A DNA stretch of 64,000 nucleotides from Caldilineaceae bacterium SB0661_bin_34 (lineage in GTDB: Bacteria; Chloroflexota; Anaerolineae; Caldilineales; Caldilineaceae), in NCBI GenBank assembly GCA_009841145.1, contig VXMJ01000026.1, forward strand, positions 1 through 64,000, in the 5' to 3' direction. The notes under the pieces were generated by a model. The model was given only the letters and a program-made list of their open reading frames with translations. It was not told the DNA's origin and made no database searches. Below are positions 1 to 64,000 of the stretch, piece after piece (within the stretch, counting starts at the first letter, position 1; each line of letters starts with the position of its first letter). The translations under genes were made by a program, and so were the position numbers.

Positions 1-645
1 CACCATGACCACCGCCATGGCCGGCATGATGGCATAACGGGCCACGGAGAGCAGGAAGCGGGGATTGAGCAGGTCCTTTTCGATACCGGGATCGTACGCG
101 CCCTTGGTGGGCAGCAACACGAACCAGTACCCAAACAGGAAAAGAGCGAATAACGCAGTGAAATAGGAGGGAATCTGCGATATAACAAGCGAAAAATTGA
201 TCAGAAACTGCGAAGCGAAGTTGTTTCGGAAGGTGCCGATGATGCCGCCTACGACGAAACCTAGAATCCACGAAATAATGGTGGACGTCCCGAGCAGCCA
301 AAGGGTCCAAGGGAGCTTCTCCAGGATGTGCTCCAGGGCTGGTTTGGGGAAGTTGATGAACGAAGGCCCCAGGTCGAACCGGATGAACACGTTGCCCAGA
401 AACCGCCAATACTGTTCGGGCAGCGAACCGTCAATGCCCAGCCTGGCCTTCATCTCCGCGGCCATGGCCGCGGCATCGGCCGCGTCAACTGTCTGCGAAA
501 ACTGCTGTTCCAACTGCTGCAAATAGGCCGATACGGGGTCGCCTGGGATCAGGTGGAAGAAGAAGAAGGCGAGTGTGAAGGCGCCCCAGATGCTCAGGAC
601 AAACATCAGCGCCCTGGTGATCACGTACGAGACGAGCGGCTTCAT
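1..645 (-). CDS. Peptide-type ABC transporter permease (DppB-like), C-terminus cut by window edge
   Basis: This is the inner-membrane permease subunit of a dipeptide/oligopeptide/nickel-class ABC importer. From the ATG at 645 the frame stays open for 215 codons to base 1, so the carboxyl end lies outside the window. Residues 9-30 form a hydrophobic first membrane span followed by the LIPGDP motif (32-37) typical of DppB/OppB N-termini; a soluble stretch then leads to further spans at about 116-140, 150-180 and from about 203 onward. Later subunits of the operon would lie to the left. A family-5 binding protein gene starts at 2107 on the other strand and could feed this permease, which is inference. 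Confidence in the family is high; substrate is unknown. Confidence 0.9.
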   Translation of the reverse strand, partial: MKPLVSYVITRALMFVLSIWGAFTLAFFFFHLIPGDPVSAYLQQLEQQFSQTVDAADAAAMAAEMKARLGIDGSLPEQYWRFLGNVFIRFDLGPSFINFPKPALEHILEKLPWTLWLLGTSTIISWILGFVVGGIIGTFRNNFASQFLINFSLVISQIPSYFTALFALFLFGYWFVLLPTKGAYDPGIEKDLLNPRFLLSVARYAIMPAMAVVMV

Positions 646-831
646 CACACCTGGTTGGTTCGGGGTGGCGGATTGGGCACAGGGGATGGCCTGAAGGCGG
701 CACAGGTCGGCGGCAACGCCTGGCAAGCAACCTGTATACTACAACCCCCGCGTGTTCAGGGCCGTTGGAGGCAAAACTGTAGCGGTCCTTGGCTCCGTGC
801 CTTTCCTTTCCCCACAACGTCTACACCCATC

Positions 832-1902
832 ATGAGTCCTGTCTCTTTTCGCGCCGGGATCGTCGGTGCCGGCGGCATCGCGCGCGCCCACCTGCGGGCC
901 CTGCAGACCCTCGATCATGTGGAGGTCGCGGCGGTCGCGGATGTCGTTCCGGGCAAAGCTCGGGAAATGGCCGACCTCTACGGCATCCCCCAGGCGTTCG
1001 ACTCGCACCGGGATTTGGTGGCCCAGGACGATCTGGATGCGGTCCATGTGTGCACGTTTAACCAAGCGCACCGCGATCCGACCGTGGATGCCCTGAATGC
1101 CGGCAAACATGTGATTGTGGAAAAGCCCATGGCGGCCCGCCTCGATCACGCCACGGAAATGGTCAAGGCCTCGCGCGACAATGACCGGTTGCTCATGTGC
1201 GCCATCAAGACACGGTTCTCCGACGATCTGTTGACCGCGCGCGAAGTGGTGGAGAGTGGTGATCTCGGGGACATCTACTACGCGGAAACCGTAGCTCAGC
1301 GTCGCCGGGGCATTCCCGGCCGCACCTTTATTTCCGAGAAGACCGCCGGGTTTGGCGCGACGGCCGACATCGGGGTCTACGCCCTGGACGCCGTGCTTTG
1401 GCTCATGGAGCATCCGCAGCCGGTGTCGGTCAGCGGGATGACCCTGACCCACATCGGCCATGGCGGCCCTCCGACCCGGGGAGTGCACTGGCAATGGGAT
1501 CCCGCGCAGCTTGACGTAGAGGAGTTTGGGGCCGGCTGGGTTCGTTTCGACAACGGTGCGGCCATGGTGATCAAGTCGGTGTGGGCCATGCACATGGATT
1601 CGGTCGGCGAAACATTCGTGCTGGGACGAGAAGGGGGACTGCGCCTGACCCCGGAGCTCACCGTCTTCCGCGATAGTTGGGGTGTCCTGTCGGACATCAG
1701 GCTGGGCGTGGAGGCGAGTCATCCGCACGTGCAGTTCCAGCGGGAGTGCGAAGCCTTCTATGCCGCAATCGAATCCGGCGGACCCTCGCCGATAGATCCG
1801 TGGCAGGCGCTGATGACCAACGTGATCATCCAAGGCCTTCTCGATTCCTCCAGGCAAGGGGGGCGCGAGGTCCCGGTTGCCATGCCCCTGCCACCCCCCT
1901 GA
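832..1902 (+). CDS. Gfo/Idh/MocA family oxidoreductase
   Basis: Predicted NAD(P)-dependent dehydrogenase of sugars or cyclitols, 356 residues, the usual family length. The N-terminal Rossmann fold begins with the GIVGAGGIARAH nucleotide-binding loop (about residues 8-19), and the family signature EKP lies at 97-99 with the conserved lysine at 98. The C-terminal alpha/beta domain includes an ADIGVYALD segment typical of the substrate half. The reading frame is open much further upstream, but the ATG at 832 places the Rossmann loop at the normal distance from the start; upstream sequence has no family similarity. It lies between the divergent permease and the substrate-binding lipoprotein gene and could process the imported compound. 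Substrate cannot be named. Confidence 0.9.
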   Translation: MSPVSFRAGIVGAGGIARAHLRALQTLDHVEVAAVADVVPGKAREMADLYGIPQAFDSHRDLVAQDDLDAVHVCTFNQAHRDPTVDALNAGKHVIVEKPMAARLDHATEMVKASRDNDRLLMCAIKTRFSDDLLTAREVVESGDLGDIYYAETVAQRRRGIPGRTFISEKTAGFGATADIGVYALDAVLWLMEHPQPVSVSGMTLTHIGHGGPPTRGVHWQWDPAQLDVEEFGAGWVRFDNGAAMVIKSVWAMHMDSVGETFVLGREGGLRLTPELTVFRDSWGVLSDIRLGVEASHPHVQFQRECEAFYAAIESGGPSPIDPWQALMTNVIIQGLLDSSRQGGREVPVAMPLPPP

Positions 1903-2106
1903 AGGGTCGTAGTGTTTGTACAGTTTACAGATCCGTGCTAACTTGAGCCGTTCAAGACTTCAATTCAGCGGCCAGGTCGGTTGCGTCCGATTTAAGGTCG
2001 GCACACGCCAAGGGACGGCATGACCTCCCGGCTCCGGCGCGAACGCAGCCAAGACTGGTTCGCGCCCGTTGTTCTTTGTTTTCTTATTGTTGTCAGGAGT
2101 GAAGCC

Positions 2107-3858
2107 ATGAAGTTGAGACTGTTGCTCTTATTGCTGATGCTGGCATTGGCGGCGTTGGCCGGTTGTGCGGTTGCCCCGCCGCCCGACACCGGCGCTCCCG
2201 AACCCGTGGCAGAGGCCGACGAAGGTGTGGCCGGCGAGTACGTTCCCACGCCGCGCAACGAGACCGTCATCGTCAATGAAATCGGCGGCAATTGGGATGT
2301 CTGGGAGAGCTACAACCTGTTGGCACCGAATGCCGCGGCCCCCGGCATCTGGCAGGCGGCCCAGGAGCATCTCTTCAACATCAACTGGGCCACCGGTGAT
2401 TTCGTCTATTGGTTGGCGGAGAGTTACGACTACAACGACGACTTCACGCAGCTGACGATCAAGACCCGGCCCGAGGCCCATTGGAACGACGGCACGGCCT
2501 TTACGGCGCACGATGTCAAGTTCACGATTGAAATGGTACAGAGCGAGATCGCGTTGCGGATGGGTTCGACCATGCAGGAGTGGGTCGCCTCTGTCGAGGC
2601 ATCCGACGACCATACTGTGGTCATCAATCTCACGAAGGCGAATCCGCGTTTCCACATGAACTTTGCCCGGGCCTGGGGTTTCCCGGTTCAGGCCAAGCAT
2701 GTGTGGGAAGGCAACGACCCGCTTGAGTTCAAGAATTATCCTCCGGTGTTTACCGGTCCGTACAAGCTCCACCAGGAGTTTCCGGATCAGGCGATGAACA
2801 TCTGGGTCAAGGACGAGAACTACTGGGGCATGGACGGCATGGGTGTTGAAGTAGGGCCCACCTACTACGTCACACGCCTGGAGCGGGTGCCGGAAACCGA
2901 GATTGCCGATGTCAAGGTCAACAAGATTGATCATCCCCATGCACTGGGCGACGCCACGCTGATGCAGGCTGCGGTGGACGCCAACCCGGCGGTCCAGCTG
3001 GCCGGCTGGCGCGATCCGTGCCCGCGGGCAATCTGGTTCAACAACGCCAAGTACCCGTTGTCACTGCCGGAGGTGCGCCACGCCATCAACGCCGCGGTGA
3101 ATCGGCAGAAAGTGGCCGACCTCCTGTTTGGCGTGCCGACGGTTCCGGCGCGCTTCCCCTGGGCTGACTGGGGTGTGCACGACAAGTACTCCTTCGAGGA
3201 CATCCGGGCCGAGTTCGAGCTTGACTACGATATCGACCGGGGCAATGCGATCCTCGACGAACTGGGTTTCATGCCCGGCAACGACGGCATTCGCATTGAC
3301 GGCGAAGGCAACCCGATGGAGTTCCAAATCAATGTTCCGGGCTTTGCCAACACCGAGTACAACATTGCCTTCGATCTGTCCGAGGAATTGGCCAAGATAG
3401 GCATCAAGGCCAATGTCAAGCGAATCGAAGGTCAGGCCATGTGGGACTCCCTGGACACCGGCAATTTCGACATTAGTTCCCATTGGTTCTGTGGCGACTG
3501 GGCCGAGGGACCGTTGACGTTCTCGGACTGGAAGCACACCAACATCACCCCGATTGGCGAGAAGACCAACACCGGCAACCGGTGGCGCGTCAACATCCCC
3601 GAATTAACCGAGGTGATGAACCAGATTGAACAGATGAGCCCGAACGATCCGGCCATCGAGGACCTGTATCGGCAGGCTGTGCGCCTGTACTTCGAACACC
3701 TGCCGGGGCTGGCGATTGTCCAGACCACCTACGTGATGCCGTTCAATTGGCACTACTGGGATGGATGGCCGACCTCGGACAATGTCTACGCGGTTCCGTT
3801 CACTTGGTGGCCGGAATTCAAGTACGTGATGTTCAGCCTACAACCGACCGGCAACTAA
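2107..3858 (+). CDS. ABC transporter substrate-binding lipoprotein, family 5 (peptide/opine type)
   Basis: Extracytoplasmic binding component of an ABC importer, 583 residues, normal for the SBP_bac_5 family. It starts with a lipoprotein signal: basic MKLR, a long leucine run and a lipobox LAGC with the acylated cysteine at 20, followed by a Pro/Ala/Glu-rich tether. The mature part shows family features such as the GTAFTAHDVKFTIE segment and the late 'LPEVRHAINAAVNR' segment. An AGGAG ribosome site just before the ATG at 2107 decides this start over an open frame that extends to 2020. Its cognate permease may be the minus-strand gene at 1-645. Peptides, oligosaccharides or opines are all possible ligands. 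Confidence 0.92.
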   Translation: MKLRLLLLLLMLALAALAGCAVAPPPDTGAPEPVAEADEGVAGEYVPTPRNETVIVNEIGGNWDVWESYNLLAPNAAAPGIWQAAQEHLFNINWATGDFVYWLAESYDYNDDFTQLTIKTRPEAHWNDGTAFTAHDVKFTIEMVQSEIALRMGSTMQEWVASVEASDDHTVVINLTKANPRFHMNFARAWGFPVQAKHVWEGNDPLEFKNYPPVFTGPYKLHQEFPDQAMNIWVKDENYWGMDGMGVEVGPTYYVTRLERVPETEIADVKVNKIDHPHALGDATLMQAAVDANPAVQLAGWRDPCPRAIWFNNAKYPLSLPEVRHAINAAVNRQKVADLLFGVPTVPARFPWADWGVHDKYSFEDIRAEFELDYDIDRGNAILDELGFMPGNDGIRIDGEGNPMEFQINVPGFANTEYNIAFDLSEELAKIGIKANVKRIEGQAMWDSLDTGNFDISSHWFCGDWAEGPLTFSDWKHTNITPIGEKTNTGNRWRVNIPELTEVMNQIEQMSPNDPAIEDLYRQAVRLYFEHLPGLAIVQTTYVMPFNWHYWDGWPTSDNVYAVPFTWWPEFKYVMFSLQPTGN

Positions 3859-3880
3859 CGTTTCGACGGCAATCCAATAC

Positions 3881-3917
3881 CGCCGGGGCTGTCCACCATG
3901 CGTGGATGGTCCCGGCG
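3881..3917 (+). terminator. Stem-loop after the binding-protein gene
   Basis: An inverted repeat pairs CGCCGGG (3881-3887) with CCCGGCG (3911-3917) and TCCAC with GTGGA inside it. The four bases between can pair through one C-G and three G-U pairs, giving a nearly continuous 16-bp stem with a CATGC loop. It begins 22 bases after the stop codon. There is no U-tract, so this is a probable transcript-end or stabilising hairpin rather than a textbook intrinsic terminator. Confidence 0.55.
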
Positions 3918-4073
3918 TCGGAACGAGGCATGATGCCCCATCTCCCCGCTGGACGGCACATGGTCCATGCGCGGTGCCCCATGGTCGGCAATCCCGGGCG
4001 CATCTGCCCAGGTTATTTAGTCCAGTCGTCCGACAGGTGTCGCCAATTGGATTGTTGATGGAATTTCAGGGAC

Positions 4074-4544
4074 ATGAAGTTCAATATCCTGTTGCGCATT
4101 CTCGGCAGTCTCGTGTTGCTTGCCCTGGTCCTGCAGTTGGCGTCCTGCGGAGGTCGTGCCCGACAGGACGAGGCTCCGGCCGGTCCGCCGCTGGAAGAAC
4201 CAAAGGAGTTTGAACGACAGTTGAACCCGCCTGTTCCGGTTCGGCTTCGTGACGATGTGCCGGAGTTGGACCTATACGTGCGGACCTGGCCAAGTCTGGA
4301 CAAGTTCATGTCCATCAAGGCCGGTGCCGAAACCCACGGGTTAACGGTCACCAACAGCGAAAACTGGGTCAAGGTGACGGTTCCCGGTTTGGGGCAGAAG
4401 GCTTACATCTGTCGATGTTACTTGGAAGTGACCAACGACTCGATTGACCCGCAAGGGTTGGATGCGCCGTGCGACGCGGAAATCGGAAAAGCCTGCCGCG
4501 CCGACATGGATGAGCAGTTCGGCAGTTCCCAGCGAAGCGGCTGA
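4074..4544 (+). CDS. Small lipoprotein with SH3b-like domain
   Basis: A 156-residue predicted lipoprotein of unknown role. Residues 1-24 form a signal peptide ending in the lipobox LASC with the acylated cysteine at 25, followed by a Gly/Pro/Glu-rich tether to about residue 60. The core (about 68-115) reads like a bacterial SH3 domain: 'LYVRTWPS', a central turn, and 'WVKVTVPG' followed by an aromatic YIC close. Four cysteines occur in the C-terminal part (two in YICRC, then two later), which might form disulfides outside the membrane. SH3b domains often bind cell-wall peptides; that role here is inference. It follows the binding-protein gene after 215 bases. Confidence 0.72.
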   Translation: MKFNILLRILGSLVLLALVLQLASCGGRARQDEAPAGPPLEEPKEFERQLNPPVPVRLRDDVPELDLYVRTWPSLDKFMSIKAGAETHGLTVTNSENWVKVTVPGLGQKAYICRCYLEVTNDSIDPQGLDAPCDAEIGKACRADMDEQFGSSQRSG

Positions 4545-4651
4545 GAGACACCCAAAGCAGTTTTCCACATGCGACGTGGCCACAGGGATTTGGTCCGTTC
4601 CCCGGCTCTCCTGGCCCACCCGCATCGCGTCGGTTCCCGTCCAAGCCGATG

Positions 4652-4680
4652 ACCATCGGGCCATCCACGGGACCGATGGT
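4652..4680 (-). terminator. Stem-loop between convergent genes
   Basis: ACCATCGG (4652-4659) and CCGATGGT (4673-4680) form a perfect 8-bp stem with a 13-base loop. It abuts the stop codon of the minus-strand RraA-like gene and lies in the 135-bp convergent gap with the lipoprotein gene, so it could serve both transcripts. No U-tract follows on either strand. Confidence 0.45.
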
Positions 4681-5366
4681 TACAGGATGCCGTACTTCCT
4701 GAATGCCTCGGCGGCACCCATGCCGTCTCGAATCGCGTTGCGGACCGTGTTTTCGCCCTGGACCTTGTCCCAGGCCAGCGCCAGCACCTCCCGTTCCCTG
4801 GCTTGCGGAATGACACAAATGCCATCCCGGTCGCCAAACAGAAGGTCGCCGGGTTTGATCTCGACCTGGCCTATCATCACCGGGATCCTCCAGGCAACCA
4901 CCTGGCCCCGCGCACCCTGATCCTGAGCGTAGGCGCCTTTGGAAAACGTTGGGAAATCGAGTTCCAGAATGCCACCCGTGTCCCTGTGGTAACCGTTCAG
5001 GACGGCCCCTGTGGCTCCCAACCTCTGCGCTCGCAGACTCATCAATTCTCCCCAGAGGGCATAATCCAAGCTGCCTCCCGTCCCCAGATACACTTCATGG
5101 GGCCGCAAATCGTCCAATGCATCCATCAGGAGCCCAAAGGGCTGTTCCGCGGCATCCGACTTGGTTCGGGATCGGTTCACGTCCCGGGACAGCACCGGCA
5201 CGGCCCTGCCGGCCAAGATCATGGCCGGATCAATGGGCCTCACGTCGGCGGGCAGGAACTGATGGTCGAGACCAATCGCGTCCATCACATCTCCCACCAC
5301 GGCTGGAAACAGATGTTCTTTCATCAGGTCGGTCAGTTCGGCATCGGTGGTCCAACGCAATTCCAT
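4680..5366 (-). CDS. RraA-like protein (HMG/CHA aldolase-type fold)
   Basis: Member of the RraA/dimethylmenaquinone methyltransferase-like superfamily, 228 residues. Characterised relatives with catalytic activity are Mg-dependent 4-hydroxy-4-methyl-2-oxoglutarate or oxaloacetate-type aldolases/decarboxylases. Visible signatures are VGDVMDAIG near the start, the 'GAVLNGYHRD' active-site strand (conserved Arg-Asp) in the middle, and 'GDLLFGDRDGICVIP' close to the C-terminal third. An AGAGGAA ribosome site precedes the ATG at 5366. It is divergently arranged with the mandelate-racemase-type gene (131 bp apart), suggesting a shared control region and a role in cleaving a keto-acid from that pathway. 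The true regulator function of E. coli RraA (RNase E inhibition) is unlikely for this lineage of homologs. Confidence 0.82.
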   Translation of the reverse strand: MELRWTTDAELTDLMKEHLFPAVVGDVMDAIGLDHQFLPADVRPIDPAMILAGRAVPVLSRDVNRSRTKSDAAEQPFGLLMDALDDLRPHEVYLGTGGSLDYALWGELMSLRAQRLGATGAVLNGYHRDTGGILELDFPTFSKGAYAQDQGARGQVVAWRIPVMIGQVEIKPGDLLFGDRDGICVIPQAREREVLALAWDKVQGENTVRNAIRDGMGAAEAFRKYGIL

Positions 5367-5497
5367 GGCGGCATTCCTCTTGGGTGTTTCGGAACAGAAT
5401 GGTAATCCGAGGATTGGTTGCCCGAACCAAAACTCCTGTCATCCAACGACTTCCAACGTGCCGCACCGAACACCAGTAAGCCATTCGGATCACTGAC

Positions 5498-6634
5498 ATG
5501 AGGATTCGTGAAATTCGCTGTGCCGGCTTGCGGGGGGCCACTCCGGAAGGCGGTTGGGATGAGGAACTACAAGCCGACGACTGTGTCCACACGTTGGTGT
5601 TGATTGTCACGGAGGAAGGCCTTACCGGCTTGGGCAGCGCCTTTACGTCGGAAGCACTAGTCAAGGGCGCGCTTGATCTGATGTGGCCCTTGTTGCGCGG
5701 CGAGAACGCACTGGAACCGGAACGAGTCGCCGAAAAACTTCACCAGCACACGTTTTGGACCGGCCGGGGAGGATCGGTAACCCACGCGATCAGCGCCGTT
5801 GACATTGCCATGTGGGACATTCTGGGCAAGGCTGTCGGCCAACCCGTCGGACGGTTGCTGGGCGGCCGATATCGCGAGACGGTTATGCCCTATGCCTCGG
5901 TGCTGATGGACTACCCCGACCGGATGGCCGATGTGCTGTTGCCGCTGCGTGACCGGGGATACCGTGCCATCAAGATGGGCTGGGGACCCTTCGGCCGTGA
6001 GGATCAGGGTCTGGACGAGCGGATCGTAAGCGAGTCGCGGTCGCTGGTAGGAGACGAGTGCCTGTTGATGGTTGATGCCGGGGCCAGCGACGCCTTCTGG
6101 ACCAAAGGCTACAAGTGGGCTCTGCGGACCGCCCACATGCTTGCAGACTACGATGTGGGCTGGTTTGAGGAACCGCTGGCGCCTGACGCCATGGCGGACT
6201 TTGAACAACTCCGCGTCCATGCACCACTGCCCATTGCCGGCGGCGAGGTCCTGACCCGGCGTCAAACCTTCAAGCCATGGTTGGACCGCGGGTGTTTCGA
6301 TATCGTCCAGCCCGATGTCACCAAAGTCGGCGGGATTTCCGAATCCCGTCGCATTGGCCGCATGGCCGAGGATGCCGGGGTTCGTTACATCCCCCACGGT
6401 TGGAACACCGCCTGCGGACTGGCGGCGGATCTCCATCTGGCATCCGCATTTCCGGGAACGGACTTGGTGGAGTACATAGCAGGTTCGGCCTATGTGGATG
6501 AACTTCGTGCGGGGTCCTGGTGTCTGGACGCCAACGGACATTTGGCCATACCGGACAATCCGGGCTTGGGACTTGAGCTCGATCCCGATGCCGTGGCGCG
6601 CTATACCGGCCAACGCGACTTCCTGAATCCCTAG
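5498..6634 (+). CDS. Mandelate racemase/muconate lactonizing enzyme family protein (sugar-acid dehydratase type)
   Basis: Enolase-superfamily enzyme, 378 residues, that should abstract an alpha-proton from a carboxylate with a Mg ion, typically dehydrating or racemising a sugar acid. The capping domain covers about 1-125. In the barrel I see the catalytic lysine K159 (in KMG), metal ligands D193, E224 (FEEPL) and E250 (GGEV), and the general acid/base H300 (HGWNT), so the catalytic set looks complete. The second position of the usual KxK is glycine, as in several acid-sugar dehydratases. It is the first gene of a plus-strand run, with the SDR starting 7 bases after its stop. The exact sugar acid cannot be assigned. 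Confidence 0.88.
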   Translation: MRIREIRCAGLRGATPEGGWDEELQADDCVHTLVLIVTEEGLTGLGSAFTSEALVKGALDLMWPLLRGENALEPERVAEKLHQHTFWTGRGGSVTHAISAVDIAMWDILGKAVGQPVGRLLGGRYRETVMPYASVLMDYPDRMADVLLPLRDRGYRAIKMGWGPFGREDQGLDERIVSESRSLVGDECLLMVDAGASDAFWTKGYKWALRTAHMLADYDVGWFEEPLAPDAMADFEQLRVHAPLPIAGGEVLTRRQTFKPWLDRGCFDIVQPDVTKVGGISESRRIGRMAEDAGVRYIPHGWNTACGLAADLHLASAFPGTDLVEYIAGSAYVDELRAGSWCLDANGHLAIPDNPGLGLELDPDAVARYTGQRDFLNP

Positions 6635-6641
6635 ACCGGAA

Positions 6642-7439
6642 ATGACGCGCATGGGCACGCGACTGGCCGGCAAGACCGCCATCATCTCCGGCGGTGCGTC
6701 CGGTATGGGCCGGGCCCAGGCCCGGCTGTTTGCCCGTGAAGGGGCTTCGGTCTGCATAGTTGACATAAATCAAGAGGCAGGCGAAGAGGTCGCAGATGGG
6801 ATCCGCCGGGCCGGCGGGCAGGCGATTTGCTGTCGCTGCGACGTGCGTTCGGCCGCGGACTGGGAGGCGGCTGTTGGCGCCGCATTGAATGCGTTTGATC
6901 AGGTAACCACGCTGTGCAACATCGCCGGCAGCAATGTGCGCAACAGCTTCGACGAACAGACCGAAGAGCAGTGGCACTTCATCGTTGAAACCGCCTTGAC
7001 CGGAGCCTACCTTGGCATCAAGGCGGTTGTGCCGGCCATGCGCAGGTACGGACACGGCTCAATCATCAACACCGGATCCTTGGCGGTGACCCATGCCGGG
7101 GGCAATCCCGCCTATTCCGCCAGCAAAGTCGGCATGCTGGGCTTGACCGTCAGTACGGCCGCGGCCTATGCCGCCGATCAAATTCGGTGCAACCTCGTGT
7201 CCCCCGGACATGTGGACACACCCTTCCTCAGGGCCAACGCACCTCACAGCCCCAACGACGAGTCGACCAGCATCAATGTCCCGGAAAACTACCGGCGTCG
7301 GCTGGAGGCAACACCTATGGGACGCCTGGTCCAGCCCGAAGACATTGCCCAGGCCTTCCTGTTCCTGGCTTCGGACGAAGCTTCCATGATTACTGGTGCC
7401 CACCTCAAGGTGGATGGCGGCGCCGGTCTGGCCGTGTAG
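6642..7439 (+). CDS. Short-chain dehydrogenase/reductase
   Basis: NAD(P)-dependent classical SDR, 265 residues. The Rossmann glycine motif GGASGMGR lies near residues 17-24 and a variant NIAG replaces the usual NNAG. The catalytic set is present: S146, Y158 and K162 (YSASK). An acidic residue ending beta-2 (VDIN) suggests NAD preference. The C-terminus has the common 'GAHLKVDGG' ending. It starts 7 bases after the enolase-superfamily gene and is therefore translationally linked; it probably oxidises a polyol, sugar lactone precursor or hydroxy acid in the same pathway. An internal ATG at 6651 is an alternative start. Substrate unknown. Confidence 0.9.
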   Translation: MTRMGTRLAGKTAIISGGASGMGRAQARLFAREGASVCIVDINQEAGEEVADGIRRAGGQAICCRCDVRSAADWEAAVGAALNAFDQVTTLCNIAGSNVRNSFDEQTEEQWHFIVETALTGAYLGIKAVVPAMRRYGHGSIINTGSLAVTHAGGNPAYSASKVGMLGLTVSTAAAYAADQIRCNLVSPGHVDTPFLRANAPHSPNDESTSINVPENYRRRLEATPMGRLVQPEDIAQAFLFLASDEASMITGAHLKVDGGAGLAV

Positions 7440-7446
7440 GCGACGG

Positions 7447-7474
7447 ACATCGCGCAGGGGCCGCGGCCCGATGT
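7447..7474 (+). terminator. Stem-loop after the SDR gene
   Basis: ACATCG (7447-7452) pairs with CGATGT (7469-7474) around a GC-rich interior that contains the 12-base palindrome at 7458-7469. It lies 7 bases after the SDR stop codon. A weak T/A-rich stretch follows, so partial termination before the amidohydrolase genes is plausible. Confidence 0.35.
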
Positions 7475-7528
7475 TGTTAATGTAGGATTCCCAATGCACT
7501 CCTCGCTGTACAGAAGGCGTTTTCGGTC

Positions 7529-8581
7529 GTGATCGACTGCGATATTCACAATGAGGTTCCGCATTTGGAGGAACTGTATCCGTATCTTCCGCAACATTGG
7601 GTGGACTATACGGAGGAGTCGTCGTTTGAAGGGCCGGATGCGAACGACTATCCGGAAATGGTGGCAACGACCGTGCACCCCGACATCCGTGACGACTACT
7701 TCGGCGACGGACGGTGCAACACTGCGGCACGCGTTCGGTTGATACAGGACCGGGTGCTGGATCCGCTGGAGATTTCAGTGGCCATCCTGAACAATGCCTT
7801 CAGGGTTCCATCCATCCACTCCGTGGACCTGGCCGCGTCGATGGCCACGGCGGTCAACACCTGGCAGCAGGAGCAGTGGCTGGCAGCGGACAACCGATTC
7901 CGTGCATCGATTATTGTTCCAAGCCACAATCCCGTGGCGGCGGTCCAGGAGATTCGGCGCTGGCAAAACACTCCGGGTTTTGTGCAGGTCCTTCTCCCTG
8001 TACGGTCGCATGTGCCGTACGGGGTACGCAACATGGACCTGCTGTTCGAGGCCATCGCAGACTCCGGACTGCCTGCGGCCATCAATTTCGGAGGTGCTCC
8101 GGGTGTGCCCCCCACCGGTGTGGGCTGGCCACAAACCTATTACGAAATTCATGCCGGCATGGCTCAGGTGTTTCAGTCGCAGGTCATGAGCATGGTCTAC
8201 GAAGGACTGTTCGACCGCTATCCGCAACTGCGCATTGTGTTGCTGGAGGGTGGCTTCACTTGGGCACCGTCGCTAATGTGGCGGATGAACAAGGAGTGGA
8301 AGGGGCTGAGGCACAATGTGCCGTGGGTTAAGAACTGGCCCGCGGACTATATCCGAACCCATTTTCGGTGGTCGCTGCAGCCGTTGGATGCACCGGATGA
8401 TCTGGATCAGATGCTTGAAATTCTGGATATGATGGAAGCGGACGAGCTGTTAATGTTCTCCACCGACTTTCCGCATTGGCAGCAAAAGGAGATCGCGCCA
8501 AGGGTCCCGGACTGGATGCCGGAAGACCTGCGGCGAAAAGTGTGTTTTGAGAATCCGCGCGCATTCTATAGTCTAGAGTGA
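7529..8581 (+). CDS. Amidohydrolase family 2 (PF04909-type TIM barrel), first of a tandem pair
   Basis: Metal-dependent hydrolase or decarboxylase-like TIM-barrel protein, 350 residues, with a GTG start at 7529. The N-terminal metal motif is represented by 'IDCDIH' and the C-terminal conserved aspartate by 'FSTDFPHW'. The family includes ACMS decarboxylase, resorcylate decarboxylases and lactonases. It shares long blocks with the next gene (AGMAQ.FQSQV, EGGF.W...LMWR), so the two arose by tandem duplication. One oddity: where the downstream copy has a likely metal-ligand histidine (VHFGG, H202), this copy has asparagine (INFGG, N186). Its activity may therefore differ, or it may be a non-catalytic partner. 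Substrate unknown. Confidence 0.85.
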   Translation: MIDCDIHNEVPHLEELYPYLPQHWVDYTEESSFEGPDANDYPEMVATTVHPDIRDDYFGDGRCNTAARVRLIQDRVLDPLEISVAILNNAFRVPSIHSVDLAASMATAVNTWQQEQWLAADNRFRASIIVPSHNPVAAVQEIRRWQNTPGFVQVLLPVRSHVPYGVRNMDLLFEAIADSGLPAAINFGGAPGVPPTGVGWPQTYYEIHAGMAQVFQSQVMSMVYEGLFDRYPQLRIVLLEGGFTWAPSLMWRMNKEWKGLRHNVPWVKNWPADYIRTHFRWSLQPLDAPDDLDQMLEILDMMEADELLMFSTDFPHWQQKEIAPRVPDWMPEDLRRKVCFENPRAFYSLE

Positions 8582-8642
8582 CCGCGGAAGGATTGTTTGG
8601 ATTGCTGTTGTCCACACCAGTCGCCGATTTGGAGGTCCCGCC

Positions 8643-9746
8643 ATGGCCGTTAGCTTGACAAGCCCACTGCAAGATCGCACCGGCGCCGAGGTTGTGCGCA
8701 CTCCGATCATCGACACGGATGTGCATGTGTACATCCAACCCGACGATCTCGAAAGGCACCTCTCTCCCTTCTGGAGGGACCAATACCTCAATTTCGGCAA
8801 GCGCACCTACGACGGCATGCTGTTCCCCCGGTCCATGCCCATGGCCGCCCGGCACGACGCGTGGCCTCCCAATGGCGACATACCGGGTGCAAATCTGGAG
8901 TTCACGCAGATGCAGCTCCTGGACGAGTTCGACATGGACTACGCCATCCTCACCCCGCTCACCGGCACGGGTGAAGTCCTGAACTTCGACTTCGGGCTAG
9001 CCCATGCCCAGGCCGTCAACGACTATCAGATTGAGGACTGGTGTGCGCACGACAGCCGGTTGCGCGCCTCGATCATCATTCCCTACGAGGACGGACCGCT
9101 TTCGGCCGAGGAGATTCATCGATTGGGCAACCACCCCTCGATGGCGCAGGTATTTCTGGTTACCCGGACCCGCGACCCTCTGGGCTCCAGGCGCTACTGG
9201 CCGATCTACGAGGCGGCCTGCGAATACGACCTCCCGATCGCCGTGCATTTTGGTGGTGTGGGCGGCAGTGGCATCACGGGTGCCGGATCTCCGACCTACT
9301 ACATTGAAGATCATGCAGGGATGGCGCAAAGCTTCCAGTCCCAGGTGACCAGCATTGTTAGCCAAGGATTGTTCGAGATATTCGACAACCTCAAGTTCGT
9401 CCTGATCGAGGGCGGGTTTGCCTGGATGATTCCGCTCATGTGGCGACTGGACCGCACCTGGGAAAAGCTGCACAAGGAACTGCCCCGGGTCAAGAAACCG
9501 CCGTCCGAATACATTCGCGAGCATATGTGGATTAGTACGCAGCCCATCGAAGAGCCTCTGTATCCGCACCAGTTCAATCAGATGCTGGACCAGTTGGACA
9601 TGACCGATCGGTTGATGTTCGCGTCGGACTACCCCCACTGGGACTTCGACAATCCAATGCGCGCCATCCCGTCCACCGTCGCCGACGCCGCGCGCCGGCG
9701 CATCATGGCCGAGAACGCCGCGGAACTGTACGACCTGCCCATCTGA
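8643..9746 (+). CDS. Amidohydrolase family 2 (PF04909-type TIM barrel), second of a tandem pair
   Basis: Paralog of the preceding gene, 367 residues, with a good GGAGG ribosome site before the ATG at 8643. Visible elements are 'IIDTDVHVY' at the first barrel strand, the probable metal ligand H202 in VHFGG, the conserved 'EGGFAW' segment and the late 'FASDYPHWDFD' loop carrying the catalytic aspartate. Family enzymes hydrolyse or decarboxylate ring-derived acids using one divalent metal. It lies 61 bases after its paralog and 7 bases before the Rieske ferredoxin gene, hinting at a ring-oxidation or ring-opening route, which is inference. No signal peptide, so cytoplasmic. Confidence 0.88.
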   Translation: MAVSLTSPLQDRTGAEVVRTPIIDTDVHVYIQPDDLERHLSPFWRDQYLNFGKRTYDGMLFPRSMPMAARHDAWPPNGDIPGANLEFTQMQLLDEFDMDYAILTPLTGTGEVLNFDFGLAHAQAVNDYQIEDWCAHDSRLRASIIIPYEDGPLSAEEIHRLGNHPSMAQVFLVTRTRDPLGSRRYWPIYEAACEYDLPIAVHFGGVGGSGITGAGSPTYYIEDHAGMAQSFQSQVTSIVSQGLFEIFDNLKFVLIEGGFAWMIPLMWRLDRTWEKLHKELPRVKKPPSEYIREHMWISTQPIEEPLYPHQFNQMLDQLDMTDRLMFASDYPHWDFDNPMRAIPSTVADAARRRIMAENAAELYDLPI

Positions 9747-9753
9747 GTCCGCA

Positions 9754-10197
9754 ATGCCCAAGTACGCGGTCGCAACCGTTGACGAGATTCCGGCAGGTCA
9801 GCGGAAGGTTGTCGAGGTTGCCGGCCGCGTCGTCGGCATCTTCAACCTGGAAGGCGAGTTTTTCGCGCTGCGCAACACCTGCCCCCATCAGGGCGGGCCC
9901 CTTTGCAATGGACGCGTAACGGGCTTCCTGCACGGTCAGCCCGGCGCGCTCGTGTACTCCCGGCAAGGGGAGATCCTGCGTTGTCCTTGGCATGGCTGGG
10001 AATTCGACATCCGGACGGGGCAGTCGTGGCACAACCCGGCGCGCGTGCGTGTGAGGGCCTATGAGGTTTCCGTGAACGAAGGCCCGGTGGAGGGCCCGTA
10101 CAAGGCGGAGTCCTTTGACGTAGAGGTACGGCAACAGGTTGTCTACGTGGACATTCCCGGCGCGTCGGACATGCCCGAGGCCACTGGTTCCGGTTGA
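9754..10197 (+). CDS. Rieske [2Fe-2S] ferredoxin-like protein
   Basis: A 147-residue stand-alone Rieske domain protein. The iron-sulfur ligands are the pair C43/H45 in CPHQG and the pair C77/H80 in CPWHGWEFD. The two pairs are separated by 31 residues, longer than in the smallest ferredoxins because of a loop carrying 'HGQPGALVYSRQGE'. No membrane span or large oxygenase domain is attached, so it most likely passes electrons to an oxygenase or acts as a redox subunit. It starts 7 bases after the second amidohydrolase and is probably co-transcribed. No matching oxygenase alpha subunit or reductase is visible in the window. Confidence 0.9.
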   Translation: MPKYAVATVDEIPAGQRKVVEVAGRVVGIFNLEGEFFALRNTCPHQGGPLCNGRVTGFLHGQPGALVYSRQGEILRCPWHGWEFDIRTGQSWHNPARVRVRAYEVSVNEGPVEGPYKAESFDVEVRQQVVYVDIPGASDMPEATGSG

Positions 10198-10256
10198 CGA
10201 CTTCCCTCCGAATTTCTTTTTGACTCCCGTGTCCGGTTGCGTTGCGGAAGGTCTCC

Positions 10257-11201
10257 ATGCGCGTTCTTGTCTACTACCCGTCCATGACCGAGTCGGATCT
10301 GGCCCAGGTACAGGCCGCGGCACCCGATGCCGACATCGTGCACGCCAAGACTGCGGACGAGGCTGCCGCGGCGGCCGACGGGTCCGAGGTAATCATGGGG
10401 TTGATGCCGCAGGAGGTTTTCGCGCAGGCCGGCTCGTTGCAGTGGTTTCAGTCTGCGTCGGCCGGCCTGGACAATGTTCTGTTCCCCGAGTTGGTCGAGT
10501 CCGACGTGATTCTGACCAACATGGCGGGTTTGTATGCCGCCGCCGGTGGAGAGCAGGCTTGGGCGCTGCTGCTAGCCTTGGCGCGCGGCCTGCCCGATGC
10601 CGTTCGCAGTCACAGTGCCCGCAAGTGGCAGAAGGTTCCCATTGCCGAAATCACCGGGAGGACGATGCTGGTTCTGGGGATGGGTGGCTTCGGGCAGGAG
10701 ATTGTCAAACGTGGCGCCGGCTACGATCTGAACATTCTTTCGTTGGACCCGGAGAGGACCGAAGCACCGGGCGTGGCCGAAATCAGGACGCCGACCAAGG
10801 AGAATCTTCACGCCTTTCTCCAAGTGGCCGACATGGTGATGGTTGCCTGTCCCTTGACCAGGGAAACCTACCACTGGATTGCCGACGAGGAGTTTGGCCG
10901 GATGCAGTCCCATGCATATCTTGTCAATGTTTCGCGGGGCGGCATCATCGATGAAGAGGCGCTGGCAAGAGCATTGCACAAAGAGCTCATTGCAGGCGCA
11001 GGCCTTGACGTTCAGGAAGTTGAACCTCTGCCTCAATCAAGTCCGCTGTGGGACGCGCCGAACTTTTTGATGACGGCCCATCAAGCCGGGTTCTCGGCGG
11101 ATCGCCACCGCAATGTGGTCCGTTTTTTTGCCTCGAACCTGCAACGGTACGTGGCCGGTGAGCCACTGGCAAACGTATGTGACATGGCCAAGGGGTATTA
11201 G
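10257..11201 (+). CDS. D-isomer-specific 2-hydroxyacid dehydrogenase
   Basis: NAD(P)-dependent 2-hydroxyacid/2-oxoacid oxidoreductase, 314 residues. The C-terminal Rossmann domain opens with VLGMGGFG, the substrate-binding arginine lies in VNVSRGG, the acidic partner of the relay is in EVEPLP, and the catalytic histidine is in TAHQAG (the usual family proline before the histidine is replaced by alanine). The ATG at 10257 gives the normal N-terminus; a TTG five codons upstream is also in frame. Relatives reduce glyoxylate, hydroxypyruvate or other 2-oxoacids. Position between the Rieske gene and the purine-degradation genes would suit removal of glyoxylate from either pathway, but that is inference. 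Confidence 0.9.
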   Translation: MRVLVYYPSMTESDLAQVQAAAPDADIVHAKTADEAAAAADGSEVIMGLMPQEVFAQAGSLQWFQSASAGLDNVLFPELVESDVILTNMAGLYAAAGGEQAWALLLALARGLPDAVRSHSARKWQKVPIAEITGRTMLVLGMGGFGQEIVKRGAGYDLNILSLDPERTEAPGVAEIRTPTKENLHAFLQVADMVMVACPLTRETYHWIADEEFGRMQSHAYLVNVSRGGIIDEEALARALHKELIAGAGLDVQEVEPLPQSSPLWDAPNFLMTAHQAGFSADRHRNVVRFFASNLQRYVAGEPLANVCDMAKGY

Positions 11202-11216
11202 CAGCATCGGATCAAC

Positions 11217-11246
11217 GCGCAAGGGGACGATCCGTCTGTCCCGCGC
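11217..11246 (+). terminator. Stem-loop after the hydroxyacid dehydrogenase gene
   Basis: GCGC (11217-11220) plus GGGAC (11224-11228) pair with GTCCC (11238-11242) plus GCGC (11243-11246), leaving a 3-base bulge on the left arm and a 9-base loop. It lies 15 bases after the stop codon. No U-tract is present. Confidence 0.42.
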
Positions 11247-11381
11247 AACTCGGGAATCGGTGTTGCTTCCGATCCTCTGCCACGCTCTCCCAGGCTACGG
11301 GCCGGGGCGACGTTGCCGACTCGGTTGTGCGGCACCGGCAGGCGCTTCGTAGCGCGCCAGGCGAAGTCGGGAACCAGGCAA

Positions 11382-12740
11382 ATGCAAGCCGACCTGTATC
11401 TGAAGGACGCGTTGGTCGTTACGGAGACCGGGGAATTCCGCGGCGGCGTAGTCGTGAAGGACGGTGTCGTGGCCCAGGTTGTAGCCGGGTCTCCCGATAT
11501 CCAGGCCACAACCTGCCTTGCACTGCAAGGTCGCGTGTTGTTGCCGGGCCTGGTGGATAGCCATGTCCACTTCAACGAGCCCGGACGGGAGGACTGGGAA
11601 GGGTTTCGGACGGGCACCATGGCGGCCGCCGCGGGCGGCGTCACCACCGTGGTCGACATGCCGCTGAATTCATCCCCGCCGACCGTGGACTGCGTTCAAC
11701 TGCAACGCAAGCAGACAGCAGTGCGCGACCAAGCCGTAGTGGACTACGCCCTGTGGGGCGGGTTGATCAACAACAATCTGGCTCACTTGGAGAGCCTCTG
11801 CGCCGAACGGGTGGTCGGTTTCAAGGCGTTCCTGGTGTCCAGTCCCGATTTTCCCCGGGTGGATGACGACCTTGTGTTCGCCGGTATGCGCCAGGTGCGC
11901 GCCCTCGACAGTCTGTTGGCCGTACATGCCGAGAACGAAAGGGTGACCATGTACCTGGCCGAGGAACTTCGGTCGCGGGGACGGCGCGATCCCTTGGCCT
12001 GGGCGGAATCGCGCCCAGGACACCAGGAAGTGGAAGCAGTGGCCCGCGTTCTGCACTGGGCGGCAACCACCGGAGCAACCCTGCATGTTGTGCATGCGTC
12101 CCTACCCGATGTGGTGCGGCTTGTGGCTGCGGCCAAGCGTAGGGGAGTCCCGGTAACGGTGGAAACCTGTCCCCACCATCTGCTCCTCGATCTCGACGAC
12201 TTTCAGAGGATCGGGCCGGACGCCAAGTGCGCGCCTCCGCTGCGCAGCCGCGAGACCGTGGAAGACCTTTGGCAGTGTGTTCTGGCAGGGAAAGTGGACA
12301 CGTTCGGATCAGATCATTCACCCTGTCCTCCCGAACTCAAGCGGGTTGGAGAAGGCGACGTGTGGCAGGCTTGGGGCGGGATTTCCGGCATCCAGACCAT
12401 GTTGCCTGCGCTGATGACGGAAGGTGTGCACAAGCGGGGCCTGTCGCTGGCGGCCTTGACGCGGATGGCTTCGGCAAATCCGGCCCGCCTGCTGGGGTTG
12501 TATCCCCGCAAGGGGATAATCCAACCCGGCAGCGACGCCGACTTCGTGGTCGTCAATCCGGACTGTCGGTGGACATTGACCCCCGACCACCTGTTCTACC
12601 GCCATCGCCACAGTGCATTTGTGGGGCATGCGTTCCGCGGTGCAGTGGAACGGACCATCGTGAGAGGAACCACGGTCTACCATCGGGAGGCCATCCGGGT
12701 TGAACCCGGCTTTGGCCGGTTGCTCCACCGGACCCGGTGA
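11382..12740 (+). CDS. allB: Allantoinase
   Basis: Cyclic amidohydrolase that opens allantoin to allantoate in purine degradation, 452 residues. The binuclear metal site is recognisable: H61 and H63 (DSHVHFNEPG), the carboxylatable lysine K148 (FKAFL), histidines in HAENE and ETCPHHLLLD, and D311 with H312 in SDHSPC. The SDHSPC context and the following 'GGISGIQTMLP' separate allantoinase from dihydroorotase and hydantoinase. The ATG at 11382 is chosen because it directly precedes the beta-strand 'LYLKDALVV'; the frame is open further upstream. It is followed 37 bases later by ureidoglycine aminohydrolase, two steps further along the same pathway. Confidence 0.93.
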   Translation: MQADLYLKDALVVTETGEFRGGVVVKDGVVAQVVAGSPDIQATTCLALQGRVLLPGLVDSHVHFNEPGREDWEGFRTGTMAAAAGGVTTVVDMPLNSSPPTVDCVQLQRKQTAVRDQAVVDYALWGGLINNNLAHLESLCAERVVGFKAFLVSSPDFPRVDDDLVFAGMRQVRALDSLLAVHAENERVTMYLAEELRSRGRRDPLAWAESRPGHQEVEAVARVLHWAATTGATLHVVHASLPDVVRLVAAAKRRGVPVTVETCPHHLLLDLDDFQRIGPDAKCAPPLRSRETVEDLWQCVLAGKVDTFGSDHSPCPPELKRVGEGDVWQAWGGISGIQTMLPALMTEGVHKRGLSLAALTRMASANPARLLGLYPRKGIIQPGSDADFVVVNPDCRWTLTPDHLFYRHRHSAFVGHAFRGAVERTIVRGTTVYHREAIRVEPGFGRLLHRTR

Positions 12741-12777
12741 TGCGGTGTTCGACCAGGAAGAAAGTACAGGTATTCCC

Positions 12778-13527
12778 ATGGACCCATTTGGATTTACCCG
12801 CAGTCGAATTCGCCCCAGCTACGCCCTCATCACGCCTCCATCCCATGTCGAGGCGCCTTTGCCCAACTGGCTCAATTCCTCCGGCGTGATTTTGATTTCG
12901 CCGCGAATGGGGGCCGGATTCTGTCAATTCGCGGCGTTGATGGGGCCTGAATCGGCTGCCGCCGCACCCGCACCCGGCATCGAACGGTTCGTCTTTGTTG
13001 AGCAGGGCAGGTGCACGCTTGATGTCGCGGGCTCCCGCGAGGATCTTGCACAAGGAGGTTTTACCTTCATCCCGGCAGATTGTGAACACATGCTTGCCTC
13101 AACCGAAGGCTGTCGTCTGACCGTGTTTGAGAAACCATACGTGCCGTTGGCCGGTGTGTCCGCGCCCCAACCGGTGTCGGGACGCGAGCAGACGATTTCG
13201 GCAGAGCCGTTCATGGGCGATCCGGATGCCATGCTCAAGACGCTGTTGCCCGATGCGCCCGAATTCGATCTGGCCGTCAATCTGTTCGAGTTCGCTCCCG
13301 GTGCCGCCTTGCCCATGGTGGAAGTCCATGTAATGGAGCATGGGCTGCTGATGGTGCAGGGCAAGGGAATTTACCGGCTCGGTGACGACTGGCATCCGGT
13401 GCAGCGCGGCGATGTGATTTGGATGGCTCCCTTTTGTCCCCAGTGGTTTACGGCCGTAGGCAAGGAACCGGCACGGTACCTGTACTACAAGGATGTGGGC
13501 CGAGATCCTTTGGGAAGCTCCGCGTGA
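12778..13527 (+). CDS. allE: (S)-ureidoglycine aminohydrolase
   Basis: Bicupin enzyme that releases ammonia from ureidoglycine to form ureidoglycolate, 249 residues. Both cupin halves are visible; the C-terminal cupin carries the expected Mn ligands E182, H184 and H188 (EVHVMEHG) and Q222 (CPQWF), matching the Glu-His-His-Gln set known for this family. The ATG at 12778 gives the normal start 'MDPFGFTRS'. It lies directly after allantoinase, but allantoate amidohydrolase, which makes its substrate, is not in the window. The assignment is firm because cupin metal ligands and neighbours agree. Confidence 0.92.
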   Translation: MDPFGFTRSRIRPSYALITPPSHVEAPLPNWLNSSGVILISPRMGAGFCQFAALMGPESAAAAPAPGIERFVFVEQGRCTLDVAGSREDLAQGGFTFIPADCEHMLASTEGCRLTVFEKPYVPLAGVSAPQPVSGREQTISAEPFMGDPDAMLKTLLPDAPEFDLAVNLFEFAPGAALPMVEVHVMEHGLLMVQGKGIYRLGDDWHPVQRGDVIWMAPFCPQWFTAVGKEPARYLYYKDVGRDPLGSSA

Positions 13528-13655
13528 TACTGGCGAGAGCGGACACGATGGCACAGTGGCTGTGTCGAATTGATGGGATGCATTAGGGGCCACAGACACC
13601 ATCCTGTCCACGGAAGCCGTAGCCAAGAGTCATGTCCATCCCGGCGCCAGAATGG

Positions 13656-14123
13656 TCAGTAAGGGATCTTGTCTTGCTTGGCCCGCCATTCGTCAAATAC
13701 CCGAAGCGCTTCGTTGCCCAGAAGCCTGACGGATGGGACGGTTCGCTGTTCGACGGGCAAGGGGATCTCCTCGTACAGGAACTGGTCGCTAAACCCGGCC
13801 GCGGCCGCATCCTCACGCGAGTTGGCGAAATAGATGCGTGTGATGCCCGACCAGTAGATGGCACCCAGGCACATGGGGCACGGCTCACAGCTTGTGTAGA
13901 TTTCGCAGTCCGTCAACTGGTGGGTTCCCAGTGCCGTGCAGGCTGCGCGGATGGCCGTAACCTCGGCGTGGGCTGTGGGATCGAGGCTGGACGTGACGCG
14001 GTTGAAACCTTCGGCGACCACTAGGTCACCGCGGACCACAACCGCACCAAACGGGCCTCCCAGATTGGTGTTGATGGCTTGCCGGGACAACTTTATCGCC
14101 CGCCGCATATGGGAGTGGTTCAT
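13656..14123 (-). CDS. guaD: Guanine deaminase (CDA-fold)
   Basis: Zinc deaminase of the cytidine-deaminase fold that converts guanine to xanthine, 155 residues. The zinc site is H52 and catalytic E54 (HAEV) with C82 and C85 (PCPMC). The flanking sequences 'NRVTSS.DPTAHAEV' and 'CLGAIYWSGI' followed by an NSREDAAAAGF segment are characteristic of the B. subtilis-type guanine deaminase rather than tRNA adenosine or cytosine deaminases. It is the last gene of a minus-strand trio with HIU hydrolase (46 bp upstream) and uricase, supplying the entry to urate, and it converges with the ureidoglycine aminohydrolase gene. Confidence 0.9.
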   Translation of the reverse strand: MNHSHMRRAIKLSRQAINTNLGGPFGAVVVRGDLVVAEGFNRVTSSLDPTAHAEVTAIRAACTALGTHQLTDCEIYTSCEPCPMCLGAIYWSGITRIYFANSREDAAAAGFSDQFLYEEIPLPVEQRTVPSVRLLGNEALRVFDEWRAKQDKIPY

Positions 14124-14169
14124 GCAACAGTCCTTGGTTTGGTTGCGAGGATCGGGCCAGACGTGCGGA

Positions 14170-14526
14170 CTACGAACCCCGGTATGTCGTATAGCTCCAG
14201 GGAGATACTAGAAGCGGCACGTGGTAGTGGCCGTCCCGGGCGATGGCAAAGCGGATCGGGACCTGATTGAGGAACGGAGGATCGGGTAGGTCGAGCGACT
14301 GCATGGCGAAATAGCGGCCGACATGGAACAACAGCTCCCACTCCCCGGTTTCAAACGCGCCGCCTTCCAGGAGCGGCTCGTCGCATCGACCGTCGTGATT
14401 GGTTGCCACGGACTTCACCAGTCTGCGGCGGCCATCGGCCCAGCGGTACAAATCCACCTGCAAGCCGGCCCCAGGCTTGCCTTGCGCCGTGTCCAGCACA
14501 TGCGTGGTCAAGGTGCCCATGTCCAT
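14170..14526 (-). CDS. uraH: 5-hydroxyisourate hydrolase (transthyretin-like)
   Basis: Transthyretin-fold enzyme that hydrolyses 5-hydroxyisourate, the product of uricase, to OHCU; 118 residues, the normal bacterial cytosolic length without a signal peptide. It shows the N-terminal LTTHVLDT strand with the catalytic-site histidine at about residue 9, the central '[19 protein letters not shown]' region, and the diagnostic C-terminal tetrapeptide YRGS. It lies between uricase and guanine deaminase on the same strand, 85 and 46 bases apart. Two near-adjacent ATGs (14526 and 14520) are possible starts. Confidence 0.95.
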
Positions 14527-14611
14527 GTCTCCGGGTTTGTTCGATGTGTTTGGGACCCGTGCCGAAACAGGTCAGACTGTGGACGTGGACCGAGCACAAC
14601 CCTGATCACCG

Positions 14612-15448
14612 CTACCGGGTCACGGTTGCCTCAATATGGCCATGCGGTTCGTCCGTCGGCAGAAACACGCGGTTTGACGAAGCGAGACCAAACTGCGCCA
14701 GATCGACTTCGTGATAGTGCAAGTTGGGCATCGCAAGCGTGATGTCCTCGATTTCAGGGATCCGTTCCAAAACGGCGCTGCCCATGCGCCAAAGGCTGTC
14801 CTGTACCGACTTGCTGTAAGTGGCCGCGAACACCTCCTCCAAGGTGCTGCGGATGGTCCCGGCGGTTTGAGCGTAGCCGGCAGGAGCCGCGCCGTAGGTC
14901 CAGTTGGCCTGCATGCGTGTGGCCAAGATGCGGTCGTCGACTTCCGGGAGGGTTGTGACCTTGTCCCGCAGAAAGTCGGCGAAACCAGATCCTGTGGTCT
15001 TCATGAGGGCAAGGTCTCGGAACCCGCTCCTGACGGTTTGCTGGTCCCGGGCCACCATCACCCCCGCCAACGGAGTGCAGGCCTGCGACTGCACGAAACC
15101 GTGTGGATGGTCGGAACCGTTGACATGCAGTCTGTGCCACGGGGTTTCGACCAAGTCGATGTGCACTTCCGACACGTGGCCGTATCGTTGCAACATTCCC
15201 TGTGCCAACTCAATGGCGAACGATTCGGTTTCCAGGTTGGGGTGTTGGCAGGCCGTAATGTACACAAGATTCTTCATGGTGTCGGTTGGCACCACATCCG
15301 CGTTGTCTCCGTGGGTGTAGGCTCGATCGAATCGGCCCAACAGGGCCATGTCGATGCTAAGATCCGAGATTCGGTGCCGGGTTTGTTCGCGCACCAGGCG
15401 CAAAACGCGCACGCGGGCTTTGCCGTAGGTGTGGGCTGCAAGTTTCAC
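14612..15448 (-). CDS. Urate oxidase (uricase)
   Basis: Cofactor-free oxidase that converts urate, oxygen and water to 5-hydroxyisourate and peroxide; 278 residues, two T-fold domains. It begins at a GTG (15448). Family markers are YGKARVRVLRL with the catalytic lysine near residue 10, 'NADVVPTDTMKNLVY' with the relay threonine, 'SEVHIDLVETPW', and the C-terminal half ending in 'MPNLHYHEVDLAQFGL' and 'NRVFLPTDEPHGHIEATV'. It heads a minus-strand operon with HIU hydrolase and guanine deaminase. The ISAs1-type remnant begins 85 bases upstream, so the original promoter region may have been disturbed by insertion. Confidence 0.95.
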   Translation of the reverse strand: MKLAAHTYGKARVRVLRLVREQTRHRISDLSIDMALLGRFDRAYTHGDNADVVPTDTMKNLVYITACQHPNLETESFAIELAQGMLQRYGHVSEVHIDLVETPWHRLHVNGSDHPHGFVQSQACTPLAGVMVARDQQTVRSGFRDLALMKTTGSGFADFLRDKVTTLPEVDDRILATRMQANWTYGAAPAGYAQTAGTIRSTLEEVFAATYSKSVQDSLWRMGSAVLERIPEIEDITLAMPNLHYHEVDLAQFGLASSNRVFLPTDEPHGHIEATVTR

Positions 15449-15533
15449 GGGTGCACTGTCAATCCTCAGGCAAGCACAAATCGGGTGCGGTAGGCCAAGA
15501 GAATCGCTTGGCCTACTGCAACTTCAGGAAACA

Positions 15534-15881
15534 TCATAGAGTACCGAAGGCAATGACCACGGCCTGACTGGTGGTCGGTGCAAAGATGTCCTGCACCCTG
15601 TCCCGAAAGTCCTCCTTCATCCGAGCTGCATCCCGCCGCGCGCAGATCCGCTCCAGCGTGTTGTGCGAGGGGATCCCGTGAGGAAGCTCCTGGACGGCGA
15701 GCAACCCAGCCTCGTTGCGCTGATCGAAGAGGGCAACGGCTTCGAAACTGTCCGCACCGCAGATGGCGGCCAGCACCGCCACCACCAACATATTCGTCAG
15801 ATGGTGCCATTGGATCCGATCCACCCGCGGTCCCCGGGGGTGCCAAGGCCTCGACCAGGGCGAAGGCATCAGACCGTCCAT
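15534..15881 (-). pseudogene. Truncated ISAs1-family transposase (N-terminal domain only)
   Basis: A 115-codon frame that matches the N-terminal DDE-associated domain of ISAs1-type transposases: 'HPRGPRVDR' followed by HHLTNMLVVAVLAAICGADS, then the family block 'LPHGIPSHNTLERICA'. It ends with AVVIAFGTL where intact proteins have the strand carrying the first catalytic aspartate (usually AIDGKTLR), so the catalytic domain is missing and that aspartate is lost. Terminal inverted repeats were not found by eye. This marks a past insertion between the uricase operon and the LysM gene. Whether the stub is still translated is unknown. Confidence 0.75.
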
Positions 15882-16145
15882 CAGGGGTTTTCCGCAGGCT
15901 TGATCCGGAACCTACCCACAATAGCTACAGGCCAACTCACCCGGTTGGCCCAGCCAATTTAGATGCTGTCACCTTGACGTTTGCCGGGTCGTCAGCAAGG
16001 ATGGTCAATTTGGTATATCCTTTGAATTAGTCATCTTAATAGATTCTGTTGCAGGCCGGTGCCCCCTGCACCGTCGTTGTAAATCTGCGCTCTACTCCCT
16101 TGCGACAGATATTCGGGACCTGTTGCTCGGGTCGTGAGGGGAGTC

Positions 16146-17717
16146 ATGTACAGATTGCATCGGTTGGGTATTGTGCTGTGCGCGGGCGTCCTGCTGTTGG
16201 CGGTGACGGCAGCGCCAGCGATGGCCTTGAACCAGGTTCACATAGTCCAGAGAGGGGAGACGCTGGCGATTATCGCCCGCCGATACGATGTCCCCATTTC
16301 CGTTCTGGTCTCCCAGAACGAAATCGAAAACCGAGATCTTATCTTCGTCGGCCAACGGGTAGAGATCCCTGCCGTCAAGTCCCTCTCGGTCCATTCCCCG
16401 GGTACCCATGCAGTCCGTGTGGGCGATTCCTTGCCTGACATTGCCGCCCTCTACCGTGTGCCGCTGGAGATGATCCTGTTTCTCAACCGCATCGACTCGT
16501 CGTCTGCAATTTGGGTTGGTCAGCCCATACAGGTTCCCGTTGCCTCCATTCGCAGACCCCAGACTCCGGTGATCGCACCAGAGCCGATCACAGTACCGGA
16601 GCCGATCACAGTGGATCCCGACGCAACATCGCACCGGGTGCGGCGGGGGGACACACTTCATGTCATTGCGCGCGCCTATGGTGTGGACATGCGGGAACTG
16701 ATCGCGCACAATCGCCTGCAGAACCCTGATCTGCTGTTCGCAGGCCAAGTCATTGAGTTTCCCAATCATGCCGATGGAGCCGTACTTCCCGTCGAACCGC
16801 CGGCACCGCAACCACCCGCGGTCCAGGAGCCGCCGGTGCCCGCACCCGATCCGACACCGAACCAGGCGGGCCCACAGGATCCTGACAGTGTTGTCCAGGT
16901 CGTTGAGCAAGGCGAGACCTTGTCGGACTCTCCGGCGGACACCGCTTTTTCCTGGTCGGAGGCCCAAATTGTCTCGTTCTACGGTTTTCCGGGGATACCG
17001 TTTATGGGAGTGCTGGGTGACGGCACGCCGCGCGACGTGGCTCCCCGGATCGCGGCCATGGCCGAACGTTACGATCGGCTCAACGGTCCCCGGAGCACTC
17101 AACCCGCGTTTCACTTGATTGTGGGGGTCGCGCAGGCAGGCCCCACATCCGACGGCGCATGGATCAGCCGGCTTTCCCACGATCGCATAGCCGAATACGT
17201 TGAGGCGGCCCGCGAGGAGGGCCTGCTGCTGTTCTTGGACACGCAGATTGGGTGGAGCGACCCGCTGTCAGAAGTCAAGCTTCTCACTCCATTTCTCAGG
17301 GAACCGTTTGTGCATGTCGCCCTGGACCCTGAATTTGCGACGGAGCGACTGGGAGTGCGTCCGGGACAGGCCCTTGGCTCCATTTCCGCCGAAGACGTAA
17401 ATGAGGTGCAGCGTTACCTGGCCTCAATCGTGCACGAGGAAGGGCTGCCTCCCAAACTCCTGATGGTGCACCAGTTCGCGGAGCGGATGTTCCGCAATCG
17501 CGGCGGCATTAAAGACTATGATGCCGTTCATTTATCGTTCGACATGGATGGTTTTGGGGGGACCGGTGCCAAACTCAATGGCTACAGGCGCTTCGCGCTC
17601 CCCACGCCATCCGAGCGGCCCGCCCTCAAGCTGTTCTTTAAATACGACACGCCGCTCATGACTCCGGAACAAGTGCAGGGGCTGGGCCATCCACCCGACA
17701 TCATCATCTACCAATAG
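16146..17717 (+). CDS. Secreted protein with three LysM domains and a glycosidase-like C-terminal domain
   Basis: A 523-residue exported protein. Residues 1-27 are a Sec signal peptide (basic start, hydrophobic core, APAMA cleavage site). Three LysM repeats follow at about 32-75, 88-131 and 163-206, each with the (H)xVxxGDTLxxIA pattern; they should bind peptidoglycan or chitin-like glycans. A Pro-rich linker (about 210-245) and a degenerate fourth LysM start (VVEQGETL) lead to a C-terminal domain (270-523) with motifs like 'FLDTQIGWSDPL' and VHVALDPEF, resembling a TIM-barrel hydrolase-type domain of unknown activity. The ATG at 16146 follows AGGGGAG; an upstream in-frame GTG at 16134 lacks a ribosome site. 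It sits inside the purine locus without an obvious link. Confidence 0.85.
   Translation: MYRLHRLGIVLCAGVLLLAVTAAPAMALNQVHIVQRGETLAIIARRYDVPISVLVSQNEIENRDLIFVGQRVEIPAVKSLSVHSPGTHAVRVGDSLPDIAALYRVPLEMILFLNRIDSSSAIWVGQPIQVPVASIRRPQTPVIAPEPITVPEPITVDPDATSHRVRRGDTLHVIARAYGVDMRELIAHNRLQNPDLLFAGQVIEFPNHADGAVLPVEPPAPQPPAVQEPPVPAPDPTPNQAGPQDPDSVVQVVEQGETLSDSPADTAFSWSEAQIVSFYGFPGIPFMGVLGDGTPRDVAPRIAAMAERYDRLNGPRSTQPAFHLIVGVAQAGPTSDGAWISRLSHDRIAEYVEAAREEGLLLFLDTQIGWSDPLSEVKLLTPFLREPFVHVALDPEFATERLGVRPGQALGSISAEDVNEVQRYLASIVHEEGLPPKLLMVHQFAERMFRNRGGIKDYDAVHLSFDMDGFGGTGAKLNGYRRFALPTPSERPALKLFFKYDTPLMTPEQVQGLGHPPDIIIYQ
16581..16616 (+). repeat. Tandem 18-bp repeat in the LysM linker
   Basis: Two copies with an 18-base period start at 16581 and 16599; the first 14 bases are identical. 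They encode the hexapeptides EPITVP and EPITVD in the linker between LysM domains 2 and 3. Such in-frame tandem units can change linker length by slippage. Confidence 0.7.
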
Positions 17718-17916
17718 ACGCACCTATCTGTCGGCTCCAAGTCTGGATTGTTGCCGTGGTTCGCGGAAACCGGTTGGCCAGTTCTACAGGTCAGTTCGAC
17801 GAACCGCGCCTGCGCCCGAGGGTCCCGGGTGGATCCACGGGCGACGAGGGCGATGACCGGTGACAGTCTCGACTGGGTGCGATTTGGTTTGACCCGTGTC
17901 TGTGGTGGAATGATCC

Positions 17917-18444
17917 ATGCATAGCGAAGCAACGGTTGCTCTGAACCGCCTGCCTGCGGCACGGCAGGCGGAACTGCTGGAACGATGCTGTGGTTCCGAG
18001 CGTTGGGTTCAATCCATGGTGCAGCGGATTCCGTTTGCGGATTGGCAGGCCCTGCGGTCGGAGGCCGACGAAATTTGGCTGGGGCTGGATCGGGACGACT
18101 GGCTGGAAGCGTTTGCGCACCACCCCAGGATTGGCGACATCGATTCGCTGCGGGCCAGGTTTGCCACCACAAGGAACTGGTCCGAGGGTGAACAGTCCGG
18201 AGTAGATGGAGCCAGCGAGGAGGTGTTGGCGGGTTTGGCAGCGGGCAACCGGCGCTACGAACAGCGTTTCGGATACATTTTCATCGTGTGCGCCACGGGC
18301 AAGAGCGCGGAAGCGATGCTTGAACTCCTGCAGGAACGCTTGGGCAATTCACCGGATGATGAACTGCCAATCGCTGCCGAGCAGCAACGGCAAATCATGC
18401 AGCTCAGGCTTGACAAATTACGCGAAGAACTTGCGCACCGGTAA
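17917..18444 (+). CDS. uraD: 2-oxo-4-hydroxy-4-carboxy-5-ureidoimidazoline (OHCU) decarboxylase
   Basis: Decarboxylase that turns OHCU into (S)-allantoin, the third step after uricase; 175 residues. The catalytic histidine is H69 in HHPRIGD, followed by a conserved acidic 'EGEQSGV' region, and the C-terminal half has the family signature 'FGYIFIVCATGKSA' and the 'L.ERLGN.P..EL.IAAEQQ' helix. It has been separated from uricase by the LysM gene and the transposase remnant, yet it is intact and completes the uricase-to-allantoin series in the window. The 199-bp upstream gap contains a 10-base palindrome (17829-17838) that might be an operator, unproven. Confidence 0.93.
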   Translation: MHSEATVALNRLPAARQAELLERCCGSERWVQSMVQRIPFADWQALRSEADEIWLGLDRDDWLEAFAHHPRIGDIDSLRARFATTRNWSEGEQSGVDGASEEVLAGLAAGNRRYEQRFGYIFIVCATGKSAEAMLELLQERLGNSPDDELPIAAEQQRQIMQLRLDKLREELAHR

Positions 18445-18494
18445 CTCGAAGGCCTCCGGTTCGCCCTGCGATGGATTCCGGTTCGAGTGTCGCC

Positions 18495-18531
18495 GCCAGG
18501 GATGGAATCGAAGCGCGATTCCGTCCCTGGC
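18495..18531. terminator. Strong bidirectional hairpin between convergent genes
   Basis: The arms 18495-18510 and 18516-18531 form a 16-bp stem (15 Watson-Crick pairs plus one G-U) closing a 5-base loop. It sits in the 93-bp gap between the OHCU decarboxylase gene ending at 18444 and the minus-strand isomerase gene ending at 18538. An A5 run at 18540-18544 lies just inside the minus gene on the plus-strand reading, so there is no proper U-tract on either side. It is well placed to end both transcripts. Confidence 0.7.
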
Positions 18532-18537
18532 CGGCCG

Positions 18538-19344
18538 TCAAAAATCGATGGAGCGCAGGTATTGCAGTGTGGTCGCGCTGCGACGGGCTTCGTCCATGGG
18601 CGAGTCGGCACCCGGAATCGGAGCTCCCGGACACGCGGTGACCCAGCGGTCGAAACCCGACTCCGCCAGATTTGCCCGGATCGCGGGAAAGTCCATGTGA
18701 CCGGGTACGTGCACATCGACCCATTCCGGGTAGTACCAACGGTCGTCCCGAATGTCCACCGAGGTGTACTCCTGAAGGTGCACATAGTTGAGCTGGCTGC
18801 GGTAGAGGATCAGGGCCTCCACGGGATCGATGCCCCACAAATGGGCATGGGAAACGTCGATGCACAGACCTGATCTGCTCAGACGCTTCATGTAGGCGTC
18901 CCACGTCTCAAGGGAATTCACCGTGTGGTTGGTATGGATGTGCATCGTGATCTCAAGCCCGAGGGTGCCGGCAAACTCGGCCCATTCGTCCGCTGCGTCC
19001 GCGGCCCGGTACACCTCGTCGGTATTGGCCAGCCTGTCCGCGGGCTGTTCGGCGCACATGAACATGAAGCAGTCGCATTCCATTTCGGCGGCGAATTCCA
19101 TGCGCCGCTTGTTGATTTCATACACGCGCGGATCCCTGTGGTCGGGGCTGCCGATTGCAGTCAGCACCGCCAAGGGTAAGCCGACGCGATCGCAAATGCC
19201 CCGGAGGCGCTTGGGTGTACCCATCCAGTCGAGCGGGAACCGGGCTTCCCAGCCATCCCATCCCGCTTCCTTGAGTGCTTCCAGGCAGGGTTCCAGGTCC
19301 GGTTCGTGCCATCGCAGGGTTGCGAACCCCAGTTTGAAGGTCAT
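18538..19344 (-). CDS. Sugar phosphate isomerase/epimerase-type TIM barrel (AP_endonuc_2 family)
   Basis: Predicted cytoplasmic isomerase, epimerase or dehydratase of a sugar or cyclitol, 268 residues. It begins with 'MTFKLGFATLRW', a GGAG site precedes the ATG at 19344, and the frame extends 16 codons upstream without similarity. Barrel elements include 'EAGWDGWEARFPLDW', the metal-binding type strand 'ITMHIHTNHT', CIDVSHAH and 'VHLQEY', which provide likely His/Asp/Glu ligands for a divalent metal. It is divergent from iolB with a 326-bp shared control region, so it may take part in inositol use as an inosose isomerase or dehydratase alternative; this is inference. Confidence 0.8.
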   Translation of the reverse strand: MTFKLGFATLRWHEPDLEPCLEALKEAGWDGWEARFPLDWMGTPKRLRGICDRVGLPLAVLTAIGSPDHRDPRVYEINKRRMEFAAEMECDCFMFMCAEQPADRLANTDEVYRAADAADEWAEFAGTLGLEITMHIHTNHTVNSLETWDAYMKRLSRSGLCIDVSHAHLWGIDPVEALILYRSQLNYVHLQEYTSVDIRDDRWYYPEWVDVHVPGHMDFPAIRANLAESGFDRWVTACPGAPIPGADSPMDEARRSATTLQYLRSIDF

Positions 19345-19670
19345 GACATTGCTCCACTGTCGTATGACTGGCTGCACTCGCTGCATCCTCAAGGACGTGG
19401 ACGCAGGAGTGAGTGCGGTTTGGTACGGATTGTAGGGCAGCCAACGGATTGGCGAACACCGCCGTCAACCCCGGAAATCCAGTTGCACACCGTCACGTTC
19501 GGCCCTCCAACCTGGGCGACCGTTTGAAAACGCGGGGTTCTGTTGGACAATAACGGGATGCAGATTGCAGACCGCACCGGTTCCCGGTTGGCAGCGGTCT
19601 TCCGGTGCCTGCCTTGGTGCCTACATTGCCGGCGAACCGGCCTTCGCCCTCCTGGATACGAAAACCATAG
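19345..19670. other. Divergent intergenic region upstream of the inositol operon
   Basis: About 326 bases separate the minus-strand TIM-barrel gene from iolB. It should hold promoters for both directions. I see no convincing sigma-70 hexamers, no clear palindrome long enough to name as an operator, and no coding potential. No IolR or other regulator gene is visible nearby. Confidence 0.4.
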
Positions 19671-20606
19671 ATGCAGTACACCGCAGAGAACATTCTGGTC
19701 CTGCCGCAATCCGATGCCGAGTCGGGCGAACCGGGGTTGGTCACGCGCGTGACCCCGGAGAGCGCCGGCTGGGCCTGGATCGGCTTCGAAGTCCACCGGA
19801 TCCAATCCGGTCGGAGTTGGGAAACCTCGACCGGCGATCAGGAATTGGCCTTGGTCAACCTCAGCGGACGCTATCGTTTGAAGTCCGACCGCATCGACCT
19901 GTCCGACGAATTCGGCGGACGCCCCAATGTCTTCGCCGGCGCGTGCCACACCCTGTACCTGCCGCCCGGGTCCGACCTGACGGTCACCTGTGTTGAAGAC
20001 GGCGAGTTTGCGGTCGCGACGGCTCCGGCGCAAGTGGAACATCCGCCGTTTCTCACCCTCCCCGGCCAAGTGGACATGAACCTGCGGGGAGGAGACAACG
20101 CGACAAGGCAAATCAACGACCCCCTGCCGCCCGGTTCCCCGGTGGACAGGCTGGTCCTGGTTGAGGTGTACACGCCCAGCGGCGGCTGGAGCAGCTATCC
20201 GGGCCACAAGCACGATGTCCACATCGAGGATGACCGGGGAGAGTTGGTGGAGGCAGACCTCGAGGAAATCTACTACTACAAAATCACTTCCACCCGCAGC
20301 GATCCTTTCGGAACCTACGATCCCGACGGGTATGCCTATCAACGCGTCTATACTGACGAAGCCTCCCCGCTCCACCAGGCCGGCAAGCCCATCGATGCCC
20401 TGGTCCGTCCGCGCAACGACTGTGTGGTGCTGGTGCCCGAGGGCTACCACCCGGTGGTCAGCCCTCCGGGCTACGTGACCTACTATCTGAACGTGCTCGC
20501 CGGCAGCGCGCAGAGCCTGGCGAACCAGGACGATCCGCGCTACGCCTGGGTCAAGGACACATACCGAACCACCAATCCCGACGTTCCGCTGTATCGACCG
20601 GCCTAG
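19671..20606 (+). CDS. iolB: 5-deoxy-glucuronate isomerase
   Basis: Bicupin isomerase that converts 5-deoxy-D-glucuronate to 2-deoxy-5-keto-D-gluconate in myo-inositol catabolism; 311 residues. The C-terminal cupin carries the family block 'WSSYPGHKHD' followed by EEIYYYK, supplying the His, His and Glu metal ligands, and later 'RVYT', VLVPEGYHPV and 'PGYVTYYLNVLAG'. It is the first gene of the plus-strand iol run, 34 bases before iolC. No strong ribosome site precedes the ATG at 19671. The order B-C-D-A matches the logical order of the pathway genes in many bacteria. Confidence 0.95.
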   Translation: MQYTAENILVLPQSDAESGEPGLVTRVTPESAGWAWIGFEVHRIQSGRSWETSTGDQELALVNLSGRYRLKSDRIDLSDEFGGRPNVFAGACHTLYLPPGSDLTVTCVEDGEFAVATAPAQVEHPPFLTLPGQVDMNLRGGDNATRQINDPLPPGSPVDRLVLVEVYTPSGGWSSYPGHKHDVHIEDDRGELVEADLEEIYYYKITSTRSDPFGTYDPDGYAYQRVYTDEASPLHQAGKPIDALVRPRNDCVVLVPEGYHPVVSPPGYVTYYLNVLAGSAQSLANQDDPRYAWVKDTYRTTNPDVPLYRPA

Positions 20607-20640
20607 GCCTGCACGGACGTCCCGCTTCCCTCATTTGGCC

Positions 20641-21660
20641 ATGACTGACTCCGCCAAGTCCTTTGACTCCCTGCACATGGGGCGGTCCAGCATCGATCTC
20701 TACAGCAACGATGTGGGAACCCGCTTCCCGGACATCACGTCCTTCGCCGCCTATGTGGGCGGTTCGCCCACGAACATTTCCGTGGGCATGACCCGGTTGG
20801 GGCGCCGGGCTGCGCTCCTGACAGGGATCGGGGACGATCCGGTCGGGGATTTCGTGTTGGAGTTCCTGGTCAACGAAGGCGTGGAAACACAGTGGGTTGT
20901 ACGCAAGCCCGGACTGCGCACGAGTGCGGTGGTCTTGGGAATCGAACCGCCGGACCGGTTCCCGCTGGTCTTCTACCGGGAGAATTGTGCCGACATCAAC
21001 GTCACCATTGACGACGTGCTGGCCTCGCCGTACGACGACTGCAGGGTGTTCCAGTTTGCCGGCACCAATCTTTCCCGCGAACCAAGTCGGTCGGCAACCA
21101 TGTTTGCGGCCGAATCGGCGCGCAGCCACGGTGCGACCGTGGTGTTCGACCTGGATTTCCGCCCCGACCAGTGGCACGACGCCCGGGCGTTCGGGGTGGT
21201 GGCCCGGTCGATCATGCAGCAGGTGGACATCGTCGTGGGAACGCACGATGAAGTCAATGCCGCCCTGCTGGCCGATCCAGCCCAAATGACCGTGACGGAC
21301 TCGCAGGTGTCCGACACCCAGGTCGAGGGGGATGTTCTGGCTGCCATCGCGCGGATCCAGAGTCTGGGTCCGCAGCATGTGATTGAGAAGGTCGGTGCCC
21401 TGGGCGCGCGCGTCCACACCCGCGGCGAACCTCCTTGCGACGTGCCCGGATTCCCGGTGGACATCTACAACATTCTGGGTGCCGGGGATGCCTTTGGCGC
21501 CGGTTTCATCTTTGGACTGGTCAGCGGCTGGACGCTGGAGCGGTCCGCCCGGCTGGGCAACGCCTGTGGCGCCATGGTGGTGACGCGGCATGGCTGCGCC
21601 AACTTCATGCCCACCTGGGACCAGGTGAACGAATTCATTGACAGCCACGGCGGCTGGTAG
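20641..21660 (+). CDS. iolC: 5-dehydro-2-deoxygluconokinase
   Basis: PfkB-family kinase that phosphorylates 2-deoxy-5-keto-D-gluconate; 339 residues. N-terminal markers are 'MGRSSIDLYSNDVG' and YVGGSPTNISVGMTRLG; the catalytic aspartate lies in the C-terminal 'GAGDAFGAGFIFGL' motif that forms the anion hole. It is a stand-alone kinase, without the C-terminal aldolase-like (DUF2090) domain fused in some proteobacterial IolC proteins, which matters because no separate iolJ aldolase is present here. The ATG at 20641 is preferred; a TTG two codons earlier is in frame. Confidence 0.95.
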   Translation: MTDSAKSFDSLHMGRSSIDLYSNDVGTRFPDITSFAAYVGGSPTNISVGMTRLGRRAALLTGIGDDPVGDFVLEFLVNEGVETQWVVRKPGLRTSAVVLGIEPPDRFPLVFYRENCADINVTIDDVLASPYDDCRVFQFAGTNLSREPSRSATMFAAESARSHGATVVFDLDFRPDQWHDARAFGVVARSIMQQVDIVVGTHDEVNAALLADPAQMTVTDSQVSDTQVEGDVLAAIARIQSLGPQHVIEKVGALGARVHTRGEPPCDVPGFPVDIYNILGAGDAFGAGFIFGLVSGWTLERSARLGNACGAMVVTRHGCANFMPTWDQVNEFIDSHGGW

Positions 21661-21686
21661 CAACCAAAACGGGGATGGGAACAACG

Positions 21687-23576
21687 ATGACCGAACCAAC
21701 TGTGCGTCTCACCATGGCGCAGGCCATTGTCCGCTTCCTGTGTGCCCAGTACACGGAGCGCGACGGTCGGCGCCAAGCCTTCTTTGCCGGATGCTTCGGC
21801 ATCTTCGGCCACGGCAACGTGTCCGGAATGGGCCAGGCCCTGCAACAGTACCCTGCTCTCCGCTATTACCAAACCCGCAACGAACAGGCGATGGTGCATA
21901 CCGCCATTGGCTTTGCCAAGCACAGCCGCAGGTTGCGGACGCTGGCCTGTACCTCCTCCATCGGTCCCGGTGCCACCAACATGGTGACGGGGGCGGCCAC
22001 GGCCACCATCAACCGCCTTCCGGTGCTGCTGTTGCCGGGCGACATCTTTGCCCGGCGCAATGTGGCACCGGTCCTGCAACAGCTGGAGTCCGAACACAGC
22101 CAGGATTTCTCGGTCAACGACACGTTTCGTCCGGTCAGCCGCTATTGGGACCGCATCAATCGCCCGGACCAGTTGGTTTACAGTCTGCCGGAGGCCATGC
22201 GCGTCCTGACCAGCCCCGCGGATACCGGTGCCGTCACGATTTCCATCCCGCAGGATGTGCAGACGGAAGCGTTCGACTATCCCGCAGCGCTGTTCGAGGA
22301 ATGGGTGTGGCACGTGCCGCGTCCGCGCGCAGACTTGGCCAGCCTGCAACGAGCTGCGGAGTTGCTGCGCGGAGCCCAGCGGCCGCTCATCGTGGCGGGT
22401 GGTGGCGTCCAATACAGCGAAGCCGAAGACGCATTGCGCGCGTTTGCGGGCCGAACCGGCATCCCCGTTGCCGAGACCATGGCGGGCAAAGGCAGCCTGG
22501 ACTTCGATGATGCCAGATCCTTGGGGGCTATGGGATTGACCGGAACGTCCGCTGCCAACATCTATGCCCGGGACGCGGATGTGGTCATGGGAGTTGGCAC
22601 CCGTTGGAGCGACTTCACCACCGCCAGCAAGACCGCCTTTCAGGATCCGGAAGTCCGCTTCATCAACTTGAACGTGTCCGAGTTTGATGCCGGCAAGCAC
22701 CAAGGGGTGTCGGTTACGGGCGATGCCAGGGTCTGCCTGGAGGAACTGGACGCGATGCTGCCAGACAAAATCACCGACGCCGACCTTGATGCCCGCATTG
22801 CGGCGCTCAAGAAGGAGTGGGAATCGGAGGTGGACCGGATTTATGCCTTGCACGAGTCGGACAGCGGAGTAGCCGCGCAGGGTGCACTTATAGGCGCCGT
22901 GAATGAACAGGGCGATCCGGACGCTGTGATGGTCGGTGCTGCCGGCAGCCTGCCGGGTGACTCCCACAAGCTGTGGCGCAGCCGCCATCCGCTGCAGTAC
23001 CACATGGAATACGGGTATTCCTGCATGGGATACGAAATCGCCGGCGCCCTCGGCGTAAAGATGGCGGAACCGGACCGAGAGGTGTATATCCTGGTTGGAG
23101 ACGGTTCCTATCTGATGATGGCCTCGGAGATTGTCACTTCGGTCCAGGAGGGCTACAAGCTGACAATCGTGCTGATGGACAACAGTGGTTTCAAGAGCAT
23201 CGGGGGCCTAAGCCGCTCCCTGGGCCAAAGCGGCTTCGGCACGCGATACCTGTTCCCCGAGAACGGTGCGTTGCCTACGGATGAAGCCGGTGGCCACAAG
23301 CGTCCCCTGCCGGTGGACCTGGCCACCAACGCCGCCAGTCTGGGTGCCGTGGTCATTGGCTGCAATTCGGTGGATGATGTTGTGGAGGCACTGGCACGCG
23401 CCAAGGACATTGACCGCACGGTCGTCATCCACGTCACCAACGACCGCTATCTCGGCGTGGATGTCTATGAGTCCTGGTGGGACGTGCCCGTGGCCGAAGT
23501 CAGTGAAATCGACACGGTCAACGCGGCGCGCGAGGAATGGGAGCAGATGCGGTCCAAGGAGCGCTTCTACCGCTAG
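21687..23576 (+). CDS. iolD: 3D-(3,5/4)-trihydroxycyclohexane-1,2-dione hydrolase
   Basis: Thiamine-diphosphate enzyme that opens the ring of the diketo-cyclitol to 5-deoxy-glucuronate; 629 residues. It shows 'RLTMAQAIVRFLC' at the start, 'GFGIFGHGN'-like N-terminal region, the glutamate of the ThDP site in 'TRNEQAMVHTAIGFAK', and the C-terminal cofactor motif from GDGSYLMM to 'LMDNSGFKSIGGLSRS'. It is 26 bases after iolC. The ATG at 21687 is chosen because GGGA lies about 7 bases upstream and it aligns with typical IolD N-termini; the ATG at 21675 is also in frame. Confidence 0.95.
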   Translation: MTEPTVRLTMAQAIVRFLCAQYTERDGRRQAFFAGCFGIFGHGNVSGMGQALQQYPALRYYQTRNEQAMVHTAIGFAKHSRRLRTLACTSSIGPGATNMVTGAATATINRLPVLLLPGDIFARRNVAPVLQQLESEHSQDFSVNDTFRPVSRYWDRINRPDQLVYSLPEAMRVLTSPADTGAVTISIPQDVQTEAFDYPAALFEEWVWHVPRPRADLASLQRAAELLRGAQRPLIVAGGGVQYSEAEDALRAFAGRTGIPVAETMAGKGSLDFDDARSLGAMGLTGTSAANIYARDADVVMGVGTRWSDFTTASKTAFQDPEVRFINLNVSEFDAGKHQGVSVTGDARVCLEELDAMLPDKITDADLDARIAALKKEWESEVDRIYALHESDSGVAAQGALIGAVNEQGDPDAVMVGAAGSLPGDSHKLWRSRHPLQYHMEYGYSCMGYEIAGALGVKMAEPDREVYILVGDGSYLMMASEIVTSVQEGYKLTIVLMDNSGFKSIGGLSRSLGQSGFGTRYLFPENGALPTDEAGGHKRPLPVDLATNAASLGAVVIGCNSVDDVVEALARAKDIDRTVVIHVTNDRYLGVDVYESWWDVPVAEVSEIDTVNAAREEWEQMRSKERFYR

Positions 23577-23643
23577 CCAAGGTTCGGGACCGGAGGACCG
23601 CTAACGGTGCTCCGGCGCCGACAAGCAGGGAAGGATGCAAGCC

Positions 23644-25083
23644 ATGATTGTCAAGAACTTCGTCAACGGATCGTTTGCGGCCAGCCAATCCGAAGACACC
23701 ATGCCGGTGCGCAATCCGGCCACCAACGAACAGTTGGCAACACTGCCGTTGACGACTGCCACTGAAGTCGACACGGCTGTGCAGACTGCCCAGGCCGCCT
23801 ATCCGGCATGGCGCCGCACCCCGGTCGTGGACCGGGTTCAGCCGCTGTTCAGGCTCAAGGCCCTGCTGGAGGATCATTTCGAGGACATTTCCCGCACGGT
23901 GACCCTTGAGTGCGGCAAGACCTTGGTCGAGGCGCGCGGCGAGGTTCGGCGGGGCATCGAAAATGTTGAAGTGGCCTGCGGCATGCCATCCCTAATCCAA
24001 GGGTGGAATAACGAGGACATTGCCCACGGCATCGACGAACACATGATCCGCCAGCCGTTGGGCGTGGTGGCGGCCATCACCCCCTTCAACTTCCCGGCGA
24101 TGATCCCGTTGTGGTTTCTGCCCTACGGAGTGGCCACGGGGAATTCGTTCATCCTCAAACCCAGCGAAAAGGTCCCGCTGACCAGCCAGAAGCTGTTCGG
24201 TCTGATCGAGCAGGCGGGTTTCCCCTCCGGAGTTGTGCAACTGGTCAACGGCGATGCGGATGTCGTAAATACGCTCATCGATCATCCCTTGGTGCGCGCA
24301 GTTTCGTTTGTCGGGTCCACGCCGGTGGCCAAACTGGTCTACGCCCGCGCCACCGCCAACGGCAAACGCGCACAGTGTCAAGGGGGAGCCAAGAATCCTG
24401 TTGTCATCATGCCTGGCGTCGATGTGGAAGGCGCAGCCAATGCCATGGCCGAAAGCGCCTTCGGTTGCGCCGGCCAGCGGTGCTTGGCCCTGTCGACCGC
24501 GATCACGGTCGGCGACATGCACAAGCCGTTTGCCGAGGCCATGGCTGACCTGGCAACTTCGCGGCGTGTGGGCAACGGGTTGGATGACGATACCGAAATG
24601 GGACCGGTGATCACCGAAGCAAGCCGCCAACGCATAGAAGGGATCCTGGCACAGGCCGACGACGGGAACGGACGCTTCGTAGTGGATGGCCGCGGCCGCA
24701 GGGTGGACGGACACCCGGCCGGACACTGGATCCATCCGACCGTTCTTAATGCGGAACCCGGCATGCTCGTGGCCCGGGATGAGATTTTTGGCCCCGTCCT
24801 CAGCCTGATGCAGGCCGAAGATCTGGACCAGGCCATCGATTGGGTCAACGATCGGGCCTTCGGCAACATGGCTTGCCTGTTCACTCGGGACGGCAAGGCG
24901 GCGCGCGAGTTCCGCCACCGCGCCGATGCCGGCAACATCGGCATCAACATCGGCGTGGCCGCGCCCATGGCATTCTTCCCGTTCAGCGGTTGGAACGAGA
25001 GCTTCTTCGGCGATCTCCATGCGCAGTCGCGGCACGGTGTGGAGTTCTACACGCAGACCAAGGTCGTGGTCGAACGCTGGTAG
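23644..25083 (+). CDS. iolA: Methylmalonate-semialdehyde dehydrogenase (CoA-acylating)
   Basis: NAD- and CoA-dependent aldehyde dehydrogenase that turns malonate semialdehyde or methylmalonate semialdehyde into acetyl-CoA or propionyl-CoA; 479 residues. The catalytic cysteine is C280 in GQRCLAL, with 'AITPFNFPAMIPLWF' for cofactor binding and a KPSEKVP loop. The acid 'GECGKT'-type glutamate position reads LECGKTL. It directly follows iolD and ends 20 bases before the Zn-alcohol dehydrogenase, so it is within the inositol operon. The ATG at 23644 is placed about 9 bases after GGAAGG; the ATG at 23635 is a closer, less likely alternative. Confidence 0.93.
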   Translation: MIVKNFVNGSFAASQSEDTMPVRNPATNEQLATLPLTTATEVDTAVQTAQAAYPAWRRTPVVDRVQPLFRLKALLEDHFEDISRTVTLECGKTLVEARGEVRRGIENVEVACGMPSLIQGWNNEDIAHGIDEHMIRQPLGVVAAITPFNFPAMIPLWFLPYGVATGNSFILKPSEKVPLTSQKLFGLIEQAGFPSGVVQLVNGDADVVNTLIDHPLVRAVSFVGSTPVAKLVYARATANGKRAQCQGGAKNPVVIMPGVDVEGAANAMAESAFGCAGQRCLALSTAITVGDMHKPFAEAMADLATSRRVGNGLDDDTEMGPVITEASRQRIEGILAQADDGNGRFVVDGRGRRVDGHPAGHWIHPTVLNAEPGMLVARDEIFGPVLSLMQAEDLDQAIDWVNDRAFGNMACLFTRDGKAAREFRHRADAGNIGINIGVAAPMAFFPFSGWNESFFGDLHAQSRHGVEFYTQTKVVVERW

Positions 25084-25103
25084 CCGATCCACAAGGAGAC
25101 ATC

Positions 25104-26135
25104 ATGCAGGCAGGAGTGTTTGCCGCTCCCGGACAATTCATCGTCGAGGACCGCCCGGAACCGTCGCTGGACACGGTTCCGCCGGATTGGGTCAAGCTTG
25201 AAGTCGATGCCTGTGGGGTTTGCGGCACCGACCTGCAAATCGTGAAGGATCCTCCCGGCCATCCAGCCGATCCCGGTGTGGTGCTTGGACACGAGTTGGC
25301 CGCCCATGTGGTGGAACTTGGGGCTGCGGCCACTTCCGTTCGGGAGGGGGACAGGGTTGTGTTGGCCCCCAACCTGTACTGCAGGGAACAGAACCTGGAG
25401 CCGTGTCCGCAATGTCTCAGGGGACGGACCAATCACTGCGCGAACTTCCACACCATCGGGATCCACCGGGACGGTGGATTTGCAAGGTACGTGCTGGCAC
25501 CGGACAAGGCCCTGCTGCCGATTGCGCCGGACTTGCCTCTGGGCGACGCAGTGTGGATTGAGCCGCTGTCCTGCGTCCTGGGGGGCTTCAACCAGTTCGA
25601 GGTTAACGACACGGACACGGCATTGGTCATTGGTGCCGGCCCCATCGGGGTCCTCCACGCCTTGATGCTCAAATCCCGAGGCTTGTCCGTGATTGTCGCC
25701 GACCTCGCGGACACAAGGCTGGAACAGGTCCGGAACGCCGGTGTTGACCGGACCGTCAACGTCCAGGTGGAAAGCTTGGCGGCGGTGGTCGACGAAGTGA
25801 CCGACGCCCGCGGAGTCGATCTGATCGTCGACGCCGTGGGCGGGCAGCTCGGCACCGCGGTGGACCTGGCGGCCATGATGGGCCAGATCTGCTGCTTTGG
25901 ACTGAACTCCCTCATCCCCACAGTCAACCAGAGTCGGTTGACCGAACACGAACTCCGGATCTTTGGGACCTTCGTGGGTGTGGGAACCTTCCTGCAGGCC
26001 ATTCAACTGCTGGAGGACGGCATGCTGCAGCCGTCCGGTCTCAACCTGACGATGCCCTTGGCTGACCTCCCAGAGGGCCTGGACCTGTGCCGCACCGGAG
26101 CCGCGGTCAAAGTCGTGGCAACACCCGGTTCCTAG
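25104..26135 (+). CDS. Zinc-dependent alcohol dehydrogenase family protein
   Basis: Medium-chain dehydrogenase/reductase, 343 residues. The catalytic-zinc region shows ACGVCGTDLQ and GHELAA; the structural-zinc loop is 'YCREQNLEPCPQCLRG' followed by NHC, supplying the cysteines. The Rossmann motif is 'VIGAGPIGVLHALML'. An AAGGAG ribosome site precedes the ATG at 25104. In the inositol operon it could oxidise a cyclitol, a keto-gluconate or a sugar alcohol; Thermotoga maritima uses a zinc dehydrogenase of this type in its variant inositol route, which is established knowledge, but equivalence here is inference. Confidence 0.9.
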   Translation: MQAGVFAAPGQFIVEDRPEPSLDTVPPDWVKLEVDACGVCGTDLQIVKDPPGHPADPGVVLGHELAAHVVELGAAATSVREGDRVVLAPNLYCREQNLEPCPQCLRGRTNHCANFHTIGIHRDGGFARYVLAPDKALLPIAPDLPLGDAVWIEPLSCVLGGFNQFEVNDTDTALVIGAGPIGVLHALMLKSRGLSVIVADLADTRLEQVRNAGVDRTVNVQVESLAAVVDEVTDARGVDLIVDAVGGQLGTAVDLAAMMGQICCFGLNSLIPTVNQSRLTEHELRIFGTFVGVGTFLQAIQLLEDGMLQPSGLNLTMPLADLPEGLDLCRTGAAVKVVATPGS

Positions 26136-26179
26136 TTCCCTGCATCTGAGCGGCCAGCAAACAGGCACTCCGCACAACC

Positions 26180-27379
26180 ATGGCGTCCTACGGAATTGGG
26201 GTTATCGGCATGGGCTGGATGGGTGAAACCCACAGCCGGGCCTTCAGACAAATCCCCGAACGGTTTTGGAAGTCCGGACTTGATGTCCGTCTGGTGATTT
26301 GTGCGGATGAGGATGCGGACCGGGCCGAACAGGCCCGCCAACGGTTCGGCTTCGAGGATTGTTCGACGGATTGGCACAGGGTCGCGACCCATCCGGGCGT
26401 GGACATCGTCACGATTGCCGTGCCAAATCAACTGCATCGGACCGTGGCCGAGGTGGTGGCTGCGGCCGGCAAGCACCTTCTGTGCGAAAAGCCGGTGGGG
26501 CTCGGTGTCGAGGATACACGGGCGATCGCGGCAGCGGTTGTCCGGGCATCCGTGCAGTCGTGTGTCGGGTTCAACTACCGCTGGGCTCCTCTCGTGCAGT
26601 ATGCGCGTCAACTGCAACAGTCGGGCGGCTTGGGCAAGCTCACGCATTTCAGGGGCCGGTTCTTTTCGATGTACGGCCATAATCCACTCAGCCAACTGAG
26701 TTGGCGATTTGAACGCGACAAGGCGGGGTACGGCTCGTTGGGCGACCTGATGTCGCATGTGCTGGACATGTCCAACTTCCTCGCGGGTCCGGTTGTACGC
26801 CTCTGCTCAATGCGTCACACCTTCGTTTCCAGTCGGCCCTTGCCGGTTCCGGGCAAGGGGACGCACTTTACGCTGGGGGCTCCGGAGGACCCGGCCGGTC
26901 CCGTGACCAACGAGGACTTCGTTGCCGTTTTGGCAGAGTACGCATCCGGTGCCCGCGGTGTGCTCGAAGCGTGCCGCGTGATGTACGGCCCCAAGTGCGA
27001 GTTTGCCTTCGACCTGCACGGCGACCGCGGCGCCCTCCGTTGGGACTTCGAACGGATGAACGAACTGGGGGTCTACCGGCCCACCGACAAGAATGCCATC
27101 GGCCGGGCACCGGACCCGTACGACGGGTATACACGCATACTGGCAGGGCCCGAGCACCCCGATTTTGCCTGGTTTCAGCCGGGTACCGGCATTTCCCTGG
27201 GGTACGACGACCTGAAGGCACTGGAGGCGTTCCACTTTGTTCGGAACATCCATGAAGGAAAGCCGCACGCACCGTCGGTGCACGATGCCTTGCGGGTGGC
27301 GGAAGCCCAACATGCCGCGTCCCAATCCTGGGCGACCGGCGGCTGGGTCGAAGTCCCTCAAATCCAGGAAAGCCCCTGA
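26180..27379 (+). CDS. Gfo/Idh/MocA family oxidoreductase (candidate inositol/inosose dehydrogenase)
   Basis: NAD(P)-dependent dehydrogenase, 399 residues. The nucleotide loop is VIGMGWMGETHSR near the start and the family EKP signature is E103-K104-P105. The C-terminal substrate half includes 'GSLGDLMSHVLDMSNFL', which holds the Asp/His pair expected to orient the cyclitol. It follows the Zn-alcohol dehydrogenase by 44 bases and precedes the IolE-like gene by 20, so it is the best in-operon candidate for IolG/IolX/IolW-type myo- or scyllo-inositol dehydrogenase. It is longer than typical IolG (about 340), so substrate assignment stays open. Confidence 0.85.
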   Translation: MASYGIGVIGMGWMGETHSRAFRQIPERFWKSGLDVRLVICADEDADRAEQARQRFGFEDCSTDWHRVATHPGVDIVTIAVPNQLHRTVAEVVAAAGKHLLCEKPVGLGVEDTRAIAAAVVRASVQSCVGFNYRWAPLVQYARQLQQSGGLGKLTHFRGRFFSMYGHNPLSQLSWRFERDKAGYGSLGDLMSHVLDMSNFLAGPVVRLCSMRHTFVSSRPLPVPGKGTHFTLGAPEDPAGPVTNEDFVAVLAEYASGARGVLEACRVMYGPKCEFAFDLHGDRGALRWDFERMNELGVYRPTDKNAIGRAPDPYDGYTRILAGPEHPDFAWFQPGTGISLGYDDLKALEAFHFVRNIHEGKPHAPSVHDALRVAEAQHAASQSWATGGWVEVPQIQESP

Positions 27380-27399
27380 CGACCAAACCGGATGAAGTT

Positions 27400-28347
27400 A
27401 TGGAATCACGCCTGGATCAGATCAGAATTGGAAATGCCCCGTGCAGTTGGGGGACCTTGGAGTTCGGCTCCCTGAAGGATGACCGGATTTCGTGGGACAC
27501 CATGATCGACGAACTGGCGGAGGCCGGTTACACGGGCACGGAGCTTGGAGACTGGGGATTTTTCCCAACGGATCCACACCATCTGGCCGCCGCGCTGGCG
27601 GAGCGCTCCCTCGATATGACCGGTGCCTATGTCGGCACTCGGCTTGAAGACGCGACGCAACAGGCCGAAATCGTCGAACACAATCTGATGATTGCCCGGC
27701 AGCTGCGCGCTGTTGCGGACTTGAACCACCAGGACCACGCGCCGTTCCTGGTGATCGCTGCGGACAACGGATCGGATCCCGTGCGCATACAAAACGCCGG
27801 GCGCATCATCCCCGACATGGAGTTGGAGGATGACCTCTGGCCGGTACTGGGAGAGACCGTCAACCGGATTGCGGTCGCGGCGCGGGACGAGGCCGGCATT
27901 GCGTCGGTGGTGCACTTCCACGCGGCCGGTTGGATCGAGACGCCGCGCGAGATCGATCGGCTGCTGGAGTATGTGGGCGACCACGTGAACCTCGTGTTCG
28001 ACACCGGGCACTTCGCGTTGGGCGCCGGCCGTGCCGATACAGTTCTGGCAACCATGGACCGATTGGCTTCCCGCATTGGCTATGTCCACTTCAAGGACTG
28101 GAGTTCGCGTCTTGCCGCCGAGGTCGCCGAGGCGGAACTCGACTATTTTCAAGCCGTTGCCAAGGGCGTGTTCTGCGAGTTGGGCCAGGGGGATGTGGAC
28201 TTCCCCGCGGTGCGCGACTGGCTGCTGCGTACCGGCTACACCGGCTATGTCACCGTTGAGCAGGATGTCGTGGCGGGATTGGGTTCGCCGTTCGAAAGTG
28301 CGCAGCGCAATCGCAGGTACCTGGCCGACATTGGCTTTGTCAACTGA
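27400..28347 (+). CDS. IolE-like inosose dehydratase (TIM barrel)
   Basis: Probable 2-keto-myo-inositol dehydratase that makes the trihydroxycyclohexanedione used by IolD; 315 residues. It opens with 'RIGNAPCSWGTLEFG', similar to the IolE N-terminus, followed by 'EAGYTGTELGDWGFFP'. Later elements include VVHFHAAGWIET, 'NLVFDTGHFALG', 'GYVHFKDW' and 'CELGQGDVDFPAV', a normal set of His/Asp/Glu ligands for the metal-dependent barrel. The context between an Idh-type dehydrogenase and iolBCDA supports the role. An alternative is a related sugar isomerase, hence no gene symbol. Confidence 0.82.
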   Translation: MESRLDQIRIGNAPCSWGTLEFGSLKDDRISWDTMIDELAEAGYTGTELGDWGFFPTDPHHLAAALAERSLDMTGAYVGTRLEDATQQAEIVEHNLMIARQLRAVADLNHQDHAPFLVIAADNGSDPVRIQNAGRIIPDMELEDDLWPVLGETVNRIAVAARDEAGIASVVHFHAAGWIETPREIDRLLEYVGDHVNLVFDTGHFALGAGRADTVLATMDRLASRIGYVHFKDWSSRLAAEVAEAELDYFQAVAKGVFCELGQGDVDFPAVRDWLLRTGYTGYVTVEQDVVAGLGSPFESAQRNRRYLADIGFVN

Positions 28348-28385
28348 CCGTCGAACGGTCGCCACCCGGACTCAAGGAGTTTGTC

Positions 28386-29465
28386 GTGCTGGAACCCGTC
28401 TACACGCATGAGCGCAACTTTGGTTGCCGTCTGACCGAGATGACCTACCGGGGCTTGAAGTCCCTGGTGATGGAGAACGAGCTGCTGCGCGTCACCATCC
28501 TGGTGGACAAGGGCACCGACGTCTTCGAATTCCTGCACAAGCCCACCGACACGGACTTCATGTGGCGGTCGCCCCTGGGGGTACGCGCCACGCGCAACTT
28601 TGTCCCCTCCAACCCGCGGGCCGACGGGCCCTTCCTGGACTACTACTTCGGCGGCTGGCAGGAATGCTTCCCGGTGGGCGGGTATCCGACCACCGTTGCG
28701 GACGGCGAGTTCGGTTTGCACGGTGAAACCCCGCTGATGCCATGGAACATGCAAGTCCTGCTGGACACCCCCGAGTGCATTTCGGTGAAGTTCGATGTCC
28801 GCACCTACCGTTCGCCGTTGCGCATTGAGAAGGTCGTCACCCTGCACCGTTGGCAGGCCAACCTGCAGTTTCATGAAATCGTGACGAACGAAGGCGATGT
28901 TCCCTTTGAGATTCTCTGGGGCCATCATCCCGCGTTTGGCGCTCCCTTTCTCGACAGCAGTTGCGTGGTCGACATTCCGGGTGCCAAGGTGCGCGTGGTC
29001 GAGGCGGAACCCACAACTCGTCTGGAATCGGGCGAAGACTACACTTGGCCATTCGTCCAGGGCAGGGATGGCAGCACGATCGACCTGAGCCGCATACCGG
29101 GCCCGGAAACTAAGTCCCACGATCTGGCATTCCTGTTTGATCTTGAAGCGGGATGGTACGGATTGACGAACCAGGCACGGAAGGTGGGCTTCGGCATGTA
29201 TTGGCCAACCGAGATCTTCAATTCCATCTGGTTCTGGCAGGTGTACCGGGGTAGCGCGGGCCATCCTTGGTACGGGCGCACCTACAACATTGCCCTGGAA
29301 CCGTGGACGGCACCGTACCACCATTTCGCCGAGGCCCAGGAGCACTCGGCGACGCGCACGATGGAACCGGGCGAGGTGCTGGACATTCGGTTTGGCGCCG
29401 TGGCCTATGCCGGCCTTGAAAGAGTCACCGGGATCTCGACATCGGGCGACGTTTCAGGGACCTGA
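28386..29465 (+). CDS. Aldose 1-epimerase/DUF4432-like protein
   Basis: Galactose-mutarotase-fold protein, 359 residues, starting at GTG 28386 with a good AAGGAG ribosome site. The fold is supported by beta-rich sequence and by 'GLHGETPLMPW' and GHHPAFGAPFLD, where histidines and a following glutamate or aspartate are typical catalytic positions of aldose epimerase-like proteins. It is the last gene of the inositol operon and may interconvert or handle a cyclic sugar intermediate. No membrane or signal segments. The exact reaction is not predictable; DUF4432 proteins are largely uncharacterised. Confidence 0.78.
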   Translation: MLEPVYTHERNFGCRLTEMTYRGLKSLVMENELLRVTILVDKGTDVFEFLHKPTDTDFMWRSPLGVRATRNFVPSNPRADGPFLDYYFGGWQECFPVGGYPTTVADGEFGLHGETPLMPWNMQVLLDTPECISVKFDVRTYRSPLRIEKVVTLHRWQANLQFHEIVTNEGDVPFEILWGHHPAFGAPFLDSSCVVDIPGAKVRVVEAEPTTRLESGEDYTWPFVQGRDGSTIDLSRIPGPETKSHDLAFLFDLEAGWYGLTNQARKVGFGMYWPTEIFNSIWFWQVYRGSAGHPWYGRTYNIALEPWTAPYHHFAEAQEHSATRTMEPGEVLDIRFGAVAYAGLERVTGISTSGDVSGT

Positions 29466-29792
29466 CGGACATCTCCATTCATTGCCGGCAGGGGATTCCT
29501 TGGGGCGCGTTCAAAGCTCCGGAAGCCCATGAGCTCCGGGATGCTGTTTCGGTCAACAGCTCGCCAAACAACGAGTGATGTCAGGTTGCAATCTGTTTGG
29601 CATGGGCATTGCATGTGTGAGTCAGGGCTTGGTCCTACTCCTGCCCACTGTGTACGGTTTGTTCATCGCCGACAACGGCCTAGCGATGGTGGAGACTGAA
29701 TTCGCCCGGGTCTGACGGTTTCCGTCGCGTGTGCCGTATCGGAGCCGGGTTTTCAACGTGGTCGCAGACCAAAAACCAAGGACACTGTCAAC
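29466..29792. other. Intergenic gap after the inositol operon
   Basis: About 327 bases. A direct repeat of AGCTCCGG occurs at 29515-29522 and 29532-29539, 17 bases apart, which could be a tandem site for a regulator. An AAGGA site lies just before the next start. No clear hairpin terminator, promoter hexamer pair or gene was seen. Confidence 0.35.
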
Positions 29793-32417
29793 ATGGATCC
29801 GTTCGTATACCGCGGCGAGCACACCAACCAGATAAGCTTTCCGCTGGGGGGCATTGGAACCGGCTGTATCGGGTTGGCGGGCAACGGACGCCTGATCGAC
29901 TGGGAGATTTTCAACCGGCCCAACAAGGGCAGCGTCAACGGCTTTTCCCATTTTGCCATCAAGGCGGAAAACCGCGACGAGGTGGTGGATGCACGGATTC
30001 TGCACGGCAACTTGGCGGCTCCCTATCAGGGAGAACTGCACGGCGGCACGTTTGGTACCTTCGGATGGGGTCCTCGCCGCGAGTATCTGACCGGCCTCCC
30101 GCACTTTGCCTCCGTGGATTTCACGGGGAAGTTCCCAATTGCCGAACTCGATTTCATCGACGACTCCTTTCCCGGCAAGGTGCGGATGACCGCGTTCAAT
30201 CCGTTCATCCCCACCGATGCCGACGATTCCGGGTTGCCAGCGGCATTCTTCGAGTTCAACGTTCAGAACCCGACCAACGGGGAACTCACCTATTCGCTGG
30301 TCGGTGTCCTGTCCAACCCTTTGGCTAAACCTACGCGAAATCGGGTCGAATCGACCCCGTGGGGAACCGTGCTCAAGCTGTCGGGCGAGGGTACCCAACC
30401 CGATGATCCGGCTTTTGGCGACATGGCCCTGGCCACGGATGCCGGCAACGATGCCGACATGGAGGTGAGCTGGCAGGAGTACTGGTTTCGGGGTACCTGG
30501 TTCGACAACCTGGAGATCTACTGGAAGGACCTCGAGACCGCGGGCTCCTTCGCCAATCGGACGTATTCGGATTCGTCTGCCAGGGCGCACGGGGTGCGCC
30601 TGGATGATCAGGACAGTGGCCTGCTGGCTGTCCACTTCGCGCTCAAACCCGGGGCAAGTCGTCGGGTGCGCTTCGTGATCAGCTGGAACTTTCCCAACTG
30701 TGAGGACTATTGGCATCCGGAGGAAACCCGCGGCACCTGGAAGAACCACTACGCTATGCGTTGGCATAGTTCCGTCGATACGGCACGATACGCACTTGAG
30801 GACTGGTCGCGGCTCTACACGGTCACAGACACGTTCAGGGAGGCCTTGTTTGGCTCGACGCTGCCGCCCGTTGCCCTGGATGCCGTTTCGGCCAACCTGG
30901 CCATTCTGAAATCTCCCACGGCTCTGCGTCTCGAAGACGGCACGTTCTACGGTTGGGAAGGCCTGCATCCGGACGAAGGGTGCTGCGAAGGCAGCTGCAC
31001 CCACGTCTGGAACTACCAGCAAGCACTCGCCTTCCTGTTCCCCGAGCTGGAGCGGTCCATGCGAACCGCGGACTACCAGTACAACCTGCAGCCGGACGGC
31101 GGCATGCCCTTTAGACTGCAGCTTCCACTGGGAACTGCCCCCTGGGGTTTCCGTCCCTGCAGCGACGGCCAGCTTGGTGGTGTAATGAAGATGTACCGCG
31201 ACTGGAAGATCTGCGGCGACGACGACTGGCTTCGGGAATTGTGGCCGGCAGTGCGGCGGTCGCTTGAATATGCCTGGAGCGAACACAACCCGGATCGGTG
31301 GGACCCAGAACGCTCGGGGGTACTGACCGGTCGTCAGCACCATACGCTGGACATGGAGCTGTTCGGGCCGAATGCCTGGCTGACAGGGTTCTACCTAGGT
31401 GCCCTTAAGGCCGCATCCGAGATGGCACGCCATCTTGGCGAGCGTGGATTTGCTGACGACTGTCTGGGCATGTTCGAAAGTGGCAAGGCCTGGGTTGACG
31501 AACACCTGTTCAACGGCGAGTTCTACATTCAGCAGGTTGATCTGAGGGACAAGGCACTGCTGGAGGGTTTTGGGAGCCATGCCGACACGCTGCGCGGCGG
31601 ATCCCCGTTGGAAGCGTATTGGAACAGCGAACATGAGGAGATCAAATACCAAATTGGGGAAGGCAGCAGCATCGACCAGGTGCTGGGCCAGTGGCATGCC
31701 TCGTTGTATGGCCTCGGTGATCTTTTTGATCCAGTGCAAGTGAGATCGGCGTGCGCGGCGATTTATCGGCACAACTTCATCCCGGACATGAGCCGGGTGT
31801 ACAACCCGTGCCGCATCTACTGCCTCAACGACGAAGGCGGTTTGGTCATCTGTGCCTGGCCGGAAGGCGCCTACAAGCCGTTGATTCCCGCCCCTTATTC
31901 GCAGGAGACCATGAACGGGTTCGAATATGCCGCGGCAACCCACATGATCATGGTCGGCTTGGTTGATGAAGGTCTGGAATGTGTGCAAGCCATTCGGGAC
32001 CGGTACGACGGAGCCAAACGCAATCCGTGGAACGAGTTCGAATGCGGCAACAACTACGCACGCAGCATGGCGTCCTACGCCTTGCTCAACGCCTACTCAG
32101 GGTTCAAGTTCGACATGTCCAAGGGTTTGGTCGGGTTCAATCCGGTACTCCGGGGCACGGACCAGTTCCGATGCTTCTGGTCATTGGATCGGGGATGGGG
32201 CACGGTTGAGTTGGATGCCGACGGCTGCCGGTTGAGTGTGCTCCACGGAGACCTTCCCCTGCGCCACTTGCAGGTACCGGTCCTCGGTGGAATGAACGAT
32301 CCAATGGTGACTGTTGACGGACAATCGGTTCCGTTTGAACGTAAGGGTGACCAGCTCACCTTGGAGACCGAAGTCACAGTAGGGCCTGCACAGTCCCTTG
32401 TAGTGCGGAATTCGTGA
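29793..32417 (+). CDS. GH116-like glycoside hydrolase (non-lysosomal glucosylceramidase/DUF608 family)
   Basis: Large beta-glycosidase-like protein, 874 residues, the usual length. The N-terminal beta-sandwich domain (about 1-330) starts with '[17 protein letters not shown]', a hallmark of this family, and is followed by an (alpha/alpha)6 catalytic domain containing '[20 protein letters not shown]' at about 396-415 and the acidic segment [15 protein letters not shown] cannot fix the nucleophile and acid/base with certainty. There is no signal peptide, so it should act on imported or intracellular beta-glucosides or lipids. It is a separate transcription unit after the inositol operon, 327 bases downstream. 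Confidence 0.8.
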
Positions 32418-32891
32418 CGCCTTGAGCGCGCCACCACACTCGATGTACGAATTTCCAATGCCTGGATCCCTCAAGGACCACCCCACCAGATGATGAAGGG
32501 ATGCACACGAAGGGCTGACCATAATGGGATCAAGGAGACCATCTCCTTGGCCCAACGGCCAATCAGTTCGCGGGCGGGTTGTGTGCAGTAGGCAATACGG
32601 CCTTGAAGGTTATCCAATTGGCAGTCTGTTGGTACTCGACATAAATCACCAGGCGTGACCGCGACCATGCCACGAGGCTATGGTTCCTTGCTCGCAGCTT
32701 GCAGTACTGAACGCAGTGAGATTCTTAGGGAGGGCCGCTGGTCGGTGTGGTGTGTTTGGTTGAGGTTGGCTGTGGTCGGCAACTGATACCGGGGCACTGC
32801 CCTGAATTACCGGCAGCCGGACTCTGTCTCTGTCCCCAATGGCCGAGGCTGGACACTCAACACAGACAGTGTCCAGGCAATGACTTGGAGG
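32418..32891. other. Convergent intergenic gap with one hairpin
   Basis: About 474 bases with no gene I can support. GGACACT (32851-32857) and AGTGTCC (32868-32874) form a perfect 7-bp stem with a 10-base loop just beyond the end of the minus-strand 2H phosphoesterase gene, a likely transcript end. A 65-codon minus frame at 32471-32668 has tryptophan-rich sequence but matches nothing I recognise. Confidence 0.4.
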
Positions 32892-33431
32892 CTATGTCGA
32901 ACCGATTTTGAAGGTTGCCAATTCTCTGACCGGGCGGAACTCGACCAGTCCGATTTCCTGAAACCATCCCCGTATCGGCCGGAAATGCTTCCAGCAATAT
33001 TTGCTCACCTGTGCAATTTCGGTACCTGTCAGATCAGTCGCAACCGTGACATGAGGTACCCAGTTCCCTGGAAGGTAGTGGGCTGAGGCGCAGCCTTCAA
33101 ACCCGGAAAAGGCTATGCGAAACCGTTCGTGAACGGCGAGTAACTCGCTCGTCACTACAGGTGCCAGGAAGATTACACCCTCCTCGGTTGGAAAGGTTCC
33201 CACACTGCCCAGTTGGACCTTGAGGGGAGCCAATGACTTGGAAAACGCGGGCAGCTCCTGAAGGAAGCTGCGATGGTCAAAATCATCGGAATACACAGCG
33301 AGCGATACGTGCGGTCTCCCGCCGTTGGTCAACATTGTGGACAAGCCGAACGCGTCTGCGATTCCGCTCCAAATCTCTCGGACGGCGAGGTCGCTGTCGG
33401 GATCAAAGTAGAGTTCAACTGCGTAACCCAT
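32892..33431 (-). CDS. 2'-5' RNA ligase family (2H phosphoesterase) protein
   Basis: Small two-histidine phosphoesterase superfamily protein, 179 residues from the ATG at 33431. The two catalytic HxT/S motifs are H41 in RPHVSLAV and H127 in VPHVTVAT, on the pseudo-symmetric halves. Characterised relatives open 2',3'-cyclic phosphates or hydrolyse other cyclic/ADP-ribose-type phosphoesters. A GGAAAGG site lies upstream of 33431; an upstream in-frame start at 33485 adds 18 residues without similarity. It stands alone, divergent from nothing and 123 bases downstream of the aminotransferase end, so its target is unknown. Confidence 0.83.
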   Translation of the reverse strand: MGYAVELYFDPDSDLAVREIWSGIADAFGLSTMLTNGGRPHVSLAVYSDDFDHRSFLQELPAFSKSLAPLKVQLGSVGTFPTEEGVIFLAPVVTSELLAVHERFRIAFSGFEGCASAHYLPGNWVPHVTVATDLTGTEIAQVSKYCWKHFRPIRGWFQEIGLVEFRPVRELATFKIGST

Positions 33432-33554
33432 TTGGGGCCTTTCCGCTCGCCAGTCTTGATGTCGGGCTGCTATAGGCTTGTCCAAACTTCAGACTGTTGG
33501 TGCCAGGCGATGCACATCCGCCACGACACTGGTTTGTTGCTTTCCCTGCCCTTG

Positions 33555-34907
33555 TCAAGCGGCAGCGTCCCATGCATCAAGTATTGCTTCCCTGAAGCGT
33601 TCCAGGATTTGCCAGGTCTCCTGTTCGGTACAAACCAAAGGAGGTGCCAGGGCTCCCCAAGTAGGCTGGACACGCATGATCAATCCGTGGTCTATCGCCT
33701 TGCGGCGCAAGACCGGCCCCAACCCCTGGTTGACATCGGGGGAACCGGGTTCCGAAACCAAATCGAATCCCACAAGGAGGCCTTCCCCGCGCACATTGGC
33801 AATCGGAAGTTCGGTTTGCCATTCCTTCAGTGTCTCCTTGACCAGTCGTCCCTGAGCCTGACTGTTGGCGCACACATCCTCTTCCTCCATGATGGCGAGC
33901 ACCTCTACGCCGACTGCGCTGGTCAGGGCATTGGAGGCAAAGGTATGACCATGGTTGAAGTGTCGCTGGTCCGCCTCGGCACCGATAAAGGCTTCGGCCA
34001 AGTCTGGACGGGTAACCATGGCGCTGACCGGCAGGACACCGCTGGACAGACCCTTGCCGCAAGTCAGGATGTCCGGGGCGACACCGAAGGTCTGAGCACC
34101 GAACATCTGGCCCGTCCGGCCAATGCCGGTAATGATCTCGTCATAAATCAAAATGATTTCATGCGTCCGGCACAGGGCCAAGACCCCTTCCAGCCAACCT
34201 GCGGGAGGCACCGCAATCCCGGCCAGGTGAATGACGGGCTCAATGATCAGGGCCGCAATTGTGGAGGCGTCTTCGCCGTCGATTTGGCGTTCCAGCAAAT
34301 GAAGAGCGAGGTTTGTCGCAGTCTCGGGGGACCCCGCTGCCTGTGTCAGGTAGGCGGGAGGCAGGAACTTCAGGAAACCGCCCATCTGAGGTTCGAATGC
34401 GGTCTTGCGCGAACCGGTGCCACTGGCTGCCATGGCACCCGCGGTGGCACCGTGGTAACTGTCGTAGCACGACAGGATCTTGTACTTGCTCGGATTGCCG
34501 GTCAGCCGGTGGTACTGGCGCGCAAACTTGAAGGCGGCTTCGTTGGCCTCGGAACCTCCGCTGAAACTCTTGACGAACGTCATGTCGGGAGGAGCCACGG
34601 CACCGAGTGCGGCCACCAGCTGCAGGGAGACATCGGCGATACCGTGCATCGGAGGAGCCAGCGTGACTCGCTCCAGTTGGCTCGACACCGCTTGATTGAG
34701 CCTAGGGTGATTGTGGCCCAGGGATACGGCGTATACCCCGCTCAGTCCGTCCAGAAACTCCTTGCCATGCACGTCGGTGTAGGTGATCCGATCCGCCTTG
34801 CTGATGATGACTGGTTGCTTGAGGAACTCCGTAGTCTGGGTGAAATCGATAAAGGTGTGCCGGACAAGGTGGTCCCAGTCGGCAGCGCGGTTGGCTTCGA
34901 TAGTCAT
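33555..34907 (-). CDS. Class III aminotransferase (PLP-dependent)
   Basis: Omega-type transaminase, 450 residues, cytoplasmic. It shows 'DGLSGVYAVSLGHNHP', the cofactor-binding 'SGGSEANEAAFKFARQY' and YDSYHGAT regions, the acidic 'IYDEIITGIGRTG' strand, and the Schiff-base lysine K285 in TCGKGLSSG. GAGG precedes the ATG at 34907. Relatives transfer amino groups from beta-alanine, taurine, GABA or amines to pyruvate or oxoglutarate; no diagnostic pocket residue can be read by eye. It shares strand with the PhyH dioxygenase and TIM-barrel genes upstream but is separated by 308 bases. Confidence 0.92.
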   Translation of the reverse strand: MTIEANRAADWDHLVRHTFIDFTQTTEFLKQPVIISKADRITYTDVHGKEFLDGLSGVYAVSLGHNHPRLNQAVSSQLERVTLAPPMHGIADVSLQLVAALGAVAPPDMTFVKSFSGGSEANEAAFKFARQYHRLTGNPSKYKILSCYDSYHGATAGAMAASGTGSRKTAFEPQMGGFLKFLPPAYLTQAAGSPETATNLALHLLERQIDGEDASTIAALIIEPVIHLAGIAVPPAGWLEGVLALCRTHEIILIYDEIITGIGRTGQMFGAQTFGVAPDILTCGKGLSSGVLPVSAMVTRPDLAEAFIGAEADQRHFNHGHTFASNALTSAVGVEVLAIMEEEDVCANSQAQGRLVKETLKEWQTELPIANVRGEGLLVGFDLVSEPGSPDVNQGLGPVLRRKAIDHGLIMRVQPTWGALAPPLVCTEQETWQILERFREAILDAWDAAA

Positions 34908-35215
34908 AAGTGGACCTCAAGGACAAACCAACGGATGTATTCCGGAAGTCGACGCGTGGTCGATTGGGATGGGCGGTAGGGATGTCGTCATCCGGATTTG
35001 GTGTTTCAGGACCGGTCCTGCGTGTCCGGGACGGTAGTGTCGTCCCCGTTGCTTCACAGTCTCCAGTGCCCTCCTGCAGTGCGGCGAGATCCAGCCCCAA
35101 CAGCATGTGTCTGTCCGTTCATGCGGAATGGGGGCGATGGCACATCCGGAGACTCGCAGGCAGTACGACAGTGTTCATCGGTCGTCCGCCAGAGGACCAG
35201 TGTTGGGTTGCGGCC
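34908..35215. other. Intergenic gap between aminotransferase and PhyH genes
   Basis: About 308 bases. I see no gene, strong hairpin or convincing promoter hexamers. It should contain the aminotransferase promoter on the minus strand and possibly the end of the PhyH transcript. Confidence 0.3.
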
Positions 35216-35986
35216 TCAAGCGAGTACTGCCAGACCGCGCCTGACCTGCTGCCCGTCTTGGATGAAGGGAACGTCCTGGCCCCAAGGCGCGGTGTCGTCC
35301 TTGTTCATGATGATTTCCTTGGAATACTGGGCCAGGAAGCTGCGCCGAATGTTCTTGGAAACGTTGGTGCCAGACCGGTGAAACGTGCGGCTTGAGAACA
35401 CCACGATGCTGCCGGCCGGAACAATGGCAGGGATGCCCGGATCGTCTCCCTTGTATCCGATTTTGTCGTTGGTTTCCGCCTCCACCGTGTGGTCGAACAG
35501 GTCGTCCGCGGTCATGCCTGCCCTGTCGTACGGCAGAACGTAGATGGTGCCGTTCTCAAGAGTCATGTCGTCCAAGGCGCACCAGCACGACAGGTACGGG
35601 GTGTGGTAGTGCCCGATGTATCCGGAATCCTGGTGCCAGGCAAATTTGGTGCCCACTTCCGGTGCCTTGACCACGTACTGCTCGTGGAACAGCCACACGT
35701 TGTCACCCAGCGTGGCCTTGGCTACGTCGGCCATCAGATCGCTGAAAAGGAACGCGGCAATGACCTCGCTCTCCTTGCCCCGGTTGGCGATGAAGTAGCG
35801 CTGCTTGTAGTGGCTGATGCCATAGGAGGTAATCCCCTTGGCTTCCATCTCCCGATCAGTTTCCAACACGAGCCGGTCGCATTCACTGCGCAGGCCGTCG
35901 AGCTGGTCCTGGGGAATGACACCCTCAAGAATGAAATATCCCTGGGTGCGGTATTGCTCTCGTTGTTGTTGGGTTACATGGGGCAT
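35216..35986 (-). CDS. Phytanoyl-CoA dioxygenase family protein
   Basis: Fe(II)/2-oxoglutarate-dependent hydroxylase, 256 residues, double-stranded beta-helix. The iron facial triad is H118 and D120 (WHQDSGYIGH) with H203 (FHRSGTN), and the arginine that binds 2-oxoglutarate follows in RRSFLAQYS. The N-terminal 'YRTQGYFILEGVI' is common to PhyH-like enzymes. It lies 37 bases after the TIM-barrel protein gene on the same strand, so the two are likely co-transcribed and act on one substrate. PhyH-like proteins outside peroxisomes hydroxylate many small molecules, so the substrate is open. Confidence 0.9.
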   Translation of the reverse strand: MPHVTQQQREQYRTQGYFILEGVIPQDQLDGLRSECDRLVLETDREMEAKGITSYGISHYKQRYFIANRGKESEVIAAFLFSDLMADVAKATLGDNVWLFHEQYVVKAPEVGTKFAWHQDSGYIGHYHTPYLSCWCALDDMTLENGTIYVLPYDRAGMTADDLFDHTVEAETNDKIGYKGDDPGIPAIVPAGSIVVFSSRTFHRSGTNVSKNIRRSFLAQYSKEIIMNKDDTAPWGQDVPFIQDGQQVRRGLAVLA

Positions 35987-36023
35987 GGGTCGGCTCGGAA
36001 ACTTGATCGATCCCTCAACAAGG

Positions 36024-36854
36024 TCAGCCCGATGCCATCAGATTCAGGAGGAAACCCGCACTGTCGGCGGCTGCTTCCAACGGGGAAACCACATCGAGCT
36101 GGGTGTGGTGCAGCGTGACGCTGCCGGTGTAGTCAATGCCTTCGAGGCCCAGTATAACTGCCGGCATGTCGATTCCACCCGGGTCCGTGAAGCGGTGGAG
36201 CGTGGTTGGAATCCGTCCCTGACTCCATGTATCCATCATGAGTGTGCCTTGGGGGTCCGGGGTGTGGTTTTGGAGGTACACGTTGAAAATCACTTCGGCC
36301 AACCGTTCGATGGCCTCCGATCCGTAGGGCTCACCGCACAATACCAGATTGGCCGGTTCATAAATCAACCCAAAGTTGGGCCGGTCGACCCGGCTACACA
36401 CGTCCAGGCATCCCTCAATGGTTTCGAACAGGCTTTGCGTGTGGCACTGGTGGGCCAGGCGGATGCCTCGCTCGCGGGCTTTGTCCGAGGCAAGCCGGGC
36501 GGCTTCGATGTCCGACTGTTCCTTGAGGCAGACCCGGATGAGATCACACTCCAGTCGCTCGCACAAGTCCAGAGCCGGCTCGATGTTCCGCAACACGCCC
36601 GGTCCCTCGGGGCTGTTTTCGGGCACAGCGAAGTCTGGCGTCACCATCGACACGCTCAGCCCGGTCCGCTTAACCGTGGCCAACACCTCTGTCTGGCGAG
36701 ACGGAGCGTCAGCCATCCCAACGACCGATGCGCGCATGCAGAGAGCTCGGTAGCCGGCCTCGTTCGCCGTGGTCGCAATGTCGGCAAGCGGCACGGTGGA
36801 GATGCGTTTGTTGGTGAAGCTCTCGGCCACACGAACGGACAGGGACAAGTACAT
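36024..36854 (-). CDS. Sugar phosphate isomerase/epimerase-type TIM barrel
   Basis: Second AP_endonuc_2-like barrel in the window, 276 residues. Supporting segments are 'ANEAGYRALCMRASVVG', 'DLIRVCLKEQ', 'IRLAHQCHTQSLFE' with likely metal-ligand histidines, 'FGLIYEPANL' and 'VYLQNHTPDPQGT'. It heads a two-gene minus-strand unit with the PhyH dioxygenase. A 221-bp gap separates it from the divergent GH43-like gene. The family covers isomerases, epimerases and lyases, so the reaction cannot be specified; it is not clearly IolE- or hydroxypyruvate-isomerase-like. Confidence 0.78.
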   Translation of the reverse strand: MYLSLSVRVAESFTNKRISTVPLADIATTANEAGYRALCMRASVVGMADAPSRQTEVLATVKRTGLSVSMVTPDFAVPENSPEGPGVLRNIEPALDLCERLECDLIRVCLKEQSDIEAARLASDKARERGIRLAHQCHTQSLFETIEGCLDVCSRVDRPNFGLIYEPANLVLCGEPYGSEAIERLAEVIFNVYLQNHTPDPQGTLMMDTWSQGRIPTTLHRFTDPGGIDMPAVILGLEGIDYTGSVTLHHTQLDVVSPLEAAADSAGFLLNLMASG

Positions 36855-37075
36855 GGGGTTCGTTTCCTGTTGTGGGCCCTTCAGTGACCAAACGCGGTGG
36901 TAACCAGGTCGGACACCTGATCATTATGCTGCTTCGCGGCTGTGTGGTTCCGCCTGAACGGGAAAGCAGCCGTGGATTGTTGGGTTAGGATCGGCGCACT
37001 TCGTCATTGGCATGGTACTTGCGGTCAACCACCGCGGCAGTATCCAAGTCCATTTTGCAATCCGGCAAGGATCGA

Positions 37076-38008
37076 ATGTTTACGGTCGAAAGATTTTCCA
37101 CTAACCCATTGATTCATGCCGACTGCAATCCCGTGCTTGAAGGCAATGTCAACGGAGCCTCGGTGATTGAGGTCCCAACATGGCTTTCGGACCGCATGGG
37201 CCGGTACTACATGTATTTTGCCCACCACCAGGGCAAGGGCATCCGCCTGGCTTACGCCGATCGCCTGGATGGTCCCTGGCAGGTATATGAGCAGGGCACA
37301 TTGCAGCTTGCACAGACTCCCTGTCATCATCACATCGCCTCACCGGATGTTCATGTGGACGCTGCGCGTCGGCAAATCCTGATGTACTACCACGGTCCGG
37401 TGCTGACGGAGGACCAGTTCGCCGATGATCCGCTGTATCTCAAGTTCCCCTATCTGGGAGGTCAGCGTACACTGCTGGCCACGTCCCGCAACGGCATCGA
37501 CTTCGTATCCGGGAACCGCATTCTGGGACCAAGCTACTATCGCGTGTTCCCCTGGAGGGAACGAAGGTACGCAATTGCGATGCCCGGCATTCTGTATCGG
37601 CAAAACGGCGATGCATGGGACAGCTTTGAGGAAGGACCCCACCTGTTCAGTGAGGCACACCGTCACTTTGCCGTCCAGGTCGGCGAAGACCGGCTCGTCG
37701 TGTTCTTCAGCAAGGCCGGCGACTGTCCGGAGCGCATCCAGGCCGCACCGTTGATCACCGAAGGTCCTTGGACGGAGTGGAAGGCCGGTCCGGAATTCGA
37801 AGTGTTGGAACCGGAAACCCCTTACGAAGGCATCAGCCAGATTCTGGAACCCTCGGCGCGGGGAGCCGTCCACGGTCCGGCGCGACAGTTGAGGGATCCG
37901 TGCATCTTCACTGCGGAAGGCCGAAACTGTCTGTTCTACTCGGTGTCGGGGGAAATGGGCATCGCTGGTGCGGATCTCGTCTTGCAGGAGCGGACACATT
38001 CGGGATAA
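37076..38008 (+). CDS. GH43/GH32-like five-bladed beta-propeller protein
   Basis: A 310-residue protein likely to fold as the five-bladed beta-propeller of GH43-type glycosidases. Blade-like repeats include 'RYYMYFAHHQGKGIRLAYAD', 'ILMYYHGP', 'RYAIAMPGILYR' and 'LRDPCIFTAEGRNCLFYS', the last resembling the 'DP...DG..YL' blade strands of the family. The catalytic acidic trio cannot be mapped by eye. AAGGA precedes the ATG at 37076; the frame extends 23 codons upstream without similarity. There is no signal peptide, so it is cytoplasmic or not classically exported. It converges with the YtcJ-like gene. Confidence 0.68.
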   Translation: MFTVERFSTNPLIHADCNPVLEGNVNGASVIEVPTWLSDRMGRYYMYFAHHQGKGIRLAYADRLDGPWQVYEQGTLQLAQTPCHHHIASPDVHVDAARRQILMYYHGPVLTEDQFADDPLYLKFPYLGGQRTLLATSRNGIDFVSGNRILGPSYYRVFPWRERRYAIAMPGILYRQNGDAWDSFEEGPHLFSEAHRHFAVQVGEDRLVVFFSKAGDCPERIQAAPLITEGPWTEWKAGPEFEVLEPETPYEGISQILEPSARGAVHGPARQLRDPCIFTAEGRNCLFYSVSGEMGIAGADLVLQERTHSG

Positions 38009-38043
38009 CTTCCCGCCATCGACTTACGGCCGTCAGTCACACG

Positions 38044-38067
38044 GGGCGGTGGGATCTGGTTCCGCCC
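38044..38067. terminator. Stem-loop between convergent genes
   Basis: GGGCGG (38044-38049) pairs with CCGCCC (38062-38067) around a 12-base loop, inside the 61-bp gap between the GH43-like gene and the minus-strand YtcJ-like gene. It could end both transcripts. No U-tract is present. Confidence 0.4.
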
Positions 38068-38069
38068 GG

Positions 38070-39698
38070 TCAGGCAGCGGTGTGTCGGTGTACGACTTCT
38101 CCTCCGGATACGGTTAGGAGTGCTTGCGTGTCCAGCAAATCGTCCGAGGGACATGCCAGTATGTCCCGATCCGGAATCGTCAGATCGGCTCGCATGCCAG
38201 GTGCCAGAGTACCGATGGTCCGTTCAAGTCCTTCCAGGAAGGCTGCTTCCACCGTGTAGGCCCGCAACGCCGTCATGCGATCCACTTTCTGAGCGGGGTA
38301 CCAGCCGTCGGGTCCGGGTGTTCCGTCGGCACGACGACGCGTGACCGCAGCATGCAGGCCGACCCAGGGGTTGGGAGTCTCCACCGGCGCGTCCGAGCCG
38401 AACGCCATGCGGGTTCCGTGCGACAGCAGCGACTTGAAGGCATAGGCGTACCTGCCCCGCGCGCCCCAGTATTGGTCCACCATCGCCATGTCCTGTGTGG
38501 CATGGATGGGTTGCACTGCAACGTTGATGCCCAAGTGGGCGAAGCGGGAGATGTCCTGCTCCAACAGGACCTGGGCATGCTCCACCCGATGGCGGCGTTC
38601 GTCAGGTGTCACGCCCGCCTCGCGCTCCTGCCGGCGAACTTCCTGAAACACGTCCAGGACATCCCGATTGGCCCTGTCGCCGATGGCGTGGACGCAACTG
38701 GCAATCCCGCGGCTGCTGGCCAATGCCACAAGTTCGAGCATTTCCTCCTTGTCCACAACCGTCATGCCGTAGTTGTCCGGTTCGCCGGCATATGGCTCGG
38801 CCATGGCCGCGGTCCGGGGGCCCAGGGCACCGTCGGCGAACAGTTTCAGGCCCCCAACGGTGAGCCAAGGGCCGCGCATCGGTCCTGTCAATCCAAAATC
38901 GAGGGCATGGGGAAACTGGTCCTGGGACACATGGTTGACGGTGCGCAGTCGCAGCTGTCCCGCCCTGTCCAACCGTTGGAATGCCTCGAATCCCTGTCTG
39001 CCGTCGAAGTCGTGAACCGACGTAACTCCCCATGCATGAAGGCGTGCCTGTCCTTGCAGACAAGCCGCTTCCATGGCCGATGCCGAGGGGACCGGACAAA
39101 CCTGTTCGACCAACCCGATGGCCGGGTTTTCCAGCAGCAGGCCGGTGGGCTCGTTGTCATCGTCCAGCTCGACGAATCCCCCGGCGGGAGCGACGGCGCC
39201 TGCATGTAGGCCGGCTTGACTTAGGGCCGAGCTGCTGGCGACGGCGGCGTGGCCACTCTTGGCATACAGCAGAGTCGGTCGATGACCACAGGCGGAGTCA
39301 AGGTCGTGTCGGGTTGGAAACCGGCCTTCGGGCCAAATAGCCTGGTTCCAGCCCCGGCCCAACAGCCAACTACCTTCATTCAGGTTGGCAGCGGCACTCC
39401 GCAACCGGTCAAGCATTGCTGCCAAGGAGGGCACTTCAAAGAGGTCCGCCTCCTGCAAGGACAGCGACCAGTTTGTGAAGTGCATGTGGGAGTCGCATAG
39501 TCCGGGCAATACAAGCCGTCCTCTCAAATCGACGGTCAGCGTGCCGGGCCCCGCGGCTCCGTTGGAACTGCCGGGACCACCCACGTGTGTAATGCGGCCT
39601 CCGTGCCAAACCAGTTCGGTCGCCCACGGCATCGCCGGCCAGTTCGTGAGGATTCGGGCGTTGGTCAGGATGCCGTCGGCAAACACTGCTTGTTCCAT
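38070..39698 (-). CDS. Amidohydrolase family 3 protein (YtcJ-like)
   Basis: Metal-dependent hydrolase, 542 residues, typical of the YtcJ/N-substituted formamide deformylase group. The metal site is visible as DSHMHF near the start of the barrel, the bridging-lysine region 'GGLKLFADGALGPRTA', the histidines in CVHAIGD and HRVEHAQ, and the aspartate in FGSDAPVE. The C-terminus returns to the small beta-sandwich that completes the composite domain. It lies 39 bases after the DUF4038-like gene on the same strand. Known relatives deacylate or deformylate amides; the natural substrate is not inferable. Confidence 0.9.
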   Translation of the reverse strand: MEQAVFADGILTNARILTNWPAMPWATELVWHGGRITHVGGPGSSNGAAGPGTLTVDLRGRLVLPGLCDSHMHFTNWSLSLQEADLFEVPSLAAMLDRLRSAAANLNEGSWLLGRGWNQAIWPEGRFPTRHDLDSACGHRPTLLYAKSGHAAVASSSALSQAGLHAGAVAPAGGFVELDDDNEPTGLLLENPAIGLVEQVCPVPSASAMEAACLQGQARLHAWGVTSVHDFDGRQGFEAFQRLDRAGQLRLRTVNHVSQDQFPHALDFGLTGPMRGPWLTVGGLKLFADGALGPRTAAMAEPYAGEPDNYGMTVVDKEEMLELVALASSRGIASCVHAIGDRANRDVLDVFQEVRRQEREAGVTPDERRHRVEHAQVLLEQDISRFAHLGINVAVQPIHATQDMAMVDQYWGARGRYAYAFKSLLSHGTRMAFGSDAPVETPNPWVGLHAAVTRRRADGTPGPDGWYPAQKVDRMTALRAYTVEAAFLEGLERTIGTLAPGMRADLTIPDRDILACPSDDLLDTQALLTVSGGEVVHRHTAA

Positions 39699-39737
39699 GT
39701 GGATTGCATCATGACGAGGGCCGACCAGACGGTAACT

Positions 39738-41348
39738 TCAAGGCCGCAGAACAAACACCCAGTCCTGGATGATGGGCGGCGTTGGCATAAAGCTTGTCCC
39801 GTCCGGCTCGGCCACGATGTCCACGGCCTCCAGTTCCTCACCGGATTTGGGGTTGAGGTAGAAACCCTCGCGCCTCGACCCTGGTTCAAGTTCGAGCAGT
39901 TGCAAGCCTCCGCGGCGCAGCAGGAAGATGGCGGGGGCGGGGATGAATACAATCCGCGTCCCATCGGACGCCGCCGCGGCGTATGGCAGGATGCGGTCTT
40001 CTTCGGATGCGTGGTCGCTGACAAGATGGGGTGACGGGGTCAGCGACGGCCAATCCAGCGTGTCGAGGAACTGCTTGGCCAAGCCAATCTGGCCGGAACC
40101 ACCCAACTGGCTGGCGTCGCGCCACGACGGACCGCCCCAAGCCATGCCGTGCGGCGAGGCACCATAGGGCATTTCATTGCTGTTGACCTGCCACAGCCCG
40201 TTGGCGCCATAGGTGAACCCGGCGCTGCCGGAGAGGGCGCTTGACCAGTACAGGAATCGTTGGATGTCGGGACCGCTCGACTCCAGAATGCCCTCATAGT
40301 TCACCTCGCTGATGATAATGGGCATCTCGGGTTGTTTGGCCAGCGAAGCCTCGAGCATGTTGATGGTGTTCGAGAGGGCCGGAAACCCCTGGTGTCCGGT
40401 CTGGAGCATTTCGAAGTTGATGGTGGTGGGATCGTCCACCTGCTGCCGGCCAAAGTCGGTGGGGTGAATCGTGACGGGGCGCTGGAAGCCGTCCTGGGAG
40501 CGAATCCAGGTTGCCATGGCGGACCAGGCGGCGCTGCGTGTTCTGCGCCATTCATCCATGTCCTCGATCCTATGGGCGTCCACATAGAACGGCATGAGGC
40601 CTTCGCCGGCAACACACCACGTGACGGGCAGACTGGCGTAGCGCGCAACGAGATTGCGCCAGTGATGGCGCAATACGTCCGGGCCGGCGAAGTCCATGAA
40701 ATAGCCCCAGAATCCCACAATGCAAGGGGAGAGCCCTGCATGGACCAGCATGCCGATGCGCCGGTCCATTTCACGGAAGTACGCGGGGTTGATCGAATTG
40801 AAGTCCTGGTCCCACGGATAGCCGCCGTCGCCCATCCCGCGCTCGTCGTACCAGTGCATGTCGGGATAGAGGCCGGCAATGATTTGGATAACCGTGAACC
40901 CTTTCGCGATGCGGTCCTCGATCAGAAATTCAAGACCTTCAAGCGGCAGCCGCCGCGACAGGCCCATCCACCATGTATCGCCCAGCCAGTTGAACGGGGT
41001 GCCCGAGGCATGGGCGAAGTGCCTGCCATCGTCGGCAATGCAAATGGGCCCCCTGATCGACAAGCCGGTGGAGTCGTCGGTCCCCTGGACCGAAAATGCA
41101 CCGGTCCGGCCGTGCAGGCCGGCATCTTCCGGGCTGCTGGACGCGGTCCACTGCCACTCGCTGTCCCGGGGCCAGGCAAACCTGGCCTTCCAAGTGCTCC
41201 CGCCGTCCCAAAAACCGGGCAGGACAACCTCGGTGCCGCCTGCTTCGCGGAACGCGACATTGAATTCGATTTCACGCATGGGGTTCGCAACCTGAACCTC
41301 CGCTTCAAACGTTAGTTCTATGGTTTCGTTGCGCCTGACCGATGCCAT
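39738..41348 (-). CDS. DUF5060/DUF4038-type glycoside hydrolase-like protein (apiosidase-like)
   Basis: A 536-residue predicted glycosidase. An N-terminal beta-sandwich (about 1-95, DUF5060-like, with 'GFWDGGSTWKARFAWP') precedes a TIM barrel beginning with 'FNWLGDTWWMGL', typical of DUF4038 enzymes related to GH140 apiosidases. Candidate catalytic acids are in 'CVAGEG' and 'PIIISEVNYEG', and the C-terminal domain ends with 'PPIIQDWVFVLRP'. GGAGG precedes the ATG at 41348, which is chosen over the upstream ATG at 41366. No signal peptide is visible. It is probably co-transcribed with the YtcJ-like amidohydrolase. Confidence 0.78.
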   Translation of the reverse strand: MASVRRNETIELTFEAEVQVANPMREIEFNVAFREAGGTEVVLPGFWDGGSTWKARFAWPRDSEWQWTASSSPEDAGLHGRTGAFSVQGTDDSTGLSIRGPICIADDGRHFAHASGTPFNWLGDTWWMGLSRRLPLEGLEFLIEDRIAKGFTVIQIIAGLYPDMHWYDERGMGDGGYPWDQDFNSINPAYFREMDRRIGMLVHAGLSPCIVGFWGYFMDFAGPDVLRHHWRNLVARYASLPVTWCVAGEGLMPFYVDAHRIEDMDEWRRTRSAAWSAMATWIRSQDGFQRPVTIHPTDFGRQQVDDPTTINFEMLQTGHQGFPALSNTINMLEASLAKQPEMPIIISEVNYEGILESSGPDIQRFLYWSSALSGSAGFTYGANGLWQVNSNEMPYGASPHGMAWGGPSWRDASQLGGSGQIGLAKQFLDTLDWPSLTPSPHLVSDHASEEDRILPYAAAASDGTRIVFIPAPAIFLLRRGGLQLLELEPGSRREGFYLNPKSGEELEAVDIVAEPDGTSFMPTPPIIQDWVFVLRP

Positions 41349-41638
41349 GGTCTGTCTATCCTCCATGCGAGTAGTGGTGTGCGGAGATCATACCCGCATT
41401 CGTGTGGGTTGGAATCCCGCAATTCCGGGGCAGCCTGCCTGTGTCCGGGTCGGCTGCGCTACATGCGCGGGCGACGGATTGGGCCACAATGGTGCCCGCG
41501 GTTGCGCCCAAAGGCGTGGCCGGCATGGAAAGCGGCAGGTTGGTACACCGCCTTCAAGCTGCCATGTGCAGGTGCACACGGGTCAATGCCCTTGGCACTG
41601 CATCGAGTGCCGACTGACAACCTCCGGAGTACCCATTC

Positions 41639-42490
41639 GTGAACCCACCCATCATCAGCGCAACCGATGTCCGCAAGGTCTATTTCATTGGCGATTCCAA
41701 GGTTGAAGCCCTGCGGGGGGTGGATTTCTCGGTCCAGGCCGGCGAAATGGTAGCCGTGATGGGGCCTTCGGGCTGCGGGAAGACAACACTGCTCAACTGC
41801 CTTTCGGGACTGGACACCTTCGACCACGGATCGGTGGTGATCGAGGGACAGTCGCTCGAGAAGTTCGGTGATCGGAATCTGACGCGGTACCGGGCTGAAC
41901 ACATGGGTTTCATCTTTCAGTCGTACAACCTGCTTCCGGTCATCAGTGCCGCCGAGAACGTGGAACTGGCCCTGTTGGTGAACGGTGTCCACGGCCGGGA
42001 GGCTCGCCACAAGGCCCTGGACATGCTGGACGCGGTTGGCCTGGCGGACTGGAAGCACCACCGGCCGGCACAACTGTCCGGAGGCCAAAGACAGCGGGTA
42101 GCCATTGCCCGGGCACTGGCGAACCAGCCTGCCATTGTCTGGGCGGACGAACCCACCGGCAATCTGGACGACGACACATCACTGGAGGTCCTGAACCTAA
42201 TGCGCCGCTTGAATGCGGAACACGCCCAGACGTTCGTGATTGTGACGCACGATCCCAAGGTCGGGGACTTCTGCGATCGGGTGGTGCGCATGGCGAACGG
42301 TCGAATGGTGGCCGACCGGAACGGCTTGACCACCACCGCGGAAGATTCCAATGATCAAGGCATGGAACACGATGCTGCGACCGAGGAGGATACGGTCATC
42401 GCGGGCATGGCCGGTGTGAGGGACGGCCCATCGGCTGATGGTGGCTTGAGGGACGGCGCAACACCCGGTACCGGGCCGGACACAACATGA
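41639..42490 (+). CDS. ABC transporter ATP-binding protein (MacB/LolD type)
   Basis: ATPase of a mechanotransmission-type ABC system, 283 residues, GTG start with CGGAG upstream. Walker A is GPSGCGKTT (42-50), the signature LSGGQ is at 146-150, and Walker B ends at D170-E171 ([11 protein letters not shown]), followed by the VTHD switch histidine. The loop '[27 protein letters not shown]' is typical of MacB/LolD ATPases that pair with FtsX-like permeases. The last 60 residues are an acidic extension beyond the core. Its stop overlaps the next start (ATGA), coupling it to the giant permease. Confidence 0.95.
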
Positions 42491-45400
42491 ACTTCATGCA
42501 ACCCGCCGCCCTCTGGATGGCGGTCACGCTAATTCTGGTGGGCCTGTTGATGGTTGCGCTGTCGGTGCGAAGTCCGATCCTGGCCCGGTTGGGCCTGCGC
42601 AACATTCCTCGGCGTCCCTTGCAGTCGTTCCTGATCGTGGTCGGCCTGACGCTCAGCACCACCATTTTCACGGCTGCCTTGAGCCTTGGGGATACCCTGA
42701 ACCATTCCCTGCGCAACCAGGTTGTTGAGGCCTACGGCCATGTCGATCAGGTGATTTCCCCGGCATTCCTGGGAACATTGTTGGAGCTTGCGGAGGACGA
42801 CGACTTTGAAGCCGACGAAGACTCCTCCGAGCAGGACACGAACCTCGTGGAGTTGCTGGAGGGTCTGGCTGACGGCGATGCCGACAGTATTGTCCAGCTG
42901 GTCGAGGAAGGTCTGCCGGGCATAACCCTTGCGGACTACGGCAACCTGCGCGCCGCTTCCGAGGACGAACCGTTGATTGACGGGATGGCCGGGGCCATCT
43001 TTTTCCCTTCGGTGGTGCGCAATGCAACTACGGGGCAAGGAGAGCCCATCGGGTTCATCTTTGCCGTCGACGACGAATACACATCCGAGTTCGGTCTGCA
43101 CGACATATCGGGGGCACCGGTCCGCATGGACGTGCTGCAACCCGGTGTCGGCAACATCATGGCGCCTGTGGTCGGTACGGTAGCCGATACGGCCGCTACC
43201 GTATTGCAAGTGGTCGAGGGAGATTTTGGGGCCAGTGCGGCGGCACCCGTACTGGCCGGAGCGGCCGCCCTTTGGTTCCTGGCAACGGAGTTGGAGGGTG
43301 AATCGGTATCCCTGCGGGATATCCGCATTGATCTCCAGACTCTGGCGGATCTTGGACTGGACACGTCGCTCTTGGCGGAACAAGGGATCACGGAACTCAG
43401 CCTAGAGGGTCTGGGGATTGCGGACCAGGATCTGGCCTCCTTGGGAATCGATCCGGACGCAGCCGTGGATCTGCCCACCCTGGAGGCCTTGGGTATCGAG
43501 ATTCCCGAAAATCTGAACCTGTTTCAGTTTCTGAACCTGAACACGCTGCTCGGACAAACAGACGAGCAGTTGAACCAGGTGGGATTGCAGATCCGGCAGG
43601 GCGATGTGTACCTGAACCAGCTGGGGGCGCAACAACTGAACGCCCGGCCGGGCGATCTGCTGGAAGTGTTTGTCGGGCCAATTCCGGTTCCCTACCGTGT
43701 CCGAGGCATTGTGCAGGAGTCGGGACCCTTGGGCTTGCTTGGTCCCGTTGTCATGATGGACCTTGAAGAGGCGCGCCGGTTGTTGTTCATGCCTGAACGG
43801 AACAATGCCGTCCTTGTGTCGTTCACCGGCGACGAGGACGAAGGCATGGCATTGACGGACACCGTCAATCAGCGGCTGCGGGAACTGTCCCTCGACGACG
43901 AACAGTTTGCAGGCGTAATGGAGGTGCTGGCCCGTTCGGATGTGAAAGCCGCCATTCAATTGGCCAGTACTTCCGCAATCAATCCACTCTTGGAAATGGA
44001 TGGGGCACCTGAATTCCTGGTGGAAATCGCCGAAAGTTTTTCGGGGTCGACCGACTTCCGACAGCACGTTGGCACGCTGGCAGCCTGGTCCGCGGACTCT
44101 GAGGATTCGGGCTCGGGCGACGATGCGGTCTCTGCTCCCACTGTGACGGATTCGGAACTGAGGACCGCCTTGGCCAGCGCCGCCGTGCGGGAGTGGATAT
44201 TGGACCTGGACTTGGATTCCGCCTCCAGAACTGCTCTGGTCAAAGGGTTTGCGGAACTTGAGAGGTTCCAGGTTCTTACTCCGTTGAGCAAGCAACTGGC
44301 GGTCCAGGGAGCCGGTGTCGCAGGTGTGGCTTTCGGGTCCATGTTTACGGCGTCCGGCACCTTCTCCATCTTGGCCGGTCTGGTCCTAATCTTCCTGATT
44401 TACGTGATGCTGGCGGCCGAACGCCGATCGGAACTGGGCATTGTCAGGGCCTTGGGCATGCGCCGCAGCTCCATGGTTCAGATGTTTGTCACCGAAGGCT
44501 TGGTGTACGACTTGGCCGCCTGTGTTCTGGGCTTGGGACTGGGCCTGCTTGTCTCCTGGGGGATGATCGATTTCCTGACCGGATTGTTGTCCACCATCAG
44601 CAGACAGTTCAGGGGACCGGAGTTCCTGTTCAAGTTGGAGTGGTCGGTCTCTGTTTGGTCGCTGGTGGTGGCATTTTGTCTGGGCCTTCTGTTGACCCTG
44701 GCAGTAATCTTGGTGTCGTCCGTACGCGTCAGTCGGGTCTCCATCGTGACGGCCATTCGCAATCTCCCGGAAGGAACCTTGCGGCGAAGAGGTCAGAGGA
44801 CCCGTTGGGTTGTCCTGACAACTGCGGCTGTACTGCTGCTGGTTGGGGGCGCGGCGTTGCTCTTGAGCCGTTGGTGGATTGAGGGTATCGGAATGTCGCC
44901 GGTCCGGTGGGGCGCGACATTGCTGACTGGCGGCTTGGCCCTGACGGTCTACTTTGCTCTTGTATGGGCAGGTGTGCCCGGCCGATTGAGGCAAACCGCA
45001 CCGGTCGCGTTGCTGGGTATGGGTTGGCTGGCTATCTGGGCCTATCCCTGGCTGAGGTTTGACGAAGTCGTGGATGGCGACCTCGATCCGGGCTGGGTGC
45101 TATTGGATCAGATTCTGTCCGCACCGTTTTCCCTGCTGGGTGCGATTTTCGTTATCCAGGCCGGAGCAGCCCCCGTGGCTACGCTGGCAACCCGGCTGGT
45201 AGCGCCCCTGCGCAAGGTGGCGGCGTCCATTCGCCTGGCCATTGCCTATTCCCTGGGCAATCGGTTTCGCACGGGGACCGTCATGTTCCTGTTCGCGACC
45301 GTGATCCTGTCCGTAATCGTGATGGCCTATGTCATCAAGGCAACCAATACGGCCGCGGCGCCCGAGGCTGAACTCAATGCCAACTTCGACATCGAATTGA

Positions 45401-46512
45401 CAACCGGGCCGCTGAGTTTTTTCGATCCCATCTACGATTTGGGAGTCGAGGCGAATGAACGGGAGGATTTCCCCCTGTCCGACGTGGCGTTGATGTCGTC
45501 CATCATCACCGACTTCGGCGATATTGAGCCCTTGCAGTCAGCTCCCTACAGTCGCGAAGAATGGGGCACATCAATTTCCGGTGTGGACGCGGGCTATACA
45601 GGCCAGGCTGCCCAACTGTATTCGTTGCGATGGCGTGCCCCCGAGTATGCAACCGATGCGGACGCGTGGGCAGCCCTCGGTACGCGGACCGATGTCGCGA
45701 TCATGGAATACTGGCTGGTGGAAGAACGATGGCAAGGCGATGACGCGGAATCCGACTCGGCCACGACGCCGTTGGCCGACGCCTTGGACGGGAACACACT
45801 CCCGCCCATGACCGTCAAGTTGTCCTTGACCGATGCGGACGCATTGGGACCGGTTGAACTGAAGGTGATCGGTGCCTTGGAAGATGGGCCCATGCTGGCC
45901 GATTCCGACATTTTGGTCAACCGCGGTGTTTTTCCGACCTTGACTGCCCGTCCGCCGACTCCAGACGCACACTACATCAAGGTTCGGGAGGGCCTCACTG
46001 AAGACGAGACCCGGGCCGTGGCCCAGGCGGCAGAGCGTTCCCTGCTCAGCGGCGGCCTCAATGCCTCACTCATGTCGGATCGCTTTACCGTTACCCAGGC
46101 CATCCTGCGCGGCATGCTGCAACTGTTCCAGGGTTTCCTGGCCCTGGGATTGATCACGGGATTGGCCGGACTGGCGGTGATCAGCGCCCGCACTGTCGTG
46201 GAGCGGCGGCAACAGGTGGGCATGCTGCGGGCAATCGGCATGCCGACGGCTGCCATTGCCTGGATGTTCATCCTGGAGTCCAGTTTTGTGGCCCTGTCCG
46301 GGATTCTGGTGGGCACGGCCATCGGCATGATCACCGGCAGCGAGTTGATTGGCGCGTTCTACACGTTTGCCACCGACGAACCACTTGGGATTCCGTGGCA
46401 GTCCATCCTGTTGCTGGCCGGGGGTACCTATCTGTTTTCCGTTGCGGTCACGGCCCTCCCAGCCTGGCAGGCCACCCGGATCTATCCGGCCGAGGCGCTG
46501 CGCTACGAATAG
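42487..46512 (+). CDS. Giant FtsX/MacB-type ABC transporter permease with Leu/Gly-repeat ectodomain
   Basis: A 1341-residue membrane protein, about three times longer than MacB permease domains, and the partner of the preceding ATPase. Membrane spans occur near 9-29 and 45-67, then a long extracytoplasmic region (about 70-620), a first FtsX core (about 625-770) with four spans, central spans (about 800-900), a second extracytoplasmic part, and a second FtsX core (about 1215-1340). Residues about 285-340 carry a repeated LGL/LGI pattern every 10-20 residues. The arrangement resembles a duplicated FtsX permease such as the LolC/E-like fusions. Export of lipids or lipoproteins, or transmission of force to the cell envelope, is possible. 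Confidence 0.88.
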
Positions 46513-46534
46513 AGGTGCACAACGCCCGGACCGG

Positions 46535-46563
46535 CTGCGACCTCCGGCTGCGCAACCTATAAT
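46535..46563 (+). promoter_or_regulatory. Candidate promoter for the thioredoxin-like gene
   Basis: A perfect TATAAT at 46558-46563 lies 33 bases before the ATG, with a weak -35 (CTGCGA, 46535-46540) at a 17-base spacing. The -35 overlaps a direct repeat of CCGGCTGCG (46531-46539 and 46544-46552), a possible activator or repressor site. An AAGGAG ribosome site follows downstream. Confidence 0.5.
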
Positions 46564-46596
46564 CCACTTGCATCAAACCGGACAAGGAGTCCCAAC

Positions 46597-47190
46597 ATGG
46601 CGTTCACACTGGAACTGGGCCAGACAGCCCCCGACTTCAGGCTGCCGGCGACCGACGGCAAGAACTACTCACTTGCCGATTTCGACGTTGTCGAAACCCT
46701 CGTGGTCTTCTTCACCTGCAACCACTGTCCCTTTGTAATCGGGTCCGACGAGAACACCCGCGCCACGGCCGATGAATTCAAGGATCGGGGTGTCCGCTTT
46801 GTCGGCATCAACTCCAACAGCGTGCACGTCGCAGCCGACGACGGGTTCGACGGCATGGTGCAGCGCATGTCCGAACATCGCTTTCCGTGGGTCTACCTCC
46901 GGGATGAGGAACAATCGGCCGCGCTGGCCTATGGTGCGCTGCGCACTCCCCACTTCTATGTCTTCGACGGCGAGCGCAAGCTGGTTTACACCGGGCGCGG
47001 CATCGACAATCCACGCGAAGGCGACAAGGCCACCGTCAACGACCTGCAAAGGGCGTTGGCGGAACATACTTCGGGCCAACCTGTCTCGCAGCCATTGACC
47101 AATCCGATTGGATGCAACGTGAAGTGGCTTGGCCAGGACGCGCACTGGATGCCTGCCGAGGCCTGCGATCTGGTGTTTGCCTCGTCCTGA
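46597..47190 (+). CDS. Thioredoxin-family (AhpC/TSA-redoxin) protein with CNHC motif
   Basis: Thioredoxin-fold redox protein, 197 residues, without a signal peptide. The active-site motif is C41-x-x-C44 (TCNHCPF), a form common in redoxin-like proteins of this type; after it come '[15 protein letters not shown]' and the cis-proline region '[11 protein letters not shown]'. The C-terminal tail includes two further cysteines in 'NPIGCNVKW' and 'PAEACDLV'. It probably reduces a disulfide or peroxide in the cytoplasm. It has its own promoter candidate and lies between the giant permease and the P450 gene. Confidence 0.88.
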
Positions 47191-47295
47191 TCCGGGAGGC
47201 GATTTCACGGCCAGCACTGCCGCGCCTTGGGTAACTCGGTTTGCAGGCGACGGTGTGCTGGCCGTGACCAATGGGTAGGCCAGTTGATTTCGGCC

Positions 47296-48687
47296 ATGAC
47301 AAGGGATCCGCCGTATCGTCTGATCAATCCCCTCCAGGCGATCAGGTACCTGATGCGGGGAAATCTGCACAACCTCTTTCAGCAGGAGTGGCACCGCCAG
47401 GGAGAAATTGCACGGTTCCGGATCGGGTCCGTTCGGATCACGGTCATCAGCGACTTGGCAGACGTCAAGCATGTCATGCAGGACCGGGCGAAGGCCTACG
47501 GCAAGCGATTGGACACAACGGACAGGCTTTTGGGAGAGGGCATTTCCAACTCCGAGGGTCCGGCCTGGCGTCACCATCGGCGTGAAATGAAGCAGGCGTT
47601 CAACCATCGGCAGCTGGCCCGATACTTCCCTTTGGTCCAGGCCCGGACCCAGGAAGCCGTGCGCAGGTTGGTGGAGGGTTCGTCGTCCACAGTCGAGGAA
47701 GCGGCCGTTGCCCTTACCCGCTGGGTGATTTATACCGCACTGTTCGGAGCGGAACGGCCGGAGGGGTGGAGGAAGTTCCTGGATTCCTTCGACAATCTTG
47801 TGTCCCAGCAGGTTTGGCAGTCTGCCCTGCCGTCATTCCTGACCTCCCGGGCGTGGCCGTGGACCCGCGCCTATCACTCGAACCTGGCCGCCATTGACCG
47901 GTTCGTGTACGACCGGATCGATGCCGGGACCATGGATGACCAGACGGTACTTGGCTACTGTCTGGCACACGACGAAGAATCCGGTGAGGCGAAGTTCACC
48001 AGACAGGAGGTGCGCGACGATCTGGTAACGCTGCTCTTGGCCGGCTACGAAACCACGTCGGCCACTATCTGCTGGATTCTGTTGCTGGTTGGACAACATC
48101 CGGACGTGGCGCGGCGGTTGCAGGAAGCCAGTTTGGCCTTTCCTGCGGATGGAAGTTGGACCCTTCAGGATCTGGCCAAGTTTCGCTACGGCCGTGCCGT
48201 CGTTGATGAGGCCCTGAGGCTGTTCCCTGCCGGCTGGGCCATTCGGCGCGTGGCCCTGGAGCCGGATACATTGCCATCCGGCCTGGTGGTGCGCGAAGGG
48301 GATCTGCTCAATATCTCGCCATTTCTGATTCACAGGGACCCTCAACATTGGCCCAATCCGGATGTGTTCGATCCAGAGCGCTTCCTGGACCCGGCTGCAG
48401 CCAAGGACGCGGGGTACGCCTTTATTCCGTTTGGCGGTGGTCCTCGTCGTTGCCCTGGCATGAACCTTGCCTACATGGAGGTGTTGACGGTGCTGCTGGC
48501 CTGCCTGCAGGCGGGTACATGGACCGTATCCGCCCGCGAACCCGTTGCCATCTTTTCGCGTGGAACCATGCGGCCTGCCCGGCCAGTTTCACTGATCTGG
48601 CAACCGCACGGCCCAAATAGGATGTCCGGTCGGCCGACACACCCGGGCGACTGCCCCATGTCGACTGTGAACCCTGGTTCCCCATGA
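47296..48687 (+). CDS. Cytochrome P450
   Basis: Heme-thiolate monooxygenase, 463 residues including a short C-terminal tail. The I-helix oxygen-activation motif is AGYETT (249-254), the ExxR pair is E305-R308 (EALR), the meander region contains 'NPDVFDPERFLDP', and the heme loop FGGGPRRCPG has the thiolate cysteine C386. No membrane anchor, so it is soluble. Its redox partner could be any ferredoxin; the Rieske protein is far away. The ATG at 47296 follows normal P450 length; the frame is open 23 codons upstream. Substrate unknown. Confidence 0.93.
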   Translation: MTRDPPYRLINPLQAIRYLMRGNLHNLFQQEWHRQGEIARFRIGSVRITVISDLADVKHVMQDRAKAYGKRLDTTDRLLGEGISNSEGPAWRHHRREMKQAFNHRQLARYFPLVQARTQEAVRRLVEGSSSTVEEAAVALTRWVIYTALFGAERPEGWRKFLDSFDNLVSQQVWQSALPSFLTSRAWPWTRAYHSNLAAIDRFVYDRIDAGTMDDQTVLGYCLAHDEESGEAKFTRQEVRDDLVTLLLAGYETTSATICWILLLVGQHPDVARRLQEASLAFPADGSWTLQDLAKFRYGRAVVDEALRLFPAGWAIRRVALEPDTLPSGLVVREGDLLNISPFLIHRDPQHWPNPDVFDPERFLDPAAAKDAGYAFIPFGGGPRRCPGMNLAYMEVLTVLLACLQAGTWTVSAREPVAIFSRGTMRPARPVSLIWQPHGPNRMSGRPTHPGDCPMSTVNPGSP

Positions 48688-48714
48688 CCGCCCAGGCAGG
48701 AGAATCCGGAATCA

Positions 48715-49479
48715 ATGACCATTGCGAACGACACCACAGTGCTGGTGACCGGGGCGGGCCGCGGGATCGGCGAAGCGGTGGCTACGGCCTTCGCCACCAA
48801 GTCCGGAAGGGTCATCGTGACCGACATCGATCCCGCAGTGGCGGCAGTGGCGGAGGCCATCGGCGCTTCGTTTATCGAGGCCGACTTATCCGACATGGAC
48901 GCGGTGCGCAACCTGAGCTCCCGGGTGATTGCGGATTTCGGCCCCATTGACATCCTGATCAACAACGCCGGTCTGCAACACGTGAGTGCCATTGATGAGT
49001 TTCCCGACGACATGTGGTCCAGGATCATCCAAGTCATGCTAACGGCCCCCTTTCAGTTGATGAAGGCGGTTCTGCCAGGCATGAAGCAACAGGGATGGGG
49101 CCGCGTTATCAACATTGCCTCCGTCCACGGACTGATCGCCAGTCCGTTCAAGGGTGCGTACATCGCGGCCAAGCACGGTCTGGTGGGATTGACCAAGACG
49201 GCGGCGCTGGAAGTGGCTGCCTACGGTGTTACGGTCAATGCCATTTGTCCCGGATACGTCAACACGGCCCTGGTCCGAAACCAAATCGCGGATCTGGCGC
49301 GTATCCGCGGTATTCCGGAGTCGGAGGTGGTCGAACGGGTCATACTGGAACCGGTTGCGGTCAAACGCATGGTGGAACCGAAGGAAGTGGCCCGGATGGC
49401 ACTGTTCCTGGTGGGTCCGGATGCGCGATCCATCACAGGATCCATGCAGGTCATGGATGGCGGCTGGACCGCCAGGTGA
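48715..49479 (+). CDS. hbdH: 3-hydroxybutyrate dehydrogenase
   Basis: SDR enzyme that interconverts (R)-3-hydroxybutyrate and acetoacetate, 254 residues. Beyond the SDR core (TGAGRGIG, Y149, K153) it has the blocks characteristic of this enzyme: 'NNAGLQHVSAIDEFP', 'ASVHGLIASPFKGAYIAAKH' and 'ICPGYVNTALVRNQI'. AGGAG precedes the ATG. It lies 27 bases after the P450 gene, so it might be co-transcribed, and would link storage or ketone metabolism. A phaC or acetoacetyl-CoA transferase is not visible in the window. Confidence 0.93.
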   Translation: MTIANDTTVLVTGAGRGIGEAVATAFATKSGRVIVTDIDPAVAAVAEAIGASFIEADLSDMDAVRNLSSRVIADFGPIDILINNAGLQHVSAIDEFPDDMWSRIIQVMLTAPFQLMKAVLPGMKQQGWGRVINIASVHGLIASPFKGAYIAAKHGLVGLTKTAALEVAAYGVTVNAICPGYVNTALVRNQIADLARIRGIPESEVVERVILEPVAVKRMVEPKEVARMALFLVGPDARSITGSMQVMDGGWTAR

Positions 49480-49532
49480 CGTTCGGGGCGGAAGGGCTGC
49501 AGCCGGAAGCTGTCGTGGTTTGATTAGAATCG

Positions 49533-49557
49533 CGGTGCCAAGCGGAACACGGCACCG
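49533..49557 (+). terminator. Stem-loop after the 3-hydroxybutyrate dehydrogenase gene
   Basis: CGGTGCC (49533-49539) and GGCACCG (49551-49557) form a perfect 7-bp stem with an 11-base loop, 53 bases after the dehydrogenase stop codon and 71 before the next start. It could be a terminator or a leader element of the following gene. No U-tract follows. Confidence 0.42.
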
Positions 49558-49627
49558 TAGCGTACCAACCGTGCCGAAGATCCGGCCGCACCCACTTGCA
49601 CATGACGTCCACGCTGGCACTTTCCAC

Positions 49628-50893
49628 ATGAACCAATCGCGCATTGCCTCCGTTGAGACTCACCTGTTGTGGGTACCCACTCGGCAAGCCATCCGCCGGG
49701 AGATGGAGAGGGCGTTGATCCACGCCTGGTCCGAAGTCGAAGTGACGATCGTTGAACTGGAGTCGGGGGTCATCGGCACGGGTGAGACAATCCAGAACTA
49801 CACGTGGGGTCGTTCCGTTGACCATCAGGCCGTGGTCGGCGGCAACCCGTTTGAACTCATGTGGCAGGACCGGCTGGGTGCCGGACTGCAGATGGCATTG
49901 TTGGATGCCGCGGGCAAGGAGGCGGGGGTGCCTGTCTCCCGTTTGCTGGGCGAGCCCTGCAGAACCCATTGTCCCGTATCCCACTGGGGTCACGACATGC
50001 CGCCTGAGTTGTATCGGCAGGAGGCGTTGTGGGCGATCGAACACGGCTACACCAGCATGAAGATCAAGACGCGGCCTTGGTTCGACGTGGTCGAAACCCT
50101 CGACCTGATCAGCGACGCCACGCCGGACACGTTTGAAATCGATACGGACTGGAACGATTTCCTGTTGTCCGCGCCCCGAGCCATCCCGGTGCTGAGGCAT
50201 TTGGAGGACCGGTTTTCGAAAATGGCGCTCGTGGAAGGGCCTATCCCAGCTGCTGACTCCAGCGGCAACAAGGCCATTCGCTGCGCCATTGCCTGTCCGG
50301 TAGCCCATCACTACTCGGATGAACTTGCACTCCGTATTGACCACGGCGGATGTGACGGATACGTCATGGCGGGTGGGGTTTCCGCTGTCATGCGCGGCGG
50401 ACACGCGGCTGCGGCATATGGACAGCCCTTCTTTCTGCAAATGGTGGGCACCGGTCTAACTGCTGCCTTGGCGGCCCACATCGGCTCGGTGCTTTCCCAC
50501 GCCCAGTGGCCCGCTATCACATGCACCGGCATATACGAACACGATCTCTTGACGGATTCGCTTGAAGTGCGACATGGACTCGTGACCGTGCCGGACGGAC
50601 CGGGACTTGGTGTGGATCTTGACCGCGAAGCGCTTTCCAGATTCAAGGCACGCGGCGACGAAATTGATCTTCCGCCGCGCATTGTTACCTATCGTCAACC
50701 GGATGGCCTCACGGTGCATTTCGCGAACAATTCCCACAACTCGTCGGCCGTTTGGGCGTTCTTCCGCAGGGGAACTCTGCCCGTTCTCATGCCGGGGGTG
50801 ACCACCACCATGGTCGATGTTGGGGACGACCCAGAGTTGGTCGAACTCCACCGACGGGTTTCCGCCGCCGGCTACCTCATCGAATCCGGCTGA
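49628..50893 (+). CDS. Divergent mandelate racemase/enolase-superfamily protein
   Basis: Second enolase-superfamily member, 421 residues from the ATG at 49628, with upstream open frame lacking similarity. The barrel has the KxK pair K145/K147 (MKIKTR), D172 with D174 (EIDTDW) and E203 (LVEGPIP). At the strand where family members have the third metal ligand (usually GGE), this protein reads AHHYSDE (226-232), so Y229 occupies that position unless D231 or E232 replaces it. A 50-residue C-terminal extension after the usual end is present. The reaction may differ from typical acid-sugar dehydratases. It is followed 34 bases later by an SDR. Confidence 0.8.
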   Translation: MNQSRIASVETHLLWVPTRQAIRREMERALIHAWSEVEVTIVELESGVIGTGETIQNYTWGRSVDHQAVVGGNPFELMWQDRLGAGLQMALLDAAGKEAGVPVSRLLGEPCRTHCPVSHWGHDMPPELYRQEALWAIEHGYTSMKIKTRPWFDVVETLDLISDATPDTFEIDTDWNDFLLSAPRAIPVLRHLEDRFSKMALVEGPIPAADSSGNKAIRCAIACPVAHHYSDELALRIDHGGCDGYVMAGGVSAVMRGGHAAAAYGQPFFLQMVGTGLTAALAAHIGSVLSHAQWPAITCTGIYEHDLLTDSLEVRHGLVTVPDGPGLGVDLDREALSRFKARGDEIDLPPRIVTYRQPDGLTVHFANNSHNSSAVWAFFRRGTLPVLMPGVTTTMVDVGDDPELVELHRRVSAAGYLIESG

Positions 50894-50927
50894 AGTCAGT
50901 ACCAGGACACTGCGGGAAAGCGCAAAC

Positions 50928-51707
50928 ATGTCGCAGATAGCCAACCGCCATGCCGTGGTGTTCGGGGCGGGGCGGGGTATTGGTGCAGCCATTGCCAGAG
51001 CCCTGTACGACGCCGGGGCGGAGTTGACCCTGGTGGACCGGGATCAGCAGGTCGGAACCGTGGCTGCTGAACTGAACTGCCACAGCCTGAGGGCCGATGT
51101 CACGGACTGGGATGCGGTGCAAGCCGTGGCTGCGAAGTGCGAGGGGCAGGCACCTGTCCACCATGTCCTCTATGCCGTGGGGCTGGGTTCCGGCAAGTCA
51201 GGGTTTCCTTTCTGGCGGATGGCCCCGTCGGACTGGAAAGGGATATTCGAGGTCAATACCCTGGGTGCTGTGCATGTGGCCCACGCCTTCGTTGAACCCA
51301 TGGTCCAACGCGGCGACGGGAGCTTCGTGCTGCTGGCCTCGGTGTCGGGGCAGTTTGGCGCCCGCAACGATCCTCCCTACAGTGCCGCCAAGGCCGCGCT
51401 AATCAATTTCGGGCAGGTCATGGCGATGGACATGGCGGAATTCGGGGTTCGCTGCAACCTGATCGCTCCCGGAATTGTCGACACCCCCATGCAGGAACGG
51501 GTCTACCGGGCCAACGTGGCCCGTTTCGTTGAGGCGCAGCGTCCAGACTATGCCACTTGGATGCAGGAGAAACTGGATGCCAATGTGCCGCTACGTAGAC
51601 CGCAAACGGTGGAAGACATTGCAGAGGCTGCCCTGTACCTGTGCCGGGCCGTCAACGTGACGGGCCAGGTGCTGAACGTGGACGGCGGCTGGGTGCAAAA
51701 GGGCTGA
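50928..51707 (+). CDS. Short-chain dehydrogenase/reductase
   Basis: NAD(P)-dependent SDR, 259 residues. The Rossmann motif is GAGRGIG at about 13-19, the catalytic Tyr-Lys pair is Y151 and K155 (YSAAK), and the serine is in 'LLASVSGQFG'. The NNAG position is replaced by YAVG, a known variation. The frame is open for 37 codons further upstream, where it overlaps the preceding gene's end; the ATG at 50928 restores the normal start. Together with the upstream enolase-superfamily protein it likely forms a two-gene metabolic unit acting on one hydroxy acid or sugar acid. Confidence 0.88.
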   Translation: MSQIANRHAVVFGAGRGIGAAIARALYDAGAELTLVDRDQQVGTVAAELNCHSLRADVTDWDAVQAVAAKCEGQAPVHHVLYAVGLGSGKSGFPFWRMAPSDWKGIFEVNTLGAVHVAHAFVEPMVQRGDGSFVLLASVSGQFGARNDPPYSAAKAALINFGQVMAMDMAEFGVRCNLIAPGIVDTPMQERVYRANVARFVEAQRPDYATWMQEKLDANVPLRRPQTVEDIAEAALYLCRAVNVTGQVLNVDGGWVQKG

Positions 51708-51738
51708 TGTTCGACCCCGTTCCGTCCTTGTTCAGATC

Positions 51739-51757
51739 CCTCAGGAATAGTCTGAGG
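51739..51757 (+). terminator. Stem-loop after the SDR gene
   Basis: CCTCAG (51739-51744) and CTGAGG (51752-51757) pair with an extra G-U next to a 5-base loop, 31 bases after the SDR stop codon. It separates the metabolic unit from the accessory patch. No clear U-tract. Confidence 0.48.
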
Positions 51758-51809
51758 AGTCTTGGACGCTCGCAGTTCCGATAGGTTTTGAAGTTAGTAA
51801 CGCTTTGCA

Positions 51810-52258
51810 ATGCGACTTGAGAATCCGCGGGCAAGGCTGTCAGGGCCTCCCGGATCCAGTCCCAAACGTATAGGCGGCATATCCGGGCCAATCGGCGAGC
51901 CGGGTGCTGCGGCACAGCCTCCAAGGTCTTCTGCTTGGCCGCCAGCAATGCATGCCCGCCCTGACACAGCTCTTGGGAGAACTGCTCCACTGGACTTCAA
52001 CTGGGCCTTGTAGGGCAGTTGCACTACTTGGGGCCGGTCTAGTTGCGAGTTCGTACTCCGATGGTCGGCGGCTCTGTCCCAAATCCAGCCGTCAATATGG
52101 GGACGGCCACCCAAGCCCCGCGTTCGCGGGGCTATCTCCGCACCGGGCATGTTGTTCTGCCACCTAAGACGGCCGGTCATCGGATCGATAGCGGCAGCCA
52201 ACTGGATTCGGAGCCCTCTTTTGCTAGACCACCTGGGTCCGGGGGAGGGCTTGTCCAC
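51810..52258 (-). pseudogene. Decayed IS630-family transposase (C-terminal half, frameshifted)
   Basis: On the minus strand the segment reads, in one frame, 'KRGLRIQLAAAIDP.TGRL', 'WDRAADHRS' and VVQLPYKAQ, and then in another frame VEQFSQELCQGGHALLAAKQ followed by 'WDWIREALTALPAD'. Together these follow the order of the C-terminal half of IS630-type DDE transposases (PYSPELNPVE-type segment, then a WDWIR ending). A frameshift near 51990 and missing N-terminus make it non-functional. Terminal inverted repeats and TA target duplication were not found. The region from 52259 to about 52460 contains no recognisable gene. Confidence 0.68.
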
Positions 52259-52468
52259 ACCCCCTGCTGGTGAACTGGTTTCTCAGGCGCAGGTACCAAC
52301 AGGGTATGCGACGCAGGCACACTTCCGCCATTGTCCGATCGGGCGGATACTTTCGCCTGTACAGCCGTGGATTTGAATGCGGATGGCCTCAACGGGGGTA
52401 TGGGCTGACGGATGATGATGCCATCCATTCCCCAACCTCTTGTCTTTTGCCAAAAGGATATGGATCCT

Positions 52469-52497
52469 TTGATACTGTCCAACTTTTGCTATAGATT
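52469..52497 (+). promoter_or_regulatory. Candidate promoter of the toxin-antitoxin operon
   Basis: TTGATA (52469-52474) and TAGATT (52492-52497) are separated by 17 bases, 47 bases before the AbiEi start in a distinctly AT-rich stretch. AbiEi antitoxins usually repress their own promoter through inverted repeats; no clear repeat pair was identified here. Confidence 0.38.
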
Positions 52498-52543
52498 TAC
52501 CAACAAGTAGCTTGTTCGTCCAGATACATCCTTGGGATCTCCA

Positions 52544-53389
52544 ATGACAGTTGGTACAAAGCCCAAGCAATCCCTTGTCGGCATCGAGTTGGTCCGGCTC
52601 CTCGCCTATGAGGGAGACCGTATCTTTACAACTGACAGGGCTAGGCAGCTGGCACCCCGCGTCGGCCTGAAGGACGCCTACCTTGTCGAAGCCCTGCACC
52701 ACCTCCGCAGGAACAACTGGATCGTGCTGCTTCGCCGAGGACTCTACGCGCTCTCTTCCATGGTGCCAGGGGTTGCAACCGTCCATGAATTCGAAGTCGC
52801 CGCGGCCCTTGTCTCTCCAGCCATGATCTCCCATTGGTCGGCCATGCACTATCACGGGCTGACAGAGCAGATACCGAGGGACGTGTTCGTTCTTACCACA
52901 ACGGACGCCTGGATTCCCCGTCTGAGGAAGGACAGGGCGAAGAGGCGGAGGCCCGGAAGCGGCTTCCTGGTGGGAGATACGTTGTACCGGTTCACCCAAG
53001 TCAAGCCCGACCGCTTCTTCGGCGGCGGGCAGCGGTGGATCGGTGAGGTTCGCGTACCCATAACGGATCTGGAACGTACCTTGCTGGATGGGCTCTCCAT
53101 GCCCCGGTACTGTGGGGGCTTTACCGAGGTGCTCCACGCCGTGCAAGTCGCCATGGACCGGTTGAATATTGAACTCATTTCGGAATATGCCGTCAGACTG
53201 GGAGTGACGACTGCCAAGCGTTTGGGATGGGTGCTGGAATCTCAGGGCGTTCCCGGATCCGAACTTGCGGTGTTGTCGGAGCTGCCCGTCAAGGGTTACT
53301 GCAAACTCGATCCCACAGGACCTCGGAAGGGATCGTGCAACAGCCGCTGGATGGTCCAGGAGAACCTACCGGGGATGGTAGGAGTGTGA
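52544..53389 (+). CDS. abiEi: Type IV toxin-antitoxin system antitoxin, AbiEi family
   Basis: Antitoxin and autorepressor of the AbiE system, 281 residues from the ATG at 52544. The N-terminal winged-helix (about 15-75; 'TDRARQLAPRVGL', 'LHHLRRNNWIVLLRRGLYAL') should bind operator DNA, and the C-terminal domain shows the AbiEi block 'SHWSAMHYHGLTEQIP' and 'TDLERTLLDGLSMPRYCGG'. The stop overlaps the AbiEii start by four bases (GTGA), which enforces coupled translation. The antitoxin does not bind the toxin directly in characterised systems but counteracts it. Neighbouring IS remnants suggest acquisition by transfer. Confidence 0.88.
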   Translation: MTVGTKPKQSLVGIELVRLLAYEGDRIFTTDRARQLAPRVGLKDAYLVEALHHLRRNNWIVLLRRGLYALSSMVPGVATVHEFEVAAALVSPAMISHWSAMHYHGLTEQIPRDVFVLTTTDAWIPRLRKDRAKRRRPGSGFLVGDTLYRFTQVKPDRFFGGGQRWIGEVRVPITDLERTLLDGLSMPRYCGGFTEVLHAVQVAMDRLNIELISEYAVRLGVTTAKRLGWVLESQGVPGSELAVLSELPVKGYCKLDPTGPRKGSCNSRWMVQENLPGMVGV

Positions 53390-54264
53390 GACCCCTTCGC
53401 ACACGACTACAGGAAGCGCGCCGGCGTCTGGGCCTTCCTTGGGAGGCACTCGAAAGGGATTACTTGCAGTCTTGGGTGTTGGTCGGTATCACCAAGGTGC
53501 CTGCGCTCCCCGATACGTTGGTGTTCAAAGGCGGAACGGCTTTGCGGAAGTGCTACTTCGGCGACTACCGCTTCTCCGAAGACTTGGATTTCTCTGCACT
53601 GGAGGAGATTCCTAAAGGCGATGAGATGGAGAAGCTCATCGGGGAATCGTGCGCGATTGCGGTTCGCCTACTGGATGAATACGCGCCGGTGGAGATCATC
53701 TGTGAGCGTTACACGGAGAGGGAGCCACATCCGGGAGGTCAGGAGGCCTTCACCGTGCGAGCGCGGTTTCCCTGGCACAGCCACACCCAGACCCGCGTCA
53801 TGATCGAGGTCACTGTGGACGAGAGGATCCTGCGGCCATCAGAGAAAAGACAGGTTATCCACGAGTACGGGGAACCTTTGAACATCAAGGTCCCAGTGTA
53901 TTCTCTTGAGGAGATCGTCGCCGAGAAGCTACGGGCGCTCCTCCAGCAGGCAGCTTTGTTCAAGGCGCGCGGTTGGAGCCGTTCACGCGCCCGCGACTAC
54001 TATGACCTCTGGCGTATGTTTGGTTCCTATGGGGACCGGATGGAATTGGCAGACTTCGACATGTTGCTCCGAGAGAAGTGCGCGGTCCGGGCCGTTTCGT
54101 TTACAGGCCCGAATGATTTCTTCGATGAGCGTATGCTTGTGAATGTCGAAGAGACTTGGGAGCAGTGGCTTGGTCCGTTGGTGTCGGATTTGCCAACTTT
54201 CGGGACCGTGGTTGGTGCGTTGCGTCCGCGGGTGGCGAAGCTGGTTCCTGCAGACAGCACATAG
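53386..54264 (+). CDS. abiEii: Type IV toxin, AbiEii nucleotidyltransferase
   Basis: Nucleotidyltransferase toxin of phage-abortive infection, 292 residues. The polymerase-beta-type motif appears as G49-G50-T51 (FKGGTALRK) followed by the catalytic pair D66/D68 in SEDLDFS; later 'YSLEEIVAEKLRALLQQA' and 'RARDYYDLWRMFG' match the AbiEii family. The start is a GTG at 53386, overlapping the antitoxin stop. It should transfer nucleotides to a tRNA or other target when released. The reading frame continues well upstream inside the antitoxin gene, but only the GTG gives a family-like N-terminus. Confidence 0.9.
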   Translation: MRPLRTRLQEARRRLGLPWEALERDYLQSWVLVGITKVPALPDTLVFKGGTALRKCYFGDYRFSEDLDFSALEEIPKGDEMEKLIGESCAIAVRLLDEYAPVEIICERYTEREPHPGGQEAFTVRARFPWHSHTQTRVMIEVTVDERILRPSEKRQVIHEYGEPLNIKVPVYSLEEIVAEKLRALLQQAALFKARGWSRSRARDYYDLWRMFGSYGDRMELADFDMLLREKCAVRAVSFTGPNDFFDERMLVNVEETWEQWLGPLVSDLPTFGTVVGALRPRVAKLVPADST

Positions 54265-54266
54265 TG

Positions 54267-54319
54267 TGGTTTGGGCGAGAGTTGCCGGCGGCTGTCCCGG
54301 TCCAGCATCGCCGAAACCA
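54267..54319 (+). terminator. Long inverted repeat after the AbiEii gene
   Basis: The 12-base arms 54267-54278 and 54308-54319 match at 11 positions around a 29-base GC-rich loop that may fold further. The left arm begins two bases after the AbiEii stop codon. It is likely the operon's terminator, or one end of a mobile unit carrying the toxin-antitoxin pair. Confidence 0.5.
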
Positions 54320-54464
54320 TCTTGACATAACAAGCCAACTTGGCATTGGTCGCGGTTGGCCGAATCGTTGCCGTGTTTGGCCTAACGCCGTGTCGACAGA
54401 TCGGGGATGGAAGTGGTGGCTCGTTCGGTAGTCTGGTCAACGACTTCGCAACGCCGAAGGTGTG

Positions 54465-54764
54465 TCAGGCGGCGGTAAGTGCTTCCAGTTCAATCAGGTT
54501 GTGCATCGCCTCGTCGTTGGTGCGGCCGCAAATCTCGGCCGAGGGCTGGAACTCGCGGCACACGTCGGGCCGTTCGGGTTTGCCGTACAACAGGCAGCGG
54601 TTGTCGCTGGTCAGTTGGATACACCGTACCCCTGCCGGTTTGGGGCCGGACATACCGGGGATTGTGGTGCTGATGCTGATGGCGATGCAGCATGCCCCGC
54701 ACCCGACGCGACACTGGTTCCCAAAATCCGCATCCCACCCGGATGTGAACGGTTGTTGGGTCAT
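54465..54764 (-). CDS. YkgJ-like zinc/iron-chelating cysteine-cluster protein
   Basis: Small cysteine-rich metal-binding protein, 99 residues from the ATG at 54764 (other in-frame ATGs lie at 54803 and 54863). Cysteines are grouped as CRVGCGACC near the start, then single cysteines in 'AGVRCIQLT', 'NRCLLYG', 'DVCREF' and 'EICGR', matching the YkgJ/UPF0153 family cluster. The family's function is uncertain; a metal site is assumed. It converges with the AbiE operon and lies at the edge of a minus-strand block. Confidence 0.82.
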   Translation of the reverse strand: MTQQPFTSGWDADFGNQCRVGCGACCIAISISTTIPGMSGPKPAGVRCIQLTSDNRCLLYGKPERPDVCREFQPSAEICGRTNDEAMHNLIELEALTAA

Positions 54765-54950
54765 GGTGTTGGTAGACCCGATTCCCTTTGAGGGCGTTGT
54801 CATTGGGTCGCGAAAGTCGGGAACGTTTCCGGCATGCCGACAGTTCCCGTGCCATATCGGCACATCGGAGATTCCTCCCGGGGCGAACTCCGGAAGTTGT
54901 GATGTCGAACTGACGGATGTCGCAGGTCCGTGCGCGACATACTGTTGACG

Positions 54951-55670
54951 TCAGCCGTCGATAACGTCGTGGACTCTCACAATCCAACCGCTGGTCGCGT
55001 CGCAGTACAGAAAGTCCGCGCCTTGCCGCGTCATTCCGTGCGGTTGCGGCATGTCGTCGGGAATGTTGATGGTCCGACCGGGCTCGCCGGTATCCGGATC
55101 CGTCTCGACGATGGTCCGTTCGTTGGTGTAGACGATCCACAACGCCTCTTCGGTGCTGACCAAGCCGTGGGATCGATCGTGCTGGAGCGGAATGGTTGAG
55201 TTAACGGACCAGTCCGCTATGCGAACCCGGCTCAGAGTCTGCCGGGACAAGGTGCTCAGCCAGATGTAGTCCGGGTCCCGGCAGTCAACCTCGATGCCGT
55301 GCGTGCCGCCGCCGCCGGGAAGGAGACGCCGTTCCTTTAGTTCGCCGGTGTCGGTATCCATCCTTAAGACCTCGCCGGCTCCTTTCCGCGCATCCTGCTC
55401 ACGGGATGGCCGCCATAGGTCCGAACTCCCGTTGGCTGCCAGCCAGAGATCGCCGTCGTGCCAGCTCAGGCCGCTGGTGTTCGACGAATCGCTGGGGTAA
55501 TCCTTCAGGAAATGGGTTACCTGGTAGTCGTTGGGCGTGTCCAGGCTGACCAGGGCCACCCGATCCGTGATCTGGTCCACAACCCAAACGCCGTCCGGAC
55601 AGGCTGCAATGCCGTTGGGGACAGCGTAGGGGGACCTGAAAATCCGTTCAAAACGACCGTTGCCGTCCAT
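54951..55670 (-). CDS. Beta-propeller protein (SMP-30/NHL-like)
   Basis: A 239-residue cytoplasmic protein with repeated propeller strands such as 'PYAVPNGIAACPDGVWVVDQ', 'GLSWHDGDLWLAANG', 'GTHGIEVDCRDPDYIWLST' and 'PHGMTRQGADFLYCDA'. GGAGG precedes the ATG at 55670. The repeat pattern suggests a small five- or six-blade propeller, perhaps a lactonase or ligand-binding protein; no clear Ca-binding Glu/Asn/Asp trio of SMP-30 lactonases can be mapped. It follows the Ldh2-type dehydrogenase by 20 bases, so the two are co-transcribed and may act in sequence. Confidence 0.72.
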   Translation of the reverse strand: MDGNGRFERIFRSPYAVPNGIAACPDGVWVVDQITDRVALVSLDTPNDYQVTHFLKDYPSDSSNTSGLSWHDGDLWLAANGSSDLWRPSREQDARKGAGEVLRMDTDTGELKERRLLPGGGGTHGIEVDCRDPDYIWLSTLSRQTLSRVRIADWSVNSTIPLQHDRSHGLVSTEEALWIVYTNERTIVETDPDTGEPGRTINIPDDMPQPHGMTRQGADFLYCDATSGWIVRVHDVIDG

Positions 55671-55690
55671 GGTTGCCTCCAAGCACTGAA

Positions 55691-56731
55691 TTAGGCAGGA
55701 ACCGGTATTTCGTATTTCGACGCTGACTCCACGATGCGATTCCAGGTTGCGTCCTCAATTGGGATTCCACTGGCAGTCCGTTCCCTGATGCGCTGTTGTT
55801 CGATCTCGCCGGGCAGGTAGATTTGATCCGTTCCCGGCATCACGCGGGAGGATTTGATCCAGTCGATCAGATGACGCACCTCGGTGCGGTATTCGTCCAT
55901 GTCAACGAAGGCTTCGATTTGCAAGGCCATGCACAAGAACCCGCTGGCACCCCGGGTTGGGTTTTCTTGACTGCATCCTGCCCTGGACAATGCCCCTGCC
56001 ATGACATCGATCATCATGGACAGGCCGTACCCCTTGTGTCCTAGTGCACCGCCCAGCGGAAGCATGGCAGCATGGGGCGTGCGCAACAGCGCAGGATCGG
56101 TGACGGTGTTGCCGTCGCCATCCACGAGCCATCCCTCCGGCGCCTCCTGGTTGCGCGCCGTCAGAACTTCCAGCTTGCCGCCAGCCACCATGCTGGTGGT
56201 GATGTCCAGCATCATGGGATCGTCCGTATCGGTGGGGACGCTGATGGCTAGGGGATTTGGTGGCAACCGGCGGTCTGTACCGCCAAAGGGGGCTGTGAAT
56301 CGGGCTCCGCCATTGAGCATGATGATGCCAACGCAGTTCTTGGCGGAGGCCAATGGAGGAAAGGCCCCCAACCGTCCAATGTGGCTGGCCCTGCGTACGG
56401 TCACAACCCCGACCCCGACAGCTTCGGCCTTCCGGGTTGCCATTTCCATCGCCTCGTAGGCCATGAGAATGCCGATGCTGCGGTCGGCATCCACGACCGC
56501 CGTAGCGGACGAATCCCGTTCCACGATCTGGGAGCCAAGAGCCTTGATGCTGCCCTGCTCAATCTGTTCGGCATATCCGGGGACCCGCAGCACCCCGTGC
56601 GAGTCGTGCCCCATCAAGTTCGATTCAACCAGATGGTTGGCCGTCCGTCGGGCCTGATCCTTGGGCAGCCCCGAGCCATGCAGAATTCCGGTTACGAGGT
56701 CGTTGAGGTCCGAAGGGGCAATGGCGGGCAT
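55691..56731 (-). CDS. Malate/L-lactate dehydrogenase-type (Ldh2) oxidoreductase
   Basis: NAD(P)-dependent dehydrogenase of the Ldh2 family, 346 residues, a fold distinct from classical LDH. Marker motifs are DSHGVLRVP at 43-51, 'RRASHIGRLGAFPPLA' with the catalytic histidine, and 'GGALGHKGYGLSMMIDVM'. Family members reduce or oxidise malate, lactate, sulfolactate, ureidoglycolate or 2,3-diketogulonate. Because purine degradation genes occur in this window, an allD-like ureidoglycolate dehydrogenase role is possible but unsupported by linkage. It is upstream of the beta-propeller gene in a two-gene unit. Confidence 0.88.
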   Translation of the reverse strand: MPAIAPSDLNDLVTGILHGSGLPKDQARRTANHLVESNLMGHDSHGVLRVPGYAEQIEQGSIKALGSQIVERDSSATAVVDADRSIGILMAYEAMEMATRKAEAVGVGVVTVRRASHIGRLGAFPPLASAKNCVGIIMLNGGARFTAPFGGTDRRLPPNPLAISVPTDTDDPMMLDITTSMVAGGKLEVLTARNQEAPEGWLVDGDGNTVTDPALLRTPHAAMLPLGGALGHKGYGLSMMIDVMAGALSRAGCSQENPTRGASGFLCMALQIEAFVDMDEYRTEVRHLIDWIKSSRVMPGTDQIYLPGEIEQQRIRERTASGIPIEDATWNRIVESASKYEIPVPA

Positions 56732-56826
56732 GGGCAAGGGTCCATGGGTTGGAAGATGGCGGTATCGTCCGGCGCGTCAAGCCGCTGCGCCAAAATCGAT
56801 CGTATCGCGCGGGCAAGGTGCGTGGG

Positions 56827-56832
56827 ATTATA
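56827..56832 (-). promoter_or_regulatory. Candidate -10 element upstream of the Ldh2 gene
   Basis: On the minus strand a perfect TATAAT lies about 96 bases before the Ldh2 ATG. The -35 at the expected spacing (GCCGGA) is poor, so confidence is limited. It lies within the 146-bp gap after the enolase-like gene and would allow separate expression of the dehydrogenase. Confidence 0.35.
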
Positions 56833-56877
56833 CGCCTGTCCTCGGGGCATCCGGCCGCCGGCCCGCAACTGCCTTTG

Positions 56878-58155
56878 TCAAGCCAAATGCCCTGCTGCGG
56901 GACCAAATGGTTCGCGGCCGCCCAGGTAAAGCAGCCGGTTGTACTTGGCCAGTCGTTCCGACTGGGTGATGGAGCCGACCTTGATGTTGTCCGCCTGCCA
57001 ACCCACCGCCAGATCGGCCAGCCAATCATCCTCGGTTTCGCCGCTGCGGGCCGACACGACCACGTGCCAACCGTAGCCGCGCGCCAGTTCGAGCGCGTCC
57101 CGCGCTTCGCTGAGTGTCCCGATCTGGTTGACTTTCAACAAAAGGGCATTGGCGCAGGCAGATTCCGCCGCCCGCCTGATTCGGTTCGGGTTCGTGCACA
57201 GCAGATCGTCGCCCAGGACGATGGTGGCATCGCCGAGTTCCGCGTACAGCTCCTGCCAGCCGGTCCAGTCATCTTCGGCCAACCCATCCTCGATGCTGTG
57301 CATGGGGTAGGCTCGACACCAGGTTCGATACAGGGAGACCAACTCCCCGGCGGACAGGGTTTGGCCGTCCACGTGATAACGGCCGTCCACATGGAAATGG
57401 CTGGCGGCGGCATCGATTGCCAGTTTGTAGTCGATCCCCGGTTCCAATCCGGCGGTTCGACAACAGACGTCAGCCTGGGCCAACATTTCGTGGGTGTTCT
57501 TGAAGGGCGGGGCCAAGCCCCCTTCGTCGGCGGTTAGATTGCGCTGGCCGTAGTCGCGGGCGATCAGGTCGACGGCACAGGCATACACTTCGGCCATGGC
57601 CGCCATTTGTTCGTCAATCGGCCGCGTTGGCAATGGCAGGACAAGGACATCCTGCAGCGCGACCTGACCGCCGGCATGGACCCCGCCGCTGAACAGATTG
57701 ATGGTGGGGGAGGGCAGGTGCGCGGGCATGGGCGCAGCGTTGGTGCGGAGCGACGCCAAGTGTTGCCATAGACTTTGGCCCTTTACCTGAGCAACCGCGC
57801 GGGCAAATGCCAATGAGACGGCGAGCACTGCGTTTGCGCCCAGCCGGGACTTGTTGGGGGTGCCGTCCAGACCGATCAGGAAGTTGTCCAACTCCTGCTG
57901 GGAACGCCAGGTCAGATTGGCTGCCTCCGCCCCGATGTGCCGAATCGAATTGACCGCCTTCAGGCAGCCTTTGCCCCGGTAACGGTGTGGATCCCCGTCC
58001 CTCAGTTCATGGGCTTCGTGGATGCCGGTGGATGCGCCGGAGGGAACGGACACCGCACCGGAATGCCCGGATGACAGCAGCAGCGACGCCTTGACGGTTG
58101 GACGGCCCCTGCTGTCCAGGATTTCATGGGCGTCCAGGTCGTCTATGGTGAACAT
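56878..58155 (-). CDS. Enolase-like protein with altered active-site residues
   Basis: A full-length enolase homolog (425 residues) that may not perform the glycolytic reaction. Conserved features are SVPSGASTG in the mobile loop, H160 in GGVHAGG, catalytic E211 (DEGG), metal region 'SIEDGL' (E289), and lysines K341 and K392. Two positions differ from true enolases: the glutamate that follows the GGxHA loop is D169, and the histidine of the SHRSGE motif is A369 (SARSGE). In addition, SIEDPL reads SIEDGL. The start ATG at 58155 is 28 bases after the kinase gene's stop, so the two are co-transcribed. It may act on a different phosphorylated or unphosphorylated acid. Confidence 0.85.
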   Translation of the reverse strand: MFTIDDLDAHEILDSRGRPTVKASLLLSSGHSGAVSVPSGASTGIHEAHELRDGDPHRYRGKGCLKAVNSIRHIGAEAANLTWRSQQELDNFLIGLDGTPNKSRLGANAVLAVSLAFARAVAQVKGQSLWQHLASLRTNAAPMPAHLPSPTINLFSGGVHAGGQVALQDVLVLPLPTRPIDEQMAAMAEVYACAVDLIARDYGQRNLTADEGGLAPPFKNTHEMLAQADVCCRTAGLEPGIDYKLAIDAAASHFHVDGRYHVDGQTLSAGELVSLYRTWCRAYPMHSIEDGLAEDDWTGWQELYAELGDATIVLGDDLLCTNPNRIRRAAESACANALLLKVNQIGTLSEARDALELARGYGWHVVVSARSGETEDDWLADLAVGWQADNIKVGSITQSERLAKYNRLLYLGGREPFGPAAGHLA

Positions 58156-58183
58156 TGGAACCTTCCCTGCAGCAAGTCGACGT

Positions 58184-59227
58184 TCAGGTTTCCCCAAGCT
58201 GCCCGGTAACCTCGCGGATCAAGTCGGGGATGGTGGAGGGCGGGTTGGCCATCAGCCGCAGGGCCAGCGCACACTGGCGATCCAACTGGGCATCGTTCAA
58301 ATACTCCAGCCGGGACCGGCCCACCGCCCTGGCCAGCAGGCAACCGGCAGTGTGCCTGCATCCTGCGGCTTCGCCCCCATCCTGGGCCACGGCCGGACCG
58401 GAACGTTGCCGATAGCCACCCCAGAAGGACTCGGCTCCCTGCAGAAACTGCCTGCGCCACAGCGGCGACCACAAGGCCTTGGCCAGCGCATGGGTAAGTG
58501 CGAAACCAACGTCGAACCAGGGTGTGCCCACATGGCTGACTTCAAAGTCCAGCAGCCACAGCCGCCGGTCCTGCAACAGAACGTTCTTGGGGCTGTAGTC
58601 GCCGTGAACAAGTGTGTTGCGCGAGTTCGTTGCCGCGTTCACAAGGTCCTGCATAAAGTCGGCGGCCTGTGGAACCCGCAGGCCACTCACCAAATAGTAC
58701 GGGTCCAGCCGGAGGGAGTGAAAGTGCATCTTGGACTGAAGACGCGCCGGCAGTCGGTCGACCTGCGGTCTGGCCTTGTCGTGGATGTGGGCCAGCATGC
58801 GGCCGAACTCCTGCCACGAACCGGGATCAACGAATCCCTGTAGAAGACGCGTCTTCCAGTTCGCATGGGGTTCCGGCACTGCCGCCATCGCAATGATGTT
58901 GCGTTCACGGTCCTGCCGAACCGGCTCCGGTACCTGACCCGGCAAAAACGAGCCGTATACCCCCAGTGCTGCAAACTCGGTGAGGATGCGGTCGGTTGGA
59001 CTGAACCACTCGTCCTCCACCCGCAATCTAGCCAGGGCCTGTTTGACGATTAGGTCGCGGCCACCGATTTGCACCCGAACAGTCCGGTTGGAGACGCCAC
59101 CGGCCAGTACCGAGGTTTCGATTTTCTCGCCCGGGGCAGCCAACTCCTGCTCCTCCAACCAGCGGAGCAGGTGGTTTGGGCTCTCGATGTCCAGCGGATC
59201 CGGCCCGGTTTCGGGCGTTGCGGACAT
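58184..59227 (-). CDS. APH/methylthioribose-kinase-like phosphotransferase
   Basis: Small-molecule kinase of the aminoglycoside phosphotransferase fold, 347 residues. The catalytic (Brenner) motif is H208-G209-D210 with N215 in HGDYSPKNVLL, and the Mg-binding aspartate is D227 in LLDFE. An N-terminal 'LAGGVSNRTVRV' forms the glycine loop and 'LIVKQAL' the ATP-anchoring lysine. It is 35 bases after the DUF4340 gene and 28 bases before the enolase-like gene, so the kinase and the enolase-like enzyme may act on the same metabolite. An antibiotic-resistance role is less likely in this operon context. Confidence 0.85.
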   Translation of the reverse strand: MSATPETGPDPLDIESPNHLLRWLEEQELAAPGEKIETSVLAGGVSNRTVRVQIGGRDLIVKQALARLRVEDEWFSPTDRILTEFAALGVYGSFLPGQVPEPVRQDRERNIIAMAAVPEPHANWKTRLLQGFVDPGSWQEFGRMLAHIHDKARPQVDRLPARLQSKMHFHSLRLDPYYLVSGLRVPQAADFMQDLVNAATNSRNTLVHGDYSPKNVLLQDRRLWLLDFEVSHVGTPWFDVGFALTHALAKALWSPLWRRQFLQGAESFWGGYRQRSGPAVAQDGGEAAGCRHTAGCLLARAVGRSRLEYLNDAQLDRQCALALRLMANPPSTIPDLIREVTGQLGET

Positions 59228-59262
59228 AGCGGCTGTGGACGAAGGCGGTCCGGGCCCTGAGG

Positions 59263-60339
59263 TTATTCGCTTTCCGTCGGGGTCGTTTCCGGTTCCTCGA
59301 CCGGAGCCGGAACTTCCTCTTGGACGGGTTCGGCCGCGGGTGCCGGTGCGGGCTGCTTGACGAGGAATTCGTCGCGGGTCCGTTCGATCAGACGGTCAAC
59401 CGTGAAGCGGTTGGCCTCCACGAACCACTCCGATTCGGTCGACTTCACCACAACCCGATTGGCCCGTTCGGTGTTGGCGCCGATCACAATGGACACCATC
59501 TCGTCTTCATCGTCGTCCTGCACGCGGAACGTGGCGACTGCTTGTGGGTTGAGCATTCCGTATTCGGGCAGTTCCTGCTTGCCCAAGGGCCGGGTCAGAC
59601 TGATGGTGGACACGGTGGTAACCAGTGAAATAAGGTTGTTCGGGTTGAAGACCTCGCCTTCGGCCAGCCCCTCCATCATCCACTGGTCGTCCTCGCCGCG
59701 CTTGAAGCTGAAGGTTCCGTTGGGATTGGTCAGGTTGAATTCACGGATGTCGTTCTGTCCTTCCGAGTAGTAGACGGTGTCCAGCCAGCGGGTAATTTGG
59801 GTCGAAACCTCCCGGTGCTTCAGGTCGGTGGAGATGTACACCGCCTGCTGATCCGCTGCCCGCACATGCGTGGCCCGGGGCAGCGGTGCCGTGCCCACAT
59901 AGGCCACCACGTCCTCGCCCGTGTCCAGTGTCACGGTGAGTCTCCGCTCAAAGTTCTCCTCGCCGACCCTCAACCGGTCATGGCTGCCGGCCGTCTGCGT
60001 CACCGGCCGGGCATCGTCCAGTTCGACCATGTCCTCAATCAGTTGATCGGACAGGATGTTCGAGGCGGGATAGCCGTCGAAGTCGTTGAACCGCCATTCG
60101 CCGTCGTCTTCGCGAATCAAATGGATGACATTGCCCTGCATGTCCTCGATCTGCAGCTCCCTGACGGTTGCATCCTGCATGGCGGTCAGGAGGCGCACGG
60201 GCTCCCGTTCAGGTGCGCGGAAATCCCAGGGAACCACCAGGGCCACAGCGGCCGCGATCTGCAGCAGCAGCAGGACGGCCAGGACATTGAACATGTCCCG
60301 TTGGGAGCGGTTGACAAATAGGCTGGTGATGGTTTGCAT
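59263..60339 (-). CDS. DUF4340 domain protein
   Basis: Membrane-anchored protein, 358 residues, with one N-terminal transmembrane span (about 17-38: 'NVLAVLLLLQIAAAVALVV') and a large extracytoplasmic region rich in beta-strands. Proteins with this domain regularly accompany GldA/GldF/GldG-type ABC transporter genes, as here, and end in a Pro/Glu-rich tail (residues about 330-358). The ATG at 60339 places the membrane span at the start; an upstream in-frame extension lacks support. The biochemical role is unknown; it may help assemble or gate the transporter. Confidence 0.85.
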   Translation of the reverse strand: MQTITSLFVNRSQRDMFNVLAVLLLLQIAAAVALVVPWDFRAPEREPVRLLTAMQDATVRELQIEDMQGNVIHLIREDDGEWRFNDFDGYPASNILSDQLIEDMVELDDARPVTQTAGSHDRLRVGEENFERRLTVTLDTGEDVVAYVGTAPLPRATHVRAADQQAVYISTDLKHREVSTQITRWLDTVYYSEGQNDIREFNLTNPNGTFSFKRGEDDQWMMEGLAEGEVFNPNNLISLVTTVSTISLTRPLGKQELPEYGMLNPQAVATFRVQDDDEDEMVSIVIGANTERANRVVVKSTESEWFVEANRFTVDRLIERTRDEFLVKQPAPAPAAEPVQEEVPAPVEEPETTPTESE

Positions 60340-60387
60340 CGTGGCATCAGGGTGGAATGTGCCGCCCAACCGGGAAACGGGCACAGG

Positions 60388-63267
60388 CTACAGCATGCGT
60401 TCGCCGGGGTCGGCATCAAGCGGGATCTGATTGGTGGATCGCCACCGCCAAATGCCGGCGATGACGATGAGCGCCAGCAGGGCAACGACATAGTTCAGGA
60501 CCTCGAACCGGATCTGTTCCTGCTGGGTTAGGGGCTTGAGCAGGCGAATGGTGTTGCCCCGTGCCCGAATCGAAAGCAGTTCCACATCCTCTTGGCTCCA
60601 GTCAACCAGGTTTTGCACGAACCGCAGGTTGTTGGTGACCTGGTCCTGCACCAGGATGCGCATCAGGTCGAGGATCAGGTCGTCCAGAAACTCCGCACTG
60701 CCAATGACCGCCAGCCGGGTGTCGAGGGGAGACGATTCGATGACGTTGAACTCCGTCAGGAGGCCCTCCGCATCTTCCGGTGGTACCGCGCCCTCCTCCA
60801 GCCATGGGTTGGGACGATCCGTGAAGAAGCTGTCGAAGCGCCCCTGGACCGTCACCGCCAGGGGATGGCGCTTGCGCACATCTTCCGGTGCCACATCGAA
60901 ACCGAAGTCCGGATAGGCTTCGAAGTTGGGTTGGATGTCGGGCACGTCCGTGACCCAGGAGTCCTCGCTGGAATACAGGAGCGTGACCGCGTCGCGCTCG
61001 GCGTTGCGTTCGGGGTCGATGGTAATCGGCGAAGCGTAGTTGAGGGTGATGGCAGGCAGGCCGGACACGGCCGGATGGTTGCCCTCCATGGCGTCCGAGC
61101 GGATATCCACAAAGAAGGGATAGTCGAGAGCCTGGTACTCGCTGACCGTAAGGTTGTCCACTTGGCGCGGAATGTTGACCGGGAAAGGCGTGTTTTGAAG
61201 GTCGAGGACCAGCAGCGGTTCAACGACGATGCCGTGGTGGGCCAGCATTTCGTTGAGGTTCAGCGGAGTGCCGGTCAGCGACAGGTCTCCACTCAGCGGA
61301 TGGGGTGCAATGCCGAAGTTCGATGCGGCCACAATCAGGGAGCCGCCGCGCATGAGGAACTGGTCGATGGCGAACAGGGAAAACTCCGACATGTACTGGG
61401 GCGCGATCAGGAACAGGACGTCGATGTGATCCCCAACCGGTCCTGATTCAAGGTCGACCACTTCCACTTCGAACTCGGACGACAGCGAACTCCGTACCGT
61501 ATTCCACGAAGCCAACGGGTCAAGCTGCTGGCCCAGGATCGACTGCGTGGGAATATTGGGTGGCAGCCAGAGGCCGACCGTACGCAGGAATCCCGGCTGG
61601 GTTCGTTGAATGGTCTCGTCGATCACGGTTCTGACAGAGGATCGCGAGATTCCGCCCCTTGGGAATATCAGGTGCAGTTCCCCTGCCAAATCCAGGACCA
61701 GGTGGAAGTAGTAGTCGCTGGGCGACACCATCGATGGAGGATAGGGCTCAAGGCCCCAGGAGTTGATCAACATCTCGCGCGGGAACCGGGCACCTTCCGC
61801 GTCCGGGTTGACTACTTCGAACTCAAAGTAGCCTGAACTGGCCGCAAGCTCCTCGCCGGTCGCGATGATGAGTTCCATGTCGGTGTTGGCCTGCTCGTTC
61901 AGTTGGCCGGGGGTCACGAGGAACGACAGCGTCACGGGTTCGCCCAGGCTGTCCAGCACGGCCTCCACGCTCTGGAAGCCATATACCACCTGTTTGATGG
62001 CCCGCGTCAGGGTGTACTCCAGGGTATCGAGCTGGACATTGGTCGTGCCGTCCCGGTCGTTGGTCACCTTCACCAGATCGGCCACCTGCAGAACGATGTG
62101 CTGGTCGGCATAGCGGATCAGCACATGAAAGTAGGAGTTGCGGACGGCCGATTCGTACCGTTCCTCGATTTGGAACGGGATCGGATTGATGCCGTAGGTT
62201 TGGGTGGCATCGAGTTCCAGGTCGGGATCGGTGGTCGGGTCCAGAACCTGAACTTCCACATTGGCGCCGCCGGCAATGTCGTATTCGGCCAGCATGTCCG
62301 CGATGCCCGAAACCACGGGAGCCAGCTGGGGATGCGTCTTGGCACTGAAGAAACCGGTGATCTTAAGCGGTTCGACCAGGCTGTCCAACAAGGTCTTCGT
62401 GGTTTCCGAAAGGGAGTACTCCTGTTGTTCCGTCACGTCCACGCGCAGGAAGCGCAGGGGATGCAGCCAGATGTTTGACAGGACCAGGTTGGCGATCAGA
62501 AGCGACGACAGCAGGATTTCGCGTTGTCGGACCCGATCATGGCCGCGGCTCCAGCGAATGGACTGTACCGACAGTACGTTCAGGGTCAGGAACACGCCGG
62601 TCAGCGTCAGGTAGTAGACCAGGTCGCGTAGGTCCAGCACACCGCGCTGGATGCTTTGGAAGCGGCTGTCGGTGCCGATGGCACGCAGGAAATCGGCCAT
62701 GGCCGGCGGTACAAACTCGGTGGCGGTGGTGCTGCCAGCGAAATAGAGGAGGCCGCCCACGACTACAGTGATGATGAGCGCAACGATCTGGTTGTCGGTG
62801 CGGCTCGACGCAAACAGGCCCAGGCCGACGTAGGCCGCGCTCAGCAACAGTGTGGCCAGATAGCCGGCGGCGACCGGGCCCCAGTCGATGTTTCCCAGGT
62901 TGGCCACAGTGATGGGCAGGGGGAGCGTGAGTGCGAGGGCCAGTGCCACCATGATCATCACGGACGCGAACTTGGCGACCACCAACGTGAGCGAACCCAC
63001 GGGCAGGGTCAGCAGCGTCTCGAGCGTTCCCGAACGCTGTTCCTCGCTCCACTGCCGCATGGTCAAGGCGGAGATCAGGAAGATCAGCAGAATGGGCATC
63101 CACCGGAAGAGCCCCCGCAGTTCCGCTAGGCCTCCGGCAAAGAAGGCTTCCACCCAGAAAAAGGTGTACAGCGTGAATACCAGGAACACGCCGAGGAAGA
63201 TCAGGGCCATGGGAGAGCCGAAGTAGCTCTCCAGTTCCTTGCCGACAAGCGAACGCAAATGCTTCAT
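60388..63267 (-). CDS. Fused GldF-GldG-type ABC transporter permease/auxiliary protein
   Basis: A 959-residue protein that joins two usually separate subunits. The N-terminal quarter (about 1-250) is an ABC-2-type permease with six spans, including the 'RQWSEEQRSGTLETLLTLPV' loop typical of GldF. After a further span (about 260-275), an extracytoplasmic domain like GldG/ABC_transp_aux occupies most of the rest (with 'YSLSETTKTLLDSLVEPLKI' near its start), and a C-terminal span (about 930-950) returns to the membrane. The fused order matches GldF followed by GldG in Bacteroidetes, where the proteins are needed for gliding; no other gliding genes appear here. It sits between the ATPase and DUF4340 genes. 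Confidence 0.9.
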   Translation of the reverse strand: MKHLRSLVGKELESYFGSPMALIFLGVFLVFTLYTFFWVEAFFAGGLAELRGLFRWMPILLIFLISALTMRQWSEEQRSGTLETLLTLPVGSLTLVVAKFASVMIMVALALALTLPLPITVANLGNIDWGPVAAGYLATLLLSAAYVGLGLFASSRTDNQIVALIITVVVGGLLYFAGSTTATEFVPPAMADFLRAIGTDSRFQSIQRGVLDLRDLVYYLTLTGVFLTLNVLSVQSIRWSRGHDRVRQREILLSSLLIANLVLSNIWLHPLRFLRVDVTEQQEYSLSETTKTLLDSLVEPLKITGFFSAKTHPQLAPVVSGIADMLAEYDIAGGANVEVQVLDPTTDPDLELDATQTYGINPIPFQIEERYESAVRNSYFHVLIRYADQHIVLQVADLVKVTNDRDGTTNVQLDTLEYTLTRAIKQVVYGFQSVEAVLDSLGEPVTLSFLVTPGQLNEQANTDMELIIATGEELAASSGYFEFEVVNPDAEGARFPREMLINSWGLEPYPPSMVSPSDYYFHLVLDLAGELHLIFPRGGISRSSVRTVIDETIQRTQPGFLRTVGLWLPPNIPTQSILGQQLDPLASWNTVRSSLSSEFEVEVVDLESGPVGDHIDVLFLIAPQYMSEFSLFAIDQFLMRGGSLIVAASNFGIAPHPLSGDLSLTGTPLNLNEMLAHHGIVVEPLLVLDLQNTPFPVNIPRQVDNLTVSEYQALDYPFFVDIRSDAMEGNHPAVSGLPAITLNYASPITIDPERNAERDAVTLLYSSEDSWVTDVPDIQPNFEAYPDFGFDVAPEDVRKRHPLAVTVQGRFDSFFTDRPNPWLEEGAVPPEDAEGLLTEFNVIESSPLDTRLAVIGSAEFLDDLILDLMRILVQDQVTNNLRFVQNLVDWSQEDVELLSIRARGNTIRLLKPLTQQEQIRFEVLNYVVALLALIVIAGIWRWRSTNQIPLDADPGERML

Positions 63268-63342
63268 TGCAGGAGATGGCGAAGGGTGTGGACAAAGGGT
63301 TCGAAACCGGCCCCGCCGGTCCCGACGAGGGCGTCCGGGGAC

Positions 63343-64000
63343 TCAGTTCCGGAGTGCCAGATCGTTGAAGGTGGACTCTAGACTCGCGGTTTCGCAATAC
63401 AGTTCGCGCACCGCCCAACCGGCCTTGGCGGCCGTCTGGTAGACCAGAGGGCTCACCTCCTGGGCATCGTCCGCGGTAATCCGGTAACGGGTCTGGCCAT
63501 TCGCTCCCGGCAGTCGATGCACCTCGCCGATGGCGGGATGACGCGCCAGTATCGGCTTGAGATCGGATTCGTCCCGGTCAAGGACCAGCACCACGTCCGT
63601 GGCGCCTTGCAGCTCGTCCAACCGTGCGTTGGAGCGCAGCTTGCCGTTGAGAAGGATTAGCACCCGGTCGCACAGGGCCTCCACCTCGGCCAGGATGTGG
63701 GTGGAGAAGATAATGGTCGAGTGCTCCGCCAGTGATCGAATCAGGGATCTGATCTCGATGATCTGGGTGGGATCGAGCCCCACCGACGGCTCGTCGAAGA
63801 TCAGCAAATCCGGCTTGTGCATGATCGCCTGCGCTATCCCCACCCGTTGTCGGTAGCCTTTGCTCAACGTGCCTATCTTTTGGGTCAGGCGGTCTGTCAG
63901 ACCGGTCGCTTCCGCTGCTTCGAGCACGGCATCCACATGACGGTCGCGTTCCATGCGGTGGAGGTCGGCCATCAGGAGCAGGTAGCCCTGGACCGATAAC
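63343..64000 (-). CDS. GldA-type ABC transporter ATP-binding protein, N-terminus cut by window edge
   Basis: The ATPase partner of the fused permease, open to base 64000, so the Walker A region and start lie beyond the window. The visible part contains 'GYLLLMADLH' before the signature LSKGYRQRVG, Walker B LLIFDEPSVGLDP, and the STHIL switch histidine. The 60-residue C-terminal region after the core is typical of GldA/ABC-2 ATPases. It is the first known gene of the minus-strand operon that continues with the GldF-GldG fusion 75 bases downstream. Confidence 0.93.
   Translation of the reverse strand, partial: LSVQGYLLLMADLHRMERDRHVDAVLEAAEATGLTDRLTQKIGTLSKGYRQRVGIAQAIMHKPDLLIFDEPSVGLDPTQIIEIRSLIRSLAEHSTIIFSTHILAEVEALCDRVLILLNGKLRSNARLDELQGATDVVLVLDRDESDLKPILARHPAIGEVHRLPGANGQTRYRITADDAQEVSPLVYQTAAKAGWAVRELYCETASLESTFNDLALRN

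Follow-up and report, generated by a model that had tools for sequence, protein, structure and literature searches.

We found that a three-gene cassette in the 64,000-nucleotide stretch analysed here (the window) very probably encodes the hydroxylase and the ferredoxin of a multicomponent, O2-dependent ARO monooxygenase of the two-subunit AibH1H2 type. AROs (amidohydrolase-related dinuclear oxygenases) were named as a class in a 2024 paper, according to which very few have been described; its definition was the occurrence of a PF04909 gene next to a small Rieske gene (PMC10811679). AibH1H2 is the sole characterised two-subunit ARO in the literature consulted. When a gene annotated as "amidohydrolase" neighbours a Rieske gene, it is easily mistaken for that of a hydrolase.

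In the proposed reaction, electrons from NAD(P)H would pass through a flavoprotein reductase encoded elsewhere to the Rieske [2Fe-2S] protein, which would in turn reduce AH2, the second PF04909 protein, at its dinuclear site (Mn/Fe or Fe2). O2 would be activated at this site, and the substrate, a small polar compound, may receive one O atom at an aliphatic C-H bond; if the hydroxylated carbon adjoined O or N, the product could break up, amounting to a dealkylation. The first PF04909 protein, AH1, would have a structural role in a heteromer as its alpha-prime subunit, which in this lineage has lost one of the ligands of its own metal site, and the products of the adjoining short-chain dehydrogenase/reductase (SDR), enolase-superfamily and 2-hydroxyacid dehydrogenase genes may process the product further. 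The analysis shows homology, conserved ligands, gene linkage and correlated divergence of AH1 and AH2; activity, metal content, quaternary structure, electron path and substrate class are inferred.

Organisation of the Cassette

Pfam matches placed the two PF04909 genes, the Rieske gene and the 2-hydroxyacid dehydrogenase gene (Table 1) where a first-pass annotation of this DNA had reported them. Both AH proteins exceeded the curated PF04909 cut-off, and they are paralogues, as that annotation also held, since they share 35% identity (122 of 345 aligned positions). A gap of 7 bp separates AH2 from the Rieske gene, its direct neighbour; the ARO definition allows the small Rieske gene to lie up to three coding regions away. 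Upstream of the pair, the SDR gene starts 7 bp past the enolase-superfamily gene, which scored under the cut-off of all NCBIfam models listed. Both of these genes are retained at loci L040 and L041, and the 2-hydroxyacid dehydrogenase gene is retained at L039-L041. In comparison with three same-genus copies, changes in the AH1, AH2 and Rieske genes sit mostly at third codon positions, indicating purifying selection on all three.

Table 1. Features of the cassette and its neighbours, in window coordinates.
Feature	Position	Strand	Assignment or basis
Enolase-superfamily enzyme (mandelate racemase / sugar-acid dehydratase type)	5498..6634	+	PF13378, PF02746; likely same operon
Short-chain dehydrogenase/reductase (SDR)	6642..7439	+	PF13561; likely same operon
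AH1, PF04909 (E 2.9e-33)	7529..8581	+	AibH1-type (alpha-prime) subunit, probably non-catalytic
AH1 Asn186, position of AibH1 His201 (Site 0 ligand)	8084..8086	+	Alignment columns
AH1 Gln318, position of AibH2 second-shell Asp342	8480..8482	+	Alignment columns
AH2, PF04909 (E 4.3e-39)	8643..9746	+	Catalytic (alpha) subunit of AibH2 type; dinuclear site (Mn/Fe or Fe2) predicted
Rieske [2Fe-2S] ferredoxin, AibG-like	9754..10197	+	PF00355 (E 5.1e-18), motif spacing, model
Rieske inter-motif extension, residues 46-76	9889..9981	+	Modelled with beta-hairpin; pLDDT block means 54-73
D-isomer 2-hydroxyacid dehydrogenase	10242..11201 (ATG 10257)	+	PF02826 (E 2.1e-49), PF00389; likely same operon

Comparison with the Aib System and Possible Substrates

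A tandem PF04909 pair with a Rieske gene behind it is also known from the 2-aminoisobutyrate monooxygenase of Rhodococcus wratislaviensis (AibH1H2-AibG-AibF; PDB 6M1W, 8FUN), in which AibH1, AibH2, AibG and AibF jointly constitute the Aib monooxygenase (PMC7782822). In the tree, AH2 pairs with AibH2, keeping all of its ligands and Asp342, and AH1 pairs with AibH1. The window differs from this system in having no AibF-type reductase or aib catabolic genes recognised nearby and in carrying Asn at the position of Site 0 His201. The AibH1H2 type is marked by a physical heterotetramer, which AH1-AH2 may also form. The gene order aibH1-aibH2-aibG is identical (PMC7782822), and the enzyme could accordingly hydroxylate Aib or other alpha-amino acids, like its Rhodococcus counterpart. 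We consider this improbable, as the neighbours are of the sugar-acid type and AibH1/AibH2 are joined in the tree by the Rhodococcus pair (L067) but not by the window pair. The Aib pathway was rejected because no aib-type catabolic genes (PLP-dependent decarboxylase, alanine dehydrogenase, amino acid permease) were recognised among the neighbours scanned.

For the AibH1H2-type monooxygenase that we favour, we tentatively suggest a substrate that is perhaps derived from a sugar, a sugar acid or a polyol, as hinted by the neighbouring enolase-superfamily, SDR and 2-hydroxyacid dehydrogenase genes. Sugar ABC permease genes or their relatives were present in seven of nine alphaproteobacterial pair loci (a raw count), and L068, L076 and L077 additionally share DhaK/DhaL, SDR, LacI and enolase-superfamily genes. 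Of the 20 pair loci that lie neither on the plasmids nor in the window's genus (L042-L061), only six had relatives of sugar ABC permeases and two had relatives of enolase-superfamily genes; the plasmid loci were 17 chosen by hand for variety from the 40 listed of 135 matching records. Other neighbours of the pair were diverse, comprising amidase, PhyH, MFS, M20 peptidase, and PLP and TPP enzymes. The window's own genome contains 39 enolase-superfamily matches, about one per 111 kb, and the presence of one near the cassette is therefore less telling for the substrate. A link to purine breakdown through an adjacent allantoinase and ureidoglycine aminohydrolase was also considered but gained no support, relatives of these being found only at L039-L041 among the 28 loci L039-L066.

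AH1 as a Probable Helper Subunit

The PDB matches of AH1 included 8sm6, 8sm7, 8sm9 and 6m1w_A, the best by sequence being SfbO, a catalytic single ARO. In the tree, AH1 grouped with AibH1 (34 tips, clade support 0.954). Its model (mean pLDDT 80.1; all structure models were monomers) was closest to AibH1 (8ful_A, Z 38.3), with two other AROs within 1 of that score. The best match to SfbO, the retention of five of the six ligand positions and the selection acting on the gene could be read as showing that AH1 and AH2 are both catalytic oxygenase subunits. We regard this as very improbable: in AH1 the beta-5 His is replaced by Asn186 and the Asp342 position is occupied by Gln, an Asp being absent there from all 46 alpha-prime sequences, and AibH1 itself is described as auxiliary (PMC12141560). 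AH1 is probably a non-catalytic alpha-prime subunit.

Four residues of the AibH1 Site 0 ligand set (D24, H26, H201, E255 and D328) are present in AH1, H201 being the one replaced. We found that the beta-5 His of Site 0 was absent from 21 of the 46 alpha-prime sequences, window AH1 included; all 21 losses fell within the 32 sequences of the window's family, whereas the other 14 sequences all kept the His. A Fitch count gave about seven changes, an approximate figure given the short shallow nodes in the tree of 49 tips. By sequence, AibH1 has all six ligand residues yet binds one metal (PMC7782822), so that the six-residue test alone cannot separate alpha from alpha-prime subunits. Site 0 has been proposed to hold a structural metal in AibH1, and published mutation of Site 0 residues made AibH1 insoluble; the natural Site 0 variants therefore make the role of this site testable. 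Judged from the alignment, AH1 is an unusual helper in a known class, having lost a metal-binding residue thought to matter. No report of ligand loss in alpha-prime subunits was found in the open-access literature searched. The losses are relevant to a question that Powell et al. did not settle.

AH2 as the Predicted Catalytic Subunit

The best PDB match of AH2 was AibH2 (6m1w_B, E 8.9e-79), which is the catalytic subunit of the Mn/Fe 2-aminoisobutyrate hydroxylase, and the two fell in a clade of 36 tips with moderate support (0.649). AH2 carries six metal ligands (D26, H28, H202, E256, D329 and H332) together with the second-shell residue D334. The six AibH2 ligands and Asp342 were present in all 47 complete alpha sequences, one truncated sequence being left out, as well as in all 16 single AROs, and mutation of Asp342 is reported to lower the activity of AibH2 (PMC10401708). 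From its sequence, AH2 is predicted to be an AibH2-type catalytic subunit, in which a dinuclear cluster would support O2-dependent C-H hydroxylation.

AH1 and AH2 might instead be ordinary PF04909 hydrolases or decarboxylases, with the Rieske gene an unrelated neighbour; the Pfam name of the family is Amidohydrolase, and gamma-resorcylate and 5-carboxyvanillate decarboxylases were among the weaker PDB matches (E at least 1.5e-7 for AH1 and at least 4e-10 for AH2). This is highly improbable, since ARO structures matched far better by sequence (E 7e-69 for AH1, 9e-79 for AH2), the dinuclear ligand set of AH2 is complete, and a Rieske gene is linked to the pair in 46 of 52 places. The AH1 model gave Z scores of 35.5-38.3 to AibH1H2/SfbO-type chains, as compared with at most 28.3 to decarboxylases, a ranking that does not in itself exclude activity, and the decarboxylase/hydrolase reading was rejected on the sequence and fold rankings together. 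The first-pass annotation had suggested a ring-oxidation/decarboxylation route and had seen no oxygenase subunit. Its oxidative role is supported, whereas ring oxidation and decarboxylation are not, the monooxygenases AibH1H2 and SfbO and their ARO relatives being far closer than the PF04909 decarboxylases by sequence and, for AH1, by model fold, and the oxygenase that it missed is most likely the amidohydrolase pair itself.

Single-subunit AROs, SfbO of Litorilinea aerophila among them (PDB 8SM6-8SM9), have the PF04909 fold, the same ligands and Asp as AH2, and an adjoining small Rieske gene, but they have one hydroxylase gene as compared with two in the window and occupy a separate part of the tree, AH1 and AH2 branching apart from them. 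A single-subunit ARO that branches near SfbO is also encoded in the window's own genome, on contig C49. PtmU3, the hydroxylase of the platensimycin pathway, is likewise a PF04909 monooxygenase, and its cofactor is dinuclear (PMC10811679); it is described as having no auxiliary subunit (PMC10401708) and is distant from both AH1 (E 2.9e-8) and AH2 (E 2.5e-8).

Linkage of the Pair and the Rieske Gene

AH1 relatives with at least 46% identity occurred at 52 places, spread over 30 genomes of the window's family, two partial matches (G007:C61 and G041:C245) being left out, and AH2 lay downstream on the same strand in all 52. Among the matches listed, from which weak ones may be absent, a Rieske gene lay 3' of the pair within 600 bp in 29 places and within 3 kb in 46. 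The linkage of AH1, AH2 and the Rieske gene is not due to chance, and the scattered distribution that the first-pass annotation had named as speaking against its proposal was not what we found, the three genes being consistently linked in related genomes. In published work, an adjacent small Rieske gene accompanies 90% of AibH2-like genes (PMC10401708). Chloroflexota, Acidobacteria and Aminicenantes MAGs, Alphaproteobacteria and Rhodococcus all carry the pair together with a Rieske gene. At the nine alphaproteobacterial pair loci, the Rieske gene followed AH2 in three and lay upstream in five, and none was seen in one, indicating that the gene order is not fixed outside the window's family. 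The distances among AH1 sequences correlated with those among AH2 sequences (r 0.921, 25 gene pairs), a value reached in none of 5000 permutations; because the permutation ignores shared species history, this shows joint inheritance and not contact. For the mirror-tree and alignment, ORFs shorter than 250 aa were dropped (shorter than 240 aa in the ligand check), which removed the broken AH1 of L046.

The Rieske protein has 31 residues between its CxH and CxxH motifs. This spacing was 31-37 residues in all 43 Rieske ORFs at ARO loci, one motif-less ORF (L079_18685) being dropped, whereas three ferredoxins of the dioxygenase type encoded at these loci, counted apart, had 16. A long spacing may serve as a simple sequence mark of ARO-serving Rieske proteins. 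Seven of eight bacterial Rieske proteins linked to single AROs had 34-36 residues after CxxH, and the pair-linked proteins had at least 55. In Foldseek, the top match by E-value was mouse 3d89 (TM-score 0.58). The core fold is common to dioxygenase Rieske ferredoxins of the CarAc and BphA3 type (TM-score about 0.7-0.8 by target length), from which the window protein differs in its 31 rather than 16 inter-motif residues, a modelled extra beta-hairpin, a longer C-terminal part and its partner, a PF04909 pair. That the Rieske gene stands here by chance, its product serving an enzyme from another locus, is scarcely credible: no Rieske gene was among the matches listed for 6 of the 52 pairs, so that the two are separable, but the proximity in the other 46 and the unusual spacing shared at ARO loci argue against it. 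A redox partner encoded elsewhere, as the first-pass annotation had proposed, is unlikely, because the adjacent AH1-AH2 pair would be that partner.

Search for an Electron Donor

The first-pass annotation correctly noted that no reductase accompanies the ferredoxin; we recognised none among the neighbouring genes scanned, including one of the AibF flavin reductase type. A profile search of the window's own genome (98% complete) gave no match to PF00175, PF00970 or PF14759 at E 0.001, and hence no FNR- or BphA4-type reductase. Across the family, 35 of 46 genomes had PF00175; the four genomes of the window's genus all lacked it, as did five further genomes with an AH1-AH2 pair (G009, G021, G032, G038 and G039). 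The apparent absence of a canonical reductase raises the question of which donor feeds these AROs. It is conceivable, and we advance this with reserve, that the window represents a branch of heteromeric AROs in which the helper needs no metal, Site 0 having been lost or weakened repeatedly within one family while the catalytic site of the partner stayed intact, and in which, with no FNR- or BphA4-type ferredoxin reductase in the genus, the Rieske protein would be reduced by another kind of donor, for example a thioredoxin-reductase-like flavoprotein. There were 15 PF07992 matches in the window's own genome, and neither of the two that we looked at was tied to an ARO. The one on C12 is a thioredoxin reductase (TIGR01292, 397 versus a cut-off of 343), and the one on C88 has glutaredoxin- and thioredoxin-reductase-like parts (TIGR01292, 278, below the cut-off), its gene immediately preceding an ORF of 595 aa that contains a Rieske domain.

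A Tandem Amidohydrolase Pair as a Putative Oxygenase

The first-pass annotation had described an amidohydrolase pair with a Rieske ferredoxin, lacking an oxygenase subunit or a reductase. The gene layout was confirmed, with the cassette on the + strand and intergenic gaps of 7, 89, 61, 7 and 59 bp, in order from the enolase-superfamily gene to the dehydrogenase gene. The same order was found in two records of the same genus (L040 and L041), and a third (L039) starts within the SDR gene. AH1, AH2 and the Rieske gene differ from the same-genus copies mainly at third codon positions, as represented by all 22 of the 22 differences between AH2 and L039. The window belongs to a Caldilineaceae-type MAG, and the nearest named records, in which AH1 is 98-99% identical, are Caldilineaceae/Caldilineales MAGs.

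Genes of the cassette and its immediate neighbors in the window
Gene	Position	Strand	Basis	Remark
Enolase-superfamily gene	5498-6634	+	profile match	
SDR gene	6642-7439	+	profile match	
AH1	7529-8581	+	profile match	
AH2	8643-9746	+	profile match	
Rieske gene	9754-10197	+	profile match	
D-2-hydroxyacid dehydrogenase gene	10242-11201	+	profile match	ATG at 10257

The supposed absence of an oxygenase did not hold, as the closest solved relatives of the pair are amidohydrolase-related dinuclear oxygenases (AROs), a class described as covering AibH1-, AibH2- and SfbO-type proteins (PMC10811679). By sequence, the best solved-structure match of AH2 was 6M1W chain B, the AibH2 subunit of 2-aminoisobutyrate hydroxylase (E 8.9e-79), and those of AH1 were SfbO (8SM6), 8SM7, 8SM9 and AibH1 (E 7e-69 to 8e-60). 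A PF04909 gene adjoining a small Rieske gene is described as a sign of a multicomponent monooxygenase (PMC10811679), and the Rhodococcus activity is reported to require AibH1, AibH2, the Rieske protein AibG and the flavoprotein AibF together (PMC7782822). Since the relatives, the gene arrangement and the AibH1H2 precedent agree, the amidohydrolase pair itself would be the oxygenase, and the AH1-AH2-Rieske cassette likely belongs to the ARO class, as judged by sequence. Its subunit arrangement is like that of the AibH1H2 system, from which it differs in the AibH1 metal site and in that no adjoining reductase gene was recognised among the neighbors scanned.

Subunit Roles and Metal-Site Residues

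AH1 clustered with AibH1 in a clade of 34 tips (support 0.954), and AH2 with AibH2 in one of 36 tips (support 0.649). Single-subunit AROs formed a separate part of the same tree. Distances within the two families were correlated (r 0.921, n = 25 gene pairs; reached in 0 of 5000 permutations), as expected for genes inherited together, a pattern not separable from shared species history.

In the alignment, the six AibH2 ligands are all present in AH2, and so is the second-shell Asp (AibH2 Asp342), mutation of which is reported to lower AibH2 activity (PMC10401708). All seven residues were kept in 47/47 complete alpha (AibH2-type) sequences and in 16/16 single AROs, counted as unique sequences. 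The Asp was present in none of the 46 alpha-prime (AibH1-type) sequences, which carry His (31), Gln (12) or Arg (3). The beta-5 His (AibH1 His201) was kept in 25 of these 46 and replaced by Asn in 16 and Gln in 5; all 21 losses fell among the 32 that come from the window's family, and the 14 others retained it. Parsimony gave approximately seven changes at this position, some inside one genus. The AibH1 sequence itself carries all six ligand positions, and its crystal structure is described as having a single metal bound by five residues (PMC7782822). According to Powell et al., the protein became insoluble when residues of this site were substituted; they suggest a structural metal and leave its role open (PMC10401708). 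AH1, with Asn186, is a natural variant at the AibH1 metal site.

The Rieske Protein and Electron Donor

Among 46 motif-bearing Rieske ORFs at ARO loci, the CxH-to-CxxH spacing was 31-37 residues in 43/43, with three dioxygenase-type ferredoxins (spacing 16) counted apart. In the window's own genome, Rieske proteins directly adjoining PF04909 genes showed a spacing of 31 (contigs C93 and C49) or 32 (C67). A further one, on contig C53, has 32, and the remaining four have 15-17; among the latter, the C6 protein is encoded ~8.5 kb away from a PF04909 match. The C53 protein (L084:6119-6532) is on a contig without a PF04909 match, with xylose-isomerase-like and GH16-domain genes as neighbors. In the model of the window's Rieske protein (mean pLDDT 71.4), the extra residues form a beta-hairpin (strands 54-62 and 65-76), and the best Foldseek matches were soluble Rieske ferredoxins. 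Pair-linked Rieske proteins have a longer segment after CxxH (at least 55 residues), a feature also found in two haloarchaeal single-linked proteins and in L081.

The reductase profiles PF00175, PF00970 and PF14759 gave no match in the own genome, and PF00175 was absent from 4/4 genomes of the genus, though present in 35/46 of the family. On plasmids, we found a PDR/VanB-type reductase near ARO genes (Rhodococcus, Microvirga), an FAD-dependent oxidoreductase adjoining a dioxygenase-type ferredoxin (Mesorhizobium, Sulfitobacter) and a hybrid-cluster-type reductase adjoining single AROs (Sinorhizobium, Mesorhizobium).

On contig C88 of the own genome (L087:2685-5879), one protein has both glutaredoxin-like and thioredoxin-reductase-like parts, and its gene immediately precedes a 595-aa ORF with a Rieske domain of ordinary spacing (16). 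The window also encodes a cytochrome P450 (PF00067; 47227-48687), which likewise needs an electron source; its genome gave no match to reductases of the FNR or BphA4 type.

Distribution and Gene Order

An AH1-like match (E ≤1e-20, single AROs included) was found in 36/46 genomes of the family, as compared with 1/54 other genomes searched in the class. AH2 lay downstream in all 52 AH1 places (at least 46% identity) across 30 family genomes, and a Rieske gene lay within 3 kb in 46 of the 52, among the matches listed. In 17 of those 46, the Rieske gene was 1.3-2.1 kb off, and both loci examined of the 17 (L051 and L052) had a third PF04909 gene between the pair and the Rieske gene. These two loci belong to one genus, and the Rieske gene after the third PF04909 gene has a spacing of 37; another paralogous pair of that genus (L060 and L061) had no Rieske neighbor among the matches listed. 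In one MAG, the AH1 frame is broken into two overlapping ORFs (L046:3430-4481; frameshift or assembly error).

Outside the phylum, the pair with a Rieske gene was found on plasmids and in two MAGs, one labelled Acidobacteria (L042) and one Aminicenantes (L043). Nine alphaproteobacterial pair loci were opened. The Rieske gene comes after AH2 in three of them (two Roseomonas, Mesorhizobium japonicum) and precedes the pair in five (Microvirga, Rhizobium, Sinorhizobium, two Mesorhizobium); none was seen in the Neorhizobium locus (L069). Rhodococcus pseudokoreensis (L067) has the window's gene order, followed by a reductase. On a plasmid of Sulfitobacter sp. OXR-159 (L070), an IS5-like transposase gene occupies the expected AH1 place and is followed by AH2 and two ferredoxin genes.

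Substrate Context and Other Loci

The neighbors in the window and the alphaproteobacterial loci fit a sugar or polyol derivative as the substrate. Sugar ABC permease genes or relatives were present in 7/9 alphaproteobacterial pair loci opened; DhaK/DhaL, SDR, LacI and enolase-superfamily genes were common to three, and a Roseomonas locus encodes a glucosylglycerate-hydrolase-like enzyme (scoring 362 bits against a cut-off of 550). The suggestion is a weak one, because once the window's genus and the plasmids are set aside, relatives of the sugar ABC permease genes occur at only 6 of 20 pair loci, and enolase-superfamily relatives at only 2.

In the own genome (4.34 Mb), the enolase-superfamily profile PF13378 gives 39 matches at E ≤0.001, of which 37 pass the curated cut-off. 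Inositol-type catabolic genes occupy 18538-28347 of the window, including IolD (TIGR04377, 879 vs. cut-off 715), a CoA-acylating methylmalonate-semialdehyde dehydrogenase (TIGR01722, 554 vs. 448.5), an IolE-like gene below cut-off and GFO/IDH/MocA genes. Genes for allantoinase (TIGR03178) and ureidoglycine aminohydrolase (TIGR03214), both over cut-off, come immediately after the cassette (11313-13527); the allantoinase frame is broken over four ORFs in L040.

Two more PF04909 genes directly adjoin Rieske genes in the own genome, on contigs C49 and C67 (L063 and L085). The C49 protein branches near SfbO in the tree. The C67 protein (314 aa) matches the 289-position Pfam model over positions 1-264 only, and its gene adjoins those for an OppC-type permease and a family 5 binding protein.

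Follow-up and report, generated by a model that had tools for sequence, protein, structure and literature searches.

True enolases are generally regarded as one isofunctional group, and every one that we know of is named phosphopyruvate hydratase in databases. The enolase paralogue described here, ENO2, shares with this group (EC 4.2.1.11, TIGR01060) both domains, the Mg2+ ligands, the catalytic residues Lys345 and Glu211, the phosphate-binding Arg374 and Ser375, and Lys396, Ser39 and His159 (yeast numbering), but it has the fixed substitutions N155S, E168D, G209A and H373A, coexists with a canonical enolase and has a dedicated kinase. Methylthioribose (MTR) kinase, PsiK and other APH kinases (PF01636) share the HGDxxxxN and LDxE motifs with this kinase, which nevertheless lies far below the MTR kinase cut-off and forms a clade of its own, tied to the enolase. 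A common logic, phosphorylation of a 2-hydroxyl followed by dehydration, is found in the branched Entner-Doudoroff pathway, where class II (MOFRL) glycerate 2-kinase and enolase act together (PMC2063504); there, however, the kinase belongs to another family and the enolase is canonical, and genomes bearing ENO2 encode both of these as well. Acid-sugar dehydratases of the MR/MLE group (PF13378, PF02746) have the superfamily barrel and the general chemistry in common with ENO2, and are frequent neighbours of the pair, but they act on the unphosphorylated acid. ENO2 is not one of them, since in a Pfam scan its MR_MLE_C score was 24.3 bits against a cut-off of 29.4, and MR_MLE_N was absent. In the literature we found neither a report of the clade or of the enolase-kinase pairing, nor an activity assigned to any enzyme of the ENO2 clade.

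The window, that is, the whole stretch of 64,000 nucleotides that was analysed, comes from a Caldilineaceae genome of 4.34 Mb that is 98% complete. The features under study are collected in Table 1. The ENO2 reading frame is open from a TTG at 58197, the ATG at 58155 being the likely start. Numbered from this ATG, residues H160, D169, E211, K341, A369 and K392 are placed correctly in the preliminary description, and the kinase gene indeed lies 28 bp upstream of the enolase, its stop codon ending at 58184. The Ldh_2 gene is separated from ENO2 by about 146 bp, which makes co-transcription uncertain; this adjacency is found in this genus only, where it is kept in L105, L106 and L107. The order of the beta-propeller-like gene is conserved within the genus, and its product could be an accessory there only. 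Between the two sugar-metabolism strands of the window sits an AbiEi/AbiEii toxin-antitoxin or abortive-infection pair (52532-54264, plus strand; PADLOC 191.6 and 223.4 bits), and a cytochrome P450, two SDRs and an MR/MLE enzyme are encoded near the kinase-enolase pair on the opposite strand (47227-51707, plus strand).

Table 1. Features of the ENO2 locus in the window and of the second type of pair at other loci
Feature	Position	Strand	Basis or remark
ENO2, enolase paralogue, 425 aa	56878..58155	-	ATG 58155, stop 56880-56878
APH-type kinase, ENO2 partner, 347 aa	58184..59227	-	PF01636, intact motifs, adjacency to A373 enolases
Ribosome-binding-like GGGAAGG, 5 bases before ENO2 ATG	58161..58167	-	direct sequence reading
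Codon S156 (yeast N155S), loop L2	57688..57690	-	clade alignment
Codon D169 (yeast E168D)	57649..57651	-	clade alignment
Codon A209 (yeast G209A), 2 residues before catalytic E211	57529..57531	-	clade alignment
Codon A369 (yeast H373A), first residue of ARSGETED motif	57049..57051	-	clade alignment
Ldh_2-family 2-hydroxyacid dehydrogenase, possible accessory, downstream of ENO2	55691..56731	-	PF02615, 340 bits
Beta-propeller-like protein, possible accessory	54951..55670	-	weak Vgb_lyase match, 27 bits vs cut-off 50
MOFRL kinase/enolase-like pair	L101:9426-12255	-	kinase directly upstream
MOFRL kinase/enolase-like pair	L102:7821-10702	+	kinase directly upstream
MOFRL kinase/enolase-like pair	L104:9850-12620	-	kinase directly upstream
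MOFRL kinase/enolase-like pair	L109, L110, L103		kinase directly upstream

ENO2 carries both Pfam domains of enolases, Enolase_N and Enolase_C, and reaches 419 bits against TIGR01060 ('phosphopyruvate hydratase', cut-off 300). This cut-off is not diagnostic, because a degenerate second paralogue (L104:9850-11115, minus strand) also passes it with 311.9 bits, and both proteins would thus be annotated as glycolytic enolase. ENO2 is not the glycolytic enolase of its genome: an ordinary canonical enolase was looked for elsewhere and found on another contig (G000:C42:6177-7415), and at least some canonical enolase sequence was present in 14 of 14 family genomes with ENO2.

When 45 sequences of the ENO2 clade, all from Chloroflexota, were compared with 37 reference enolases, four columns separated the two sets. 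At yeast positions 155, 168, 209 and 373, N, E, G and H occur in 37/37 references, and S, D, A and A in 45/45 clade members; no further column reaches 93% fixation for differing residues on both sides, and all four lie in or beside the active site. At column 397 the references have T (one has A) and the ENO2 clade V or I. The clade thus lacks the active-site residues E168 and H373 of enolases, D and A standing there in every member. The preliminary description had equated D169 and A369 with these two yeast residues, and the alignment agrees; the changes do not result from chance, being fixed in all 45 relatives and absent from all 37 references. To this pair we add two fixed changes, N155S (S156) and G209A (A209). 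On the other hand, SIEDGL, presented there as a departure from SIEDPL, is ordinary enolase sequence and was discarded as a clade marker, since SIEDG is found both in the canonical enolase of this genome and in most bacterial references. Unchanged in 45/45 members are K345, E211, R374, S375, K396, S39 and H159, together with the Mg2+ ligands D246, E295 and D320.

When the signature columns were removed before tree building, the 45 sequences still formed a single branch (SH-aLRT 99). Identity between the clade and canonical enolases is 37-51%; the divergent members, about 54% identical to canonical enolases, nevertheless keep all four changes. In a survey of 46 genomes of the family, 14 carried ENO2 relatives with profile scores of 727-790 bits, the remaining enolases scoring 464 or less, and further relatives turned up beyond the family, both within the same class and in other classes of Chloroflexota. 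A search with a DNA pattern for ARSGETED, the A373 motif, gave more divergent members, which the profile did not separate from canonical enolases; two of its matches, L229 and L230, were rejected as chance, with a reading frame too short and no enolase match. This broad sampling covers Chloroflexota, many assemblies of which are fragmented. A contig search returned same-genus copies of ENO2 and relatives of at most 46% identity, those inspected being canonical, and in a plasmid search all matches were below 60% identity. Both genes are under purifying selection, with dN/dS values within the genus of 0.12-0.19 (ENO2) and 0.12-0.16 (kinase).

The kinase reaches 74.7 bits against PF01636 (cut-off 23.2), and its motifs HGDYSPKN and LDFE are intact. 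In a Pfam scan it matched only APH, TCAD9 and EcKL, and not the domains of class I or II glycerate kinases (PF02595 or PF13660/MOFRL); its score against the S-methyl-5-thioribose kinase equivalog TIGR01767 was 40.7 (cut-off 275). The nearest relatives with solved structures are an Arabidopsis protein deposited as uncharacterized (2pyw), 4-hydroxytryptamine kinase and methylthioribose kinase. A fold prediction for the kinase was set aside (pLDDT 37, from four near-identical sequences). A comparison of the window with L107 gives a synonymous divergence of 0.25 for ENO2 but 0.09 for the adjacent kinase gene, a difference which hints at recombination inside the operon.

With neighbouring genes called by a codon model, the kinase was found beside an ENO2-type enolase in 34 of the 45 loci (34-35 in all with L224, by tblastn), the two genes mostly lying less than 30 bp apart or overlapping. 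One gene intervenes in L161, and L204 holds a kinase fragment. Loci without an adjacent kinase are L091 and L185, both cut by contig ends, those of genus g6 and of two g14 genomes, and L206. The reciprocal search, in which the kinase alone was compared with 396 genomes (E<=1e-45), gave 25 matches. Twenty-two adjoin ENO2 by coordinates, that of G193 lies beside a divergent A373/D168 enolase, that of G146 beside an ENO2 start truncated at a contig end, and the kinase of G039 is itself cut by a contig end. All matches save the contig-cut one are therefore beside an ENO2-type enolase, and at this threshold the kinase subfamily occurs nowhere else in the 396 genomes. Thus, the pairing, sought in other genomes as the preliminary description had proposed, is present in many genera and holds in both directions. 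Within the family, the presence of the kinase and that of an A373 enolase are associated (8/1/7/30; Fisher p = 0.0002, a value that is descriptive because the genomes are related), and the distances of the two proteins correlate with r = 0.95, to which shared species history contributes a part. Judged from gene order and sequence, the APH-type kinase is the partner of ENO2.

What reaction could such a pair carry out? As ENO2 retains the enolase sites for Mg2+, carboxylate and phosphate as well as the acid-base pair, it should still abstract the C2 proton of a 2-phospho acid and expel a C3 group. The counterparts of E168, E211, K345, R374 and S375 contact 2-PGA in the Chloroflexus enolase (PMC4450660). 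The pocket around C3 is rebuilt by N155S, E168D, G209A and H373A, and the substrate would hence most likely be, instead of 2-phosphoglycerate, a 2-phospho acid extended at or beyond C3, with four carbons or more; the four changes lie in or close to the C3 end of the site, which most of them make smaller, and this would suit a substrate with an extra C3 substituent. We infer a phosphorylation site at the 2-hydroxyl, and we lean, with moderate confidence, towards a reaction sequence in which the kinase makes a 2-phospho-hydroxyacid, probably from a sugar acid larger than glycerate, and ENO2 eliminates the C3 hydroxyl. In this scheme, the APH-type kinase would phosphorylate a 2,3-dihydroxy (sugar) acid at its 2-hydroxyl, K341 of ENO2 (yeast K345) would take the C2 proton, and E211, acting as an acid, would expel the C3 hydroxyl to give an enol phosphate resembling PEP. 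The phosphate of the latter would then pass to ADP or to water, leaving a 2-keto-3-deoxy acid for aldol cleavage. The preliminary description had likewise proposed phosphorylation and then dehydration of a non-glycolytic metabolite. With the canonical enolase elsewhere, the reciprocal pairing and the changes at the C3-hydroxyl end, that part is the best reading of the data; its attachment to a GldA-type transporter does not extend past the four genomes of one genus.

It is conceivable, albeit unlikely, that the pair converts glycerate derived from sugar acids to PEP, the kinase acting as one more type of glycerate 2-kinase and ENO2 as a normal enolase that may be slow or regulated. TIGR01060 does class ENO2 as an enolase, D-2-hydroxyacid dehydrogenases resembling glyoxylate/hydroxypyruvate reductases stand by ENO2 in g6, L165 and L223 and suggest glycerate, which in L183 and L161 could be produced by an FAH-type hydrolase and an aldonate dehydratase. 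Some His373 mutants of the yeast enzyme retain partial activity, and E168D retains a carboxylate, so that turnover of 2-PG by ENO2 is possible. However, a class II glycerate kinase is encoded in the window genome and in every ENO2-bearing genome of the family, and characterised enzymes of this class yield 2-phosphoglycerate (PMC2063504). With the canonical enolase also encoded, the route from glycerate to PEP is already covered, which weakens this explanation, and it leaves four swapped active-site positions, fixed in every member, without a reason.

The altered residues surround the C3 leaving group, and this would also fit action on the other stereoisomer or on a C3 with a leaving group other than hydroxyl (e.g. 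L-glycerate or a 3-substituted lactate), yielding PEP itself. The Ldh_2 family, found beside ENO2 in this genus, includes sulfolactate dehydrogenase; yet that linkage is confined to one genus, the sulfolactate score of the protein is 217.6 against a cut-off of 500, and the unchanged K345 and E211 give no sign of inverted stereochemistry, so that we hold such a reaction to be quite improbable. That ENO2 has lost catalysis and serves the kinase through binding or regulation is very improbable indeed. Two first-shell residues are altered and the pairing is very tight, as might be expected of such a protein, but all Mg2+ and phosphate ligands and the catalytic Lys and Glu are invariant in 45/45 members, a conservation that would be unexpected in a dead enzyme.

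For the preferred reading, elimination of the C3 hydroxyl from a phosphorylated sugar acid, the genomic neighbours offer hints to the substrate. Sugar-acid genes recur beside the pair across separate lineages: MR/MLE enzymes in L162, L166, L169-L175, L181 and L183, a galactonate dehydratase in divergent orientation in L182, D-xylonate dehydratase with the FAH-type hydrolase in L161, an HpaI/GarL-type aldolase in L165, and the D-2-hydroxyacid dehydrogenases mentioned above, whose gene in L223 has a 4-bp overlap with that of the enolase. As neighbours differ between lineages, no single substrate is implied, and around some pairs (e.g. L167, L168 and L184) they are uninformative. A four-carbon-acid-sugar kinase of the DUF1537 family occurs in L094 and L099, and L161 has a weak match to D-erythronate dehydrogenase (68 vs 325 bits); a tetronate substrate is only a lead. 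The idea that the DUF1537 kinase replaces the APH kinase is weakened by L094, which has both. Outside the four genomes of this genus the pair has other neighbours than the Gld-type ABC genes, and the transporter was rejected as a component of the module. In L166 and L169-L175 the gene immediately upstream of the kinase-ENO2 pair is an MR/MLE gene that NCBIfam names cis-3-hydroxy-L-proline dehydratase (632.8 vs 500, L166 copy scanned), a name at odds with a plain sugar-acid interpretation.

A comparable pairing occurs in ten Caldilineaceae genomes, six of which were read in detail, where a far more altered enolase-like protein with E168S, E211W/Y, H159R and K396R is encoded next to a divergent DUF4147/MOFRL kinase (Table 1). 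This pair is absent from the window genome. In the family, the seven ENO2 genomes without the APH kinase all have the MOFRL pair, and the seven with the APH kinase have none; the genera compared (g6 and g14 against g1, g13 and g15) are few, and this exclusivity may be a coincidence of descent. The second pair suggests that a kinase joined to an off-type enolase arose more than once. We would tentatively go further, to an idea that is possible but falls short of probable: Chloroflexota may use a so far unrecognised 'phosphorylative dehydration' of sugar acids, in which a 2-hydroxyl kinase and a dedicated enolase variant lead to a 2-keto-3-deoxy acid in the form of its enol phosphate, such pairs having arisen at least twice, once with the APH kinase and once with the divergent MOFRL kinase and the much more altered enolase.

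If the proposed function is true, the ENO2 clade would be a phylum-wide enolase with a changed job, mis-annotated in many genomes, and the pair would provide an additional ATP-driven route for the breakdown of sugar acids. The four positions would then constitute a compact switch between the glycolytic and the new specificity, one that is directly testable.
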